Virus record (IMG/VR): IMGVR_UViG_3300042261_000454
Coordinates: 1 to 41,518 of that record
DNA from: a virus
Direction: 5' to 3' (one strand)
DNA length: 41,518 nt
Position 1 is the stretch's first letter. The number at the start of each line of letters is the position of its first letter. This document shows, in pieces, positions 1 to 41,518 of the stretch. The notes under the pieces are model-generated. The model saw nothing but the letters and a program-made list of their open reading frames with translations. It had not been told where the DNA came from and searched no databases. Position numbers and translations under genes: made by a program.

Positions 1-230
1 AGGAGAGAGTTCCTATTAAGCTGTTTAAGGATAACAACAAATACAAAGATGACGTAGTTGTTGGGGTTAATGGCAAGACGTGGCGTATTATGAGGGGTGT
101 AGAGGTTATGGTTCCTCGTTTTGTCAAGAATGTTCTTGATAATTCTGAAATTCAGATGATGGAAGCATACAAAAATATGGACACGCTCCAAAATGAGCTT
201 GCACAGGCGGAACAACAAGGGGCGTTATAG
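1..230 (+). CDS. Capsid-associated small protein, C-terminal part (5' truncated by window edge)
   Basis: The open frame enters at base 3 and ends with TAG at 228-230, giving the last ~75 residues of a protein whose complete relative lies at 40595-40957. The two match at a fixed offset of 40,727 bases. The first ~125 bases are identical; after that about one base in nine differs, mostly at third codon positions, so both copies are under protein-level selection. The visible part has a compact domain (IKLFKDNNKYKDD, VNGKTWRIMRGVEVMVPRFV) followed by an acidic/Gln-rich helix ending QQGAL. By position directly after the capsid gene it may be a capsid decoration or head-completion protein; that role is inferred, not recognised. 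Confidence 0.85.
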   Translation, partial: ERVPIKLFKDNNKYKDDVVVGVNGKTWRIMRGVEVMVPRFVKNVLDNSEIQMMEAYKNMDTLQNELAQAEQQGAL

Positions 231-246
231 CCGATTGTTAAAATTA

Positions 247-279
247 AAAGGGGAATGGGTTAACAACTTGTTCCCCTTT
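247..279 (+). other. Conserved hairpin between capsid-associated gene and fibre gene
   Basis: A perfect 9-bp inverted repeat (AAAGGGGAA at 247-255, TTCCCCTTT at 271-279) surrounds a 15-base loop containing GTTAAC. It is retained in the diverged second copy at 40974-41006, where the flanks have changed. There is no T-run on the + strand after it, so it is not a classical intrinsic terminator. It may be an attenuator, an RNA-processing site or a weak terminator. Confidence 0.5.
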
Positions 280-301
280 ACTCAAAAAGGACGGTGGCGA
301 A

Positions 302-3259
302 ATGATAAAACAATTTACTTTTCCACTTAGCATCAAGGATAATAATTTGAAAAAAATAGGCACTGTTGTGGCTAACGATGTGAGTGGTAACAAGTTTCTG
401 ATTACGCTTATGGACGGCAGCAGGGCTTTTGATATAACAGGGCATAGCAATATAACTTTCACTGTTCTTAAACCCGATGGCACACTCAGCATTGACAGTG
501 AAGGCACTTATATATCAGTGGTAGATGCTGAGAAAGGCATTATTAGTATAGTCTTGGTAGATGAGGCAATAGATGTTGCAGGATTTTGCAAAGCGACGGT
601 AGAAGTATATGCCAACGGATTAAGAGTTTCATCTTCTCGGATTGGCTTTGATGTTGTTGCTGAGCTTTCAGCAGGTGCGGATGTAACCGGAGACAGCAAC
701 TATCCAGTTCTTGTTGAGCTTATAGATGCTGTAAACGATGTAGTCTCGGGTTTGCCGGCTAAAGCAGACAAAGTTGCAGGTGCTATCCTTAATAACTTTG
801 CAGGGTTAGATGCTAACGGCAACCTCAAAGATAGCGGTAGTAAAGCAAGCGATTTTGCTACTGCAACAGGTCTCTCTGACGAAATAACAGCACGACAAAA
901 TGCAGATACATCTATTAACAACTCCTTGTCAGCTCATACGGGTAATACCTCTAACGCACACGGAATAAATAACAAAGCCGACTTAATAGATGGTAAAATC
1001 CCTGCTACACAGCTACCCTCTTATGTGGATGATGTGGTAGAGTATGCTAACACAAGTGCGTTTCCTGTTACAGGTGAGGCAGGCAAAATATATGTGGCTC
1101 TTGATACTAACCTTACTTATCGTTGGGGTGGCTCTACTTATGCGGAGATCTCTCCGAGTTTAGCTCTCGGTGAAACATCCTCTACTGCACATAGGGGAGA
1201 TAGAGGTGAAACCGCATACGACCACTCGCAAGTAATAACAGGCAATCCTCACGGTTCAACAACATCTGACATCCCTGAAAGCACTGATAAAAACTATGTA
1301 ACTGATATTCAAAAAACAAAACTTGCGGAATGGCAAGGTAGAAATATAAAAACTGTTGCGTCTGATTATACTTTGCTCAATACGGACGATGTAGTTTTTG
1401 CAGAGGGGGATATAGTATTACCAATTCCCACTTCATTCACACCTCACAGAGAATTTACAATAGTCCCTGCAAGTGGAACTGGTACGACTGTTGTTTCTGA
1501 TTATTTTTACGATATAAGCACAGGGGTAGCACCAGCAAGTTATATCCTATATGGGCAAAGTATTACCTCAAATGGTAATGCTGCAGATGCAATTACAGTG
1601 TGGACTAATGGTGAAGGCTGGTTTATTAAATCCATCAATCAAGTAGAGGTAAGTGATAAATTTTCAGCTGTAACTACACCAGAAAGTTATACAGGGATTG
1701 TGGCAGGGAGTATTAGAGACATATTCGGTCAAATAAAAAAGTTTTTTAGCAATATTCTTTCTCTTTTTTCCGACACAAAAGACCCTACTGGATTTATTGA
1801 TGCCGACAATATGACTGTAGCTTATGATAGCACAGCGAGAACAATAACCCTTACCAATGCAAACGGTATTTATTATTATTGGCGAGGAATAAAATACCGC
1901 TTAGGAACTGGCACAACTTGGACGAGCGACCCTCACATTAATAATACTACAACGGACTACTTTTTGAAATGCGTTGACGGTGTTAATTTCATTTGGAGCG
2001 ATACGGCTTGGATTTTTAGCGATATTCAAGTCGCAAAAGTAGCAAAAGGTCGCCTTTATGCAATTAAGGAAAATCACAGCCTTTCAAACTGGAATGACCA
2101 CGAAGAAGCACATTGGAACATAGGAGCATACAGAGCGAATAACACAGGGGCAGATGTTACAGGATTTACTTTTAATTCCACAACAGCAGCAAATCGTAGA
2201 CCGACGATAGGGGCTTTAACCATTGCAGATGAAGATTGTAAAACTCCGTTATCACAGCAAACAGACAACTACTGTTTTGCTTATTTAAGTGGAGCAACAG
2301 GGGTATTGAATTATTCAACAGACCAATCGGATATATTGAGATTGAATGGTAATATCCCTTATTGGAACAACTTTACTGGGGGAGCGTGGACGGAGCAAGC
2401 TTTAGGTGCTAACGATTATATGAATTTATGGCTTTTGGCTATTCCAGTAACTGCAGACGTAGCAAGTCAAAAATATCGATATGTATGGTTACAAGGTCAG
2501 GCAAGTGGCTCTTTGACTTCAACACAAGCAAAGACTACACTCGACGTCAACTTGGGCGAACTGTCCTCTGTAACAGAAGAGGTATTATTCTTGCAGAGGG
2601 TAATCGTTCGCTATACAGCAGGCAACTGGGTTGTAATTCAGAGCAATAGGCTAACAGGTTCTTCGAGGACACAGAACACAGGCTCAAGCGGTAATTTCCT
2701 TTCGCAGGTTGCAACAGATGGCACATTAACAGGGAACGGAACGGCCGGAAGTCCATTGGGAGTTGCATATACTAATTACGGGAAGAAAGTTGCAGAATAC
2801 ACGGTCAGTGGCTCAACAACATCGTTCGTCAAATTATCAGGATTTGACCTCCAAGCGGATGGGGGTTACATTATTATAATTGACGGCACAACAATGAGTA
2901 GCCAAACCGAAATAAGATGTTTATGGAATGATGATTTGTCGGATGCCGGAAATTTGTCAAATGATAATTTATATACTTGGGCAATAAACGTCGGTTCGGC
3001 AATAAACAACGCTTCAGTTGCTCAGAGCGGAACAGGCGAATTTAGGGTGTTTCTTGAGGTTTCCCAATCAAGTATAAATACAATGCCTTTTATTCGTTCA
3101 ATCTGGGAAAAGGTAGTAACGGCTACATATACCATCCAAACTCGTTTTTGTTGGCGAAATAGCCTGTCTGCAAATATTACAAAAATTGGCTTCTATACTG
3201 GCGGTATAAGCTTTGGCGATGGTACCAAATTCACTGTATTTAAAAGGGGGAGTATGTAA
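302..3259 (+). CDS. Receptor-binding fibre/baseplate protein with BppU-like N-terminus
   Basis: A 985-residue structural protein that probably binds the host surface. Residues ~1-115 look like the DUF2479/BppU N-terminal domain of phages of Gram-positive bacteria (start MIKQFTFPL, then a beta-rich module ending VSSSRIGFDVV), which attaches fibres to the baseplate or tail. Residues ~215-310 carry a repeat-type fibre segment common in phage tail proteins (NAHGINNKADLIDGKIP, GEAGKIYVAL, TAHRGDRGETAYDHS). The remaining ~650 residues are Ser/Thr/Asn/Gly-rich beta-type sequence without recognised domains, as expected of a variable receptor-binding tip. The ATG at 302 follows AAGGACGG with normal spacing. 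A diverged second copy of the N-terminus starts at 41029. Confidence 0.8.
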   Translation: MIKQFTFPLSIKDNNLKKIGTVVANDVSGNKFLITLMDGSRAFDITGHSNITFTVLKPDGTLSIDSEGTYISVVDAEKGIISIVLVDEAIDVAGFCKATVEVYANGLRVSSSRIGFDVVAELSAGADVTGDSNYPVLVELIDAVNDVVSGLPAKADKVAGAILNNFAGLDANGNLKDSGSKASDFATATGLSDEITARQNADTSINNSLSAHTGNTSNAHGINNKADLIDGKIPATQLPSYVDDVVEYANTSAFPVTGEAGKIYVALDTNLTYRWGGSTYAEISPSLALGETSSTAHRGDRGETAYDHSQVITGNPHGSTTSDIPESTDKNYVTDIQKTKLAEWQGRNIKTVASDYTLLNTDDVVFAEGDIVLPIPTSFTPHREFTIVPASGTGTTVVSDYFYDISTGVAPASYILYGQSITSNGNAADAITVWTNGEGWFIKSINQVEVSDKFSAVTTPESYTGIVAGSIRDIFGQIKKFFSNILSLFSDTKDPTGFIDADNMTVAYDSTARTITLTNANGIYYYWRGIKYRLGTGTTWTSDPHINNTTTDYFLKCVDGVNFIWSDTAWIFSDIQVAKVAKGRLYAIKENHSLSNWNDHEEAHWNIGAYRANNTGADVTGFTFNSTTAANRRPTIGALTIADEDCKTPLSQQTDNYCFAYLSGATGVLNYSTDQSDILRLNGNIPYWNNFTGGAWTEQALGANDYMNLWLLAIPVTADVASQKYRYVWLQGQASGSLTSTQAKTTLDVNLGELSSVTEEVLFLQRVIVRYTAGNWVVIQSNRLTGSSRTQNTGSSGNFLSQVATDGTLTGNGTAGSPLGVAYTNYGKKVAEYTVSGSTTSFVKLSGFDLQADGGYIIIIDGTTMSSQTEIRCLWNDDLSDAGNLSNDNLYTWAINVGSAINNASVAQSGTGEFRVFLEVSQSSINTMPFIRSIWEKVVTATYTIQTRFCWRNSLSANITKIGFYTGGISFGDGTKFTVFKRGSM

Positions 3260-3516
3260 TGTGCGGGTTAATTAAAAACATAAAAACTGGAACAACTACA
3301 ATCATTGAGTATGAGCTAATACCATTAACGGAGCAACAGCTCAAAGAGCAGAGAAGAAGCGATATACTATCGGAGTTAGCAACATTAGACGAAAAAATGA
3401 CCCGAACGGAAGAAGATATAATTACTTATACAGGAATTTACAATAATCTTCCACAAATTCAAAAAGACCGATATGACAGAAAGCAAACATTGAGAGCAGA
3501 ATTACAAAATTTATAG
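3259..3516 (+). CDS. Small coiled-coil protein following fibre gene
   Basis: An 85-residue protein. The ATG shares its A with the fibre TAA stop (TAATG) and a purine-rich AAGGGGGAG precedes it, so it is translationally coupled to the fibre gene. The N-terminal ~25 residues (MCGLIKNIKTGTTTIIEYEL) look beta-stranded; residues ~27-85 are Lys/Glu/Arg/Leu-rich heptad-like helix. No family recognised. Position suggests a fibre accessory protein or chaperone; this is inference. Confidence 0.7.
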   Translation: MCGLIKNIKTGTTTIIEYELIPLTEQQLKEQRRSDILSELATLDEKMTRTEEDIITYTGIYNNLPQIQKDRYDRKQTLRAELQNL

Positions 3517-3534
3517 AAATGGATGTGATAAAAT

Positions 3535-3870
3535 ATGCAGACACTAAAATTGATAGCAGAAATGTTTTTAGCAGTAGTGGCAATAGGCGGAATTTTGATA
3601 GGATGGTACAAATTCATGGTTAATGCTGTGTCCAAAAAAGTCCGTTTGCAATGCCATTGCGACTTGATGTTGCTGAAAGATAGCTCACTCGCTAATCTTA
3701 TGGACGGTCTCGAAAGAAAATGCGAATACTACATAAACAGAGGATATGCCACAATCGAAAACCGAAAAACCATTTCGACAATGTTTAGGGCGTATGCTGG
3801 GCTTGGGGGTAATAGCTTTATCGAGGATCTAATTGAAAAGGTGAATTCGTTACCTTTTAATGAATTATAA
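3535..3870 (+). CDS. Membrane-anchored phage protein in the lysis cassette
   Basis: A 111-residue protein with one N-terminal transmembrane helix (about residues 7-26, AEMFLAVVAIGGILIGWY) and a cytoplasmic helical domain containing CEYYINRGYATIENRKTI and YAGLGGNSFIEDLIEKV. This Y-I-x-x-G-Y-A-T / LGGN pattern is seen in many phages of Bacillota next to holin and endolysin genes, where function is not established. It lies directly upstream of the holin-like gene, whose ribosome binding site overlaps its end. It may be an accessory holin or lysis regulator. Confidence 0.7.
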   Translation: MQTLKLIAEMFLAVVAIGGILIGWYKFMVNAVSKKVRLQCHCDLMLLKDSSLANLMDGLERKCEYYINRGYATIENRKTISTMFRAYAGLGGNSFIEDLIEKVNSLPFNEL

Positions 3871-3883
3871 GGAGTGTGTTAAA

Positions 3884-4105
3884 ATGAAAAGATTTTTAAA
3901 AGATATGGCGGAAAGAGCCATTAAGACAGTAGCACAGACTGCGATTGCTACCATAGGCACTACTACTGCGTTTGGTGCTGTTGATTGGAAGTTGGTAGCA
4001 TCAACTGCTGTATTAGCAGGTATCGTATCCGTATTAACTTCGGTAGCGAGCAGACCTATTGGCAGCCCTAACACAGCGAGCATTTTAAGAGAGGATGACA
4101 GATAA
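3884..4105 (+). CDS. Holin, r1t-like
   Basis: A 73-residue protein with a charged N-terminus (MKRFLKDMAERAIKT) followed by two hydrophobic stretches (about residues 15-32 and 38-58) separated by AVDWK, and a short polar tail. This matches the two-helix layout of r1t-type holins, in which an aspartate-tryptophan turn separates the helices. The start is the ATG at 3884, 10 bases after AAGGAG at 3868-3873; an upstream in-frame ATG at 3860 would fall inside the preceding gene and lacks a binding site. Holins open the membrane so the endolysin reaches the wall. The next gene overlaps by one base (TAATG). Confidence 0.75.
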   Translation: MKRFLKDMAERAIKTVAQTAIATIGTTTAFGAVDWKLVASTAVLAGIVSVLTSVASRPIGSPNTASILREDDR

Positions 4106-4893
4106 TGCCGAAGATAGCTATTGATGCAGGACACGGAGTAACAACAGCAGGTAAGAGAAGCTTTGACGGCTCACTCTTAGAATATCAGTTTAACAGAGAA
4201 ATAGCAAAGCGGCTTAATTATCATCTGCAAAGGCACGGTTTTGAAACGCTACTTACTGCCCCTGACGACACTGATGTGGATTTGTGGCAGAGGTGTGTAA
4301 CAGCTAATAACTGGGGTGCGGACTTGTTTATATCCCTACACGGTAACGCATACGGAACTAATTGGAATGATGCTAATGGTTGGGAGATATGTGTGCTACG
4401 ATTAGGTGGGAATGCTGAAAAGGTTGCTAAATTAATCTACAAGCAATCAATACCGTTTCTCGGTTTAACTGACCGCATAGCTAAGAATGGCGGTAGAATT
4501 AAGACCGATAATCTTGCAGTTTTGCGTGATACTAATATGTCAGCTGTCTTGATAGAGCACGGATTTTACACTAACCAAAGCGATTTAGCCCTTATGAAAA
4601 CGGTGGAGTTTAAAGAGAAGTGTGCTGTTGCGGATGCGAAAGGTATATGCGAGTTTTATGGAGTTGCTTGGAAAGAGGATGTCCCTGCTGCTCCAACTGA
4701 CACTACGAACTACAAAGCCCTATACGAACAGGCACAGGCTAAACTTAGTGAGTATGACGCTAAGATTGCAGAGCTTAACAGCAAGATAGCGTTGCTATCT
4801 GACACTAATACCTTTCAAGCTAACTCAATCGCTGAACTTAACACTAAAATAACCACTTTACGAAACGCCATCACCATTTTTAAATCATTTTAG
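4105..4893 (+). CDS. Endolysin, N-acetylmuramoyl-L-alanine amidase (Amidase_3)
   Basis: A 262-residue zinc amidase that cuts the bond between muramic acid and L-alanine in peptidoglycan. Residues 1-~180 form an Amidase_3 domain: AIDAGHG (first zinc His), LLEYQFNREIA (Glu ligand region), FISLHGNA (second His) and VLIEHGFYTN (catalytic Glu). The C-terminal ~75 residues form a Leu/Ile/Lys/Ala-rich coiled coil (KIAELNSKIALL and similar heptads), unlike the usual SH3 or LysM cell-wall-binding modules, so wall binding may be by oligomerisation. No signal peptide is present, consistent with holin-dependent release. The start overlaps the holin stop. Confidence 0.92.
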   Translation: MPKIAIDAGHGVTTAGKRSFDGSLLEYQFNREIAKRLNYHLQRHGFETLLTAPDDTDVDLWQRCVTANNWGADLFISLHGNAYGTNWNDANGWEICVLRLGGNAEKVAKLIYKQSIPFLGLTDRIAKNGGRIKTDNLAVLRDTNMSAVLIEHGFYTNQSDLALMKTVEFKEKCAVADAKGICEFYGVAWKEDVPAAPTDTTNYKALYEQAQAKLSEYDAKIAELNSKIALLSDTNTFQANSIAELNTKITTLRNAITIFKSF

Positions 4894-4907
4894 AGGAAGT
4901 GAGTTAA

Positions 4908-5252
4908 ATGAATATAAGCGAGCTTTTTTCACTCGTTGACACCTTAAAACCCAATTCATATGGTAACAGTGAAAAGCTGATGTGGCTTAACCAGGTTGAG
5001 CAGCAGATAGCGGATATACAGGGTGAAACATTCACACCTTATACAGAGAGTGGTGACGCTGAGCTTTTAGCTCCTGTGCCGTTTACCAATGTGTATGAAT
5101 ACTACTTAAAGGCGATGATTGACAATGAGAGCAAGGACTTTGAAGGTTACAGCAATAATCTTATTCTCTATAATGCTTCTTTTAGCAGTTACACAAAGCA
5201 CTTCTTGCGTAATAACGCCGGAACAGACACTGCGGTGTCTAACATTTGGTAG
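4908..5252 (+). CDS. Putative head-tail connector/adaptor protein
   Basis: A 114-residue, mostly helical protein (start MNISELFSLVDTLKPN) with a conserved-looking V-P-F-T-N-V-Y-E-Y-Y-L-K-A-M-I-D segment around residues 58-75. Size, helical content and position directly before the nozzle-like protein resemble gp6-type or T7 gp11-type connectors that bind the portal. GAGGAAGTG precedes the ATG. The family assignment is by architecture and context rather than a diagnostic motif. Confidence 0.6.
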   Translation: MNISELFSLVDTLKPNSYGNSEKLMWLNQVEQQIADIQGETFTPYTESGDAELLAPVPFTNVYEYYLKAMIDNESKDFEGYSNNLILYNASFSSYTKHFLRNNAGTDTAVSNIW

Positions 5253-5268
5253 AGAGGGCGACGATGAT

Positions 5269-6969
5269 ATGGAGCTACCCGTTTTAAAACCCTACCGCAA
5301 GGCATCTAAAAAATTCATACTTGACTTCTTGGGTTACAATGCTAACCCTGTTCCTCGTGAGGGCGAGTTCTCGGATATGAAGAACCTTTCGTCAGACTAT
5401 TTTCCCTGCATATCGCCGAGAGGGTCAAGGCAAGAGCTAATTGACATATCCAACAACTACGCTGATGAACGTAACGCCATTTTATCCCGTAACGATAAAC
5501 TCGCTTGGGTAGATGGCGACAAGCTGTATTATGGCACTGCTGACGATAACGAGGATGTCGGAACAGTTGACGACACGGCAGGGCTTAAACGGTCGCTTGT
5601 GGCTATGGGGGGCAAAACGCTCATATTCCCTGACAAGAAATGTTTTCACGTAGACCCCCCTAAAACGAGAGGTGAGTATTATGGTGAGCTAATTGACACA
5701 CCTACTCCCGATTTAGAATTTAAAATTGTTCTTAATGATGTGCACGAGTTTACAGACAGTAAAATATTTTTTGTTAAGGCATCAGGCACCAATCACACCT
5801 TAGGGGATGGTTTGCGTATAGGTGACACAGTTACTATCACAGTTTCAAGAACAGGGCAATCGGATGAGCGTATAACGGCTGTCTCGGACAGCAATGTGTT
5901 TCTTTATTTTGACAGCGAATTAGAGGAGTTTCTCTATGCTTTTTTTCCCGAGGTGTGGCCCGCAACTCATCTGAGCTACATTAAGTTTAAAGAAGGGACA
6001 TTTACACCCGAAGATAATTTAACGGGCGTTTCGGTAACAATACACCGGAATGTCCCCGCTATTGACTACGCAATCACAAACGACAATCGCTGTTGGGGCG
6101 TTAAAGGAAGCGACATCTATGCATCTAAGCAGGGTGACCCTTTCAACTGGAACCAGTTTCAAGGGATACTAACCGACAGCTATGCTACGGATGTTGATAC
6201 AAACGGAGACTTCACCGGTGCGGCTGTTTATTCGGGCAACCCTGTTTTTTTTAAAGAGGACTACATACACAGAGTGTATGGTAATAAGCCGAGTAACTAT
6301 CAAATAGTAACCGCACAGGCATACGGTGTGCAAAACGGAGCATATAAAACACTTGTGAACATAAATAACACTCTATTCTATATGAGCCGTGTAGGTGTTA
6401 TGGCGTATAACGGCGGTTATCCAACTCTTATATCGGATAACTTCGGGGCGACGAAGTATCAAGGCATATCGGCAGGCACAGACGGCAGGAAATACTATTT
6501 ATCGCTTAAAGATTTAGATAGCAACTCATATAAGTTGTTTGTATATGACACTCTTAAAAACCTGTGGCATTTAGAGGACACAATGCAAGCTATTTGTTTC
6601 TCTTATTCAGACGGCGACTTCTATATGCTCAACGCAACAAAGGGTAAAATAGAGCTTATAGGGGCAGGCACAGAGGCGGTTGAGTGGGAAGCTACATTAG
6701 GAGAGTTTAACGAGGTTATAGATGATAAAAAAGGGTATAGCAAGCTATCACTCAGAGTTGACCTTGACCGTGCATCAGAGCTTAATGTCCTCATTAAATA
6801 CGATAACAGTGAGTGGATTACGGTTAAAAGTGTAGCCGGCGGGGACAAGAGGGTTATTGAGGTTCCAATAGTCCCTCTTAGGTGCGACACCTTTCAAATT
6901 AAGTTAACCGGCAAGGGCTTTTGCAAGGTGTATTCACTTAACCGTGAGTTTGTGTTTGGGGGTAGATGA
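5269..6969 (+). CDS. Putative tail nozzle / tail tubular protein B-like beta-propeller
   Basis: A 566-residue protein. The ATG at 5269 is chosen because AGAGAGGG at 5251-5258 is correctly spaced; earlier in-frame starts lie inside the upstream connector gene. The sequence is beta-rich with blade-like repeats (RNDKLAWVDGDKLYYG; GAAVYSGNPVFFKEDYIHRV; TLFYMSRVGVMAYNGGYP; GTDGRKYYLSLKD; YDTLKNLWHLED), which is the pattern of podovirus tail nozzle/stabilisation proteins such as T7 gp12-like proteins. Located after the connector and before internal virion proteins, as in short-tailed phages. The next gene overlaps by ATGA. Confidence 0.65.
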   Translation: MELPVLKPYRKASKKFILDFLGYNANPVPREGEFSDMKNLSSDYFPCISPRGSRQELIDISNNYADERNAILSRNDKLAWVDGDKLYYGTADDNEDVGTVDDTAGLKRSLVAMGGKTLIFPDKKCFHVDPPKTRGEYYGELIDTPTPDLEFKIVLNDVHEFTDSKIFFVKASGTNHTLGDGLRIGDTVTITVSRTGQSDERITAVSDSNVFLYFDSELEEFLYAFFPEVWPATHLSYIKFKEGTFTPEDNLTGVSVTIHRNVPAIDYAITNDNRCWGVKGSDIYASKQGDPFNWNQFQGILTDSYATDVDTNGDFTGAAVYSGNPVFFKEDYIHRVYGNKPSNYQIVTAQAYGVQNGAYKTLVNINNTLFYMSRVGVMAYNGGYPTLISDNFGATKYQGISAGTDGRKYYLSLKDLDSNSYKLFVYDTLKNLWHLEDTMQAICFSYSDGDFYMLNATKGKIELIGAGTEAVEWEATLGEFNEVIDDKKGYSKLSLRVDLDRASELNVLIKYDNSEWITVKSVAGGDKRVIEVPIVPLRCDTFQIKLTGKGFCKVYSLNREFVFGGR

Positions 6970-7133
6970 TAGTGCAGGATACAGTTCTTTTTTCCATAAG
7001 GACGCCTAAGCCAACGCTTGGAAATGATTTAATTGACAACCAAAACAAAATACTTGACTATGTGTCAGAGGTTTTTAAAGAGCTTGAAATAGCAATAAAC
7101 GACCTTGAAAAAAATTTGCAGGAGGTGCAATAA
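6966..7133 (+). CDS. Small helical structural-module protein
   Basis: A 55-residue open frame whose ATG (6966) overlaps the preceding TGA in an ATGA junction, implying translational coupling. Residues 1-20 are polar with a TPKPTLGND motif; residues 21-55 form a charged amphipathic helix (QNKILDYVSEVFKELEIAI). The next gene's ribosome binding site (GGAGGTG, 7121-7127) lies in its last codons. No family recognised. The tight coupling on both sides makes it a likely real virion or assembly protein. Confidence 0.65.
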   Translation: MIVQDTVLFSIRTPKPTLGNDLIDNQNKILDYVSEVFKELEIAINDLEKNLQEVQ

Positions 7134-7134
7134 A

Positions 7135-7821
7135 ATGGCATACACAAGCCCGTATAGCGACAAGAAAAAAACCCTTTTAGATGAACTAATGAATACCCCC
7201 GATTTTAACTATGAGGCTAATAACGACCCATCATACCAAAGTTACGCAAAGATATACGGTAACTTAGGTGACAGAGCTATGGCTAACACTATGTCAGAGG
7301 CGTCGGGTTTAACCGGCGGACGGTTAAACTCTTGGGCGGTGTCAGCAGGACAGCAGGCAAAGCAGAATTTTGACCAACAGCTAACTGACAAGATACCCGC
7401 TTTGCAGCAGATGGCTTATAATATGTATATGGATAAGCTCAATAACAAAAAAAGCACGCTCAGTCTATTAGGGCAAGAGGATGACAGGGAGTATAGTAGA
7501 TGGGCAGACGATAGGGATTACACTTACAGGCAAAACCGAGATAAAGCGTCCGATAGCCAGTGGTGGAGCAACTTTAACGAGAATAAGAGGGTTAGCGATA
7601 GGGATTACACTTACAGGCAAAACCGAGATAAAATTAGTGATGAAAGGTATGTAGACGAAAAGAAGGACGATGCAGACTTTGGCGTGGCATACCAAGCAAT
7701 GATGGGCTCGAATGACCCTGTAAAATGGCTTAAAGAAAATGCCCCCTACCTAACTCCTGCCGAAATTGCAAAACTACAACAATATTTACCTGATACAGAT
7801 TGGACTAAATACTTGAAATAA
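7135..7821 (+). CDS. Internal virion-type protein with internal repeat
   Basis: A 228-residue hydrophilic helical protein. The ATG at 7135 is chosen because GGAGGTG sits 7 bases upstream; an earlier ATG at 7105 would precede that site. The N-terminal half contains SYAKIYGNLGDRAMANTM and SAGQQAKQNFD, a pattern common in phage proteins encoded just before giant internal proteins. The middle carries two copies of RDYTYRQNRDK x SD, from a 37-base exact DNA repeat at 7509-7545 and 7596-7632. It is probably ejected with, or packs against, the giant protein encoded next; this is inference from context. Confidence 0.65.
   Translation: MAYTSPYSDKKKTLLDELMNTPDFNYEANNDPSYQSYAKIYGNLGDRAMANTMSEASGLTGGRLNSWAVSAGQQAKQNFDQQLTDKIPALQQMAYNMYMDKLNNKKSTLSLLGQEDDREYSRWADDRDYTYRQNRDKASDSQWWSNFNENKRVSDRDYTYRQNRDKISDERYVDEKKDDADFGVAYQAMMGSNDPVKWLKENAPYLTPAEIAKLQQYLPDTDWTKYLK
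7509..7632 (+). repeat. Two exact 37-base direct repeats, 87-base period
   Basis: The same 37 bases occur at 7509-7545 and 7596-7632, in frame, encoding the duplicated DRDYTYRQNRDK segment. The 50 bases between them differ (they include a WWSNFNENKR segment). The exact identity, including third codon positions, points to a recent duplication. Confidence 0.9.
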
Positions 7822-7832
7822 GGGTGGTAAAA

Positions 7833-10800
7833 ATGCCTAAATCTTGGGAAGACATAAAGAACGAAAGAGCAAAAAAACAGACCTATAAACAAGAAGGAAC
7901 AACTTGGGAAGACATAAAGAGGAAAAGAGCAGGAATACAAACTCCTGCTCAAAATGCACCCGCCCAAAATGGCGACTACACTTCTATTTTTAAAAACTAT
8001 AAACCCCATCCGCCTGTTGACTTTACTCCAAAGCCAATACAGACAGCACCAGTCCCTACTCCGGAACCTACACCTTTGCAAAGGGCTGTAGCCGATGCCT
8101 ATATTAACAGAGGGCAACCACAAATAGCAGCTATTGTCCCTACATTTAGCAATACCCCCCCTAAGGAGTTACCCGATATGCTAAGAGGCGAGGAAGCCCC
8201 TGCACAAAAGGTAGTGGATTTTGTTAACTCGGTGGGCAACTCCATATTACAAGGGGCGAAGTCTGCATCAAAAGGCATAGTTAATGCCCCGAGAGCCGTT
8301 GATAAGGCGTTTTCACGGTTTGTGTTTGTTCCAGGTTCAGATAAATATGACAAGGGTTTTCTGCCTTTTTTAGACGATTACATAAACTATATAGCCGAAG
8401 GCGAAAAGCAGAGTGAACAAGCTGCAAATCAAAATGCAGGAAGTGTCCAAAAGTTTATTAACTCGGGCGTAAAAGGAGTTACCGAAATGGCTCCCAATAT
8501 CGTAACGGCAATAGGGACAGGTGGGGCAAGTGCAGGAGCTTCACTGTCCGCAGAGGCAACGACAATAGCCAAAGCCCTCTCCCAGCTTAAACCGATGGGG
8601 ATGTTTATGACACAGGCGGCGGGGCAATATGCGTATGAAGCAGAACAAGAGGGAGCTACTCCTGAACAAGCCCTTACATATGGCATATACGGCGGACTGT
8701 CGGAAGGCGTTACAGAGCTATTGCCTTTTGGCATACTCAAAAAAGCCCTAAATGTAGGAGATGATGTGGCTAAACCTTTTGTTAAAAATGGTGTAAAAGG
8801 GCTGCTTGACCGCTTCGGTAAAAAAGGTCTTTTGTGGCTTGAAGAAACAGGGGCTAATGTGGTGCAAGAAATAGCCGTTAATCCTCTTACCCAATTAGCT
8901 AAAAAAGGAGCTTACCAAAATGATATGCCTATCTACGGAGATGGCGGGGTAATTGACCCTAACCAGGTTGTCCCGTCCGCACAAGGGGCATTGGCTATGT
9001 CTCTTGTGCTAACTGCTCTCGGTTTGCCTTTTAGTATGAGGAGTAACCGCTTGGCAACTAAGATAGTGCAGAGCACGGAAAAGCCAACAGAGCAGGTGTT
9101 GAAAGAGTTACAGCAAGCCGTTCAAGAGGATATTAAGAGCGTCCCGATAGGGGAAATTCAAGGCAGTGAAACACCTTTAAACGAACCTGAAGCTCTAAAC
9201 GAGACCACGCTTGTAAGCTCCGCCGCTCAAAAGCCGGTTGAAGTTACCCCCTCTTTTAATCAGGGTCCGACAAAAACCGCTTTGAGTGCAACAACTGCAA
9301 CTTATAAAGAGGGGGACAGCGTTGTTTACGACGGGGAAATATGGACGGTAGCTGGGCAAAATGAGGATGGCACTTATGAGCTTAATCAAAAGGAAAATGG
9401 CATATTCAAAAGTTCGGCTGTGTTTAAAGCCCCCGCAGAGAAAATACAACCAAACAACATAGAAAACCCTGAACTGAATAAGTATGGTCGCAAAGGGCAA
9501 AACGCATTTAAGTCGTGGGCCAAGAATGAATACGTTAACATTGATATTAGTAACACGGAAAGCACTGAGACAAAGCTGTATAAAAACTTCTTTGAGACAT
9601 ATTATAACGGTGGTTTGAACGGTTTACCTATCCCATTGCTGCAAAAAACTGCATCGGTGTTAGACGCTCATTTTCCGCCTTTCTTAGCTGATGTATTTTA
9701 TGTCGCCGGCAAGAACGATGCGACTAAACAACGTGAAGCACCCACACCAACTAAAAACACCCCAGTTGCTAAAACTGAAACGGGTGCTAAAAATACTGTC
9801 GGTGAATATGACGGTATTTACGGTGTAGAAAAGCGTAAACAGGCAACAGGGCTTTGGTTTGCCAATAAGCAGCTAAGGTCGGATATGTTTGCAAAATACA
9901 GCAGTGAAGATACATCTCTCAATCCCACTCAAAAGTATGTTGCTAATGTGGGAAGGATACTTAGTGGGGCGTTTGATGTTTCGCCTTATCTTGTGCAACA
10001 GCCGTCTATTAAAAGGGATAACATAACTAATGAAACAAACAGGGATAGTAAAATTGACACAAAGGGCATTACTGGCATCGCATCATCTACAAAAGTAATC
10101 GTAGTTGAAGAAAATAACAATAAGAGCGAAAAAACGATTAAAGAAGTGCAGGCCGATTTAAAAAAGCGGCCTATTTTACCAAGCGGGTATGAGCTACTTA
10201 CAAAGCCGCAAGCATTATATTATGTGAAGGATGTTTTTATACATAAAGGGGAGTTATTAAAAATAGTTTCTGTCTCAGCTGATGGGCAAGCCATTTATGC
10301 CAAGGGAATTGATAAGTCGGTTAGTATGCTTTATCCTCTTATGGACGCCCTTGAAATGAGGAAAAGTGAAGTTGATTATTCTATTTCTCATTTTGATGAC
10401 GAACTTGCTTTATACAACAAGCGATTTGTAGAACAAAAGCCAACTGCCACTCCTAATGGGGTTCAGCTGAAAGCAGAAGAAATAACAGAAGAGCTATTGC
10501 ACGGAACTTCGCAAACTGAAAATCAGTCTGACCAGGACCAAGAACGCAATAACCCTTCTGATAATAATATACCCAAAAATCTTAAAAAAGTCAAGCCAAA
10601 AAACGAAACTGTTGACAAATCAAACGAAAAGGCAGATAATGAAGATGGAAGTGATGCAGCCCCTGTTATTAAAATAGCAGGCGAGCTGTTAACCAAATTT
10701 ATTGATAAGGGGATTGAATTCTCCCCCGCAAAGCTCTATGAGATTGCTGATAAAGCATTTGGCGGAACAATGGCACAGGGCAAATATTCTATTAAAGATG

Positions 10801-13800
10801 CCTACGATGCCCTTGAATTAGCGGTTAACAAACATATTATGAATAATTTTCTTAAAACGGATGACTTTAATTCTTCTGTTGAGAAAGCAAAAACAGCTGT
10901 TAGGGCGTTCCAGGAAATGCTTAGTAAACTGCCCACGCAAAATAAAAGAACGGTTGAGATGGAGCAGTATCAGCAGTTTTCAACACCGCCAAATATTGCC
11001 TACTTAGCGGCTTGGGTATCTAACATAAACAAAAACGACACAGTTCTTGAACCAAGCGGGGGCATAGGTGGACTTGCTCTGTTTGCAAAATCTTGGGGAG
11101 CAGAGGTCCATCTTAACGAATTATCCAAAAGAAGGCTTGAAATTGTTAAGAACTTAGGGTTTGACGGCTATTATAACCTTAATGCTGAGCAAATAGACAA
11201 CTTGTTGCCCGAAAGTATTAAGCCGAGCGTCGTTATTATGAACCCCCCTTTTAGTTCCGCTGCCACCCGTATGGGGGATAAGAACAGCACAGCTAATGCC
11301 AAAAGGCACATAGAACAAGCCCTTGCAAGATTAGAGCCTAACGGGCGTCTTGTTGCCATATTAGGGCAAGGAATGGAGTATTATTCATCCTTTAAACCTT
11401 GGTGGGACAGTCTATCGGAAAAATACAATGTTAGAGCAAACATCCGTATAAGCGGAGATAATTATAAGAAATATGGAACTTCTTTCGGCATTCAGTTGGT
11501 AGTGATAGACAAAACAGGGAAGACGACCAAACCTATTGAAACAGGTGTTTACGAAGACCTGCTACAAATACCAAAAGTATTGGAGAGTATAAGAAATGAA
11601 AGAGTTAATTACGGTAAACCAAACACAACTATCACAAGCGGTGAAGCTCCTGTTAAAGAACCCGGACCCAACAGGTCTGTATCTGATGCAGGCAATAGAG
11701 GAAACCAACTGGGCGAAAATAAACATCCAAACGGAGCTGAAAAGAGACCTTCGGGAAGCAATAGACCTAAAAGTAGAAACAATGACACCGGAGAAACAAT
11801 ACAAGTTTCTGACAACAGTTCAAGAGGAAAAGCAGGAACAGGACAAGGACAAAACGGCAATGTTAGAGGAGACAGCGAGAGAGGGAGCGTTGCCCCAATT
11901 AGTATCTCAAATGCTCAACAATCTTATGGCGAACTTAGAACTGAACCAATAGCCGAAGACATACAGAGTGAAGATGATGTTTATTCTAACTACACACCTA
12001 AAAAATTAGCTATTAAGGGAGCTAAACCCCATCTTACCACTCTCGTGGAAAGTGCTGCTATGGCGGCTATTGACCCCCCTGACATCGCTTATGCACCTCA
12101 TCTACCCAATTCAATTATAACAAAGGGCGATTTAACTATTGCACAGTTAGAAACCGTTGTTTATGCAGGTCAAGCCCACTCTAAAACCTTGCCAAACGGG
12201 CAAACAAAAGGGTTCTTTATAGGTGACGGCACTGGTGTTGGGAAGGGGCGTGAAATAGCAGGCATAATACTGGATAATTTTAACCAGGGTCGCACAAAAG
12301 CGGTGTGGATTTCCACAGGGCAGAAGCTTTTTGAAAGTGCTAAAAGGGACTGGACCGGGCTTGGGGGCAACGAAAAAGACCTGTTTAATCTATCTGATGT
12401 TAAAGTATCAAACGGCATAATGCTTGATAAAGGCATAATGTATGCGTCGTTTGGAACTTTGCAGGGGGCATCAAAAGCAGACAATAAACGTAACAGGATT
12501 ACACAGATATTAGAGTGGCTTGGTGAAGACTTTGATGGTGTAATTGTTTTTGATGAAGCCCATAAAATGGCAAACGCCGGAAAAAACAGTGAAGCTAAAA
12601 GGGGTAAAAGCAAAGCCACAGCAACCGCTTTACGAGGCATAGAACTGCAAAACCTTCTTCCAAAAGCAAGGGTGGTGTATTCCTCTGCTACCGGTGCTAC
12701 TGAGGTGGGAAATTTAGCTTACGCATCACGATTAGGTTTGTGGGGCGAAGGAACATCATTTGCAGATGTAGATACCTTTATTAGCAAGATTGCCTCGGGC
12801 GGTCTTGCTGCAATGGAACTTGTTGCTCGTGATATGAAAGCTCTTGGTGTTTACATTGCACGTAACCTTTCTTATAAAGGTGTTGAGTATGACACATTAA
12901 CCCACGACATCACCCCCGTGCAGGAAGAGATATATAACACTATGGCGACAGCGTGGCAAACAGTTCTGCAAAATTTGAATAAGGTTTTGTCCGATACTAA
13001 TGCGGATAAAAATTCAAACGCTAAAAAGAACGCAAAAGCGGCTTTTTATGGGGCGATGCAACGCTTTTTCAATCAGGTTATTACATCTATGTCAATGCCT
13101 TCTGTCATAAAAGACATTCAGCGTGAGTTGGATGCCGGGCATAGTGCTGTAATACAGATAGTAAACACAAACCAAGCTGCGACTGACCGCAAGTTATCTG
13201 ATATGGACGAAAATGACAGTTTAGAAGACTTAGATTTAACCCCTTCAGAGGGTCTGATTGACTTTCTTAGAAACAGCTTTCCCGTCTATGAATACGAAGA
13301 GACAGTTGACGATAACGGCAACACCGTGTCCGTTTTAGCGACAGATGGGGACGGCAATCCTATTGTAAGTAGAGAGGCAGTCAAAATAAGAGACGGCTTA
13401 ATAGCTGATATCAAAGAAATGAAAGTTCCTGACGGACCACTTGAAATGCTTTTTGATGCTTTCGGGGTTGAAATGGTGGCGGAAGTTACCGGAAGAACCC
13501 GCCGTATAATTTCAAAAAAACAAGCGAACGGCGAAACAAAAAGGGCAGTTGAAAGCAGGGGTAAGAGCCACAGTCTCGCTGACATCAAAGCATTTCAAGA
13601 CGGTAAAAAAAGAATACTGATATTCAGCAATGCAGGCGGAACAGGGGAGAGTTATCACGCGGATAAAAACGCTAAAAACCAGCAAAAAAGGATTCATTAC
13701 CTGCTACAACCTGGTTGGAGTGCCTTTAATGCTACACAGGGCTTTGGGCGTTCACATAGAACAGGGCAAGTGTTGCCCCCTCTATTTAGGCTTGTTACAA

Positions 13801-16800
13801 CTAATATTACCGGACAGAAACGCTTCGTAACGACAATTGCAAAAAGGCTTGATAGCTTAGGAGCGTTAACGAAAGGGCACAGAGGAACCGGTGGCGGTGG
13901 TATATTCGGACAAAAGGATAATCTTGAAAGCGAAATTGCAAGAGATGCCTTAGCAACATTTTATGGTTGGCTCGGAAGACACAACTCTATTACAGGTATT
14001 GCCGGTAAAGAAATCTTCACAAAAATGGGGCTTTACGAGAAATTTTATGATAAGTTTGGGATATTTAAACCCTCTAACGAGGATATATTAAGAGATATAC
14101 CCACTTTCCTTAATCGTATTCTTTCCCTTGAAGTTAATATTCAGAACGCAACATTTGAACAGTTCAATTACTTTTTTGAACGGCATTTTAGTCACGCCGT
14201 TGAACTCGGGCAAGTTGATGTGGGACTTGAAAACTACATAGCTTCTAAAATTGACGTTAAAGACGAAGTAGTAATTCAAACTGATGAACAGAGCGGAGCA
14301 GAAACCAAATATGTTCAGCTTACTGCATACAAGAAAACAAAGCTAATACCTTACGGAGATTTAACCAACTTCAAGCCGAATTTTGTGGGGCTTGTTAAGG
14401 ACGACAACGGCTCTGTAAAAGCGGTTTATCGCGTTGCTAATAAGACCCTTGCTAATGGGGATATAACAGAGGCATACGAGCTTTTATCTCCTGTTGTTGG
14501 GGTGAAGTCTAATTACATTCAAAAAACCCTTGACGAGAAAACAAAAACTATTCCTAAAACGGATTGGCTTAGGGAGTGGGAAAAAGAGACCGACAACGCC
14601 CCTGAATACACAGAAAACACAGTTCATATGCTTACAGGAACGCTGCTCCCAATATGGGATAAACTACCCACCTCTAACACACGGGTTATGCGGGTCGTTT
14701 CGTCTGACGGCAGACAGTATCTTGGGCGTATTATTCCGCCAAACGAGATTGACATAACTTTGTCTAAGTTTAAGACCGAAAGAACAAAAGAGATTTACAC
14801 GCCTTCAAGTCTTTTCCGTTCTGTTATGGTCAAAGGGTTAGAGATTAAACTTGAAAGGGATAGAACAAAACTATCCCGGAAGCGGGTAAGTGGAGAATAT
14901 CGTCTTGAAATTTCAGGGGATAACTCTTGGCAGTATCAACGCCAAATACCGGGTATAATAACCGAAACCATCCAATATGAAAGGCGTTATTTTATACCAA
15001 CAGACGAAGCTACTGCTCTGCCTATCATAGAACGATTAACTAACTACAATCCGGTTGTAAGTGTTGAAAGCAAGCAAACTGTTTCCGAGGTGGACGCTTT
15101 AACCACAAGCACAGACTATCTCACATCTACATCTAATTCACCCGCAAAATTGGGTGTTGCCACCGGGGTGGACGCTTTAACCACAAGCACAGACTATCTC
15201 ACATCTACATCTAATTCACCCGCAAAATTGGGTGTTGCCACCGGCGATAACTTAACTGGTAAAGCAAAAAAAGCATCCGAGATTGTTAAGCAATTTGAAA
15301 CAAAGATTATGGATGCCACAGGTGAAAACTACATTATTAGAAATGGCAAGAAAACAACCCAGGGTTCTATTGGTGAGTTTAACCGCCGTGAATACTCTGT
15401 TCGCTTACGGAAAGCAAATGACATTCCTACACTGTCCCACGAGGTGGGTCATATGTTTGATACCCTTTATGAACTTAGCACAGGTCGGTCATCCGAAATA
15501 AACGCCGAGCTAACCCAACTTGGGGAAAACACTTCAAAGCCCAACTACAATCCCCCAAGAAAACGTCGTGAAGGTGTGGCGGAGTTTGTCCGTTTATACC
15601 TAACCGATTATGAGAATGCCGTAGCTACATCCCCTTTGTTTGCCTCTTTCTTTGAAAGAAGACTGCCATCGTCCGTGCTAATCGTTCTGAATGAGCTTAA
15701 ATCTGATATTTGGAGCCTTACTAACCTTGACCCCGTTAGCCGAGTTAAATCGTCTATAAGCTTTAAGAGTGATAAAAAGCAAATCAAAATTAGTGAGAAA
15801 TTAAACCCTATTGAGCTATTTAAAACGCTCTATTTTGGAGTAGTTGATGCTACATATCCGGTTGAGGATGCAGCGGGTGAGTTAGGGGGTAGTTCAGCTC
15901 GTCAAAATGTCGTTGAAACCCTCTCTGCTTTAAGAGGATATGAAGGCATAGCGATGTTTGATATTAACCCTCACGGACACGAGGGCAAGTATCAGACTAC
16001 TCTTAACGGGGATAAAGTAGGAGACACTTTGTATGAGATACTTAAACCTATTCATACTGACGAAACTACAAGGACGGACTTTTGGGCGTATGCCGTTGCA
16101 AGGCGTTCAGAGGATTACTTCAACAGAGGACTTGAAATGCCCGACACAAAAGAAACTTATGAAGAAACCGTTCGCATAATGGAAGTTAAACACCCTGAGT
16201 TTAAAGACACGTTTGCTAAACTACTCGTTTATGAGGAAAACAATCTTAATTTACTTGTTGAAGGCGGCATCTATTCAGCGGATAAAATTGCTGAAATAAG
16301 AGAGGCAAACCCTAACCACGTGTCCTTAAAAAGAATACACGATACCCTTAACAGTGTAGCAGGTTCAGGCAGGAGTTTAGGCGGGTCAAAGAAGGTAATC
16401 AAATCATTGAAAGGCGGCGGGCAGGATATTGTTGACCCGGAAGAAAGCATAATTAATAACACATTTATAAACCGTTCAGTTGCAATGCGTAATGCTCTGC
16501 TCGTTAAACTGGCAGATTTAGCAGACAATGCAAAGGGCAAAGGGTTTATAATGGCGAAAGCCAAAACACAATTTAACGTGACTAAATTTAATCTTGAACA
16601 GCTTAAAGAGTTGATACAGCAACAAATGGGCGGGCTATTTGACAATGTTAATCTTGATGTGATGGCAAGAATATTCACGCCTAACTATTTAGCCGGACCT
16701 AATCAGATTGTTGTATATCGCAAAGGGCAACCGGTGTTGTATGATGTCAACCCCTTCTTGTATAATAGCATATCTTCTATGACTAATACACAGCAAAACT

Positions 16801-18299
16801 TGTTTTTAGAAGCCCTTATGTTGGCCGCGAGAATACAAAAAGCGGGTATTATATTTACCCCTAAATATCTTGCTTACAACTTGTCAAGAGACACCATCCA
16901 CAATTTAGTGGCGTCAAGAAACGACATAAGTCCGGTTGATATCGCTTTGGGTTTTGTGTCTGCCTTGACAAGAGATAAGTATTACAAACTGGCACAGACC
17001 GAAGGAGCTTACACTAACTTCTATATGGCTAATGACAGACCCTTTCAGCAAGAGACTATTGACGATATGCTTGCAGGGACATCTCTTGCTAAACGCTTTT
17101 TAAATGCTTTAAGGCATCCTTCAGAAGTTGCTCACGGTATTCTTGAGCCGTTTGAAATGGCGGGTAAAATTGCAGAGTTCAAAAAACATTTAAAAGATGC
17201 GGGGTTTAGCCGTAAAGACATTGGGACGGCAGTGTATCAGGCAAGAGACTTAAACATTGATTTCCGTCGTATGGGGTATTGGACTAAAAAATATCAGCTT
17301 AACCGTTTGATTAATTTCTTGAATAGCCAAATACAAGGCGTTGATAAAACTATAAGACTGTTTGTAGACCCAAAAACGAGGTATAAAGCGACCTTCAAAT
17401 CAATGTTGTATATTACCTTGCCGACGATATTCTTGTGGTGGCTTTGCCGCGATAATGACTATTATAAAAATTTACCCGCATACAGACGAGATTTCTTTTG
17501 GAACATCCCTCTCGGTAACCCCTCTACCACTAAGAACTTCTTGCCTATACCCCGCCCTTTTGAGCTCGGTCTTGTTTTTGGGGCTTTGCCCGAAAGAATA
17601 CTGCGAACACTTTTTGAGGAAGACCCTATCTCTTTTAGTGGTTTTGGTGAGACAGTGCAGCAAGCATTAATTCCGGAGATAATGCCAACAGCTTTTCAAC
17701 CTTTATACGAAGATGCTACCGGTAAAGACTGGCGTAACATCCCTATTCTCAATGCCCAAGATAAGATGCTCGGTGCAACTAATCCCGAATTGCAGTTTAA
17801 CAGCTACACTTCGGAAACATCTAAGGCAATATCTAACATTGTTAAAGGGCTGCCTGTCCCTGACCTTCTTAAGTCGCCAAAACGACTTGACCATTTAATT
17901 AAGGGGTATACCGGAACGATGGGTGATGTTGCTCTTAACTCCGTTGACCAAATAACAGGAGCAAAAGAAGGTGTGCCTGTAATAGGGGGGTTAACACGCA
18001 ATTTTGTTGTTGACGGGCTAAAAAGCTCACAAATACCTGACAACTATTACAGTTATAAAGAGACACTTGACAGTCAATATAAAGTAGCCCTTGTTACCGG
18101 TAAAGCTCCGCAAGGTTATAACAACGATGTCCGTAAATACTTTAATCAAATAAGTGAAGAGTTGACTAAAATTAAGAAAGCGGCATCCTTTTTAGAAAAT
18201 ACCCCAAACCCGGAGAAAGAGCAAAAGCTAAATAAGCTCAGAGAGACAGAACTTAAACTGATGAAGTCAGCGATTGAGCTTTACAACAAAAACAGGTAA
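7833..18299 (+). CDS. Giant polyvalent virion protein: methyltransferase + Strawberry-notch helicase + zincin (DarB-like)
   Basis: A 3488-residue protein taking a quarter of the genome; ATG 7833 follows AGGGTGG. In order: two WEDIK repeats (residues ~4-13 and 24-33); a Gly/Ala-rich amphipathic region (~120-410) with a hydrophobic stretch near 381-400; a small beta domain (~490-540); an N6-adenine-type methyltransferase (~1040-1250: EPSGGIGG near 1073, NPPF at 1137-1140); a low-complexity Gly/Asn/Ser/Arg linker (~1255-1375); a Strawberry-notch-like helicase (Walker A GDGTGVGKGR 1464-1473, DEAH 1574-1577, GRSHRTGQ near 1975); a zincin (HEVGH 2536-2540, Glu in EGVAEF near 2581); and an LPD38-like C-terminus with a hydrophobic helix near 3190-3206. 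Phage P1 DarB joins the same two DNA-modifying activities and enters cells with the DNA. By analogy this may be ejected to block restriction and aid DNA entry. The fusion call is firm; the role is inferred. Confidence 0.85.
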   Translation: MPKSWEDIKNERAKKQTYKQEGTTWEDIKRKRAGIQTPAQNAPAQNGDYTSIFKNYKPHPPVDFTPKPIQTAPVPTPEPTPLQRAVADAYINRGQPQIAAIVPTFSNTPPKELPDMLRGEEAPAQKVVDFVNSVGNSILQGAKSASKGIVNAPRAVDKAFSRFVFVPGSDKYDKGFLPFLDDYINYIAEGEKQSEQAANQNAGSVQKFINSGVKGVTEMAPNIVTAIGTGGASAGASLSAEATTIAKALSQLKPMGMFMTQAAGQYAYEAEQEGATPEQALTYGIYGGLSEGVTELLPFGILKKALNVGDDVAKPFVKNGVKGLLDRFGKKGLLWLEETGANVVQEIAVNPLTQLAKKGAYQNDMPIYGDGGVIDPNQVVPSAQGALAMSLVLTALGLPFSMRSNRLATKIVQSTEKPTEQVLKELQQAVQEDIKSVPIGEIQGSETPLNEPEALNETTLVSSAAQKPVEVTPSFNQGPTKTALSATTATYKEGDSVVYDGEIWTVAGQNEDGTYELNQKENGIFKSSAVFKAPAEKIQPNNIENPELNKYGRKGQNAFKSWAKNEYVNIDISNTESTETKLYKNFFETYYNGGLNGLPIPLLQKTASVLDAHFPPFLADVFYVAGKNDATKQREAPTPTKNTPVAKTETGAKNTVGEYDGIYGVEKRKQATGLWFANKQLRSDMFAKYSSEDTSLNPTQKYVANVGRILSGAFDVSPYLVQQPSIKRDNITNETNRDSKIDTKGITGIASSTKVIVVEENNNKSEKTIKEVQADLKKRPILPSGYELLTKPQALYYVKDVFIHKGELLKIVSVSADGQAIYAKGIDKSVSMLYPLMDALEMRKSEVDYSISHFDDELALYNKRFVEQKPTATPNGVQLKAEEITEELLHGTSQTENQSDQDQERNNPSDNNIPKNLKKVKPKNETVDKSNEKADNEDGSDAAPVIKIAGELLTKFIDKGIEFSPAKLYEIADKAFGGTMAQGKYSIKDAYDALELAVNKHIMNNFLKTDDFNSSVEKAKTAVRAFQEMLSKLPTQNKRTVEMEQYQQFSTPPNIAYLAAWVSNINKNDTVLEPSGGIGGLALFAKSWGAEVHLNELSKRRLEIVKNLGFDGYYNLNAEQIDNLLPESIKPSVVIMNPPFSSAATRMGDKNSTANAKRHIEQALARLEPNGRLVAILGQGMEYYSSFKPWWDSLSEKYNVRANIRISGDNYKKYGTSFGIQLVVIDKTGKTTKPIETGVYEDLLQIPKVLESIRNERVNYGKPNTTITSGEAPVKEPGPNRSVSDAGNRGNQLGENKHPNGAEKRPSGSNRPKSRNNDTGETIQVSDNSSRGKAGTGQGQNGNVRGDSERGSVAPISISNAQQSYGELRTEPIAEDIQSEDDVYSNYTPKKLAIKGAKPHLTTLVESAAMAAIDPPDIAYAPHLPNSIITKGDLTIAQLETVVYAGQAHSKTLPNGQTKGFFIGDGTGVGKGREIAGIILDNFNQGRTKAVWISTGQKLFESAKRDWTGLGGNEKDLFNLSDVKVSNGIMLDKGIMYASFGTLQGASKADNKRNRITQILEWLGEDFDGVIVFDEAHKMANAGKNSEAKRGKSKATATALRGIELQNLLPKARVVYSSATGATEVGNLAYASRLGLWGEGTSFADVDTFISKIASGGLAAMELVARDMKALGVYIARNLSYKGVEYDTLTHDITPVQEEIYNTMATAWQTVLQNLNKVLSDTNADKNSNAKKNAKAAFYGAMQRFFNQVITSMSMPSVIKDIQRELDAGHSAVIQIVNTNQAATDRKLSDMDENDSLEDLDLTPSEGLIDFLRNSFPVYEYEETVDDNGNTVSVLATDGDGNPIVSREAVKIRDGLIADIKEMKVPDGPLEMLFDAFGVEMVAEVTGRTRRIISKKQANGETKRAVESRGKSHSLADIKAFQDGKKRILIFSNAGGTGESYHADKNAKNQQKRIHYLLQPGWSAFNATQGFGRSHRTGQVLPPLFRLVTTNITGQKRFVTTIAKRLDSLGALTKGHRGTGGGGIFGQKDNLESEIARDALATFYGWLGRHNSITGIAGKEIFTKMGLYEKFYDKFGIFKPSNEDILRDIPTFLNRILSLEVNIQNATFEQFNYFFERHFSHAVELGQVDVGLENYIASKIDVKDEVVIQTDEQSGAETKYVQLTAYKKTKLIPYGDLTNFKPNFVGLVKDDNGSVKAVYRVANKTLANGDITEAYELLSPVVGVKSNYIQKTLDEKTKTIPKTDWLREWEKETDNAPEYTENTVHMLTGTLLPIWDKLPTSNTRVMRVVSSDGRQYLGRIIPPNEIDITLSKFKTERTKEIYTPSSLFRSVMVKGLEIKLERDRTKLSRKRVSGEYRLEISGDNSWQYQRQIPGIITETIQYERRYFIPTDEATALPIIERLTNYNPVVSVESKQTVSEVDALTTSTDYLTSTSNSPAKLGVATGVDALTTSTDYLTSTSNSPAKLGVATGDNLTGKAKKASEIVKQFETKIMDATGENYIIRNGKKTTQGSIGEFNRREYSVRLRKANDIPTLSHEVGHMFDTLYELSTGRSSEINAELTQLGENTSKPNYNPPRKRREGVAEFVRLYLTDYENAVATSPLFASFFERRLPSSVLIVLNELKSDIWSLTNLDPVSRVKSSISFKSDKKQIKISEKLNPIELFKTLYFGVVDATYPVEDAAGELGGSSARQNVVETLSALRGYEGIAMFDINPHGHEGKYQTTLNGDKVGDTLYEILKPIHTDETTRTDFWAYAVARRSEDYFNRGLEMPDTKETYEETVRIMEVKHPEFKDTFAKLLVYEENNLNLLVEGGIYSADKIAEIREANPNHVSLKRIHDTLNSVAGSGRSLGGSKKVIKSLKGGGQDIVDPEESIINNTFINRSVAMRNALLVKLADLADNAKGKGFIMAKAKTQFNVTKFNLEQLKELIQQQMGGLFDNVNLDVMARIFTPNYLAGPNQIVVYRKGQPVLYDVNPFLYNSISSMTNTQQNLFLEALMLAARIQKAGIIFTPKYLAYNLSRDTIHNLVASRNDISPVDIALGFVSALTRDKYYKLAQTEGAYTNFYMANDRPFQQETIDDMLAGTSLAKRFLNALRHPSEVAHGILEPFEMAGKIAEFKKHLKDAGFSRKDIGTAVYQARDLNIDFRRMGYWTKKYQLNRLINFLNSQIQGVDKTIRLFVDPKTRYKATFKSMLYITLPTIFLWWLCRDNDYYKNLPAYRRDFFWNIPLGNPSTTKNFLPIPRPFELGLVFGALPERILRTLFEEDPISFSGFGETVQQALIPEIMPTAFQPLYEDATGKDWRNIPILNAQDKMLGATNPELQFNSYTSETSKAISNIVKGLPVPDLLKSPKRLDHLIKGYTGTMGDVALNSVDQITGAKEGVPVIGGLTRNFVVDGLKSSQIPDNYYSYKETLDSQYKVALVTGKAPQGYNNDVRKYFNQISEELTKIKKAASFLENTPNPEKEQKLNKLRETELKLMKSAIELYNKNR
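11596..11952 (+). CDS. Candidate overlapping gene inside the giant protein gene (+1 frame)
   Basis: A 118-residue frame read +1 relative to the giant gene. GGAGAG at 11582-11587 lies 8 bases before its ATG. The product is an ordinary-looking acidic helical protein (for example LSQAVKLLLKNPDPTGLYLM, TPEKQYKFLTTVQEEKQEQD, ending SQMLNNLMANLELNQ), whereas the giant gene's frame in exactly this stretch encodes a Gly/Asn/Ser/Arg low-complexity linker. That asymmetry is what one expects of overprinting, where the linker is the by-product. Against it: the stretch is purine-rich and T-poor, so stops are rare and other frames are also open. No family recognised. Confidence 0.42.
   Translation: MKELITVNQTQLSQAVKLLLKNPDPTGLYLMQAIEETNWAKINIQTELKRDLREAIDLKVETMTPEKQYKFLTTVQEEKQEQDKDKTAMLEETAREGALPQLVSQMLNNLMANLELNQ
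15089..15244 (+). repeat. Perfect 78-base tandem duplication inside the giant gene
   Basis: Bases 15089-15166 and 15167-15244 are identical, adding 26 in-frame residues (DALTTSTDYLTSTSNSPAKL and flanks) twice between the helicase region and the zincin. Perfect identity at all codon positions indicates a very recent duplication, or an assembly effect. Confidence 0.92.
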
Positions 18300-18374
18300 G
18301 TGTGATTAATGACCGATTTTTGACCGACTACAAGAGACAAAACACCGTGTTAAGAAGTGAAATAAAGCTAAATA

Positions 18375-18419
18375 AAAAGACCGCTAAACCCTTGTATTGC
18401 GAGGGAATAGCGGTCTTTT
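18375..18419. terminator. Bidirectional intrinsic terminator between giant gene and integrase
   Basis: A perfect 12-bp inverted repeat, AAAAGACCGCTA at 18375-18386 and TAGCGGTCTTTT at 18408-18419, with a 21-base loop. T-runs on both strands allow termination of rightward late transcription after the giant gene and of leftward lysogeny transcription after the integrase and attP core. Confidence 0.85.
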
Positions 18420-18449
18420 AGGATTATACAGTTGCATAAGACCCTAATA

Positions 18450-18488
18450 ATTACGAGTGAACCGCTCTACCGACTGAGCCACATCAGC
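18450..18488 (-). other. attP core: 5' half of tRNA-Thr(CGT), truncated after the anticodon loop
   Basis: Read on the minus strand this is a 7-base acceptor strand (GCTGATG), TG, a D-arm (GCTC-AGTCGGTA-GAGC), G, the 5' anticodon strand GTTCA and loop CTCGTAA with anticodon CGT (threonine), then one T. The following bases (TTATT) cannot pair with GTTCA, and no T-arm or acceptor 3' strand follows. It is therefore not a functional tRNA gene but an attachment-site copy. The host attB should be a tRNA-Thr(CGT) gene. Confidence 0.75.
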
Positions 18489-18575
18489 AAATACAGTGTT
18501 TTGCAGGGTTTGACCGACTTTTGACCGACTTTTGACCGACTTTTGACCGACTTTTGACCGACTAAGCTTATTTTT

Positions 18576-19640
18576 TTAATGCGAAAAATCCAGCTTTTGA
18601 GCCTCCTGGATAGACTGCTCGTTTGTTAGATGCGTGTATATATTAAGGGTTGTTCTTATGTCTGAGTGACCAAGCCATATTTGGGCAGTCTTAACTGATA
18701 TTCCTTTCTCAAAAAGTAATGTGGCGTAGGTATGTCTTAGTTGATGAGGTGTAAAATGTATTGCTTGTTTTGTTTCGCTATTCATAAATTCTATATAGCT
18801 GTCCCACAGGCGTCTAAGTGCTGTTTGGGTGAGCTGTTTGCCCCGTGATGCGGTGAATACATACTCAGTATCACCTTTGTTGTTCAGCAATACCGTTTTT
18901 AGAGGTTCAACAAGAGGTATTTTACGCACGCTGTTTTTTGTTTTTGGTTCTTTATTCTCGGGTTGATTAACAACATAAGATGCACTTTGTTTAATATGAA
19001 TAAGATTATTTGCAAAATCTACACAGGTCCATTTTAATGCCGCCGCCTCTCCTATTCTCATTCCTGTATAAAGCAGTGCAAGAGCAAGGACGCCGCATCT
19101 GTGATTATCATAGTTTTCTGTTATGAATTTAATTGCAAACTCATTTACAGGTTGCCTCTCTGACTTATTTGTTTTAGGGGCAATAATGCCGTCTAAGTTA
19201 ATGAACATTAGTTCCCTCTTTATTGCCTCTTTAAGAACCTGCAATAGTGTGATTTTAATCTTAACTATTGTTGCGGACGATAATCGCTTTTTAAAGGCGA
19301 TTTCAGAGAGAAAATCTTCTATGTGGAATTGTCGGATATCCTTTAACAGATAGTGTGAGAAATAGGGCGTTATGTGGGTATTAAGGGCTATTCGGTATCC
19401 TTTATGCGTTGAAGGTTGAATGCCTTTTTTATTACTGAGCCAAAAAGATGCGAACTCTTCAAAGGTCTTTGTGCTTCCAGTAATAGGGACACCCTTGGAA
19501 CGCCTTGAACGTGCTTCACTTGTAACAACTTGCAGCTCTGCTTTGGTTTTCGCATAAAAGGTTTTTTTTATCGGTTTTCCGTCTAAACCTCTGCCTATTG
19601 TTAGTGTGGATGTGTATCTACCGTCGGAACGTTTTTTCAT
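18576..19640 (-). CDS. int: Tyrosine-family site-specific integrase
   Basis: A 354-residue integrase for insertion and (with an excisionase) excision of the phage. The N-terminal ~60 residues form an arm-binding domain (GRYTSTLTIGRGLDGKPIKKTF), then a SAM-like core-binding domain (~65-150: TFEEFASFWL ... KGIQPSTHKGYR), then the catalytic domain with Arg in TGMRIGEAAAL, HQLRH, GHSD and the nucleophile Tyr in NIYTH. Length and residues are complete, so it should be active. It is the last gene of the leftward lysogeny operon, and the attP repeats begin 12 bases past its stop. Confidence 0.95.
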   Translation of the reverse strand: MKKRSDGRYTSTLTIGRGLDGKPIKKTFYAKTKAELQVVTSEARSRRSKGVPITGSTKTFEEFASFWLSNKKGIQPSTHKGYRIALNTHITPYFSHYLLKDIRQFHIEDFLSEIAFKKRLSSATIVKIKITLLQVLKEAIKRELMFINLDGIIAPKTNKSERQPVNEFAIKFITENYDNHRCGVLALALLYTGMRIGEAAALKWTCVDFANNLIHIKQSASYVVNQPENKEPKTKNSVRKIPLVEPLKTVLLNNKGDTEYVFTASRGKQLTQTALRRLWDSYIEFMNSETKQAIHFTPHQLRHTYATLLFEKGISVKTAQIWLGHSDIRTTLNIYTHLTNEQSIQEAQKLDFSH

Positions 19641-19685
19641 TTAAGACCCCTTTCTGTTTCCCTCTTTTGTTCTTCCCAAATTTAA

Positions 19686-19778
19686 TTAACCCCATCCGGT
19701 TGTCTTGCGGACAATAAAAGGGTTACGCCGTTTACCTGATAGCTTATACACTGTGCCATAGCCGTTAGGGTGTTTCAT
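19686..19778 (-). pseudogene. Short integrase arm-domain relic (30 codons)
   Basis: A 30-residue frame, MKHPNGYGTVYKLSGKRRNP... ending in GWG then TAA. The N-G-Y-G-T-V-Y-K-L-S-G-K-R-R-N-P pattern is the start of the arm DNA-binding region of a group of clostridial integrase-like proteins, which normally continue well beyond this point. It overlaps the end of the upstream membrane-protein gene and ends 45 bases before the integrase start. Either it is the remnant of a second integrase or it is a retained micro-protein of the operon. Confidence 0.55.
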
Positions 19779-20049
19779 TTTTGCTCTGCATTCTCCTTTC
19801 TTTTACCTTTTCCCAAGCGGTGTTTACACTACTTGTGTCTTGCTTTTTGTCGGCTATATCCTTTTCACTTATCCACCGTAAAGTATATGGGCTAAGTATT
19901 TCCGTTTTGCCTGTAATAAGATTGGTCCTTATTTGATATGACTTACTTCCGTCAACTATTTTTTCGTATTTCATATACGGTTTAAAAACTATTGTGCCTA
20001 TTATAAGAATTATAACGGTAAATGAAAAAAACAAATGTAACTTTTTCAC
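19765..20049 (-). CDS. Single-pass membrane protein of the lysogeny operon
   Basis: A 94-residue protein. The GTG at 20049 overlaps the upstream TGA as GTGA, with AAAGGGTGG upstream; the longer in-frame ATG start at 20073 would lie inside the ImmA-like gene. Residues ~4-22 form a transmembrane helix (LHLFFSFTVIILIIGTIVF) after VKK, so the domain that follows (KYEKIVDGSKSYQIRTNLITG, TLRWISEKDIADKK) is probably extracytoplasmic by the positive-inside rule. No family recognised. Such proteins in lysogeny operons sometimes act in superinfection exclusion; this is only a context-based suggestion. Confidence 0.65.
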   Translation of the reverse strand: MKKLHLFFSFTVIILIIGTIVFKPYMKYEKIVDGSKSYQIRTNLITGKTEILSPYTLRWISEKDIADKKQDTSSVNTAWEKVKERRMQSKNETP

Positions 20050-20456
20050 ACTGCCCACCCTTTCTGATAGCACTCAATCGCTTTACTGATTAACTGCTCT
20101 GAAACCCCAAAATACTCTGCGAGCTCCCACAGCTCTGTGTAGCCACAGGAGACCGCCTCATTTAGCTCATCTTTCGGGATGAGCTTTTTTATTGCCCAAC
20201 GGTCGGCAAGCAGCTCGTGCTTAGCTCTTACATCATATTTACTATGGGCGTTATAAAAACCACCATAAAGGCAATGCCCTAATTCGTGGGATAACTGTTC
20301 TTTTTCCTCAGCTACGGTGCTTATTTGATTTGTGTCTATTGCAATAAAAGCATCTCCGGCTAATGGGGCTGAAATGGCTTTCAAACCGTTTAAATGAAAA
20401 TCAAACACGCCAATGCCTTCTGCATCGGCGACTGCATACATTTCTGTCAAGGTCAT
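20046..20456 (-). CDS. ImmA/IrrE-family metallopeptidase
   Basis: A 136-residue zinc peptidase with the signature SHELGHCLYGGFYN (HELGH at about residues 57-61) and a downstream third-ligand region HELLADRWAIKKL. ImmA-type enzymes cleave cognate HTH repressors and thereby trigger induction of mobile elements. Here it lies directly downstream of the double-HTH repressor and overlaps it by 4 bases, which supports that pairing. Its C-terminal ~40 residues (LNEAVSCGYTELWELAEYFGVSEQLISKAI) form a helical domain typical of the family. Confidence 0.92.
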   Translation of the reverse strand: MTLTEMYAVADAEGIGVFDFHLNGLKAISAPLAGDAFIAIDTNQISTVAEEKEQLSHELGHCLYGGFYNAHSKYDVRAKHELLADRWAIKKLIPKDELNEAVSCGYTELWELAEYFGVSEQLISKAIECYQKGWAV

Positions 20457-21001
20457 TTTGTGTCTTGTCCTTTCTTTTGCGACTTAATATAGTTGACAAA
20501 ATTAAGGATGTCCCACTTTTGTTCCTCTGAAAACTCCTTTGTGTCACCGCCGCTTGCGGCGAACAGCACATCTCTGAGTTGGTCGTCAAGGGTGGGTTCT
20601 TTTTCCCTGCCTAAAAGGTAGTCTGTGGTTACTCCGAAGTAGTCGGCGATTTTGGTTAAATGTTCTTCACTGGGTTGTATAGATTGTTGAACCCACTGGG
20701 TATACGAATAATTGTCAATTTTTAAATCAATTAACATTTTGCGATGCTCAATACCTTTTCGTTTGCACAAATCAAAAATCCTATGCAAGGCAGTAATTTC
20801 ATAATCGATTTTCTCACTTCCTAAAAGATAATCAATAGACACACTAAAACGTTCTGAAATTTCTTTAAGTATGTTTAAGTTTGGACTAACTCCATTTTTC
20901 CAATTAGTTACATTGCTTTTACTAATACCAAGACTTACAACTAAATTTGTTACTGATATACCTTCCTTTTCGCAAAGTTCCTTTAATTTGTTATAAAACA
21001 C
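20453..21001 (-). CDS. CI-like repressor with two XRE helix-turn-helix domains
   Basis: A 182-residue regulator. The GTG start at 21001 is chosen because GAAAGGGCG lies 7 bases upstream; a longer frame would run through the promoter/operator. It contains two XRE HTH domains: residues ~2-60 (ISVTNLVVSLGISKSNVTNWKNG ... SVSIDYLLGSEK) and ~68-128 (HRKMLIDLKIDNYSYTQW ... GVTTDYLLGREKEP), both ending in the typical DYLLG motif. The C-terminal ~50 residues are acidic. The tandem domains probably arose by internal duplication. It should bind the GTTCTA-type palindromes at its own promoter and hold the phage in lysogeny until the ImmA-like peptidase acts. Confidence 0.88.
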   Translation of the reverse strand: MFYNKLKELCEKEGISVTNLVVSLGISKSNVTNWKNGVSPNLNILKEISERFSVSIDYLLGSEKIDYEITALHRIFDLCKRKGIEHRKMLIDLKIDNYSYTQWVQQSIQPSEEHLTKIADYFGVTTDYLLGREKEPTLDDQLRDVLFAASGGDTKEFSEEQKWDILNFVNYIKSQKKGQDTK

Positions 21002-21036
21002 AAAAATCGCCCTTTCTTTTTGTTTATTCCTACAAA

Positions 21037-21052
21037 GTTCTATAAATAGAAC
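21037..21052. promoter_or_regulatory. Operator O1 (leftward repressor promoter)
   Basis: A 16-base palindrome GTTCTATAAATAGAAC. The half sites GTTCTAT/ATAGAAC are perfect with a 2-base centre. It overlaps the -10 region of the leftward promoter. A near-identical palindrome lies 31 bases away at 21068-21083, so the same repressor dimer probably binds both. Confidence 0.75.
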
Positions 21053-21067
21053 AAAATCTATTGACAA
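21039..21067 (-). promoter_or_regulatory. Leftward promoter for the lysogeny operon
   Basis: On the minus strand TTGTCA (21067-21062), a 17-base spacer and TATAGA (21044-21039) form a good sigma-70 promoter ahead of the repressor gene. Its -35 box overlaps that of the rightward promoter, and O1 covers its -10, so repressor level can feed back on its own expression. Confidence 0.65.
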
Positions 21068-21089
21068 GTTCTACTTATAGAACTATACT
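21061..21089 (+). promoter_or_regulatory. Rightward early promoter
   Basis: TTGACA (21061-21066), exactly 17 bases, then TATACT (21084-21089): a near-consensus sigma-70 promoter directed at the early genes beginning at 21238. Operator O2 fills the spacer, so repressor binding would block polymerase directly. Confidence 0.85.
21068..21083. promoter_or_regulatory. Operator O2 (rightward early promoter)
   Basis: A 16-base imperfect palindrome GTTCTACTTATAGAAC sharing the outer GTTCTA/TAGAAC half sites with O1. It sits precisely between the -35 and -10 boxes of the rightward promoter. Confidence 0.75.
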
Positions 21090-21237
21090 ATAACCAAGCA
21101 AACGCAGTGGGTGCAACAAGCCCCTCGTAGTGTGCTTACTGAATAAATAGGTGTATATGTTTGTGTGGTAACTCCATAATACACCATTTATTTTCAAAAT
21201 GCAATAGCCAAGAAAAAAATTTGAAAGGAAGAGAGAA

Positions 21238-21390
21238 ATGCCATTTAAATGTAAGAACTGTGCGTTTTTTGTAGGAGAGGGGTGCGACTTTAATTTTCAA
21301 AGTGCATCCACAGCAAATGGGACAGAACCACAGGACGCAAAGGAAGTTGCTATTTGCCGTGATTATGAGGAGACTGACGACAATGGATAA
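21238..21390 (+). CDS. Small cysteine-containing early protein
   Basis: A 50-residue protein, first gene of the rightward early operon. GAAAGGAAGAGAG precedes the ATG at 21238. Cysteines form a C-x-x-C near the N-terminus (FKCKNC), one at residue 16 (GEGC) and one near the C-terminus (AICRDYEE), a likely zinc site. It overlaps the next gene by 8 bases (ATG 21383, stop 21388-21390). No family recognised. The first-position early gene is often an anti-repressor or host take-over factor, but nothing in the sequence shows that. Confidence 0.6.
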   Translation: MPFKCKNCAFFVGEGCDFNFQSASTANGTEPQDAKEVAICRDYEETDDNG

Positions 21391-21628
21391 AACAAAGCTT
21401 ATTCAATCAATGCATAACATAATGCTCTGTATGAATAACGAGGACGCATATAGCGAATGGGTTAGGACAATGCCTGATTGTGCGGATGATGAAGACATAA
21501 AGTATATCGCAGAAGATAGTGAATTATACATTGAGACTGTTCAGGAGTTCATTCGCATTTTCAAGGGATATGCTGACGACGGACTTTATGTTGAACGGAT
21601 AAATGTGTGGCAAGAAGGATATAAATAG
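21383..21628 (+). CDS. Small acidic early protein
   Basis: An 81-residue acidic helical protein (MDKTKLIQSMHNIMLCMNNE ... VRTMPDCADDEDIKYIAEDSE). ATG at 21383 overlaps the preceding gene, indicating coupling. A longer reading would need a start inside the preceding gene. It has no recognised family; composition and size are typical of early phage proteins of Bacillota. Confidence 0.65.
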   Translation: MDKTKLIQSMHNIMLCMNNEDAYSEWVRTMPDCADDEDIKYIAEDSELYIETVQEFIRIFKGYADDGLYVERINVWQEGYK

Positions 21629-21645
21629 CTGAAAGGATGAGCTAA

Positions 21646-21864
21646 GTGGAGCAAGATAAGATAGTGTTTTTGGTTAGAAAGCCGGTTCCCAATACCACTA
21701 CAAGGGTGGTTAGAGTTACGGCTGACACCTACGATGTGATTGAGGGACTGCAAAGGCAGACGGGAATACATACCTCACAAATACTTAAACGATTTGTGGA
21801 TTTCTGCATTGAGAAGGTTGTTATTAAAGAGGTTGATATTGAGCTTGACGGTGGGGGTGAGTAG
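21646..21864 (+). CDS. Putative ribbon-helix-helix DNA-binding protein
   Basis: A 72-residue protein beginning with GTG at 21646, 8 bases after GAAAGGA. The segment TRVVRVTADTYDVIEGL followed by HTSQILKRFVDFCIEKV matches a short beta strand plus two helices, as in ribbon-helix-helix regulators. The ATG of the next HTH gene follows its stop directly. It probably regulates early phage genes; the family call rests on pattern only. Confidence 0.6.
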   Translation: MEQDKIVFLVRKPVPNTTTRVVRVTADTYDVIEGLQRQTGIHTSQILKRFVDFCIEKVVIKEVDIELDGGGE

Positions 21865-22056
21865 ATGGATATAGGTAAGAATTTAACTGTCCTTATGGAG
21901 AAGAAAGGTTTATCACAAGGGCAACTTGCAGAGATGGCAGGCATATCACAGCCGCACCTTTGTAATGTTATCAAAGGGAAGAAATGTCTTAGCGTTATGG
22001 CACTTAAAGCAATAGCCGACGAGTGCAAGGTTAGTATGGACGAGTTGACAAAGTGA
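21865..22056 (+). CDS. Cro-like XRE-family regulator
   Basis: A 63-residue single-domain HTH protein: MEKKGLSQGQLAEMAGISQP is helix 1 to the recognition helix, followed by LCNVIKGKKCLSVMALKAIA, and it ends soon after with MDELTK. Size and position in the rightward operon opposite the CI-like repressor fit a Cro function. The ATG directly follows the TAG of the preceding gene. Confidence 0.8.
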   Translation: MDIGKNLTVLMEKKGLSQGQLAEMAGISQPHLCNVIKGKKCLSVMALKAIADECKVSMDELTK

Positions 22057-22068
22057 GGATGGTAAAGA

Positions 22069-22224
22069 ATGTGGGAATTGACAGATGAATTGAACAGGTT
22101 GAGGACATCGTATGAGCAGTTAGAAAAAGATGTTTGCAAAAATTGCGAGGACAGGCTCGGTATTCCTTGCTTGGTCGCTCCGAGATGTGAAAAGTTGAAA
22201 GGATTGAAAGCGGATGAGCAGTAA
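22069..22224 (+). CDS. Small four-cysteine protein
   Basis: A 51-residue protein whose ATG at 22069 follows GTGAGGATGG. A short coiled coil (LTDELNRLRTSYEQLEKD) is followed by C-x-x-C (VCKNCED) and two further cysteines (IPCLVAPRCEK), a likely zinc knuckle. It overlaps the next gene by 11 bases. No family recognised. Confidence 0.6.
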   Translation: MWELTDELNRLRTSYEQLEKDVCKNCEDRLGIPCLVAPRCEKLKGLKADEQ

Positions 22225-22399
22225 TAGCGGCGAGAAGATTATATTATCCGCTGCGGACATTAAGGAGCTGACCGGTTGGGGTATTAATCAAGTTTATGAG
22301 CTTATGCACAGCCGATACTTCCCTTCTTTTAAGAGAGGTCGGAAATTCTTTGTTCTTAAAACGGAATGGCAAAAATGGCTTGAAAGGCAGAGGGCGTAA
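22214..22399 (+). CDS. xis: Excisionase-type winged-helix DNA-binding protein
   Basis: A 61-residue protein with the MerR/excisionase helix-turn-helix pattern: LSAADIKELTGWGINQVYEL, then YFPSFKRGRKFFVLKTEWQKWLE (wing and final helix). Proteins of this type bend DNA at attachment sites to direct integrase toward excision, although some are transcription factors. It is the only such candidate in the window. The symbol is tentative. Confidence 0.65.
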   Translation: MSSNSGEKIILSAADIKELTGWGINQVYELMHSRYFPSFKRGRKFFVLKTEWQKWLERQRA

Positions 22400-22400
22400 G

Positions 22401-22565
22401 ATGATTAGATGTAAATTTTGGTCTTGCTTAGATGTGGATAAGAACCTGTGTTGCCACAGCTGCGAGAAAAAGGAAAGCTGTATGAAAGCGTGCCTTAATC
22501 ACCCTGAACGGTGTAAAGGGGCTAACAGAGAGGATGTTAAGAGTGAGAAGAGGAAAAAGATATAA
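22401..22565 (+). CDS. Cysteine-rich zinc-binding small protein
   Basis: A 54-residue protein with eight cysteines, including CCHSCEKKESCMKACLNHPERC-type spacing, strongly suggesting two zinc sites. The ATG at 22401 is directly after the excisionase stop region. The tail is basic. Similar small Cys-rich proteins are frequent in early regions of clostridial phages with unknown roles. Confidence 0.65.
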   Translation: MIRCKFWSCLDVDKNLCCHSCEKKESCMKACLNHPERCKGANREDVKSEKRKKI

Positions 22566-22737
22566 AGTAACAGTGGATAGTAAGGTGTTTGAGAGGGGTT
22601 TAACTGTAATTATTTTCGTGTTTGGATTATTAGGGTTTTGCAATCAGTTTTTCAGAGGTATCACTGATATGTTTTGGGTGTTCGTCGTGTTTATGGGGGC
22701 TGCGTTAATCGCGGTTACTTTCAAAAGAAAGGAGTAG
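22543..22737 (+). CDS. Two-helix membrane protein
   Basis: A 64-residue protein with a basic N-terminus (RRGKRYKV) and two transmembrane helices (GLTVIIFVFGLLGFC and MFWVFVVFMGAALIAVTF). GTG at 22543 is preferred because AGAGAGG (22526-22533) is 9 bases upstream; ATG at 22534 is directly against that site. It overlaps the preceding gene. Role unknown; a second small membrane protein follows. Confidence 0.6.
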   Translation: MRRGKRYKVTVDSKVFERGLTVIIFVFGLLGFCNQFFRGITDMFWVFVVFMGAALIAVTFKRKE

Positions 22738-22743
22738 ACACGG

Positions 22744-22896
22744 ATGAACATATTGGGTTTCTATTGGCTTGAATTTTTAGGGATATGTGTTGTATGTGTG
22801 TTTCTCGGTCTTTGTGTTTTAGGTATTTTTGCAGGGGTAAACCGCATTATATTTCTGCTTAGAATGTTGTGGAAGGGCGATGAAGAAGATGAGTGA
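22744..22896 (+). CDS. Small single-pass membrane protein
   Basis: A 50-residue protein with one long hydrophobic stretch rich in cysteine (FLGICVVCVFLGLCVLGIFAG), then a basic segment (NRIIFLLR) and an acidic end (DEEDE). AAAGGAG at 22728-22734 precedes the ATG by 9 bases. It overlaps the next gene. Function unknown. Confidence 0.6.
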   Translation: MNILGFYWLEFLGICVVCVFLGLCVLGIFAGVNRIIFLLRMLWKGDEEDE

Positions 22897-23077
22897 AACG
22901 GTTTTTGAGGTTGAGAACAAATTCAGAAAAAACGGCGATTATGTTAATCGGTATTATTACAAAAAAGGCAGTAGCTTTATAAGGGTTGTTCAAAAATACG
23001 GAACTGTAACAGTGGCAGACGAATATGTGGAGTATGACAACCCCGAAGAAGCACAAGCTGTTTTTAATAATTATTAG
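22889..23077 (+). CDS. Small tyrosine-rich beta-type early protein
   Basis: A 62-residue protein (MSETVFEVENKFRKNGDYVN ... VEYDNPEEAQAVFNNY). The ATG at 22889 is 11 bases from GGAAGGG; the alternative ATG at 22880 is only 2 bases from it. Alternating hydrophobic residues suggest a small beta sheet. No family recognised. Confidence 0.55.
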   Translation: MSETVFEVENKFRKNGDYVNRYYYKKGSSFIRVVQKYGTVTVADEYVEYDNPEEAQAVFNNY

Positions 23078-23096
23078 AAAAGGAAGGTAAAAACAA

Positions 23097-23555
23097 ATGG
23101 ATGTAACAATCAAAATCACAGGCATTGAGGGCTTAGTTGATGCCCTTAACAGGTTAGTAGGAGTTATTCCTATGCAACAGGCTCCTACGCAACTACCCCA
23201 GCAACCAACACCCGTGCAACAGCAAGTGCCCACTTGGGTGCCACAGGTCCAACCCGACAGTATTGACCAATTCATAGGGCAGGTAGTGCCTACTGGTATG
23301 CAACCGACGGCAGTTCCGCCCGGTATGCCCAATCCGCAGATAGCGGCACCTACACCGACGGCAGTTCCTGTCACCCCTAAGCTCTACACCCTGGATGAGC
23401 TTAGAACAGCTTGTGCCCCTTTGATGGATGCGGGCAGGCAGAACAATTTAGCGCAGCTGATTAACTCCTTCGGGGTTCCTTCACTGGTGGCACTGCCTAC
23501 TGAAATGTACGGGGCGTTTGCGACTGCAATTAGGCAGATGGGGGCGAAGATATGA
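23097..23555 (+). CDS. Proline/glutamine-linker protein of the replication module
   Basis: A 152-residue protein: an N-terminal ~20-residue segment (MDVTIKITGIEGLVDALNRL), a Pro/Gln/Thr/Val-rich linker (~25-95) and a helical C-terminal domain (LYTLDELRTACAPLMDAGRQ ... FATAIRQMG). Its stop overlaps the DUF2800 gene start. The two-domain-plus-linker layout in front of a nuclease and single-strand binding protein suggests a scaffold or mediator in phage recombination/replication. The function is unknown. Confidence 0.65.
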   Translation: MDVTIKITGIEGLVDALNRLVGVIPMQQAPTQLPQQPTPVQQQVPTWVPQVQPDSIDQFIGQVVPTGMQPTAVPPGMPNPQIAAPTPTAVPVTPKLYTLDELRTACAPLMDAGRQNNLAQLINSFGVPSLVALPTEMYGAFATAIRQMGAKI

Positions 23556-24703
23556 GCGAACGCAAACACGCTCTTCTAAGTGCGTCCGGTGCAGAAAGGT
23601 GGATTAAATGCACCCCGTCAGCACGATTAGAGGAGCAACTACCCGTAAAGGAAAGCTCTTACGCAGACGAAGGGAGTTTAGCACACGAGATAGCCGAGCT
23701 TAAGCTACGCAAGGCGTTTACCGAACCGATGGGTAAAAAAACATTTGACACCCGCCTTAAAAAGCTACAAGAGAAGGAGCTATACAGTCCCGAGATGCTT
23801 GGATATACTGACGTGTATCTTGAATATGTTAGCAGCATTGTTCACGGACTGCCCTCTAAGCCAATAATAGTGGTAGAGAAAAAGCTTGATTTCTCACATA
23901 TAGTTCCCGAGGGTTTTGGGACAGGCGATTGTCTCATACTTCACGGCAGCACATTGCACATAATTGATTTTAAGTATGGAAAAGGTGTTCCGGTATCGGC
24001 AGAGTATAACCCTCAGATGATGCTATACGCAATAGGGGCTATTGATGGCTACCGTATGCTGTATGACATTGATAGGGTGTTTATAACAATAGTTCAGCCA
24101 CGGCTTGACAGTATATCTACTTGGGAGACAAGTGTAGTTGACTTAGTTAAATGGGCGGAATGGGTAACCCCTATTGCACAGAAGGCGTTCCGCGGAGAGG
24201 GGGAGTTTGTTGCAGGGGAGCATTGTAGGTTTTGCAGGGCTAAGGCTCAGTGCAGAGCAAGAGCAGAAGAAAATCTTAAACTTGACCAGTTCTACCCGTT
24301 AAAGCCCCCTCTCATATCAGACGACGAGGTAGGCGAGATTTTAACCCTTGCTAAGAATTTAGCTAAATGGGTATCAGATATTGAAGAGTATGCATTGGCA
24401 CAGTGTTTAAGCGGTTACGAGATTAAAGGGTGGAAAGTGGTTGAAGGTAGAGCAGTTAGAGCGATTACGGATTTTGAGAAAGCGTTTGAAGTGCTTAAAG
24501 GTAATGGGTTTGATGAGGCGATGCTATATGAGAGAAAGCCGATAACTCTAACCGCTATTGAAAAGCTGACAGGCAAAGCGAAGTTTAACGAGCTGTTAGG
24601 TGGGTATATTGAGACACCGCCTGGCAAGCCTACATTAGCACCGCAAGAGGATAAAAGAGAACCCTTACAAAGAGTATCAGCAGGACAGGATTTTTTGAAT
24701 TAA
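23552..24703 (+). CDS. DUF2800-family RecB/Cas4-like nuclease
   Basis: A 383-residue protein of the DUF2800 type, related to PD-(D/E)XK RecB-like exonucleases. It starts ALLSASGAERWIKCTPSARL and contains EGSLAHEIAEL, the catalytic-type HIIDFKYGKG (D and K of D-x-K), and a cysteine cluster GEHCRFCRAKAQCRARA that may hold an iron-sulphur or zinc site as in Cas4-like nucleases. Neighbours DUF2815 and PolA make a common phage recombination-replication block of Bacillota. Confidence 0.88.
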   Translation: MSERKHALLSASGAERWIKCTPSARLEEQLPVKESSYADEGSLAHEIAELKLRKAFTEPMGKKTFDTRLKKLQEKELYSPEMLGYTDVYLEYVSSIVHGLPSKPIIVVEKKLDFSHIVPEGFGTGDCLILHGSTLHIIDFKYGKGVPVSAEYNPQMMLYAIGAIDGYRMLYDIDRVFITIVQPRLDSISTWETSVVDLVKWAEWVTPIAQKAFRGEGEFVAGEHCRFCRAKAQCRARAEENLKLDQFYPLKPPLISDDEVGEILTLAKNLAKWVSDIEEYALAQCLSGYEIKGWKVVEGRAVRAITDFEKAFEVLKGNGFDEAMLYERKPITLTAIEKLTGKAKFNELLGGYIETPPGKPTLAPQEDKREPLQRVSAGQDFLN

Positions 24704-24718
24704 GAAAGGATGTTAAAA

Positions 24719-25753
24719 ATGTTTGAATATTTAAAATTCAAGGAGCAGACCGAGGCTGTGTGCCTTAAAGCTGTTGAACAGGACGGCGACGCATTGCGTT
24801 ATGTCAAGGAGCAGACCGAGGCTGTGTGCCTTAAAGCTGTTGAACAGGACGGCGACGCATTGCGTTATGTCAAGGAGCAGACCGAGGCTGTGTGCCTTAA
24901 AGCTGTTGAACGCAACGGCTACGCATTGCGTTATGTCAAGGAGCAGACCGAGGCTGTGTGCCTTAAAGCTTTTGAACAGGACGGCGACGCATTGCGTTAT
25001 GTCAAGGAGCAGACCGAGGCTGTGTGCCTTAAAGCTGTTGAACGCAACGGCTACGCATTGCAGTATGTCAAGGAGCAGACCGAGGCTGTGTGCCTTAAAG
25101 CTGTTGAACAGGACGGCGACGCATTGCGTTATGTCAAGGAGCAGACCGAGGCTGTGTGCCTTAAAGCTGTTGAACGCAACGGCTACGCATTGCGTTATGT
25201 CAAGGAGCAGACCGAGGCTGTGTGCCTTAAAGCTTTTGAACAGGACGGCGACGCATTGCGTTATGTCAAGGAGCAGACCGAGGCTGTGTGCCTTAAAGCT
25301 GTTGAACGCAACGGCTACGCATTGCAGTATGTCAAGGAGCAGACCGAGGCTGTGTGCCTTAAAGCTGTTAAACAGGACGGCGACGCATTGCGTTATGTCA
25401 AGGAGCAGACCGAGGCTGTGTGCCTTAAAGCTGTTGAACAGGACGGCTACGCATTGCAGTATGTCAAGGAGCAGACCGAGGCTGTGTGCCTTAAAGCTGT
25501 TGAACGCAACGGCTACGCATTGCAGTATGTCAAGGAGCAGACCGAGGCTGTGTGCCTTAAAGCTGTTGAACGCAACGGCGACGCATTGCGTTATGTCAAG
25601 GAGCAGACCGAGGCTGTGTGCCTTAAAGCTGTTGAACAGGACGGCTACGCATTGCGTTATGTGGAAATTAGAAGTGAAAAACTGACAAAGCTATATTCCG
25701 TATATGCGGAAGAATATAAAGAGTGGATGAGAAAGGACGTTAAAAATGGCTAA
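24719..25753 (+). CDS. DUF4116-like tandem-repeat protein (14 x 22 residues)
   Basis: A 344-residue protein almost wholly made of 14 exact-length 22-residue repeats, consensus KEQTEAVCLKAVEQDGDALR then YV (residues 8-315), with a short N-cap (MFEYLKF) and a 29-residue helical C-cap. The unit resembles DUF4116 repeats, which form helical arrays presumed to bind partners. Variation is confined to a few positions (V/F, E/K, QD/RN, D/Y, R/Q). ATG 24719 is 8 bases after AAAGGA; the in-frame ATG at 24710 touches that site. Its end overlaps the DUF2815 gene. Function unknown; it sits between nuclease and single-strand binding protein. Confidence 0.85.
   Translation: MFEYLKFKEQTEAVCLKAVEQDGDALRYVKEQTEAVCLKAVEQDGDALRYVKEQTEAVCLKAVERNGYALRYVKEQTEAVCLKAFEQDGDALRYVKEQTEAVCLKAVERNGYALQYVKEQTEAVCLKAVEQDGDALRYVKEQTEAVCLKAVERNGYALRYVKEQTEAVCLKAFEQDGDALRYVKEQTEAVCLKAVERNGYALQYVKEQTEAVCLKAVKQDGDALRYVKEQTEAVCLKAVEQDGYALQYVKEQTEAVCLKAVERNGYALQYVKEQTEAVCLKAVERNGDALRYVKEQTEAVCLKAVEQDGYALRYVEIRSEKLTKLYSVYAEEYKEWMRKDVKNG
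24740..25663 (+). repeat. 14 tandem copies of a 66-base unit
   Basis: Fourteen contiguous 66-base units fill 924 bases in frame. Two distinguishable core variants occur (CAGGACGGC and CGCAACGGC types). Units 3-6 and 7-10 show the same order of variants, a 264-base higher-order repeat, so the array has grown by multi-unit duplication. Confidence 0.97.
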
Positions 25754-26507
25754 TCAACAACAAGACCCTAAAAGAGTGTCAACCGGGGTTTGCCGCCTAA
25801 GCTATTGCTTTCTAACTAAGAAGAGACCGGCAAGAGAACCAGGCGAGAAGGAAAAATACAGCGTTACTATTCTTATACCTAAGAGTGATATGGCGACTAA
25901 GCAGAGAATAGACGCAGCGTTTACGGCTGCTGTGCAAGAAGGCGTTACGGGTAAGTGGGGCGGAGTTAGACCCCCGCAGATTGCAAACCCTGTGTATGAT
26001 GGTGACGGTCTTCGTCCGCAAGGCGAACCATTTCCCGCCGAGTGCAAAGGTCATTGGGTGCTAACCGCCAGCACAGAGAACAAACCTGAGATAGTGGATG
26101 TTGCAATGAACTATATTCTTGACCCTACACAGATATACAGCGGTATGTTTGCACGAGTAAGTGTCCGATTTTTTGCCTACCTCAAAAACGGCAAGAAGGG
26201 TATAGGTGCCGGTTTAGGTAACGTAATGAAGATGGCAGATGGTGAACCGCTTAGCGGAAGAACCGACGCCGCATCTGACTTTGGCGAACCTTTACCATTG
26301 CCAGGTGATTTTAATCAACCTTATGCTGCACCTGCCCCACAGTATCAAGCACCGCAATACCCTCAACCAATGCAACAGGGTTTCCCGCAAGGGCAAGGCG
26401 GATACGGTCAGCCCTACGGGACACCTACACCGGCACCTGCCCCGCAGTATCAAGCCATTGACCCAATTACAGGCAAGCCCGTTATTGGCGGTGTTATGGG
26501 GATATGA
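25746..26507 (+). CDS. DUF2815-family single-stranded-DNA-binding-like protein
   Basis: A 253-residue protein. Residues 1-~165 match the DUF2815 pattern (VSTGVCRLSYCFLTKKRP, KYSVTILIPKSD, YDGDGLRPQGE, IYSGMFARVSVRFFAY), an OB-fold-like single-strand DNA-binding family of phages. The C-terminal ~75 residues are Pro/Gln/Tyr/Gly-rich and flexible, like the tails of SSB proteins, though the end is hydrophobic (GGVMGI) rather than acidic. Four-base overlap with the DNA polymerase start. Confidence 0.85.
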   Translation: MANQQQDPKRVSTGVCRLSYCFLTKKRPAREPGEKEKYSVTILIPKSDMATKQRIDAAFTAAVQEGVTGKWGGVRPPQIANPVYDGDGLRPQGEPFPAECKGHWVLTASTENKPEIVDVAMNYILDPTQIYSGMFARVSVRFFAYLKNGKKGIGAGLGNVMKMADGEPLSGRTDAASDFGEPLPLPGDFNQPYAAPAPQYQAPQYPQPMQQGFPQGQGGYGQPYGTPTPAPAPQYQAIDPITGKPVIGGVMGI

Positions 26508-28480
26508 GACATCTGCACATTGACATTGAGACTTTTTCAGATGTGGACATTAAGGAAGTGGGACTGTATCGCTATGTGCAGTCCCCTGCCTTCCAGGTTC
26601 TACTACTGGCATATGCGTTTGATGACGAGCCCACACAGATTATTGACCTCGCAAGCGGCGAAGAAATACCTTTTGAGGTTATGCGGTCTCTGTTATCGCA
26701 GGACACTTTAAAGCTCGCTTACAACGCCTCTTTTGAGTGGTATTGCCTTTGCAAACACTTAGAAGTGCCTATGCCTCAGGCGTGGCTACCGCAGTGGCGT
26801 TGTGTAATGCTACACAGTATGTATTGCGGTTACCCTGGCGGACTTGCTAATGTAGGAACAGCAATGAGCATAAGCCAAGACAAGCAAAAGCTAAGCACCG
26901 GTAACAGCCTGATTAAGCTTTTCTGCACCCCGACTACACCCACAAGCAGGAACGGCCAACGCACGAGAACACTGCCACACCACGAACCTGAAAAGTGGAT
27001 GCTGTTCAAGGACTACTGCAAGAGAGATGTGGAAGCCGAACGAGAGATAGAAAATAAGCTTGTTAACTTCCCAGTCCCTAAGCCCGAACAGGAGCTTTGG
27101 GAGATAGACCAAGAGATTAACCTCGGCGGGGTAGTGGTTGACCTCTCTCTGATTGAAGGAGCCATATACTGTGACACCGCTGTAAGGGAAGCTCTTACAG
27201 CTGAGGCGGTCTCTCTTACAGGGCTTGATAATCCTAACAGCGGTAAACAGATTATAGAATGGCTTAACACTGAGGTTGACGATATAGTAGAAGACATACA
27301 GAAAGGCACTGTTAAAGACTTAATACAAGCTACCGACAACCAAAAGGCAGTCCGTGTGCTTGAAATTAGGCAAGAACTATCAAAGACAAGCAACAAAAAA
27401 TACCATACTATGGATGCCTGTGTATGCTCCGATGGGCGTATAAGAGGGCTTTTGCAGTTCTACGGAGCTAACCGCACAGGCAGATGGGCTGGACGACTTG
27501 TGCAGGTGCAGAACCTGCCGCGTAACTACCTTCACACATTAGACCAAGCAAGACAACTCGTGCGAGCAAAGAACTTAGACGGGGTTAAACTGCTATATGG
27601 CAATGTGTCCGACACGCTTTCACAGTTAATAAGGACGGCGTTCATACCATCAGAAAGCAACTCTCTGTTTATCGCTGACTTCTCTGCCATAGAAGCAAGA
27701 GTTATAGCTTGGTTAGCCGGAGAACAGTGGCGACTTGATGTGTTTGCCTCACACGGAAAAATATATGAGGCATCAGCTGCTCAGATGTTCGGGGTGCCTA
27801 TTGAGAGTATAGGCAAGGGCAGCGACCTTAGACAGAAGGGAAAGGTGGCTGAGCTTGCATTGGGTTATCAAGGTGGACCGCCCGCACTTGAACAGATGGG
27901 GGCTTTAAATATGGGGCTTACGATAGACGAGCTACCTGATATAGTGGCAAGGTGGCGAGGGGCTAACAGGCGTATTGTTGACCTTTGGTATGCCGTGGAG
28001 AGAGCGGCAATTAATACTGTTAAGACAGCAACACAGACCGGTTGCAGAGGCATACTATTTAACCTTGAAGAGGACTACCCTAACAGGCAACGCTTTCTCA
28101 CTGTTGTGCTACCGTCAAGGCGAAAGCTGTTCTACTGTAACCCCATACTGTTGACAGGCAACTATGGCAAGGAGCAGCTCTACTATAACGGGATGAACCA
28201 AACAACCAAGAAGTGGGAGCAGTCCTCTACATACGGCGGAAAGCTCGTGGAGAATATTGTTCAGGCAATTGCAAGGGACTGTTTAGCAGAAAGCTTGGTA
28301 AAGCTACACAATTATGGTTTTAATGTGGTTATGCACATACACGACGAAGTTGTAATAGATGCCCCTAAGGGGACAAGCATTGAGCATATCTGTTCCATTA
28401 TGGGTGAGCCGATAGCGTGGGCACCTGGACTACTGCTTAAAGCCGACGGCTTTGTAACGGACTATTATAAGAAGGATTGA
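26504..28480 (+). CDS. Family A DNA polymerase
   Basis: A 658-residue replicative polymerase. The N-terminus has a 3'-5' exonuclease domain (DIET, D7/E9; second acidic motif region and CKRDVEAERE near 170-180). The polymerase domain shows motif A DFSAIEAR (Asp 392), motif B RQKGKVAELALGYQG (Lys present, Tyr in GYQG) and motif C HIHDEV (HDE 613-615). The length is typical for family A polymerases of phages of Bacillota, which lack the 5' nuclease domain. All catalytic motifs are intact. Confidence 0.95.
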   Translation: MRHLHIDIETFSDVDIKEVGLYRYVQSPAFQVLLLAYAFDDEPTQIIDLASGEEIPFEVMRSLLSQDTLKLAYNASFEWYCLCKHLEVPMPQAWLPQWRCVMLHSMYCGYPGGLANVGTAMSISQDKQKLSTGNSLIKLFCTPTTPTSRNGQRTRTLPHHEPEKWMLFKDYCKRDVEAEREIENKLVNFPVPKPEQELWEIDQEINLGGVVVDLSLIEGAIYCDTAVREALTAEAVSLTGLDNPNSGKQIIEWLNTEVDDIVEDIQKGTVKDLIQATDNQKAVRVLEIRQELSKTSNKKYHTMDACVCSDGRIRGLLQFYGANRTGRWAGRLVQVQNLPRNYLHTLDQARQLVRAKNLDGVKLLYGNVSDTLSQLIRTAFIPSESNSLFIADFSAIEARVIAWLAGEQWRLDVFASHGKIYEASAAQMFGVPIESIGKGSDLRQKGKVAELALGYQGGPPALEQMGALNMGLTIDELPDIVARWRGANRRIVDLWYAVERAAINTVKTATQTGCRGILFNLEEDYPNRQRFLTVVLPSRRKLFYCNPILLTGNYGKEQLYYNGMNQTTKKWEQSSTYGGKLVENIVQAIARDCLAESLVKLHNYGFNVVMHIHDEVVIDAPKGTSIEHICSIMGEPIAWAPGLLLKADGFVTDYYKKD

Positions 28481-28484
28481 TTTA

Positions 28485-29039
28485 ATGATTGCGGCGGATT
28501 GGTTATGGATTAAAGGATATGAAGGGCGATACAAGATAAGTATATATGGCGAAATCAAGAGAGTTGATAGCACAAGGTGGACCCGCCCACTCGTTAAGAG
28601 CATTAAGAAAGGCAAAGAGTGCATAAAATTAACCCGATTTAACGGGGTTAGGGAGTGGTATCTTGTTCATCACCTTGTAGCAGGAGCATTCCTTCCACCA
28701 AAGCCCGGTCTAAAACACGTATTAAGGCATATAAACGGTAGCAAGTGTGACAACTTCTATATGAACCTTGAATGGGTTACACGGGAGCAACTTGGCAAGG
28801 ACACCGGAGCCAAAAGCCGGAGACGAGCGGTTAGCAAGTCTACTGCCGACGGCGAAGTGATATCACTTTACCCGAGTGCAAGAGAAGCGGGTCGGCAAAA
28901 CTATATGAGCTACCAAACAGTTATGGACAGATGCAACGTAAAGTGCAAGAGCAAAACTGCACCCGACGGGTTCGTTTATCAGTGGGCAGACAACCTTGAA
29001 TTACAAGAAGGAGCTAACTCCTATGATACTACAAAATAA
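28485..29039 (+). CDS. NUMOD4/HNH homing-type endonuclease
   Basis: A 184-residue endonuclease: NUMOD4 (WLWIKGYEGRYKISIYGEIK), HNH core (HHLVAGAFL ... LKHVLRHINGSKCDNFYMNLEW) and a C-terminal NUMOD1-like DNA-binding segment (GEVISLYPSAREAGRQNYMS). Such genes are commonly free-standing homing endonucleases inserted between essential replication genes. It sits 4 bases after the polymerase stop and its end overlaps the primase ribosome binding site. The polymerase frame is not interrupted, so no intron is indicated. Confidence 0.9.
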   Translation: MIAADWLWIKGYEGRYKISIYGEIKRVDSTRWTRPLVKSIKKGKECIKLTRFNGVREWYLVHHLVAGAFLPPKPGLKHVLRHINGSKCDNFYMNLEWVTREQLGKDTGAKSRRRAVSKSTADGEVISLYPSAREAGRQNYMSYQTVMDRCNVKCKSKTAPDGFVYQWADNLELQEGANSYDTTK

Positions 29040-31422
29040 CAGGCAACTTAATATATCAACGGCAGGCAACCGTAAGGCAATACTTTGGAAGCAGGAGACC
29101 GTCTACTGGTCGGAGCTCATAACTCGCTTTCAAACACCTGTCAAAAGCACAGAGACCCTCGCACAATACCTTGCAATGCCTAAGCCAAAGCAAGACGAGC
29201 TTAAAGACGTAGGGGGCTTTGTGGGTGGAACGCTTAAAGACAACCGACGCAAGGCAAATAATATCCTTACAAGGGATATTGTAACTCTTGACTTTGATAA
29301 CATACACGCTAATGGCACAGACGATGTGCTAAGGCGTGTAGAGGGCTTAGGGTGTGGTTATGCAGTGTATTCTACTCGTAAGCACAGTCCATACAAGCCC
29401 CGACTTAGGGTTATAATACCCCTTGACCGTTCTTGCACGGCTGATGAATATGAGCCAATAGCACGAAAGATAGCTTTCCTTATAGGTATAGAACTGTGCG
29501 ACCCTTCAACCTTTGAGGCGAGCCGTCTTATGTATTACCCCTCTTGTTGTTGCGACAGTGTGTATGTATGCACTTACTCAGATAAGCCGTTCGTATCTGC
29601 TGACGGCATACTCGCTACATACTCTAACTGGCATAATATTACTGAGTGGGCGGTTGTTCCCGGCACAGCACAAGCCCATATTAAGTTAGCCGCTAAGCAG
29701 GGCGACCCTCTTGCTAAGGGGGGCGTTGTGGGTGCATTCTGCAAGACTTATGACATACACTCCGTCATAAACATCTTCTTATCGCAGGCATACACCCCCT
29801 GTGACGACGGCACAGACCGCTACACCTTTACCGGTGGCTCAACCGCCGGCGGGGCTGTTGTGTATAACGACGGAGCTTTCCTCTACTCGCATCACGCAAC
29901 AGACCCCGCCGGCGGTAAGCTGTCTAACGCGTTTGACCTTGTTCGCTTGCATCGGTTCGGTGAGCTTGACGACGACGCAAAGCCCGACACACCCTCTAAT
30001 CGTATGCCGTCTTATGTAGCGATGTGCGAGCTTGCTCTATCAGACAAGCAGGTGGCTACACTTATACAGCAGGAGAGGTATCAAGAGGCGGTTAGTGAGT
30101 TCACTGACATTCCCGATGAGACGGCTAACTGGATAAGTAAGCTATCCGTCAATAAGCAGACCGGCGTTGTGTCTAAGACGGTTGATAACATTCTCATTTT
30201 GCTTGAAAATGACCCATTACTTAAAGGCAAGCTCGCTTTTGACGAGTTCGCTAACAGGGGGCTTGCACTTGGCGTGTTACCCTGGGACGGACGAGCTGAA
30301 CGTAGGCAGTGGACAGACACCGACGACTGTGGGTTAAGGCACTACATAGAAAAAGTCTATAATATTACAGGTAAGGACAGAACGAACGACGCCACTGCTC
30401 TGTGTGCGTTTAAGCACCGTATTAACGATGTGAGAGACTACCTTACATCGTTAAGGTGGGACGGCGTTAAACGGCTTGACACACTGCTTATTGACTACTT
30501 AGGGGCAAAGGATACTCTATATGTAAGAGCTGTTATACGCAAGTCATTATGTGCAGCTGTGGCAAGGGCAATGACACCCGGTTGCAAGTATGATTATATG
30601 CCTATCTTAGCAGGTCCACAGGGCATTGGTAAAAGCACCTTTCTTCGCTTGCTTGGCCGGCGTTGGTTCTCAGACAGTCTGGGCACCTTTGAGGGCAAGG
30701 AAGCAAGTGAGATGATACAAGGCACCTGGCTTAACGAGATAGGTGAGCTTAACGGTATGAACCGTTCTGAGACGAACGCAATTAAACACTTTCTTAGTCG
30801 GACAGAAGACATATACCGTGAGCCATATGGCAGACGAACAGCATCCTATCCAAGACGATGTGTGTTTTTTGGCACAACGAATGATAAAGAGTTCTTGCGT
30901 GATGCAACAGGTAACAGGCGTTTTCTGCCTGTGGATGTGGGACTTAATGCCCCGAGTAAAAGCGTGTTCAAGGACTTAATAGCCGAAATTGACCCTATAT
31001 GGGCAGAGGCATTCTGCTTGTGGCAACTTGGTGAGCCGTTATATCTTACAGGCGACGAAGAACAACAGGCGTTGCAGGAGCAGGAGAGCCACAAGGAGAA
31101 CAACGCCAAAGAGGGTCTTATAAGAGAGTTTCTTAATAAGGAAGTGCCTATTGGGTGGGATATGAGAGATGCTACAAGTAGGCGTGCATATTGGTCTAAT
31201 GAGTTTAACACAGTTGTTCCAGTGGAAACTGTTGCAAGAGAAAGAGTGTGTGCCGTTGAAGTGTGGGTTGAATTATTCGGCAGTGAGACACGGTATATGA
31301 AGCAATCTGATACACGCGAAATTAATGCAATAATAGGCCGTATTGAGGGATGGGAACCGACAGGGCACACAGCAAGATTTGGGTGCTACGGAGTTCAAAG
31401 AGGGTTCAAAAAGAGGGTGTAA
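29023..31422 (+). CDS. Primase-helicase with VapE/D5-like C-terminal ATPase
   Basis: A 799-residue protein. ATG 29023 is 9 bases after AAGGAG; it overlaps the endonuclease gene by 17 bases. The N-terminal half resembles an archaeo-eukaryotic-type primase (ILTRDIVTLDFDNIHANG, with the D-x-D pair; YSTRKHSPYKPRLRVIIPLD; FEASRLMYYPS). The C-terminal half is a VapE/virulence-associated-E ATPase: LRWDGVKRLDTLL, Walker A GPQGIGKST (531-539), acidic GTWLNEIGEL, and FFGTTNDKEFLRDATGNRRF. It probably primes and unwinds the phage origin. The repeat cluster downstream begins at its stop codon. Confidence 0.9.
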   Translation: MILQNNRQLNISTAGNRKAILWKQETVYWSELITRFQTPVKSTETLAQYLAMPKPKQDELKDVGGFVGGTLKDNRRKANNILTRDIVTLDFDNIHANGTDDVLRRVEGLGCGYAVYSTRKHSPYKPRLRVIIPLDRSCTADEYEPIARKIAFLIGIELCDPSTFEASRLMYYPSCCCDSVYVCTYSDKPFVSADGILATYSNWHNITEWAVVPGTAQAHIKLAAKQGDPLAKGGVVGAFCKTYDIHSVINIFLSQAYTPCDDGTDRYTFTGGSTAGGAVVYNDGAFLYSHHATDPAGGKLSNAFDLVRLHRFGELDDDAKPDTPSNRMPSYVAMCELALSDKQVATLIQQERYQEAVSEFTDIPDETANWISKLSVNKQTGVVSKTVDNILILLENDPLLKGKLAFDEFANRGLALGVLPWDGRAERRQWTDTDDCGLRHYIEKVYNITGKDRTNDATALCAFKHRINDVRDYLTSLRWDGVKRLDTLLIDYLGAKDTLYVRAVIRKSLCAAVARAMTPGCKYDYMPILAGPQGIGKSTFLRLLGRRWFSDSLGTFEGKEASEMIQGTWLNEIGELNGMNRSETNAIKHFLSRTEDIYREPYGRRTASYPRRCVFFGTTNDKEFLRDATGNRRFLPVDVGLNAPSKSVFKDLIAEIDPIWAEAFCLWQLGEPLYLTGDEEQQALQEQESHKENNAKEGLIREFLNKEVPIGWDMRDATSRRAYWSNEFNTVVPVETVARERVCAVEVWVELFGSETRYMKQSDTREINAIIGRIEGWEPTGHTARFGCYGVQRGFKKRV

Positions 31423-31673
31423 CAGTTGTAACAGATTGTTTGTAACAGATTTTCAACTGTTACAAAGTGAGTAACAGTTGTAACAGATTTTTTGTGAAGT
31501 GTTACACGGTCTGTTACTTAGAAAACACAGGGCTAACGGCTATTTGTAACAGTTGTAACAGATTTTTATTATAAAGGTATAAATAGAGGTAATAGGGACT
31601 ACACGCAACGCCTAACACGCCTAACACCCCTGTACACGTATATATATAGGAAAAAAACTGTTACAACTGTTAC
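31419..31673. repeat. Iteron-like repeat cluster (possible replication origin or operator)
   Basis: The 16-mer GTAACAGTTGTAACAG, itself two GTAACAG units, occurs at 31419-31434, 31471-31486 and 31546-31561, and inverted at 31658-31673. At 31439-31466 a 10-bp inverted repeat TTTGTAACAG / CTGTTACAAA surrounds an 8-base loop. Further partial units (GTGTTACACGGTCTGTTAC) lie at 31500-31518. The 282-base stretch 31423-31704 holds no gene, and part is A+T-rich (TATATATATA). Directly repeated sites next to a primase suggest an origin; a repressor-binding regulatory region is the alternative. Confidence 0.7.
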
Positions 31674-31704
31674 AGAAACAAAAAAAAGCAAAGGAGTGCA
31701 AAAA

Positions 31705-32001
31705 ATGAGAGAGTATCAAGTTGAAGATTTGTTGAGGGACGGAGTGAAGAAAATTGGCGGAAAGGCATACAAGTTTGTTTCGCCTGGCAACGCAGGTGTG
31801 CCTGACCGTGTTGTCATACTCCCTGGGGGGCACGTGTGTTTTGTGGAGCTTAAAGGCACCCGCGGAAAACTGTCCCCTTTGCAGACAATGCAGATAAGCA
31901 CCATCAGCAGACTGCAAGGTGACGTCCGCGTAATCAGTAGCAAAGAACAGGTAGAAGAGTTTCTTGACTACTGTAAGTTTATCGTTAACGAGGTGAAGTA
32001 G
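31705..32001 (+). CDS. VRR-NUC domain nuclease
   Basis: A 98-residue single-domain nuclease. ATG 31705 is 8 bases after AAAGGAG. Motifs: GNAGVPDRVVILPGG (Asp), CFVELKGTRGKLSPLQ (E-x-K) and a C-terminal helix, matching the stand-alone VRR-NUC family of phages. These cut DNA junctions or flaps. The gene sits directly upstream of an SNF2 helicase, with which it usually co-occurs. Confidence 0.92.
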   Translation: MREYQVEDLLRDGVKKIGGKAYKFVSPGNAGVPDRVVILPGGHVCFVELKGTRGKLSPLQTMQISTISRLQGDVRVISSKEQVEEFLDYCKFIVNEVK

Positions 32002-32003
32002 CC

Positions 32004-33392
32004 GTGCAATTTATACCGCACACATATCAGCGTTACTGTATTGAAAGATTAATAACCGACACATCTCTCGGGTTGTTTCTTGATATGGGACTTGGCAAGA
32101 CGGTTATAACCCTTACGGCAATAAACGATTTGAAGTTTAATCGTTTTTGCATAAGCAAGTGTCTCGTTATAGCCCCTAAGAAGGTAGCACTTGGCACTTG
32201 GAGCAAAGAGGCAATTAAGTGGGACCACCTCAGACATCTTAGAGTTATACCCGTGCTTGGGACTGAGAACCAACGAATTAAGGCACTGAACACACCAGGG
32301 GACATATTTGTAATCAATCGTGAAAATGTTGAGTGGATTGTTAAGCATTACAGCAACGAGTGGTGTTTTGATACGGTTGTAGTTGACGAGTTTAGCAGCT
32401 TTAAAAACCATCAGGCAAAGAGGTTCAAAGCACTTACCTGGGTCAGAAATCACATCAAACGTTTTATTGGGCTAACCGGCACGCCGGCACCCAACGGGTT
32501 GATTGACCTTTGGGCACAAGTGTATTTACTTGACCAGGGTCAACGCCTCGGTAAAAAGGTAACTCATTTTCGGGAGAGATATTTTGAGCCGGACAAACGA
32601 AACCGAGATACCGTATTCTCATATGCACCCAAGCCAGGAGCTGATGAGGTTATAAGGCAGTTAATTGGCTCTATCTGTGTTTCAATGAAAGCAGAGGATT
32701 ATTTAGAGCTACCTGACTGCATATCGGTTAATGTTCCGGTGGTTCTTGATAAAAAAGCACAGCAGGCATATGACAAGTTGGAACGCCAAGCCCTCTTAGA
32801 GGTTGAAGAGGGAACTATTAATGCAGGCACTGCTGCCGTGTTAACTGGTAAGCTATTACAGCTGTGCAACGGTGCGGTGTATGATGACAATAGGGAGATA
32901 ATACCAATACACGACTGCAAGATAGATGCGTTCACCGAATTAGTTGAAGGGCTTAACGGTCAACCGGCATTGGTATTTTATAATTTTCAGCACGATTTGT
33001 TCCGTATTAAGAAAGCATTAGAGCCGTTGAAGCTTAGGGTTAGGGAGCTTAAAAGCACCACAGATGAAGATGACTGGAACAAACGTAGCATTGACATTCT
33101 CCTTGCACACCCAGCGAGCTGTGCATACGGACTTAACTTGCAAAAAGGCGGCAACCACGTTATATGGTTCGGGCTTAATTGGAGCTTAGAGCTATATCAG
33201 CAGGCAAATAAGAGATTGCACCGGCAGGGGCAAACCGAGAAGGTTATTATACACCACCTTGTCGTTGAAGGGGGCGTAGACGAGGATGTTGTTAAGGCGT
33301 TAGATGATAAGAGCAGCACACAAGACCGTCTTATGGAAGCCCTTAAAGCAAGGATTGAGAAAGCACACAAGGAGGATGCAAATAATGCCTAA
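32004..33392 (+). CDS. SNF2-family DNA helicase/translocase
   Basis: A 462-residue protein starting with GTG at 32004. Motifs: FLDMGLGKTV (Walker A, Lys 32), KCLVIAPKKV, VVVDEFSSFKNH (DE 128-129), IGLTGTPAPNG, LVFYNFQHDL and, in the C-terminal lobe, NKRLHRQGQ. It is a compact two-lobe SNF2 enzyme as found in phage replication modules, probably acting on replication or recombination intermediates with the VRR-NUC protein. Confidence 0.93.
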   Translation: MQFIPHTYQRYCIERLITDTSLGLFLDMGLGKTVITLTAINDLKFNRFCISKCLVIAPKKVALGTWSKEAIKWDHLRHLRVIPVLGTENQRIKALNTPGDIFVINRENVEWIVKHYSNEWCFDTVVVDEFSSFKNHQAKRFKALTWVRNHIKRFIGLTGTPAPNGLIDLWAQVYLLDQGQRLGKKVTHFRERYFEPDKRNRDTVFSYAPKPGADEVIRQLIGSICVSMKAEDYLELPDCISVNVPVVLDKKAQQAYDKLERQALLEVEEGTINAGTAAVLTGKLLQLCNGAVYDDNREIIPIHDCKIDAFTELVEGLNGQPALVFYNFQHDLFRIKKALEPLKLRVRELKSTTDEDDWNKRSIDILLAHPASCAYGLNLQKGGNHVIWFGLNWSLELYQQANKRLHRQGQTEKVIIHHLVVEGGVDEDVVKALDDKSSTQDRLMEALKARIEKAHKEDANNA

Positions 33393-33588
33393 ATTAATAC
33401 ATTGTCCATTCTATTTATACGAGAGAGGATGTGAAATACACTGTGAGGGTAAGAGGGTTAAGCAGTTCTCGTCGCCACTGTGTAAGACGATACACATAGG
33501 CAAGCACTGCGGGAGCATATTGGGATGGCAAGGTTGCGAACAAGCATCAAAAATCAACGAGAAATATGAGGAGAAAGAGTATGTTTAA
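33385..33588 (+). CDS. Small cysteine-rich protein
   Basis: A 67-residue protein with six cysteines (IHCPFY, RGCEIHCEG, PLCKTIHIGKHCG, QGCEQ) and several histidines, a likely zinc-binding fold. ATG 33385 is 8 bases after GGAGG and overlaps the helicase stop. Comparable small Cys-rich proteins follow the SNF2 gene in other phages of Bacillota. Function unknown. Confidence 0.65.
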   Translation: MPKLIHCPFYLYERGCEIHCEGKRVKQFSSPLCKTIHIGKHCGSILGWQGCEQASKINEKYEEKEYV

Positions 33589-33943
33589 TATTTTTGACAA
33601 CACAAAGAAAATGAACCGCTTGGTTCAGGATAATAAGAGACTGAAAAATGAGCTTGAAAACGAGAAAGTCAATAAAGGCAGAGCCTTGCATATGATTGAT
33701 GTTCGCAACAGGATAATAGAGAGCAGGGATAGAGAGCTTGCGAACAAGGATGCATTAATAAAGTCGGCATCCGCATACATAGGTGCGATAATGATTAAGC
33801 GAGGGGTTCAAGAGATATGGCTTGAAAGAGAGCAGATAACCGAGGTAATTGAGAAATGCGAGCTTTCGTGGGAGCCGTCTGAGGGGGGGCTTGGTGTCTG
33901 CATTAGGGTTAAATTTAAAGAGGAAGAGGTTAAGGGGGAATAA
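33581..33943 (+). CDS. Coiled-coil protein ending the replication operon
   Basis: A 120-residue protein. ATG 33581 is 7 bases after GAGGAG and overlaps the preceding gene. Residues ~10-65 form a long charged coiled coil (MNRLVQDNKRLKNELENEKV); the C-terminal part (EIWLEREQITEVIEKCELSW, GGLGVCIRVKFKEEE) is mixed alpha/beta. Its stop codon lies in the loop of the terminator that follows. It could be the missing late-gene regulator by position, but nothing in the sequence proves this. Confidence 0.65.
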   Translation: MFNIFDNTKKMNRLVQDNKRLKNELENEKVNKGRALHMIDVRNRIIESRDRELANKDALIKSASAYIGAIMIKRGVQEIWLEREQITEVIEKCELSWEPSEGGLGVCIRVKFKEEEVKGE

Positions 33944-33958
33944 TTCCTCTTAACTTTT
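33929..33958 (+). terminator. Intrinsic terminator after the early/replication operon
   Basis: An 11-bp stem (GTTAAGGGGGA, 33929-33939, pairing with TTCCTCTTAAC, 33944-33954, with two G-T pairs), an ATAA loop that includes the stop codon, and TTTT directly after. A second T-run follows at 33964-33969. It separates early from late transcription. Confidence 0.75.
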
Positions 33959-33960
33959 GC

Positions 33961-33999
33961 GTGTTTTTTAACGACTTTTTGTTTTTGTTCTGATATCAT
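33961..33999 (+). promoter_or_regulatory. Putative late promoter upstream of terminase
   Basis: GTGTTTTTTAACGACTTTT at 33961-33979, with TATCAT at 33994-33999. The same 19-base motif, with a single difference and the same 23-base distance to a TATNNT box, occurs upstream of the scaffold gene (38123-38161). Taking ACGACT as the -35 box gives a 17-base spacer. It sits just past the terminator of the early operon. Confidence 0.5.
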
Positions 34000-34031
34000 T
34001 AATTCAAAGGGGGGGGTGCTTATGTTTGAGT

Positions 34032-34694
34032 ATGCGTGGAAACATTGACTGGATTGCAATTAAAAATGAATACATTACAGGGGCGGTTACATATAAGGTT
34101 CTTGCAGCTAAGCACGGCATCTCAGAACAGAATCTGAGGCATAGGGCAGGTCGTGAGAAGTGGAGCGATGATAAACGCACGCTCGCAACGCACATAGCAC
34201 AAAAAAGTGTGTGTAAAGCAGTTGAAAAAGCGGTTAAGCGAAATAGCGACATTCTCGCTAAGGAATTTAGGCTTGCAGACAACATTACAAAGATAATTGA
34301 AAATGCTATTAAAGACCCTAAGCAGTTCAACAAGCACTTAATTACCCGTAAAGAGGGAGAATATCAAGGCAGCTCATCACAGTGGGTAGAAGTGCAGGAG
34401 TTTGATGTTTTAGACACTAAGCGACTTAAAGACATTACCGATACGCTTGCAACGAACACTGCCCTTAAACGCCTTATAAAAGGCATCTTAGATGTCAAGG
34501 ACGAAAAACGCTTAAAGCTTGACCGTGAACGCTTAGAGCTTGACAAGACAAGATTGGACGTCTCAGCTGACGAGGATAGCGACGAACAGGGAGTGGTGTA
34601 TCTGCCACAGACTGACGAGAGCTTGACGGATGATGCTGTCATTGAAGAGGTCAAGACGATTGATACAGGAAGAGTGGTTGACGACTATGAGTAA
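34032..34694 (+). CDS. terS: Terminase small subunit
   Basis: A 220-residue protein preceding terL. Residues ~3-45 form a DNA-binding helix-turn-helix (NIDWIAIKNEYITGAVTYKV, then GISEQNLRHRAGREKW), followed by a helical oligomerisation region (KAVEKAVKRNSDILAKEFRL) and an acidic C-terminal tail that would contact the large subunit. It selects phage DNA for packaging. Start uncertain: ATG 34032, an in-frame TTG at 34026 closer to the G-rich binding site (34009-34016), or an out-of-frame ATG at 34022 that reads only eight codons. Confidence 0.78.
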   Translation: MRGNIDWIAIKNEYITGAVTYKVLAAKHGISEQNLRHRAGREKWSDDKRTLATHIAQKSVCKAVEKAVKRNSDILAKEFRLADNITKIIENAIKDPKQFNKHLITRKEGEYQGSSSQWVEVQEFDVLDTKRLKDITDTLATNTALKRLIKGILDVKDEKRLKLDRERLELDKTRLDVSADEDSDEQGVVYLPQTDESLTDDAVIEEVKTIDTGRVVDDYE

Positions 34695-36099
34695 CACGGC
34701 TTGGGCACCACAGCCAAAGCAGAGACGGTTTTTGTGCCGCCCTGAATACGAGGTGCTGTATGGGGGTGCAGCCGGCGGGGGTAAGTCTGACAGCTTATTA
34801 GCAGAGGGCTTACGGCAGGCAGATAAGAAGCGTTACAGGGCTTTAATTCTACGGAAGACCTTCCCGGAGTTAGAGGAGCTTATCAATCGCTCGTTGGAAA
34901 TTTACCCGAAAGCATTCAAAAAAGCTAAATACAACGACAATAAGCACTGCTGGACTTTTCCTTCCGGAGCAAAGATATACTTTGGGTCAATGCAGCACGC
35001 CAAAGACCGCAAGAGATACGCAGGAAGGCAATACGCATACATAGCGTTTGATGAACTGACGCATTTCACTTATGACGAGTACAGTTTTCTTTTCTCGCGT
35101 AACCGCTGTGCTGACCCCTCAATCAGGTGCTACATCAGAGCGGGAACTAATCCGGGCGGAATAGGACACGGTTGGGTCAAGGAGCGGTTTATAACAGGTA
35201 AAATTCCGTTAAAGACATACAAAACGCTCATCACTATTGACGGCAGAGAATACGAACGAACCAAAACATTCGTTCCAGCTACCGTCTATGATAATGAGGA
35301 GCTGTTGAAGGGCAACCCTGATTATGTGGCATCGTTGGCACTACTCCCCGATGCAGAGCGAGAGGCACTGCTTGGGGGTAGTTGGGACAGTTTCACAGGG
35401 CAGGTGTTCCGAGAATGGAGAAATGACCCCACGCACTACACCGATATGAGGTGGACGCACATTGTGAAGGCGTTTATACCGCCTAAGGAGTGGCAGAGAT
35501 ACAGAGTGTTTGATTTTGGCTACTCCAAGCCGTTTAGTGTTGGGTGGTATGCAATGGATACGGACGGCTCTCTATACCGCTACCGTGAGTTGTATGGCTG
35601 TGGTTCCGAGCCAAACACAGGAGTTAAGTGGGAGCCAAACGAGATAGCCAAGCAGATTAGAGAGATAGAGGATAAAGCAGAGAGAGGCAACAGCATTATA
35701 GGCATTGCAGACCCTTCCATATGGGACAAGAGCAGAGGGGAGAGCATTGCACAGATGATGGAGCGACAAGGGGTGTATTGGGAGAAAGCTGATAACGAAC
35801 GCATAGCGGGTAAAATGCAGATACATTATCGCTTAGCATTTGATGAGAACGGAGTTTCCAAGCTGTATGTAATGGACACGCAGAGGCATTTCATAAGGAC
35901 AATCCCTGCTCTTGTGTATGATGCGGTGAAGGTTGAGGATGTTGACACCAAGCAGGAAGACCACATATATGACGAGCTTCGGTATATGTGTATGTATGCC
36001 CCTGTTCCCCCGAGGCAGAATGTTATGCACAAGGCAAAGCCCTACAACCCTCTTGAAGAGGAACAGACCCACGACAAGTATGGATTTTACAGGATTTAA
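34687..36099 (+). CDS. terL: Terminase large subunit
   Basis: A 470-residue packaging motor. Walker A GGAAGGGKSD (residues 26-35) and Walker B YIAFDELTHF (DE 122-123) form the ATPase; the C-terminal nuclease shows YRVFDFGYSKPFSVGWYAM (first Asp), GIADPSIW and HIYDELRYM. The ATG at 34687 overlaps terS by 8 bases; longer in-frame starts lie inside terS. All motor and nuclease motifs look intact. Confidence 0.95.
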   Translation: MSNTAWAPQPKQRRFLCRPEYEVLYGGAAGGGKSDSLLAEGLRQADKKRYRALILRKTFPELEELINRSLEIYPKAFKKAKYNDNKHCWTFPSGAKIYFGSMQHAKDRKRYAGRQYAYIAFDELTHFTYDEYSFLFSRNRCADPSIRCYIRAGTNPGGIGHGWVKERFITGKIPLKTYKTLITIDGREYERTKTFVPATVYDNEELLKGNPDYVASLALLPDAEREALLGGSWDSFTGQVFREWRNDPTHYTDMRWTHIVKAFIPPKEWQRYRVFDFGYSKPFSVGWYAMDTDGSLYRYRELYGCGSEPNTGVKWEPNEIAKQIREIEDKAERGNSIIGIADPSIWDKSRGESIAQMMERQGVYWEKADNERIAGKMQIHYRLAFDENGVSKLYVMDTQRHFIRTIPALVYDAVKVEDVDTKQEDHIYDELRYMCMYAPVPPRQNVMHKAKPYNPLEEEQTHDKYGFYRI

Positions 36100-36111
36100 G
36101 GAGTGAAAAAA

Positions 36112-37872
36112 ATGCGAACAAAAAAAGGCACTTCCGCCGTTATTGGAACGGAGCAAGAGACATTGGGCAGAGTAGGTCCTGTTAACAACGATACTGTGAG
36201 AGAGCTTACACAGGTGCTGACGGACTACAAGAACGGCAAAAAATCGTTGGATGAACGCATAATTGAGAACGAGAAGTGGTATAAGCTGCACCATTGGGAT
36301 GTGATGCGTAAAAAGCAGACGAACAATACCGACCCCGAGCCGGCTTCCGCTTGGCTTTTTAACACAATCGCAAATAAGCACGCTGACGCAATGGATAACT
36401 ATCCCGAGCAAATAGCACTGCCAAGGCAGAGAGACGACGAAGAGCAAGCGACAATGCTTTCTTCCGTGCTGCCTGTGGTGTTTGAGCGTAACGAGTTTGA
36501 GGATACCTACGATAAAGCGTGGTGGTATAAACTTAAACACGGCACATCCTGCTACGGGATATTCTGGGACACGTCGCTTGAAAACGGCTTAGGTGACATA
36601 GCAATACGCAAGATAGACCTGCTTAACCTCTTTTGGGAGCCGGGAATTACTGACATTCAAGCATCAAGCCGTCTGTTCGTGGTTGACCTCATAGACAACG
36701 AGGTTCTAAAAATGCTTTATCCGTTTTTAGAGGGTAAGCTCACAGGCAACCCGATAGAGATAGGCAAGTATCAGTTTGATGACACAGTAGACACATCTAA
36801 AAAATCACTCGTTGTAGACTGCTATTATAAAAAAGCTGTTAGTGGCGTTAGCACGGTTCATATTATCAAGTTTGTTTCGGGAGAGCTAATATATGCTTCC
36901 GAAAATGACCCCTCATATGCCACAACAGGTATTTATGAGCACGGTTTATATCCTCTTGAATTTGACATTCTGTTCCCGGAAGAAGGCACTCCGCACGGTT
37001 TTGGTTATGTTGACATCTGTAAAGACCCGCAGATGTACATTGATAAATTAGACCAAATAATCGCTAAAAACGCCCTTATGGCAGGTAAAAAACGTTGGTT
37101 TGTTAAGAAGTCTACCGGTGTAAATGTGACTGACTATGCTGATTGGAGCAAGGACTTTGTTGAATGCAACAACTTAGACGAGCAGTCCTTTAAAGAAATA
37201 CAGATAAGCCCTCTTGACACATTTATTGTGCAACATAAGGTAGCCAAGATTGAAGAGCTTAAAGAGACGGCCGGCAACAGGGACTTCTCACAGGGGGGCA
37301 CTGCCGGCGGTGTAACGGCAGCATCAGCTATTGCGGCACTACAAGAGGCAGGTAACAAGCTTTCAAGGGATATGATTAAGGGCAGTTACAGAGTTTTTAA
37401 CAAGCTCAACCTTATGGCTATTGAGTTAATAAGGCAGTTCTATGACGAGCAGAGGCAGTTCCGCATTACAGGGGCTAACGGGGATTATGCATTTGTGCAG
37501 TTTGATAACTCGGGTATTAAGCCACAGCAGATTGCTGTTGCACCGCAGATAGAGCCAATGCTTCGTAAGCCGGTGTTTGATATCAAGATTAAAGCACAGC
37601 GAACAAATCCGTTTAGCCGTATGGCACAAAACGAGTTGATGTTACAGCTCTACAAGCTCGGTATGTTCAACCCTCAGCAGGCAGATGGGGCTTTGATTGC
37701 GTTAGACGGTATGGACTTTGAAGGCAAAGAAAAGGTTATTGAGGCGGTAAGAGGTAACGCACAGTTGGCACAGCAGTTGCAACAGGCAATGCAGATGATA
37801 TCTACGATGCAAGGGGGTGTTCCAGATGGTCCAGGTCAAGTTCCAATGGAAGGGCAGAATGTTATGCGTTGA
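36112..37872 (+). CDS. Portal protein
   Basis: A 586-residue portal, identified by position after terL, by length, and by sequence (YKNGKKSLDERIIENEKWYK; ASAWLFNTIANKHADAMDNY; GTSCYGIFWDTSLENGLGDI; TAGGVTAASAIAALQEAG). The last is the helical clip/stem region common in portals. ATG 36112 is 8 bases after AAGGAG. The C-terminal ~60 residues are Gln/Met-rich. It forms the dodecameric DNA channel and binds terminase and connector. Confidence 0.88.
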   Translation: MRTKKGTSAVIGTEQETLGRVGPVNNDTVRELTQVLTDYKNGKKSLDERIIENEKWYKLHHWDVMRKKQTNNTDPEPASAWLFNTIANKHADAMDNYPEQIALPRQRDDEEQATMLSSVLPVVFERNEFEDTYDKAWWYKLKHGTSCYGIFWDTSLENGLGDIAIRKIDLLNLFWEPGITDIQASSRLFVVDLIDNEVLKMLYPFLEGKLTGNPIEIGKYQFDDTVDTSKKSLVVDCYYKKAVSGVSTVHIIKFVSGELIYASENDPSYATTGIYEHGLYPLEFDILFPEEGTPHGFGYVDICKDPQMYIDKLDQIIAKNALMAGKKRWFVKKSTGVNVTDYADWSKDFVECNNLDEQSFKEIQISPLDTFIVQHKVAKIEELKETAGNRDFSQGGTAGGVTAASAIAALQEAGNKLSRDMIKGSYRVFNKLNLMAIELIRQFYDEQRQFRITGANGDYAFVQFDNSGIKPQQIAVAPQIEPMLRKPVFDIKIKAQRTNPFSRMAQNELMLQLYKLGMFNPQQADGALIALDGMDFEGKEKVIEAVRGNAQLAQQLQQAMQMISTMQGGVPDGPGQVPMEGQNVMR

Positions 37873-38143
37873 TTTTAAAGGACACGCTAACTACTCTGAC
37901 ACCGGCAATGATATTGTGTGTGCATCTGTGTCCTGTCTTGCATACACCCTGCTCGGGGCGTTAACAGAAGAAGGCATAAAATACAGGTATCACGATAGAC
38001 AAGGCGATTTTGAGCTTGTTGCGGATGTCCCAATAGGCAAACTGATGGCAGCTCACGTCATATCAAAAGCGGTGCTTGTTGGGCTTTTGCAGATACAAAA
38101 AAAATATTCTGAAAATTTGTCTGTGTTTTTTGACGACTTTTAA
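37826..38143 (+). CDS. Prp-family cysteine protease (capsid/scaffold maturation)
   Basis: A 105-residue protein of the Prp (ribosomal processing cysteine protease) family: FKGHANYSDTGNDIVCASVS holds the catalytic His (GHA) and Cys (VCA). In Bacillota the host Prp trims ribosomal protein L27 at a short N-terminal motif, and in staphylococcal phage 80alpha Prp cleaves phage structural proteins. The scaffold and capsid encoded next both carry a similar N-terminal L-x-L-F motif, so this phage appears to bring its own maturation protease. ATG 37826 is 8 bases after AAGGGGG and overlaps the portal gene by 47 bases. Confidence 0.88.
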   Translation: MVQVKFQWKGRMLCVDFKGHANYSDTGNDIVCASVSCLAYTLLGALTEEGIKYRYHDRQGDFELVADVPIGKLMAAHVISKAVLVGLLQIQKKYSENLSVFFDDF

Positions 38144-38161
38144 AATTTTTTATGCTATGCT
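38123..38161 (+). promoter_or_regulatory. Putative second late promoter, upstream of scaffold and capsid
   Basis: The 19-base motif GTGTTTTTTGACGACTTTT (38123-38141) and TATGCT (38156-38161) repeat the arrangement at 33961-33999. The motif overlaps the last codons of the Prp gene, so its T-rich half is also coding. An extra promoter here would raise scaffold and capsid output relative to portal. Confidence 0.5.
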
Positions 38162-38226
38162 AAAATTACAAACTGCCGATAAAGGCTGACCCACCCGAAT
38201 AGAGGGCGATTTTAAGGGGGATATTT

Positions 38227-39138
38227 ATGTTTAAAAAACTGTTTTCGGTGAACCTTAGTCTGTTTGATGAAGCAGCGGGGGCACCAACAGCAACGACTGA
38301 CGCACAAGGCACGCAGGGAAGCAGTCACCCTGCATCGGGCGACGACAAAAAGCCGACCGTATTATACGGAAAGCAAGACGACAATCCAGCCGCCGTGGAC
38401 GACAAAACACAGACAAAGGTAACATCTAACACCGCCGAAGAACGAACAGCTGCTTTTGAGAAGCTAATTAACGGGGAGTATAAGGACTTATTCACAGAAC
38501 GCACACAGAAAATGATTGACCGTCGTTTTGCTGAGGCGAAGAAACTTGAAACCCGCATTAACTCTCTTTCTCCATTGCTTGATATGCTATCTCAACGCTA
38601 CAATGTGACTGACGAAGCTAAACTACTTGATGCAGTAATGGCTGATAACTCTTGGTTAGAGGACTTAGCCGATAGCAGGGGATTAACTGTTCCGCAGCTC
38701 AAAGAAATTATGAAGATTGAGGCACAGAACAAGCAACTTATGGCACAGGTCAACCAAGAAAATGCTACCTTTCAAGCCAAACAGCAGTATGACAAATGGC
38801 AAAATGAAGCTCTGCAAGCGAAAACAACCCACGGCTATGATATAGACATAGATGCAGAAGCAGACGCCAACCCTAAATTTGTTAATCTGCTAAGGAACGG
38901 TTTTGATGTCAAAACTGCTTTTGAAATTGTCCATATGGACGACATTATGGCAGGGACTGTTAAGAGGGCAACGCAGGGGGTTATTGAGAACATCAAAGCG
39001 AAGGGTATGAGACCGGCTGAGAACGGGGCGAACAGGACGACTGGTGTTGTTGTTAAATCAGATGTTACCGCCTTTACCAAAGAAGACCGCAGAGCGATAG
39101 CCGAGCGGGTAAGGCGTGGGGAAACAATTAGACTGTAA
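38227..39138 (+). CDS. Scaffolding protein
   Basis: A 303-residue acidic, largely helical protein directly before the capsid. N-terminus MFKKLFSVNLSLFDEAAG contains the NLSLF motif expected of a Prp cleavage site, followed by a Thr/Asp/Gln-rich disordered region (~15-75), a coiled-coil segment (RRFAEAKKLETRINSL, QNKQLMAQVNQENATF), and a C-terminal basic helix (KEDRRAIAERVRRGETIRL) typical of scaffold-capsid binding tails. Confidence 0.8.
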   Translation: MFKKLFSVNLSLFDEAAGAPTATTDAQGTQGSSHPASGDDKKPTVLYGKQDDNPAAVDDKTQTKVTSNTAEERTAAFEKLINGEYKDLFTERTQKMIDRRFAEAKKLETRINSLSPLLDMLSQRYNVTDEAKLLDAVMADNSWLEDLADSRGLTVPQLKEIMKIEAQNKQLMAQVNQENATFQAKQQYDKWQNEALQAKTTHGYDIDIDAEADANPKFVNLLRNGFDVKTAFEIVHMDDIMAGTVKRATQGVIENIKAKGMRPAENGANRTTGVVVKSDVTAFTKEDRRAIAERVRRGETIRL

Positions 39139-39195
39139 AAGTTAAATTGCACAGTCCCCACACGAAGAACATTAAATGAAATGGGGATTTTAAAG

Positions 39196-40521
39196 ATGAA
39201 AAAATTACTATTGGCATTACTTATGTGGGTTGTTGCCCTTTTTAAGGCTCAATTCACTCGCAAAACAAGAATAAAAGGGGCAATGCTTTTTGCTCCAAAG
39301 TTGACTCTGTTTGATAACACACAGACCACAGGCGATAGCGACTTAACCACTGAGATGAAAACCTTTTACAGCGATATGCTGATTGACTTCGCTAAGCCAA
39401 ATCTTATACACGACCAGTTCGGGCAGAAGGTGCCCATACCTAAGAACGGCGGTAAAACTATTGAATTCCGCAAGTATTCACCCTTGGCAAAAGCCACAAC
39501 GGCATTGACAGAAGGTGTTACTCCGTCAGGAACAAGTCTTGTAGTATCCGCAATCACTGCAACGGTAGCACAGTATGGGGCATATATTGAGCTGTCGGAT
39601 ATGTTCCTTATGACCGCAATTGACAACAATCTAATTCAGGCATCTGAGTTGTTAGGCGACCAGGCAGGCAGAACACTTGATACAATCACAAGAGATATAC
39701 TTAACGCAGGCACCAATGTGCAGTATCAGGAAGGCAAGGTTTCAGCGAGATACCTGCTTGTAGGCGGAAACGCAACAGCCGCTAACAACCACTATTTCAG
39801 TGTGAAAGCAACACAGATGGCGTCAAGGTTCTTGAAGGTTAATAACGCTAAACCATTTGACCGTAGCTTTGTTGCTATCGTGCATCCTGACACCGCTTTT
39901 GACTTGCAAAGAGACACAGACTGGATTGCTGCATCGCAGTATGCCGGCTCAACGCAGATATTTGAGGGTGAACTTGGCAAGATAGGCAATGTGCGTTATG
40001 TTGAAAGCTCAGAGGCGAAGATATTCCACGCTGCGGATTTAACGAGCTCCGTAAGAACTCTCACAGTTGCATCATATAACGCAAAGGTTATAACTATTGA
40101 TGAGGCGTTATCCGCAGGACAAGCTACTGCTTTGGCAGGTCGTAAGATAATCGTTGATGGTTATCAATACACCGTCGTAAGTGCGGCAGCCGGTGCAGCA
40201 GGTGCAGCAACAATTACAATCTCGGAGACACCCACACACAATCCTGCTGATAATGATGTTGTTTATCCAGGCGAGGCAGGTGCAGCAGGAAGGGATATCT
40301 ATTCCACTCTTGTTCTCGGCAAAAACGCCTTTGGTGTAACAGAGATTGAGGGTGGCGGATTACAGTTCATTGTTAAGCAGTTAGGTTCAAGCGGAACAGC
40401 TGACCCTCTTAACCAAAGGGCTACATCGGGTTGGAAGGCGACAAAGGTTGCAGAAATACTCGTTGATAATTATATGGTGAGAGTTGAAACAGCGTCCACT
40501 TTTGAGAGCGGGGCAAACTAA
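39196..40521 (+). CDS. Major capsid protein, N4-gp56-like
   Basis: A 441-residue capsid subunit. Features of the N4-gp56 family include TYSDML-type (here FYSDMLIDFAKPNLIHDQFG), PIPKNGGKTIEFRKYSPLAK, TALTEGVTPSG, YGAYIELSDMF and VAIVHPDTAFDL. An extra domain (~residues 285-370, DEALSAGQATALAGRK ... YPGEAG) interrupts the core. The N-terminal ~38 residues are unusual: MKKLLLALLMWVVALFKAQF, then MLFAPKLTLFDN, which contains an L-x-L-F Prp-type site that would remove the hydrophobic leader. ATG 39196 is taken over ATG 39181 because of a GGGG run 10 bases upstream; ATG 39283 is a possible shorter start. Confidence 0.85.
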   Translation: MKKLLLALLMWVVALFKAQFTRKTRIKGAMLFAPKLTLFDNTQTTGDSDLTTEMKTFYSDMLIDFAKPNLIHDQFGQKVPIPKNGGKTIEFRKYSPLAKATTALTEGVTPSGTSLVVSAITATVAQYGAYIELSDMFLMTAIDNNLIQASELLGDQAGRTLDTITRDILNAGTNVQYQEGKVSARYLLVGGNATAANNHYFSVKATQMASRFLKVNNAKPFDRSFVAIVHPDTAFDLQRDTDWIAASQYAGSTQIFEGELGKIGNVRYVESSEAKIFHAADLTSSVRTLTVASYNAKVITIDEALSAGQATALAGRKIIVDGYQYTVVSAAAGAAGAATITISETPTHNPADNDVVYPGEAGAAGRDIYSTLVLGKNAFGVTEIEGGGLQFIVKQLGSSGTADPLNQRATSGWKATKVAEILVDNYMVRVETASTFESGAN

Positions 40522-40531
40522 GATAGCTTGG

Positions 40532-40570
40532 GGGGCGAGGGGTTTTCCTTTACCCTTGCCCCTGTTTTAT
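40532..40570 (+). terminator. Intrinsic terminator after the capsid gene
   Basis: A 10-bp G+C-rich stem (GGGGCGAGGG at 40532-40541 with CCCTTGCCCC at 40553-40562, one G-T pair), an 11-base loop and TGTTTTAT after it. It would partly end transcripts behind the capsid gene, lowering expression of downstream genes. Confidence 0.75.
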
Positions 40571-40594
40571 TAAAATGAAAGAAGGTTTAAAAAA

Positions 40595-40957
40595 ATGGCA
40601 GATAACGAGAATTTGATAAATGGGCAGGAGCTAACCGGCAGCGGTTCAGATGAAGCGGCTAAACCGGCTAAACCGGCTAAACCGGCTAAGGCAAAAGAAC
40701 CGGAGCTAACACCGGAGCAGTATTTACAGGAGAGAGTTCCTATTAAGCTGTTTAAGGATAACAACAAATACAAAGATGACGTAGTTGTTGGGGTTAATGG
40801 CAAGACGTGGCGTATTATGAGGGGTGTAGAGGTTATGGTTCCTCGTTTTGTCAAAAATGTTCTTGACAATTCCGAAATTCAGATGATGGAAGCATATAAG
40901 AATATGGACACACTTCAAAACGAGCTTGCACAAGCCGAACAGCAAGGAGCTTTATAA
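40595..40957 (+). CDS. Capsid-associated small protein (complete copy)
   Basis: A 120-residue protein: polar N-terminus, a repetitive (AKP)n linker at residues ~21-32 from a 9-base tandem repeat (GGCTAAACC type, ~40657-40689), a small conserved domain (ERVPIKLFKDNNKYKDDVVV, RIMRGVEVMVPRFVKNVL) and a C-terminal helix. AAGAAGG precedes the ATG. It is the full-length relative of the truncated gene at 1-230. Position after the capsid suggests a decoration or completion protein; not recognised beyond that. Confidence 0.75.
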   Translation: MADNENLINGQELTGSGSDEAAKPAKPAKPAKAKEPELTPEQYLQERVPIKLFKDNNKYKDDVVVGVNGKTWRIMRGVEVMVPRFVKNVLDNSEIQMMEAYKNMDTLQNELAQAEQQGAL

Positions 40958-40973
40958 AACGCAGGCGATTTAA

Positions 40974-41006
40974 AAAGGGGAATGGGTTAACAGCTTGTTC
41001 CCCTTT
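40974..41006 (+). other. Second copy of the conserved hairpin
   Basis: AAAGGGGAA (40974-40982) and TTCCCCTTT (40998-41006), as at 247-279, with one loop base changed. The stem is intact although the bases just upstream differ between copies. Confidence 0.5.
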
Positions 41007-41028
41007 ATTCAAAAAGGACGGTGGCAAA

Positions 41029-41518
41029 ATGATAAAACAATTCACTTTTCCTCTTAACATTAAGGATAATAATTTGAAAAAAATAGGCACTGTTGTAGCT
41101 AATGATGTGGGCGGTAACAAGTTTCTGATTACGCTTATGGACGGCAATAGGGCTTTTGATATAACTGGATATAGCAACATAACCTTTACGGTTCTTAAAC
41201 CCAACGGCACATACCACATTGACAGTGTGGGCTCACATATATCCGAGGTAGATGCAGAAAAAGGAGTTATAAGTGTAGTCTTGGCAGATGAGGCGATAGA
41301 TGTTGCAGGATTTTGCAAAGCGACGGTAGAAGTGTATGCCAACGGATTAAGAGTGTCATCTTCTCGGATTGGTTTTGATGTTGTTGCTGAGCTTTCAGCA
41401 GGTGCGGATGTAACCGGAGACAGCAACTATCCAGTTCTTGTTGAGCTTATAGATGCTGTAAACGATGTAGTCTCGGGTTTGCCGGCTAAAGCGGATAAAG
41501 TTGCAGATGCTACCCTTA
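41029..41518 (+). CDS. Receptor-binding fibre protein, N-terminal part (3' truncated by window edge)
   Basis: The first 163 codons of a BppU-like fibre, homologous to 302-791. The two copies differ at many positions over the first ~270 bases (for example GGC for AGT; YHIDSVGSHI-type sequence where the other has LSIDSEGTYI-type), then are about 97% identical over the next ~215 bases. No frameshift occurs in either copy. It begins the next genome unit of the same or a related phage. Confidence 0.85.
   Translation, partial: MIKQFTFPLNIKDNNLKKIGTVVANDVGGNKFLITLMDGNRAFDITGYSNITFTVLKPNGTYHIDSVGSHISEVDAEKGVISVVLADEAIDVAGFCKATVEVYANGLRVSSSRIGFDVVAELSAGADVTGDSNYPVLVELIDAVNDVVSGLPAKADKVADATL

Follow-up and report, generated by a model that had tools for sequence, protein, structure and literature searches.

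Phage-type polyvalent proteins were described by Iyer et al. 2017 with DarB of phage P1 as the archetype (PMC5512222), and share with the protein studied here a large multidomain chain, a dyad of methyltransferase and SF2 motor, a zincin, the LPD38 domain and a late-gene neighbourhood. The methylase-helicase dyad, a few Strawberry-notch instances, processing by zincins, and LPD38, given there as a phage-only domain, are all named in that paper, which proposes a role in entry and protection for the class (PMC5512222). A relative, the DarB-like gp69 of Burkholderia phage JC1 (4515 aa), was found in CsCl-purified virions with 51 unique peptides (PMC9144972). A gene of similar kind was described in CSP3 (PMC10269572), and some prophage giants have been noted to resemble large polyvalent proteins to a limited degree (PMC11318856). 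PMC5512222 was the sole paper found in a search for Strawberry notch together with phage, methyltransferase and helicase.

Comparison with described proteins

The protein of 3488 residues studied here is encoded in a 41,518-base virus record, the whole of which is called the window. It belongs to the already described class. Its fusion of methyltransferase, helicase and zincin, which the original prediction had taken as a departure from the DarB pairing, is the hallmark that defines the polyvalent class (PMC5512222). The class-specific LPD38 domain, which membership among the phage-type proteins asks for, is carried as well. The Strawberry-notch motor represents the rarer version of the dyad, of which PMC5512222 reports only few instances.

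P1 DarB likewise combines an adenine methyltransferase with an SF2 motor and is a very large virion head protein of 250 kDa (PMC9024508). It is smaller than the present protein, and the zincin and the LPD38 chassis would, going by description, be additions here. Vibrio phage VvAW1 gp01 (3640 aa, "DarB-like antirestriction") has a homologous zincin-LPD38 tail with methyltransferase and motor upstream, but its motor is of the SNF2 type. Its gene sits just downstream of one annotated for DNA ejection, about two genes after it. Bacteroides phage BS-TP4 gp3 (5391 aa) likewise has a methyltransferase, a Strawberry-notch motor and LPD38 on a single chain, and differs in having extra ddrB-ParB and InPase domains and a zincin-like motif, HEAVAH (HExxxH); in the record it lies at 1255-17430 of PQ571277.1 (locus L018) and is annotated "hypothetical protein". 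The same domain order as in the present protein was found in locus L108 (a longer stretch of L027, IMG/VR contig 3300004241_000316), which is unannotated and whose N-terminus extends beyond the compared stretch. JC1 gp69, likened by description, has methylase, helicase and LPD38, and differs by a lytic transglycosylase-like domain, LPD3 and a HepA-type motor (PMC9144972).

Phage record and position of the gene

Other genes of the window match integrase, repressor, metalloprotease, exonuclease, single-strand binding protein, DNA polymerase, primase/helicase, DNA helicase, terminase subunits, portal, endolysin and major head protein. Human-faecal phage contigs give the nearest matches for both the terminase and the head protein; the latter also matches Bacillus phages Pascal and Page. 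We interpret the window as a phage that is temperate and podovirus-like. Its first and last stretches (1-791 and 40728-41518) share 90.8% identity, which may reflect a circular map with ends from mixed strains or a duplicated fibre-gene start. A frame of 347 codons at 24710-25753 consists mostly of 66-bp/22-aa tandem repeats (KEQTEAVCLKAV...) that are more than 90% alike.

The giant gene is the last of the late structural operon, two genes after one that matches a family of internal virion proteins, and thus has the late (virion) neighbourhood that the polyvalent class requires. The gene before it (Table 1) probably encodes a virion protein, judging by position. In the gut-phage record MT835607 (L181, from 13299 on the plus strand) a 2720-residue frame with HEGYH lies behind a homologue of that gene; in a second such record, MT835662, no HExxH was found in any frame of at least 300 residues.

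Given the integrase and the repressor, the giant could be imagined as an enzyme of the lysogen, for example a defence or superinfection-exclusion system, rather than a virion protein, and its methyltransferase region does match mad2 of the MADS system (E 2.1e-13). We regard this as very improbable. A MADS-type defence system was rejected because the match is to the methyltransferase only, with the other MADS parts absent from the matches listed. The gene is encoded by the late strand, past the lysis and tail genes, and points away from the repressor. LPD38 is moreover a phage-type domain (PMC5512222), and the LPD38-bearing, DarB-like relative JC1 gp69 is present in purified virions (PMC9144972), which lends support to the virion role originally proposed.

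Reading frame and domain architecture

That the region encodes one multi-enzyme protein was confirmed by its uninterrupted frame (Table 1), for which a GTG at 7824 offers another possible start, three residues further out. Each of the five other frames contains 117-413 stops over 7833-18299, and a chance open frame was therefore rejected. Several domains of unrelated activity were identified in the chain by Pfam, PHROGs and the models of zincin and methyltransferase, in the order TaqI/HsdM-type adenine methyltransferase, Strawberry-notch SF2 motor, HExxH zincin and C-terminal LPD38 region. The active-site motifs, predicted to be unbroken, were all read intact: NPPF (residue 1137), GDGTGVGK (1464), VFDEAH (1572) and HEVGH (2536). 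The NCBIfam search gave no match for the 3488-residue protein, and neither did a sequence search of the whole protein against the PDB at E<=0.1.

Table 1. Features of the giant gene and its upstream neighbour (positions in the window)
Feature	Position	Strand	Details
Neighbouring late gene	7105..7821	+	238 codons; without family match
Whole gene	7833..18299	+	single 3488-codon frame plus stop, without internal stop
Doubled (S/T)WEDIK motif	7843..7942	+	DNA copies 7843-7882 and 7903-7942; candidate packaging tag
N-terminal chassis region	8229..9152	+	residues ~133-440; glycine-rich, hydrophobic helices; common to L108, L028/L029, L037, L105
Helical region ahead of methyltransferase, in LPD36 position	10671..10952	+	model, alignment
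N6-adenine methyltransferase, HsdM/TaqI type	10977..11597	+	NPPF at 11241-11252; PHROGs, alignment, model
Strawberry-notch motor, N-terminal half (AAA_34)	12027..12941	+	residues 1399-1703; Pfam E 3.9e-116
Strawberry-notch motor, C-terminal half (Helicase_C_4)	13437..14231	+	residues 1869-2133; Pfam E 2.2e-77
Conserved block behind motor, end of exchangeable cargo	14232..15092	+	sequence comparison
78-bp tandem repeat, two copies (26 aa each)	15085..15240	+	15085-15162 and 15163-15240; cargo/zincin joint
Zincin	15273..15662	+	HEVGH 15438-15452; probable third ligand Glu 2584, 15582-15584
C-terminal chassis	15750..18296	+	mostly helical in model; contains LPD38
LPD38	17457-17972	+	residues 3209-3380; Pfam E 4e-35, score 122, cut-off 27 bits

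Methyltransferase and Strawberry-notch motor

The methyltransferase falls below the Pfam cut-off (MTS, E 0.0017) and was identified in PHROGs (phrog_6263, DNA methyltransferases, E 3.3e-12). The motifs F.TP (here FSTP), LEPS.G.G and NPPF are kept across a 20-row alignment. An AlphaFold2 model (pLDDT 75.6, low beyond fragment residue 315) superimposed on a putative class I methyltransferase (Z 18.8, 252 residues, 4.2 A), an HsdM subunit (Z 18.7, 208 residues, 2.8 A), EcoKI M (Z 18.5, 198 residues, 2.7 A) and M.TaqI (Z 18.4, 181 residues, 2.6 A). With FSTP and NPPF answering to the TP and NPP(Y/F) motifs in an HsdM/TaqI fold, it has the signature of a gamma-class N6-adenine methyltransferase.

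In the DarB-type dyad the methyltransferase is preceded by LPD36, four helices with a GXG(G/A/S) motif (PMC5512222). In the corresponding position of the present protein helices are seen in the model, several HsdM structural alignments start within them, and the loop reads FGGT in the alignment; the literal LPD36 motif is absent, and no LPD36 model was matched in the Pfam search of the protein.

The motor carries the hallmarks of the Strawberry-notch SF2 group, namely AAA_34, Helicase_C_4 and the Walker A and DExH motifs, and is fused C-terminal to the methyltransferase, as required of the SWI2/SNF2-clade dyad, here with a motor of Strawberry-notch type. A sequence search with the motor against the PDB at E<=1 returned two meaningless rows only. 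The block behind the motor (residues 2134-2420) is conserved among relatives by BLASTP. The Pfam Strawberry-notch pair, the PHROGs methyltransferase and the HsdM/TaqI-type model support a DarB-like character of the methyltransferase-helicase pair.

Zincin

No model above cut-off was obtained for the zincin from the sequence libraries (Pfam Reprolysin_5, E 0.094), and HExxH turns up in 45 of 2000 shuffled versions of the chain. A chance motif was nevertheless rejected, homology and fold being decisive. Residues 2446-3488 align by BLASTP with VvAW1 gp01 (E 2e-47, 24% identity, 923 columns), pairing HEVGHMFD...EGVAEFVRLYLT with HEMAHYLD...EGFAEFVRLWLT, so that HExxH...EGxAEFVR is aligned between the two tails. 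The model of the same residues (64 rows; pLDDT 79.8, pTM 0.73) shows a helix, three strands, the HExxH helix and a glutamate helix, the core described for polyvalent-protein zincins (PMC5512222). HExxH, a downstream Glu and a three-stranded sheet with flanking helices were accordingly seen by homology and in the model. The A4 rows were selected for HExxH, and its invariance in A4 is by construction.

A Foldseek search of the zincin model against the PDB gave no row at E<=0.001; the top row was PPEP-2 (probability 0.99, E 0.43). VIA-align placed the zincin on the lethal-factor zincin domain (Z 9.6, 134 residues, 4.5 A) and on PPEP-1/Zmp1 (Z 8.0, 126 residues, 3.5 A). Among predicted viral proteins, 85 rows that bear the name of a large polyvalent domain were matched by the modelled zincin/C-terminal region at E<=0.001. 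The zincin is real by homology and fold, and peptidase activity is predicted for it. The models thereby place both the methyltransferase and the zincin motifs in the folds originally named for them.

Polyvalent-protein zincins are described as processing enzymes, either self-processing or the cutting of host targets being permitted (PMC5512222). Within the same virion protein, the zincin might accordingly be an effector directed at host proteins once the protein has entered, leaving its own chain alone. The closest solved folds are those of zincins acting on other proteins, and the N4 virion RNA polymerase, in which a domain of this kind occurs, is packaged without being cut (PMC5512222). We consider such a host effector rather unlikely, in view of where the zincin lies in the chain and how constant its place is among relatives with different cargos (see below), which suits, and does not prove, self-processing.

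Cargo and chassis among relatives

Residues 2251-3488 matched 51 phage records and residues 951-2250 matched 31 (E<=1e-5); P1 is absent from the latter, and residues 1-950 had no match among named phages. The chassis is present in, among others, Escherichia phages PTXU04 and Pondi and Shewanella phage X14. Five giant proteins, this one included, share the block ~950-2420 by BLASTP but not the ends. With the protein of L108 the identity is 39.5% across residues 972-3487, and the N-terminal region is common to both. Two relatives were found in Clostridia MAGs by the genome scan. A relative of 4554 aa with HEVGH lies at 5606-19267 of L009, a contig of a goat-caecum Clostridia MAG, probably within a prophage. 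The frame of L010 stops within the motor region, and this locus was set aside. The 4626-aa relative at 4910-18787 of L013 has a RadC domain behind the motor; in PMC5512222, RadC is listed for polyvalent proteins of conjugative elements only.

A scan with zincin patterns collected 80 loci with a zincin-LPD38 tail, in which the presence of the zincin is by construction. Excluding the self-like L024, the cargo of the 79 others (phmmer, E<=1e-3, counts including near-duplicates) was methyltransferase only in 20, methyltransferase-SNF2 in 19, methyltransferase-Sno in 3, none detected in 33 and undetermined in 4. The N-terminal region at residues ~133-440 recurs in L028/L029, where no enzyme was found, in L037, with methyltransferase only, and weakly in L105. 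Cargo therefore varies while parts of the chassis persist.

Omitting rows cut at the C-terminus, the distance from HExxH to the C-terminal end was 993-1149 residues in the 19 methyltransferase-SNF2 and 3 methyltransferase-Sno rows, 941-1022 in 18 of 19 methyltransferase-only rows (the remaining one, L065, gave 90, its frame being broken there), and 684-1158 in the 30 rows for which no enzyme was detected. It is 952 in the present protein and usually ~950-1050; zincin and LPD38 together form the C-terminal chassis. Lying at the joint of cargo and chassis, the zincin is therefore placed as self-processing would need.

A second scan, with C-terminal patterns from which the zincin was excluded, gave 76 loci, 64 of them with the N-terminus within the locus. 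All four loci with a detected methyltransferase or motor (L104, which is self, L106, L108 and L109) hold HExxH before the chassis. A zincin was called in 13 of 17 proteins of at least 1600 aa vs 2 of 47 shorter ones (Fisher p 1.6e-8). After clustering at 50% identity, with five clusters of cut rows put aside, it was present in 12 of 16 long and 1 of 4 short clusters; as the contrast weakens in this way, the association of the zincin with long proteins is a trend only. In this set L112 is truncated at the C-terminus, L116 was counted as lacking a zincin since its HEVGHFLD failed the third-ligand pattern, and the zincin HMM overlooked the motif-bearing rows L105, L110 and L172.

Chassis-only proteins of ~1200-1370 aa are common among the loci of the second scan, which speaks for a protein that serves mainly as a structural ejection protein, like T7 gp16, and has secondary enzyme domains. 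In Pelagibacter phage Lederberg and in MW202898 the chassis gene comes after those for an acetyltransferase and a putative internal virion protein and a further gene, an order which we take to resemble that of the T7 core genes. A chiefly structural protein is still improbable, because every catalytic motif is intact and the cargo block is kept in L108 at the identity given above. Fold searches with the zincin region and the chassis, the latter within the larger model, also listed no solved ejection protein among their rows. A structural part in ejection and the enzymatic reading preferred below can hold together.

Termini and repeats

Two copies of a (S/T)WEDIK motif lie 20 residues apart at the start of the gene. 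L114 and L115 start with a like doubled motif, and the sequence upstream of their zincin differs; beyond these two and copies of this phage, the doubled pair was found nowhere else among the compared loci. The first 30 residues of P1 DarB are enough to direct a reporter into the capsid (PMC9024508), and the doubled motif is, purely by this analogy, a candidate packaging tag. By hydropathy, the 19-residue stretch at residue 379, within the N-terminal chassis region, is the most hydrophobic of the whole chain.

The 26-aa repeat ahead of the zincin, a feature absent from the original prediction, is rich in serine and threonine. The IMG/VR contig L001, 99.99-100% identical over the aligned stretches, carries one 78-bp copy in place of two, which may be true variation or an effect of assembly.

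Proposed function

The domain make-up, the intact motifs, the methyltransferase and zincin folds, the late position and the modular cargo/chassis pattern were read from the sequence and from models. The protein is likely to be a phage-type polyvalent (DarB-type) virion protein of a temperate podovirus-like phage, ejected to protect the incoming DNA and processed by its own zincin. As regards packaging, ejection, the methylation target, and cleavage and its timing, we infer the following course. The giant protein would be made late and packaged, perhaps by means of the doubled N-terminal WEDIK motif, and its chassis (the N-terminal hydrophobic region and the C-terminal LPD38 region) would be located among the internal virion proteins and be ejected along with the phage DNA. 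A role in the ejection conduit is a possibility suggested only by gene position, the hydrophobic or glycine-rich stretches and the shared chassis. The methyltransferase-Strawberry-notch cargo would then move along the incoming DNA, methylating adenines ahead of the host restriction enzymes, and the zincin at the joint would cleave the chain and release the cargo.

More tentatively, LPD38 proteins in general might be delivery chassis with an exchangeable cargo slot. An N-terminal membrane/packaging block, bearing the WEDIK tag, and a C-terminal zincin-LPD38 block would flank the exchangeable enzyme, the zincin at the joint would free it, and the serine- and threonine-rich repeat, with its variable copy number, would serve as cleavage linker.

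What appears to be new here is the anatomy, a recurring zincin-LPD38 chassis with different cargos upstream, as compared at the sequence level. No description of this pattern was found among the papers listed, judged by titles and the openings of abstracts. In itself the protein is a further, and a good, example of the polyvalent class, and the comparison is the useful part. With the near-constant place of the zincin beside varied cargos, the published proposal of zincin processing gains a specific predicted cut site. If true, this would account for the way in which podovirus-like phages bring in large, exchangeable enzymes along with their DNA.

Follow-up and report, generated by a model that had tools for sequence, protein, structure and literature searches.

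The window, meaning the whole stretch of DNA analysed here, is a virus record of 41,518 bases. It carries a giant polyvalent gene within which a second, short reading frame lies on the same strand. The features at the locus are listed below.

7824-18299, + strand: host gene, giant polyvalent protein of 3491 aa with a GTG start; methylase, Strawberry-notch-type helicase, HEVGH zincin-like motif, LPD38
11034-11390, + strand: methyltransferase fold before the linker (residues 1071-1189); MTS-like match below the Pfam cut-off; NPPF motif
11582-11587, + strand: GGAGAG, Shine-Dalgarno of the nested gene, spaced 8 bases from its ATG; GGAGG or AGGAG in most relatives
11590-11592, + strand: TAA closing the +1 frame, in frame and two codons upstream of the nested ATG
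11596-11952, + strand: very likely nested gene in the +1 frame, 118-aa protein predicted to be helical; ATG start, TAG stop included
12027-12941, + strand: AAA_34, helicase N-terminal domain (Strawberry notch type), after the linker (residues 1402-1706; Pfam E=3.9e-116)
13437-14231, + strand: Helicase_C_4, C-terminal domain of Strawberry notch homologues (Pfam E=2.2e-77)

The nested ORF lies wholly within the giant ORF, and both frames are open. Across the nested span the main frame reads as a linker rich in G, N, S, R, E and K, leading from the methylase fold to AAA_34. The methylase fold itself was only weakly detected, with MTS below cut-off, but NPPF is present, and Pfam placed LPD38 near the C-terminus, downstream of the helicase domains. 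A methylase-helicase dyad has been described in polyvalent proteins, including P1 DarB and a Methylomonas SnoC-wHTH protein (Iyer et al. 2017, PMC5512222). The window host gene meets the criterion for this dyad and belongs to it: an adenine-type methylase is followed, in one polypeptide, by a SWI2/SNF2-like Strawberry notch helicase. Searching that paper by terms found no mention of overlapping genes.

An earlier note, made from the sequence alone, had described a 118-codon +1 ORF at 11596-11952 with its own GGAGAG 8 bases before the ATG, encoding a helical acidic protein, and a low-complexity linker in the main frame over the same span, between methyltransferase and helicase. The ORF and its start signal held, as did the linker, which was supported by Pfam and by main-frame composition. 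Helicity was upheld by AlphaFold prediction, and the product proved only mildly acidic (19 D+E, 14 K+R).

Two further observations concern the same record. Within the giant protein, a 26-residue unit (VDALTTSTDYLTSTSNSPAKLGVATG) is perfectly duplicated in tandem shortly before the HEVGH zincin-like motif. Elsewhere, a gene with 11 DUF4116 repeats (24710-25753) lies between a DUF2800/PD-(D/E)XK gene and a ssDNA-binding protein gene.

The first reading considered was chance arising from linker composition: the open +1 frame would be a by-product of a hydrophilic linker short of T at codon position 2, without any second gene. Codons with T in the middle encode F, L, I, M and V, and a hydrophilic linker is for this reason poor in +1 stops. 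T occupied codon position 2 in 10% of linker codons vs 26% in the whole giant gene. The nested ORF is the longest +1 run in the giant gene (119 codons from stop to stop); a run this long arose in 7.7% of trials when codons were permuted over the whole gene, and the nested span stayed open in 3% of trials when synonymous codons were redrawn. The probability of an open frame, about 0.03 in the window, reached 0.99 in GC-rich relatives. Since such a linker leaves the +1 frame open by default, evidence from a single sequence is weak. The window alone is barely significant and proves little; comparison decides.

Homologs were retrieved with the main-frame sequence of methylase and helicase, so that the nested frame played no part in their selection. 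The last fetch took the best 80 of 191 homologs, and 76 loci were left after removal of near-identical ones. A +1 ORF over the linker was present in all 76 non-redundant phage loci, whose GC content ranged from 0.33 to 0.70. It was 87-163 codons long. In most loci its start lay 28-32 codons past a conserved DK landmark, and its end usually fell 30-55 codons short of ESAAM. The product over these loci of the probability of finding no stop, given each main protein and its own codon usage, was 10^-75.5. This value is uncorrected for shared ancestry and is overstated for that reason. Nevertheless, composition alone does not explain an open +1 frame in all 76 loci.

The start of the frame was conserved as well. 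Start statistics were computed on 72 loci, four (L070, L073, L093, L099) having been excluded for lack of a start at the conserved place. Main-frame residue pairs beneath the nested start varied (ND in 24 loci, NE in 13, DA in 9, NG in 6, DE in 5, others in the remainder), and the codons used there always gave a start, ATG in 70 loci and GTG in two (summed log10 P = -30). A strong Shine-Dalgarno was found in 63 of the 72 relatives, vs 34 expected from synonymous redraw. GGAGG was formed under main-frame L-E-G and, shifted by one base, under L-G-G in some relatives.

Entry into the +1 frame could alternatively occur by programmed frameshifting, which would fuse the methylase to the +1 protein. 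In favour of this, several relatives (e.g., L008, L012, L020) have a +1 frame that is open for some codons ahead of the ATG. Against it, the window and most of its close relatives have a +1 stop one or two codons before the ATG, and it is the Shine-Dalgarno and the ATG that are conserved. Because the stop adjoins the ATG, we consider frameshift entry very unlikely and favour internal initiation of a stand-alone product, as had been suggested previously.

Substitution patterns provided evidence for selection on the +1 protein. Rates pooled by substitution class over diverged pairs were blurred by misalignment, and close pairs are therefore cited. Between L024 and L027, main-frame positions 1, 2 and 3 differed at 0.40, 0.30 and 0.19 of codons in the overlap, vs 0.14, 0.06 and 0.46 in the flanking methylase and 0.11, 0.06 and 0.46 in the flanking helicase. 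Within L023/L024/L027 and L036/L095, main-frame position 3 was slow (0.19-0.27) and position 1 fast (0.31-0.50) over the overlap, compared with 0.42-0.57 and 0.10-0.26, respectively, in the flanks; L060/L068 and the L082-L084 trio showed the same reversal. Main-frame third positions are thus the slowest sites in the overlap of close pairs, and the pattern flips exactly there. When the whole available main frame was scanned for position 3 minus position 1, the overlap was the lowest stretch for 8 of the 10 pairs; for the remaining two, L024/L027 and L014/L015, it came second, behind another nested gene. In close pairs, the +1 products were also more similar than the main-frame linkers (65 vs 50% for L023/L024). 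This phase flip demonstrates that purifying selection acts on the +1 protein.

The same pattern refutes the composition reading, which we now regard as very unlikely. Linker composition does not predict a conserved Shine-Dalgarno and ATG, slow third and fast first positions, or higher identity in the +1 frame than in the main frame. It also leaves unpredicted the recognition of held-out members by a profile, the confident fold and the intact stand-alone copy described below. Another objection is that an RNA or DNA element, rather than a protein, is conserved in the linker, since such elements slow synonymous change too. However, constraint follows the codon phase of the +1 frame, whose wobble position evolves fast, and the products, of 87-163 aa, differ in length by whole +1 codons. 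This possibility is all but excluded, RNA structure remaining untested.

Taken together, the comparison makes it very likely that 11596-11952 is a genuine same-strand nested protein-coding gene; no expression data are available. The earlier note had proposed that relatives with +1 stops and an intact main frame would refute a gene within a gene, and that a maintained start and stop with constraint in the +1 frame would support it. No such refuting relative was met among the 76 phage loci, and a conserved start with Shine-Dalgarno and phase-specific constraint were found.

The nested product behaves as a protein family. A profile built without the window recovered the window ORF with E=2.7e-11, the best of 401 window ORFs, the next scoring 0.16. 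In a five-fold hold-out, 66 of 76 nested products were recognised, vs 4 of 380 +1 frames obtained by synonymous redraw; the other 10 products were too diverged for the held-out profile. AlphaFold pLDDT rose from 62.5 with 19 relatives to 90.4 (pTM 0.82) with 74 relatives, and the model confidently predicts a seven-helix fold. This fold had no match at E<=0.001 in the PDB or in a viral structure library. By sequence, the product had no relative in the PDB and no consistent or significant match in Pfam or PHROGs. Identity with a known family was thus rejected, sequence and fold searches having returned only weak, scattered matches (e.g., Utp13 at E=0.03, and MutL_C in one member).

Outside phages, the nested gene was found in 4 of 4 gammaproteobacterial plasmids (two of Methylomonas, one each of Methylotuvimicrobium and Thioflavicoccus) and was absent from 8 of 8 alphaproteobacterial plasmid homologs sampled, whose linkers are shorter (116-149 residues, vs 160-275 in phages). 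A tree separated loci with the nested gene from those without it, but support at the dividing edge was only 0.54, so that gain and loss cannot be told apart. The family profile matched neither P1 DarB, unlike the window host gene, nor Pseudomonas phage H66 or Bacteroides phage BS-TP4. In the equivalent linker of the last (L115) there is a 121-codon +1 run without profile match, possibly a different nested gene. Annotation did not report the gene: the annotated plasmid and phage records examined gave only the large CDS, three annotated gammaproteobacterial plasmid stretches showed no nested CDS (the PLSDB gene table is incomplete), and searching annotated phages with the 118-aa product found no match.

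Searches of genomes for the nested family gave 2 matches in 391 genomes of the class Clostridia, 7 in 398 of the phylum and 1 in 296 of other phyla. At six of the loci found, the family member was nested, and the frame covering it encoded methylase and helicase motifs. Three matches in about 1,090 genomes were not nested, one being intact and two decayed. The intact copy, in G671 (L132:6963-7397), encodes a stand-alone protein of 144 aa that is 42-44% identical to the L043 and L038 products, and the other two frames of the same strand contain 10 and 13 stops. No AAA_34 helicase was detected in G671, G624 or G588, with the reservation that the G671 genome sequence may be incomplete. The G671 copy is surrounded by duplicated gene fragments, and its genome belongs to the same phylum as G002.

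Other +1 genes are also hosted by linkers of the giant genes, among them the following.

L024:5015-5350: TnpV (PF14198), +1 frame of an upstream linker, Pfam E=2.9e-25
L027:3662-4018: TnpV (PF14198), +1 frame of an upstream linker, Pfam E=2e-27
L014:3869-4006 and L015:3770-3907: 46-aa basic +1 ORF led by a Shine-Dalgarno, substitution phase flip in the L014/L015 pair

The nested TnpV copies scored 88.9 and 95.8 bits (L024 and L027, respectively) against a curated cut-off of 27, over profile positions 1-111 of 111. Main-frame sequence flanking TnpV on both sides is conserved and changes fast at third positions, a pattern that reverses within TnpV. TnpV resembles the 118-aa protein in occupying the +1 frame of a linker within the same kind of giant gene; it belongs to an unrelated family and also matches 42 other phage records.

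Further small ORFs were observed. Those of L014 and L015 form one family with L075:2869-3033, comprising +1 ORFs of 46-55 aa led by a Shine-Dalgarno within giant genes. Additional Shine-Dalgarno-led +1 ORFs resembling small phage proteins occur at L020:5366-5596, L025:11069-11263, L052:2632-2877, L066:2473-2622 and L105:3373-3567. The L105 ORF matched phrog_2423 weakly (E=2e-4), and apart from TnpV nothing clear was found for the other small nested ORFs in PHROGs. Outside the main site, 38 of 39 nested candidates with a Shine-Dalgarno and ATG were in the +1 frame. Composition accounts for part of this excess, and most of the candidates are unproven.

These data suggest a bolder reading, which we judge as apt to prove wrong as right. 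Linkers of giant methylase-helicase polyvalent genes would be a recurrent platform hosting small pre-existing +1 genes (the seven-helix family, TnpV, the 46-aa basic protein and probably others), with the giant frame reading through them as a disordered spacer. The previous suggestion of overprinting, in the strict sense of a young nested gene, was not shown, since the nested frame is the ordered and better conserved one, a stand-alone copy exists, and TnpV is a known family nested in another linker.

We propose that ribosomes would start at the nested Shine-Dalgarno and ATG within the giant methylase-helicase mRNA, expression being inferred. A separate 118-aa seven-helix protein would be made from the +1 frame, and in the giant frame these bases would encode a disordered spacer that separates methylase from helicase. 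Nesting would tie synthesis of the small protein to that of the giant one, and independent initiation would permit an excess. The nested protein may then serve the methylase-helicase module, in its anti-restriction role, as a small accessory. This module is thought to protect phage and conjugative-plasmid DNA from restriction on entry. DarB-type dyads have been linked to anti-restriction, with DNA protection described for P1 DarB (PMC5512222) and not reported for the window protein. The position of the nested gene in the methylase-helicase linker, both in phages and in conjugative plasmids, is a point for an accessory role. Without binding or expression data this role is only inferred, and in our view it falls a little short of being probable; the earlier proposal of a partner or inhibitor of the giant enzymes likewise remains inference only. 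An obligate partnership is weakened by the eight alphaproteobacterial plasmid dyads that do without the nested gene and by the lack of a detected AAA_34 helicase in the possibly incomplete genome with the stand-alone copy. The same stand-alone copy and dyads leave it possible that the protein acts more widely than the dyad.

Alternatively, the nested protein could be real and independent of the giant enzyme: a free-standing mobile-element factor, such as a regulator or counter-defence protein, for which the linker is mere coding space. The intact copy in a genome without detected AAA_34 helicase supports this view, as does the hosting of unrelated genes such as TnpV by other linkers. Against it, methylase-Strawberry notch genes were the only other places in which the family was found, a profile search of 123 loci gave no second copy, and two of the three non-nested matches are decayed. 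We consider this alternative possible and rank it below the accessory role.

Nested genes are already a known kind. Rz1 inside Rz is a same-strand nested phage gene of the embedded class (PMC9144972), and phiX174 B, K and E are same-strand nested phage genes too. As in these cases, one gene of the window encloses the whole of a second, which has its own start and is read in a different frame. The genes and their place differ, the window having a giant polyvalent gene as host and the overlap in an inter-domain linker; its nested protein is ordered, in contrast to a host frame that looks disordered. The literature searched yielded no description of the nested family, its place or the depth of its conservation.

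The accessory reading would give anti-restriction research a testable second component, carried by a nested gene with a new predicted fold that persists in phages ranging from 33 to 70% GC as well as in conjugative plasmids and prophage-like loci. A nested frame that looks ordered, facing a host frame that looks disordered, is a clear case bearing on which of two overlapping genes is older; if the hosting-platform reading is true, overprinting would have produced the host frame rather than the nested gene. Small mobile-element proteins encoded within giant genes would then form a hidden layer missed by annotation. The "linkers" of giant mobile-element proteins are worth reading in the +1 frame before being dismissed.
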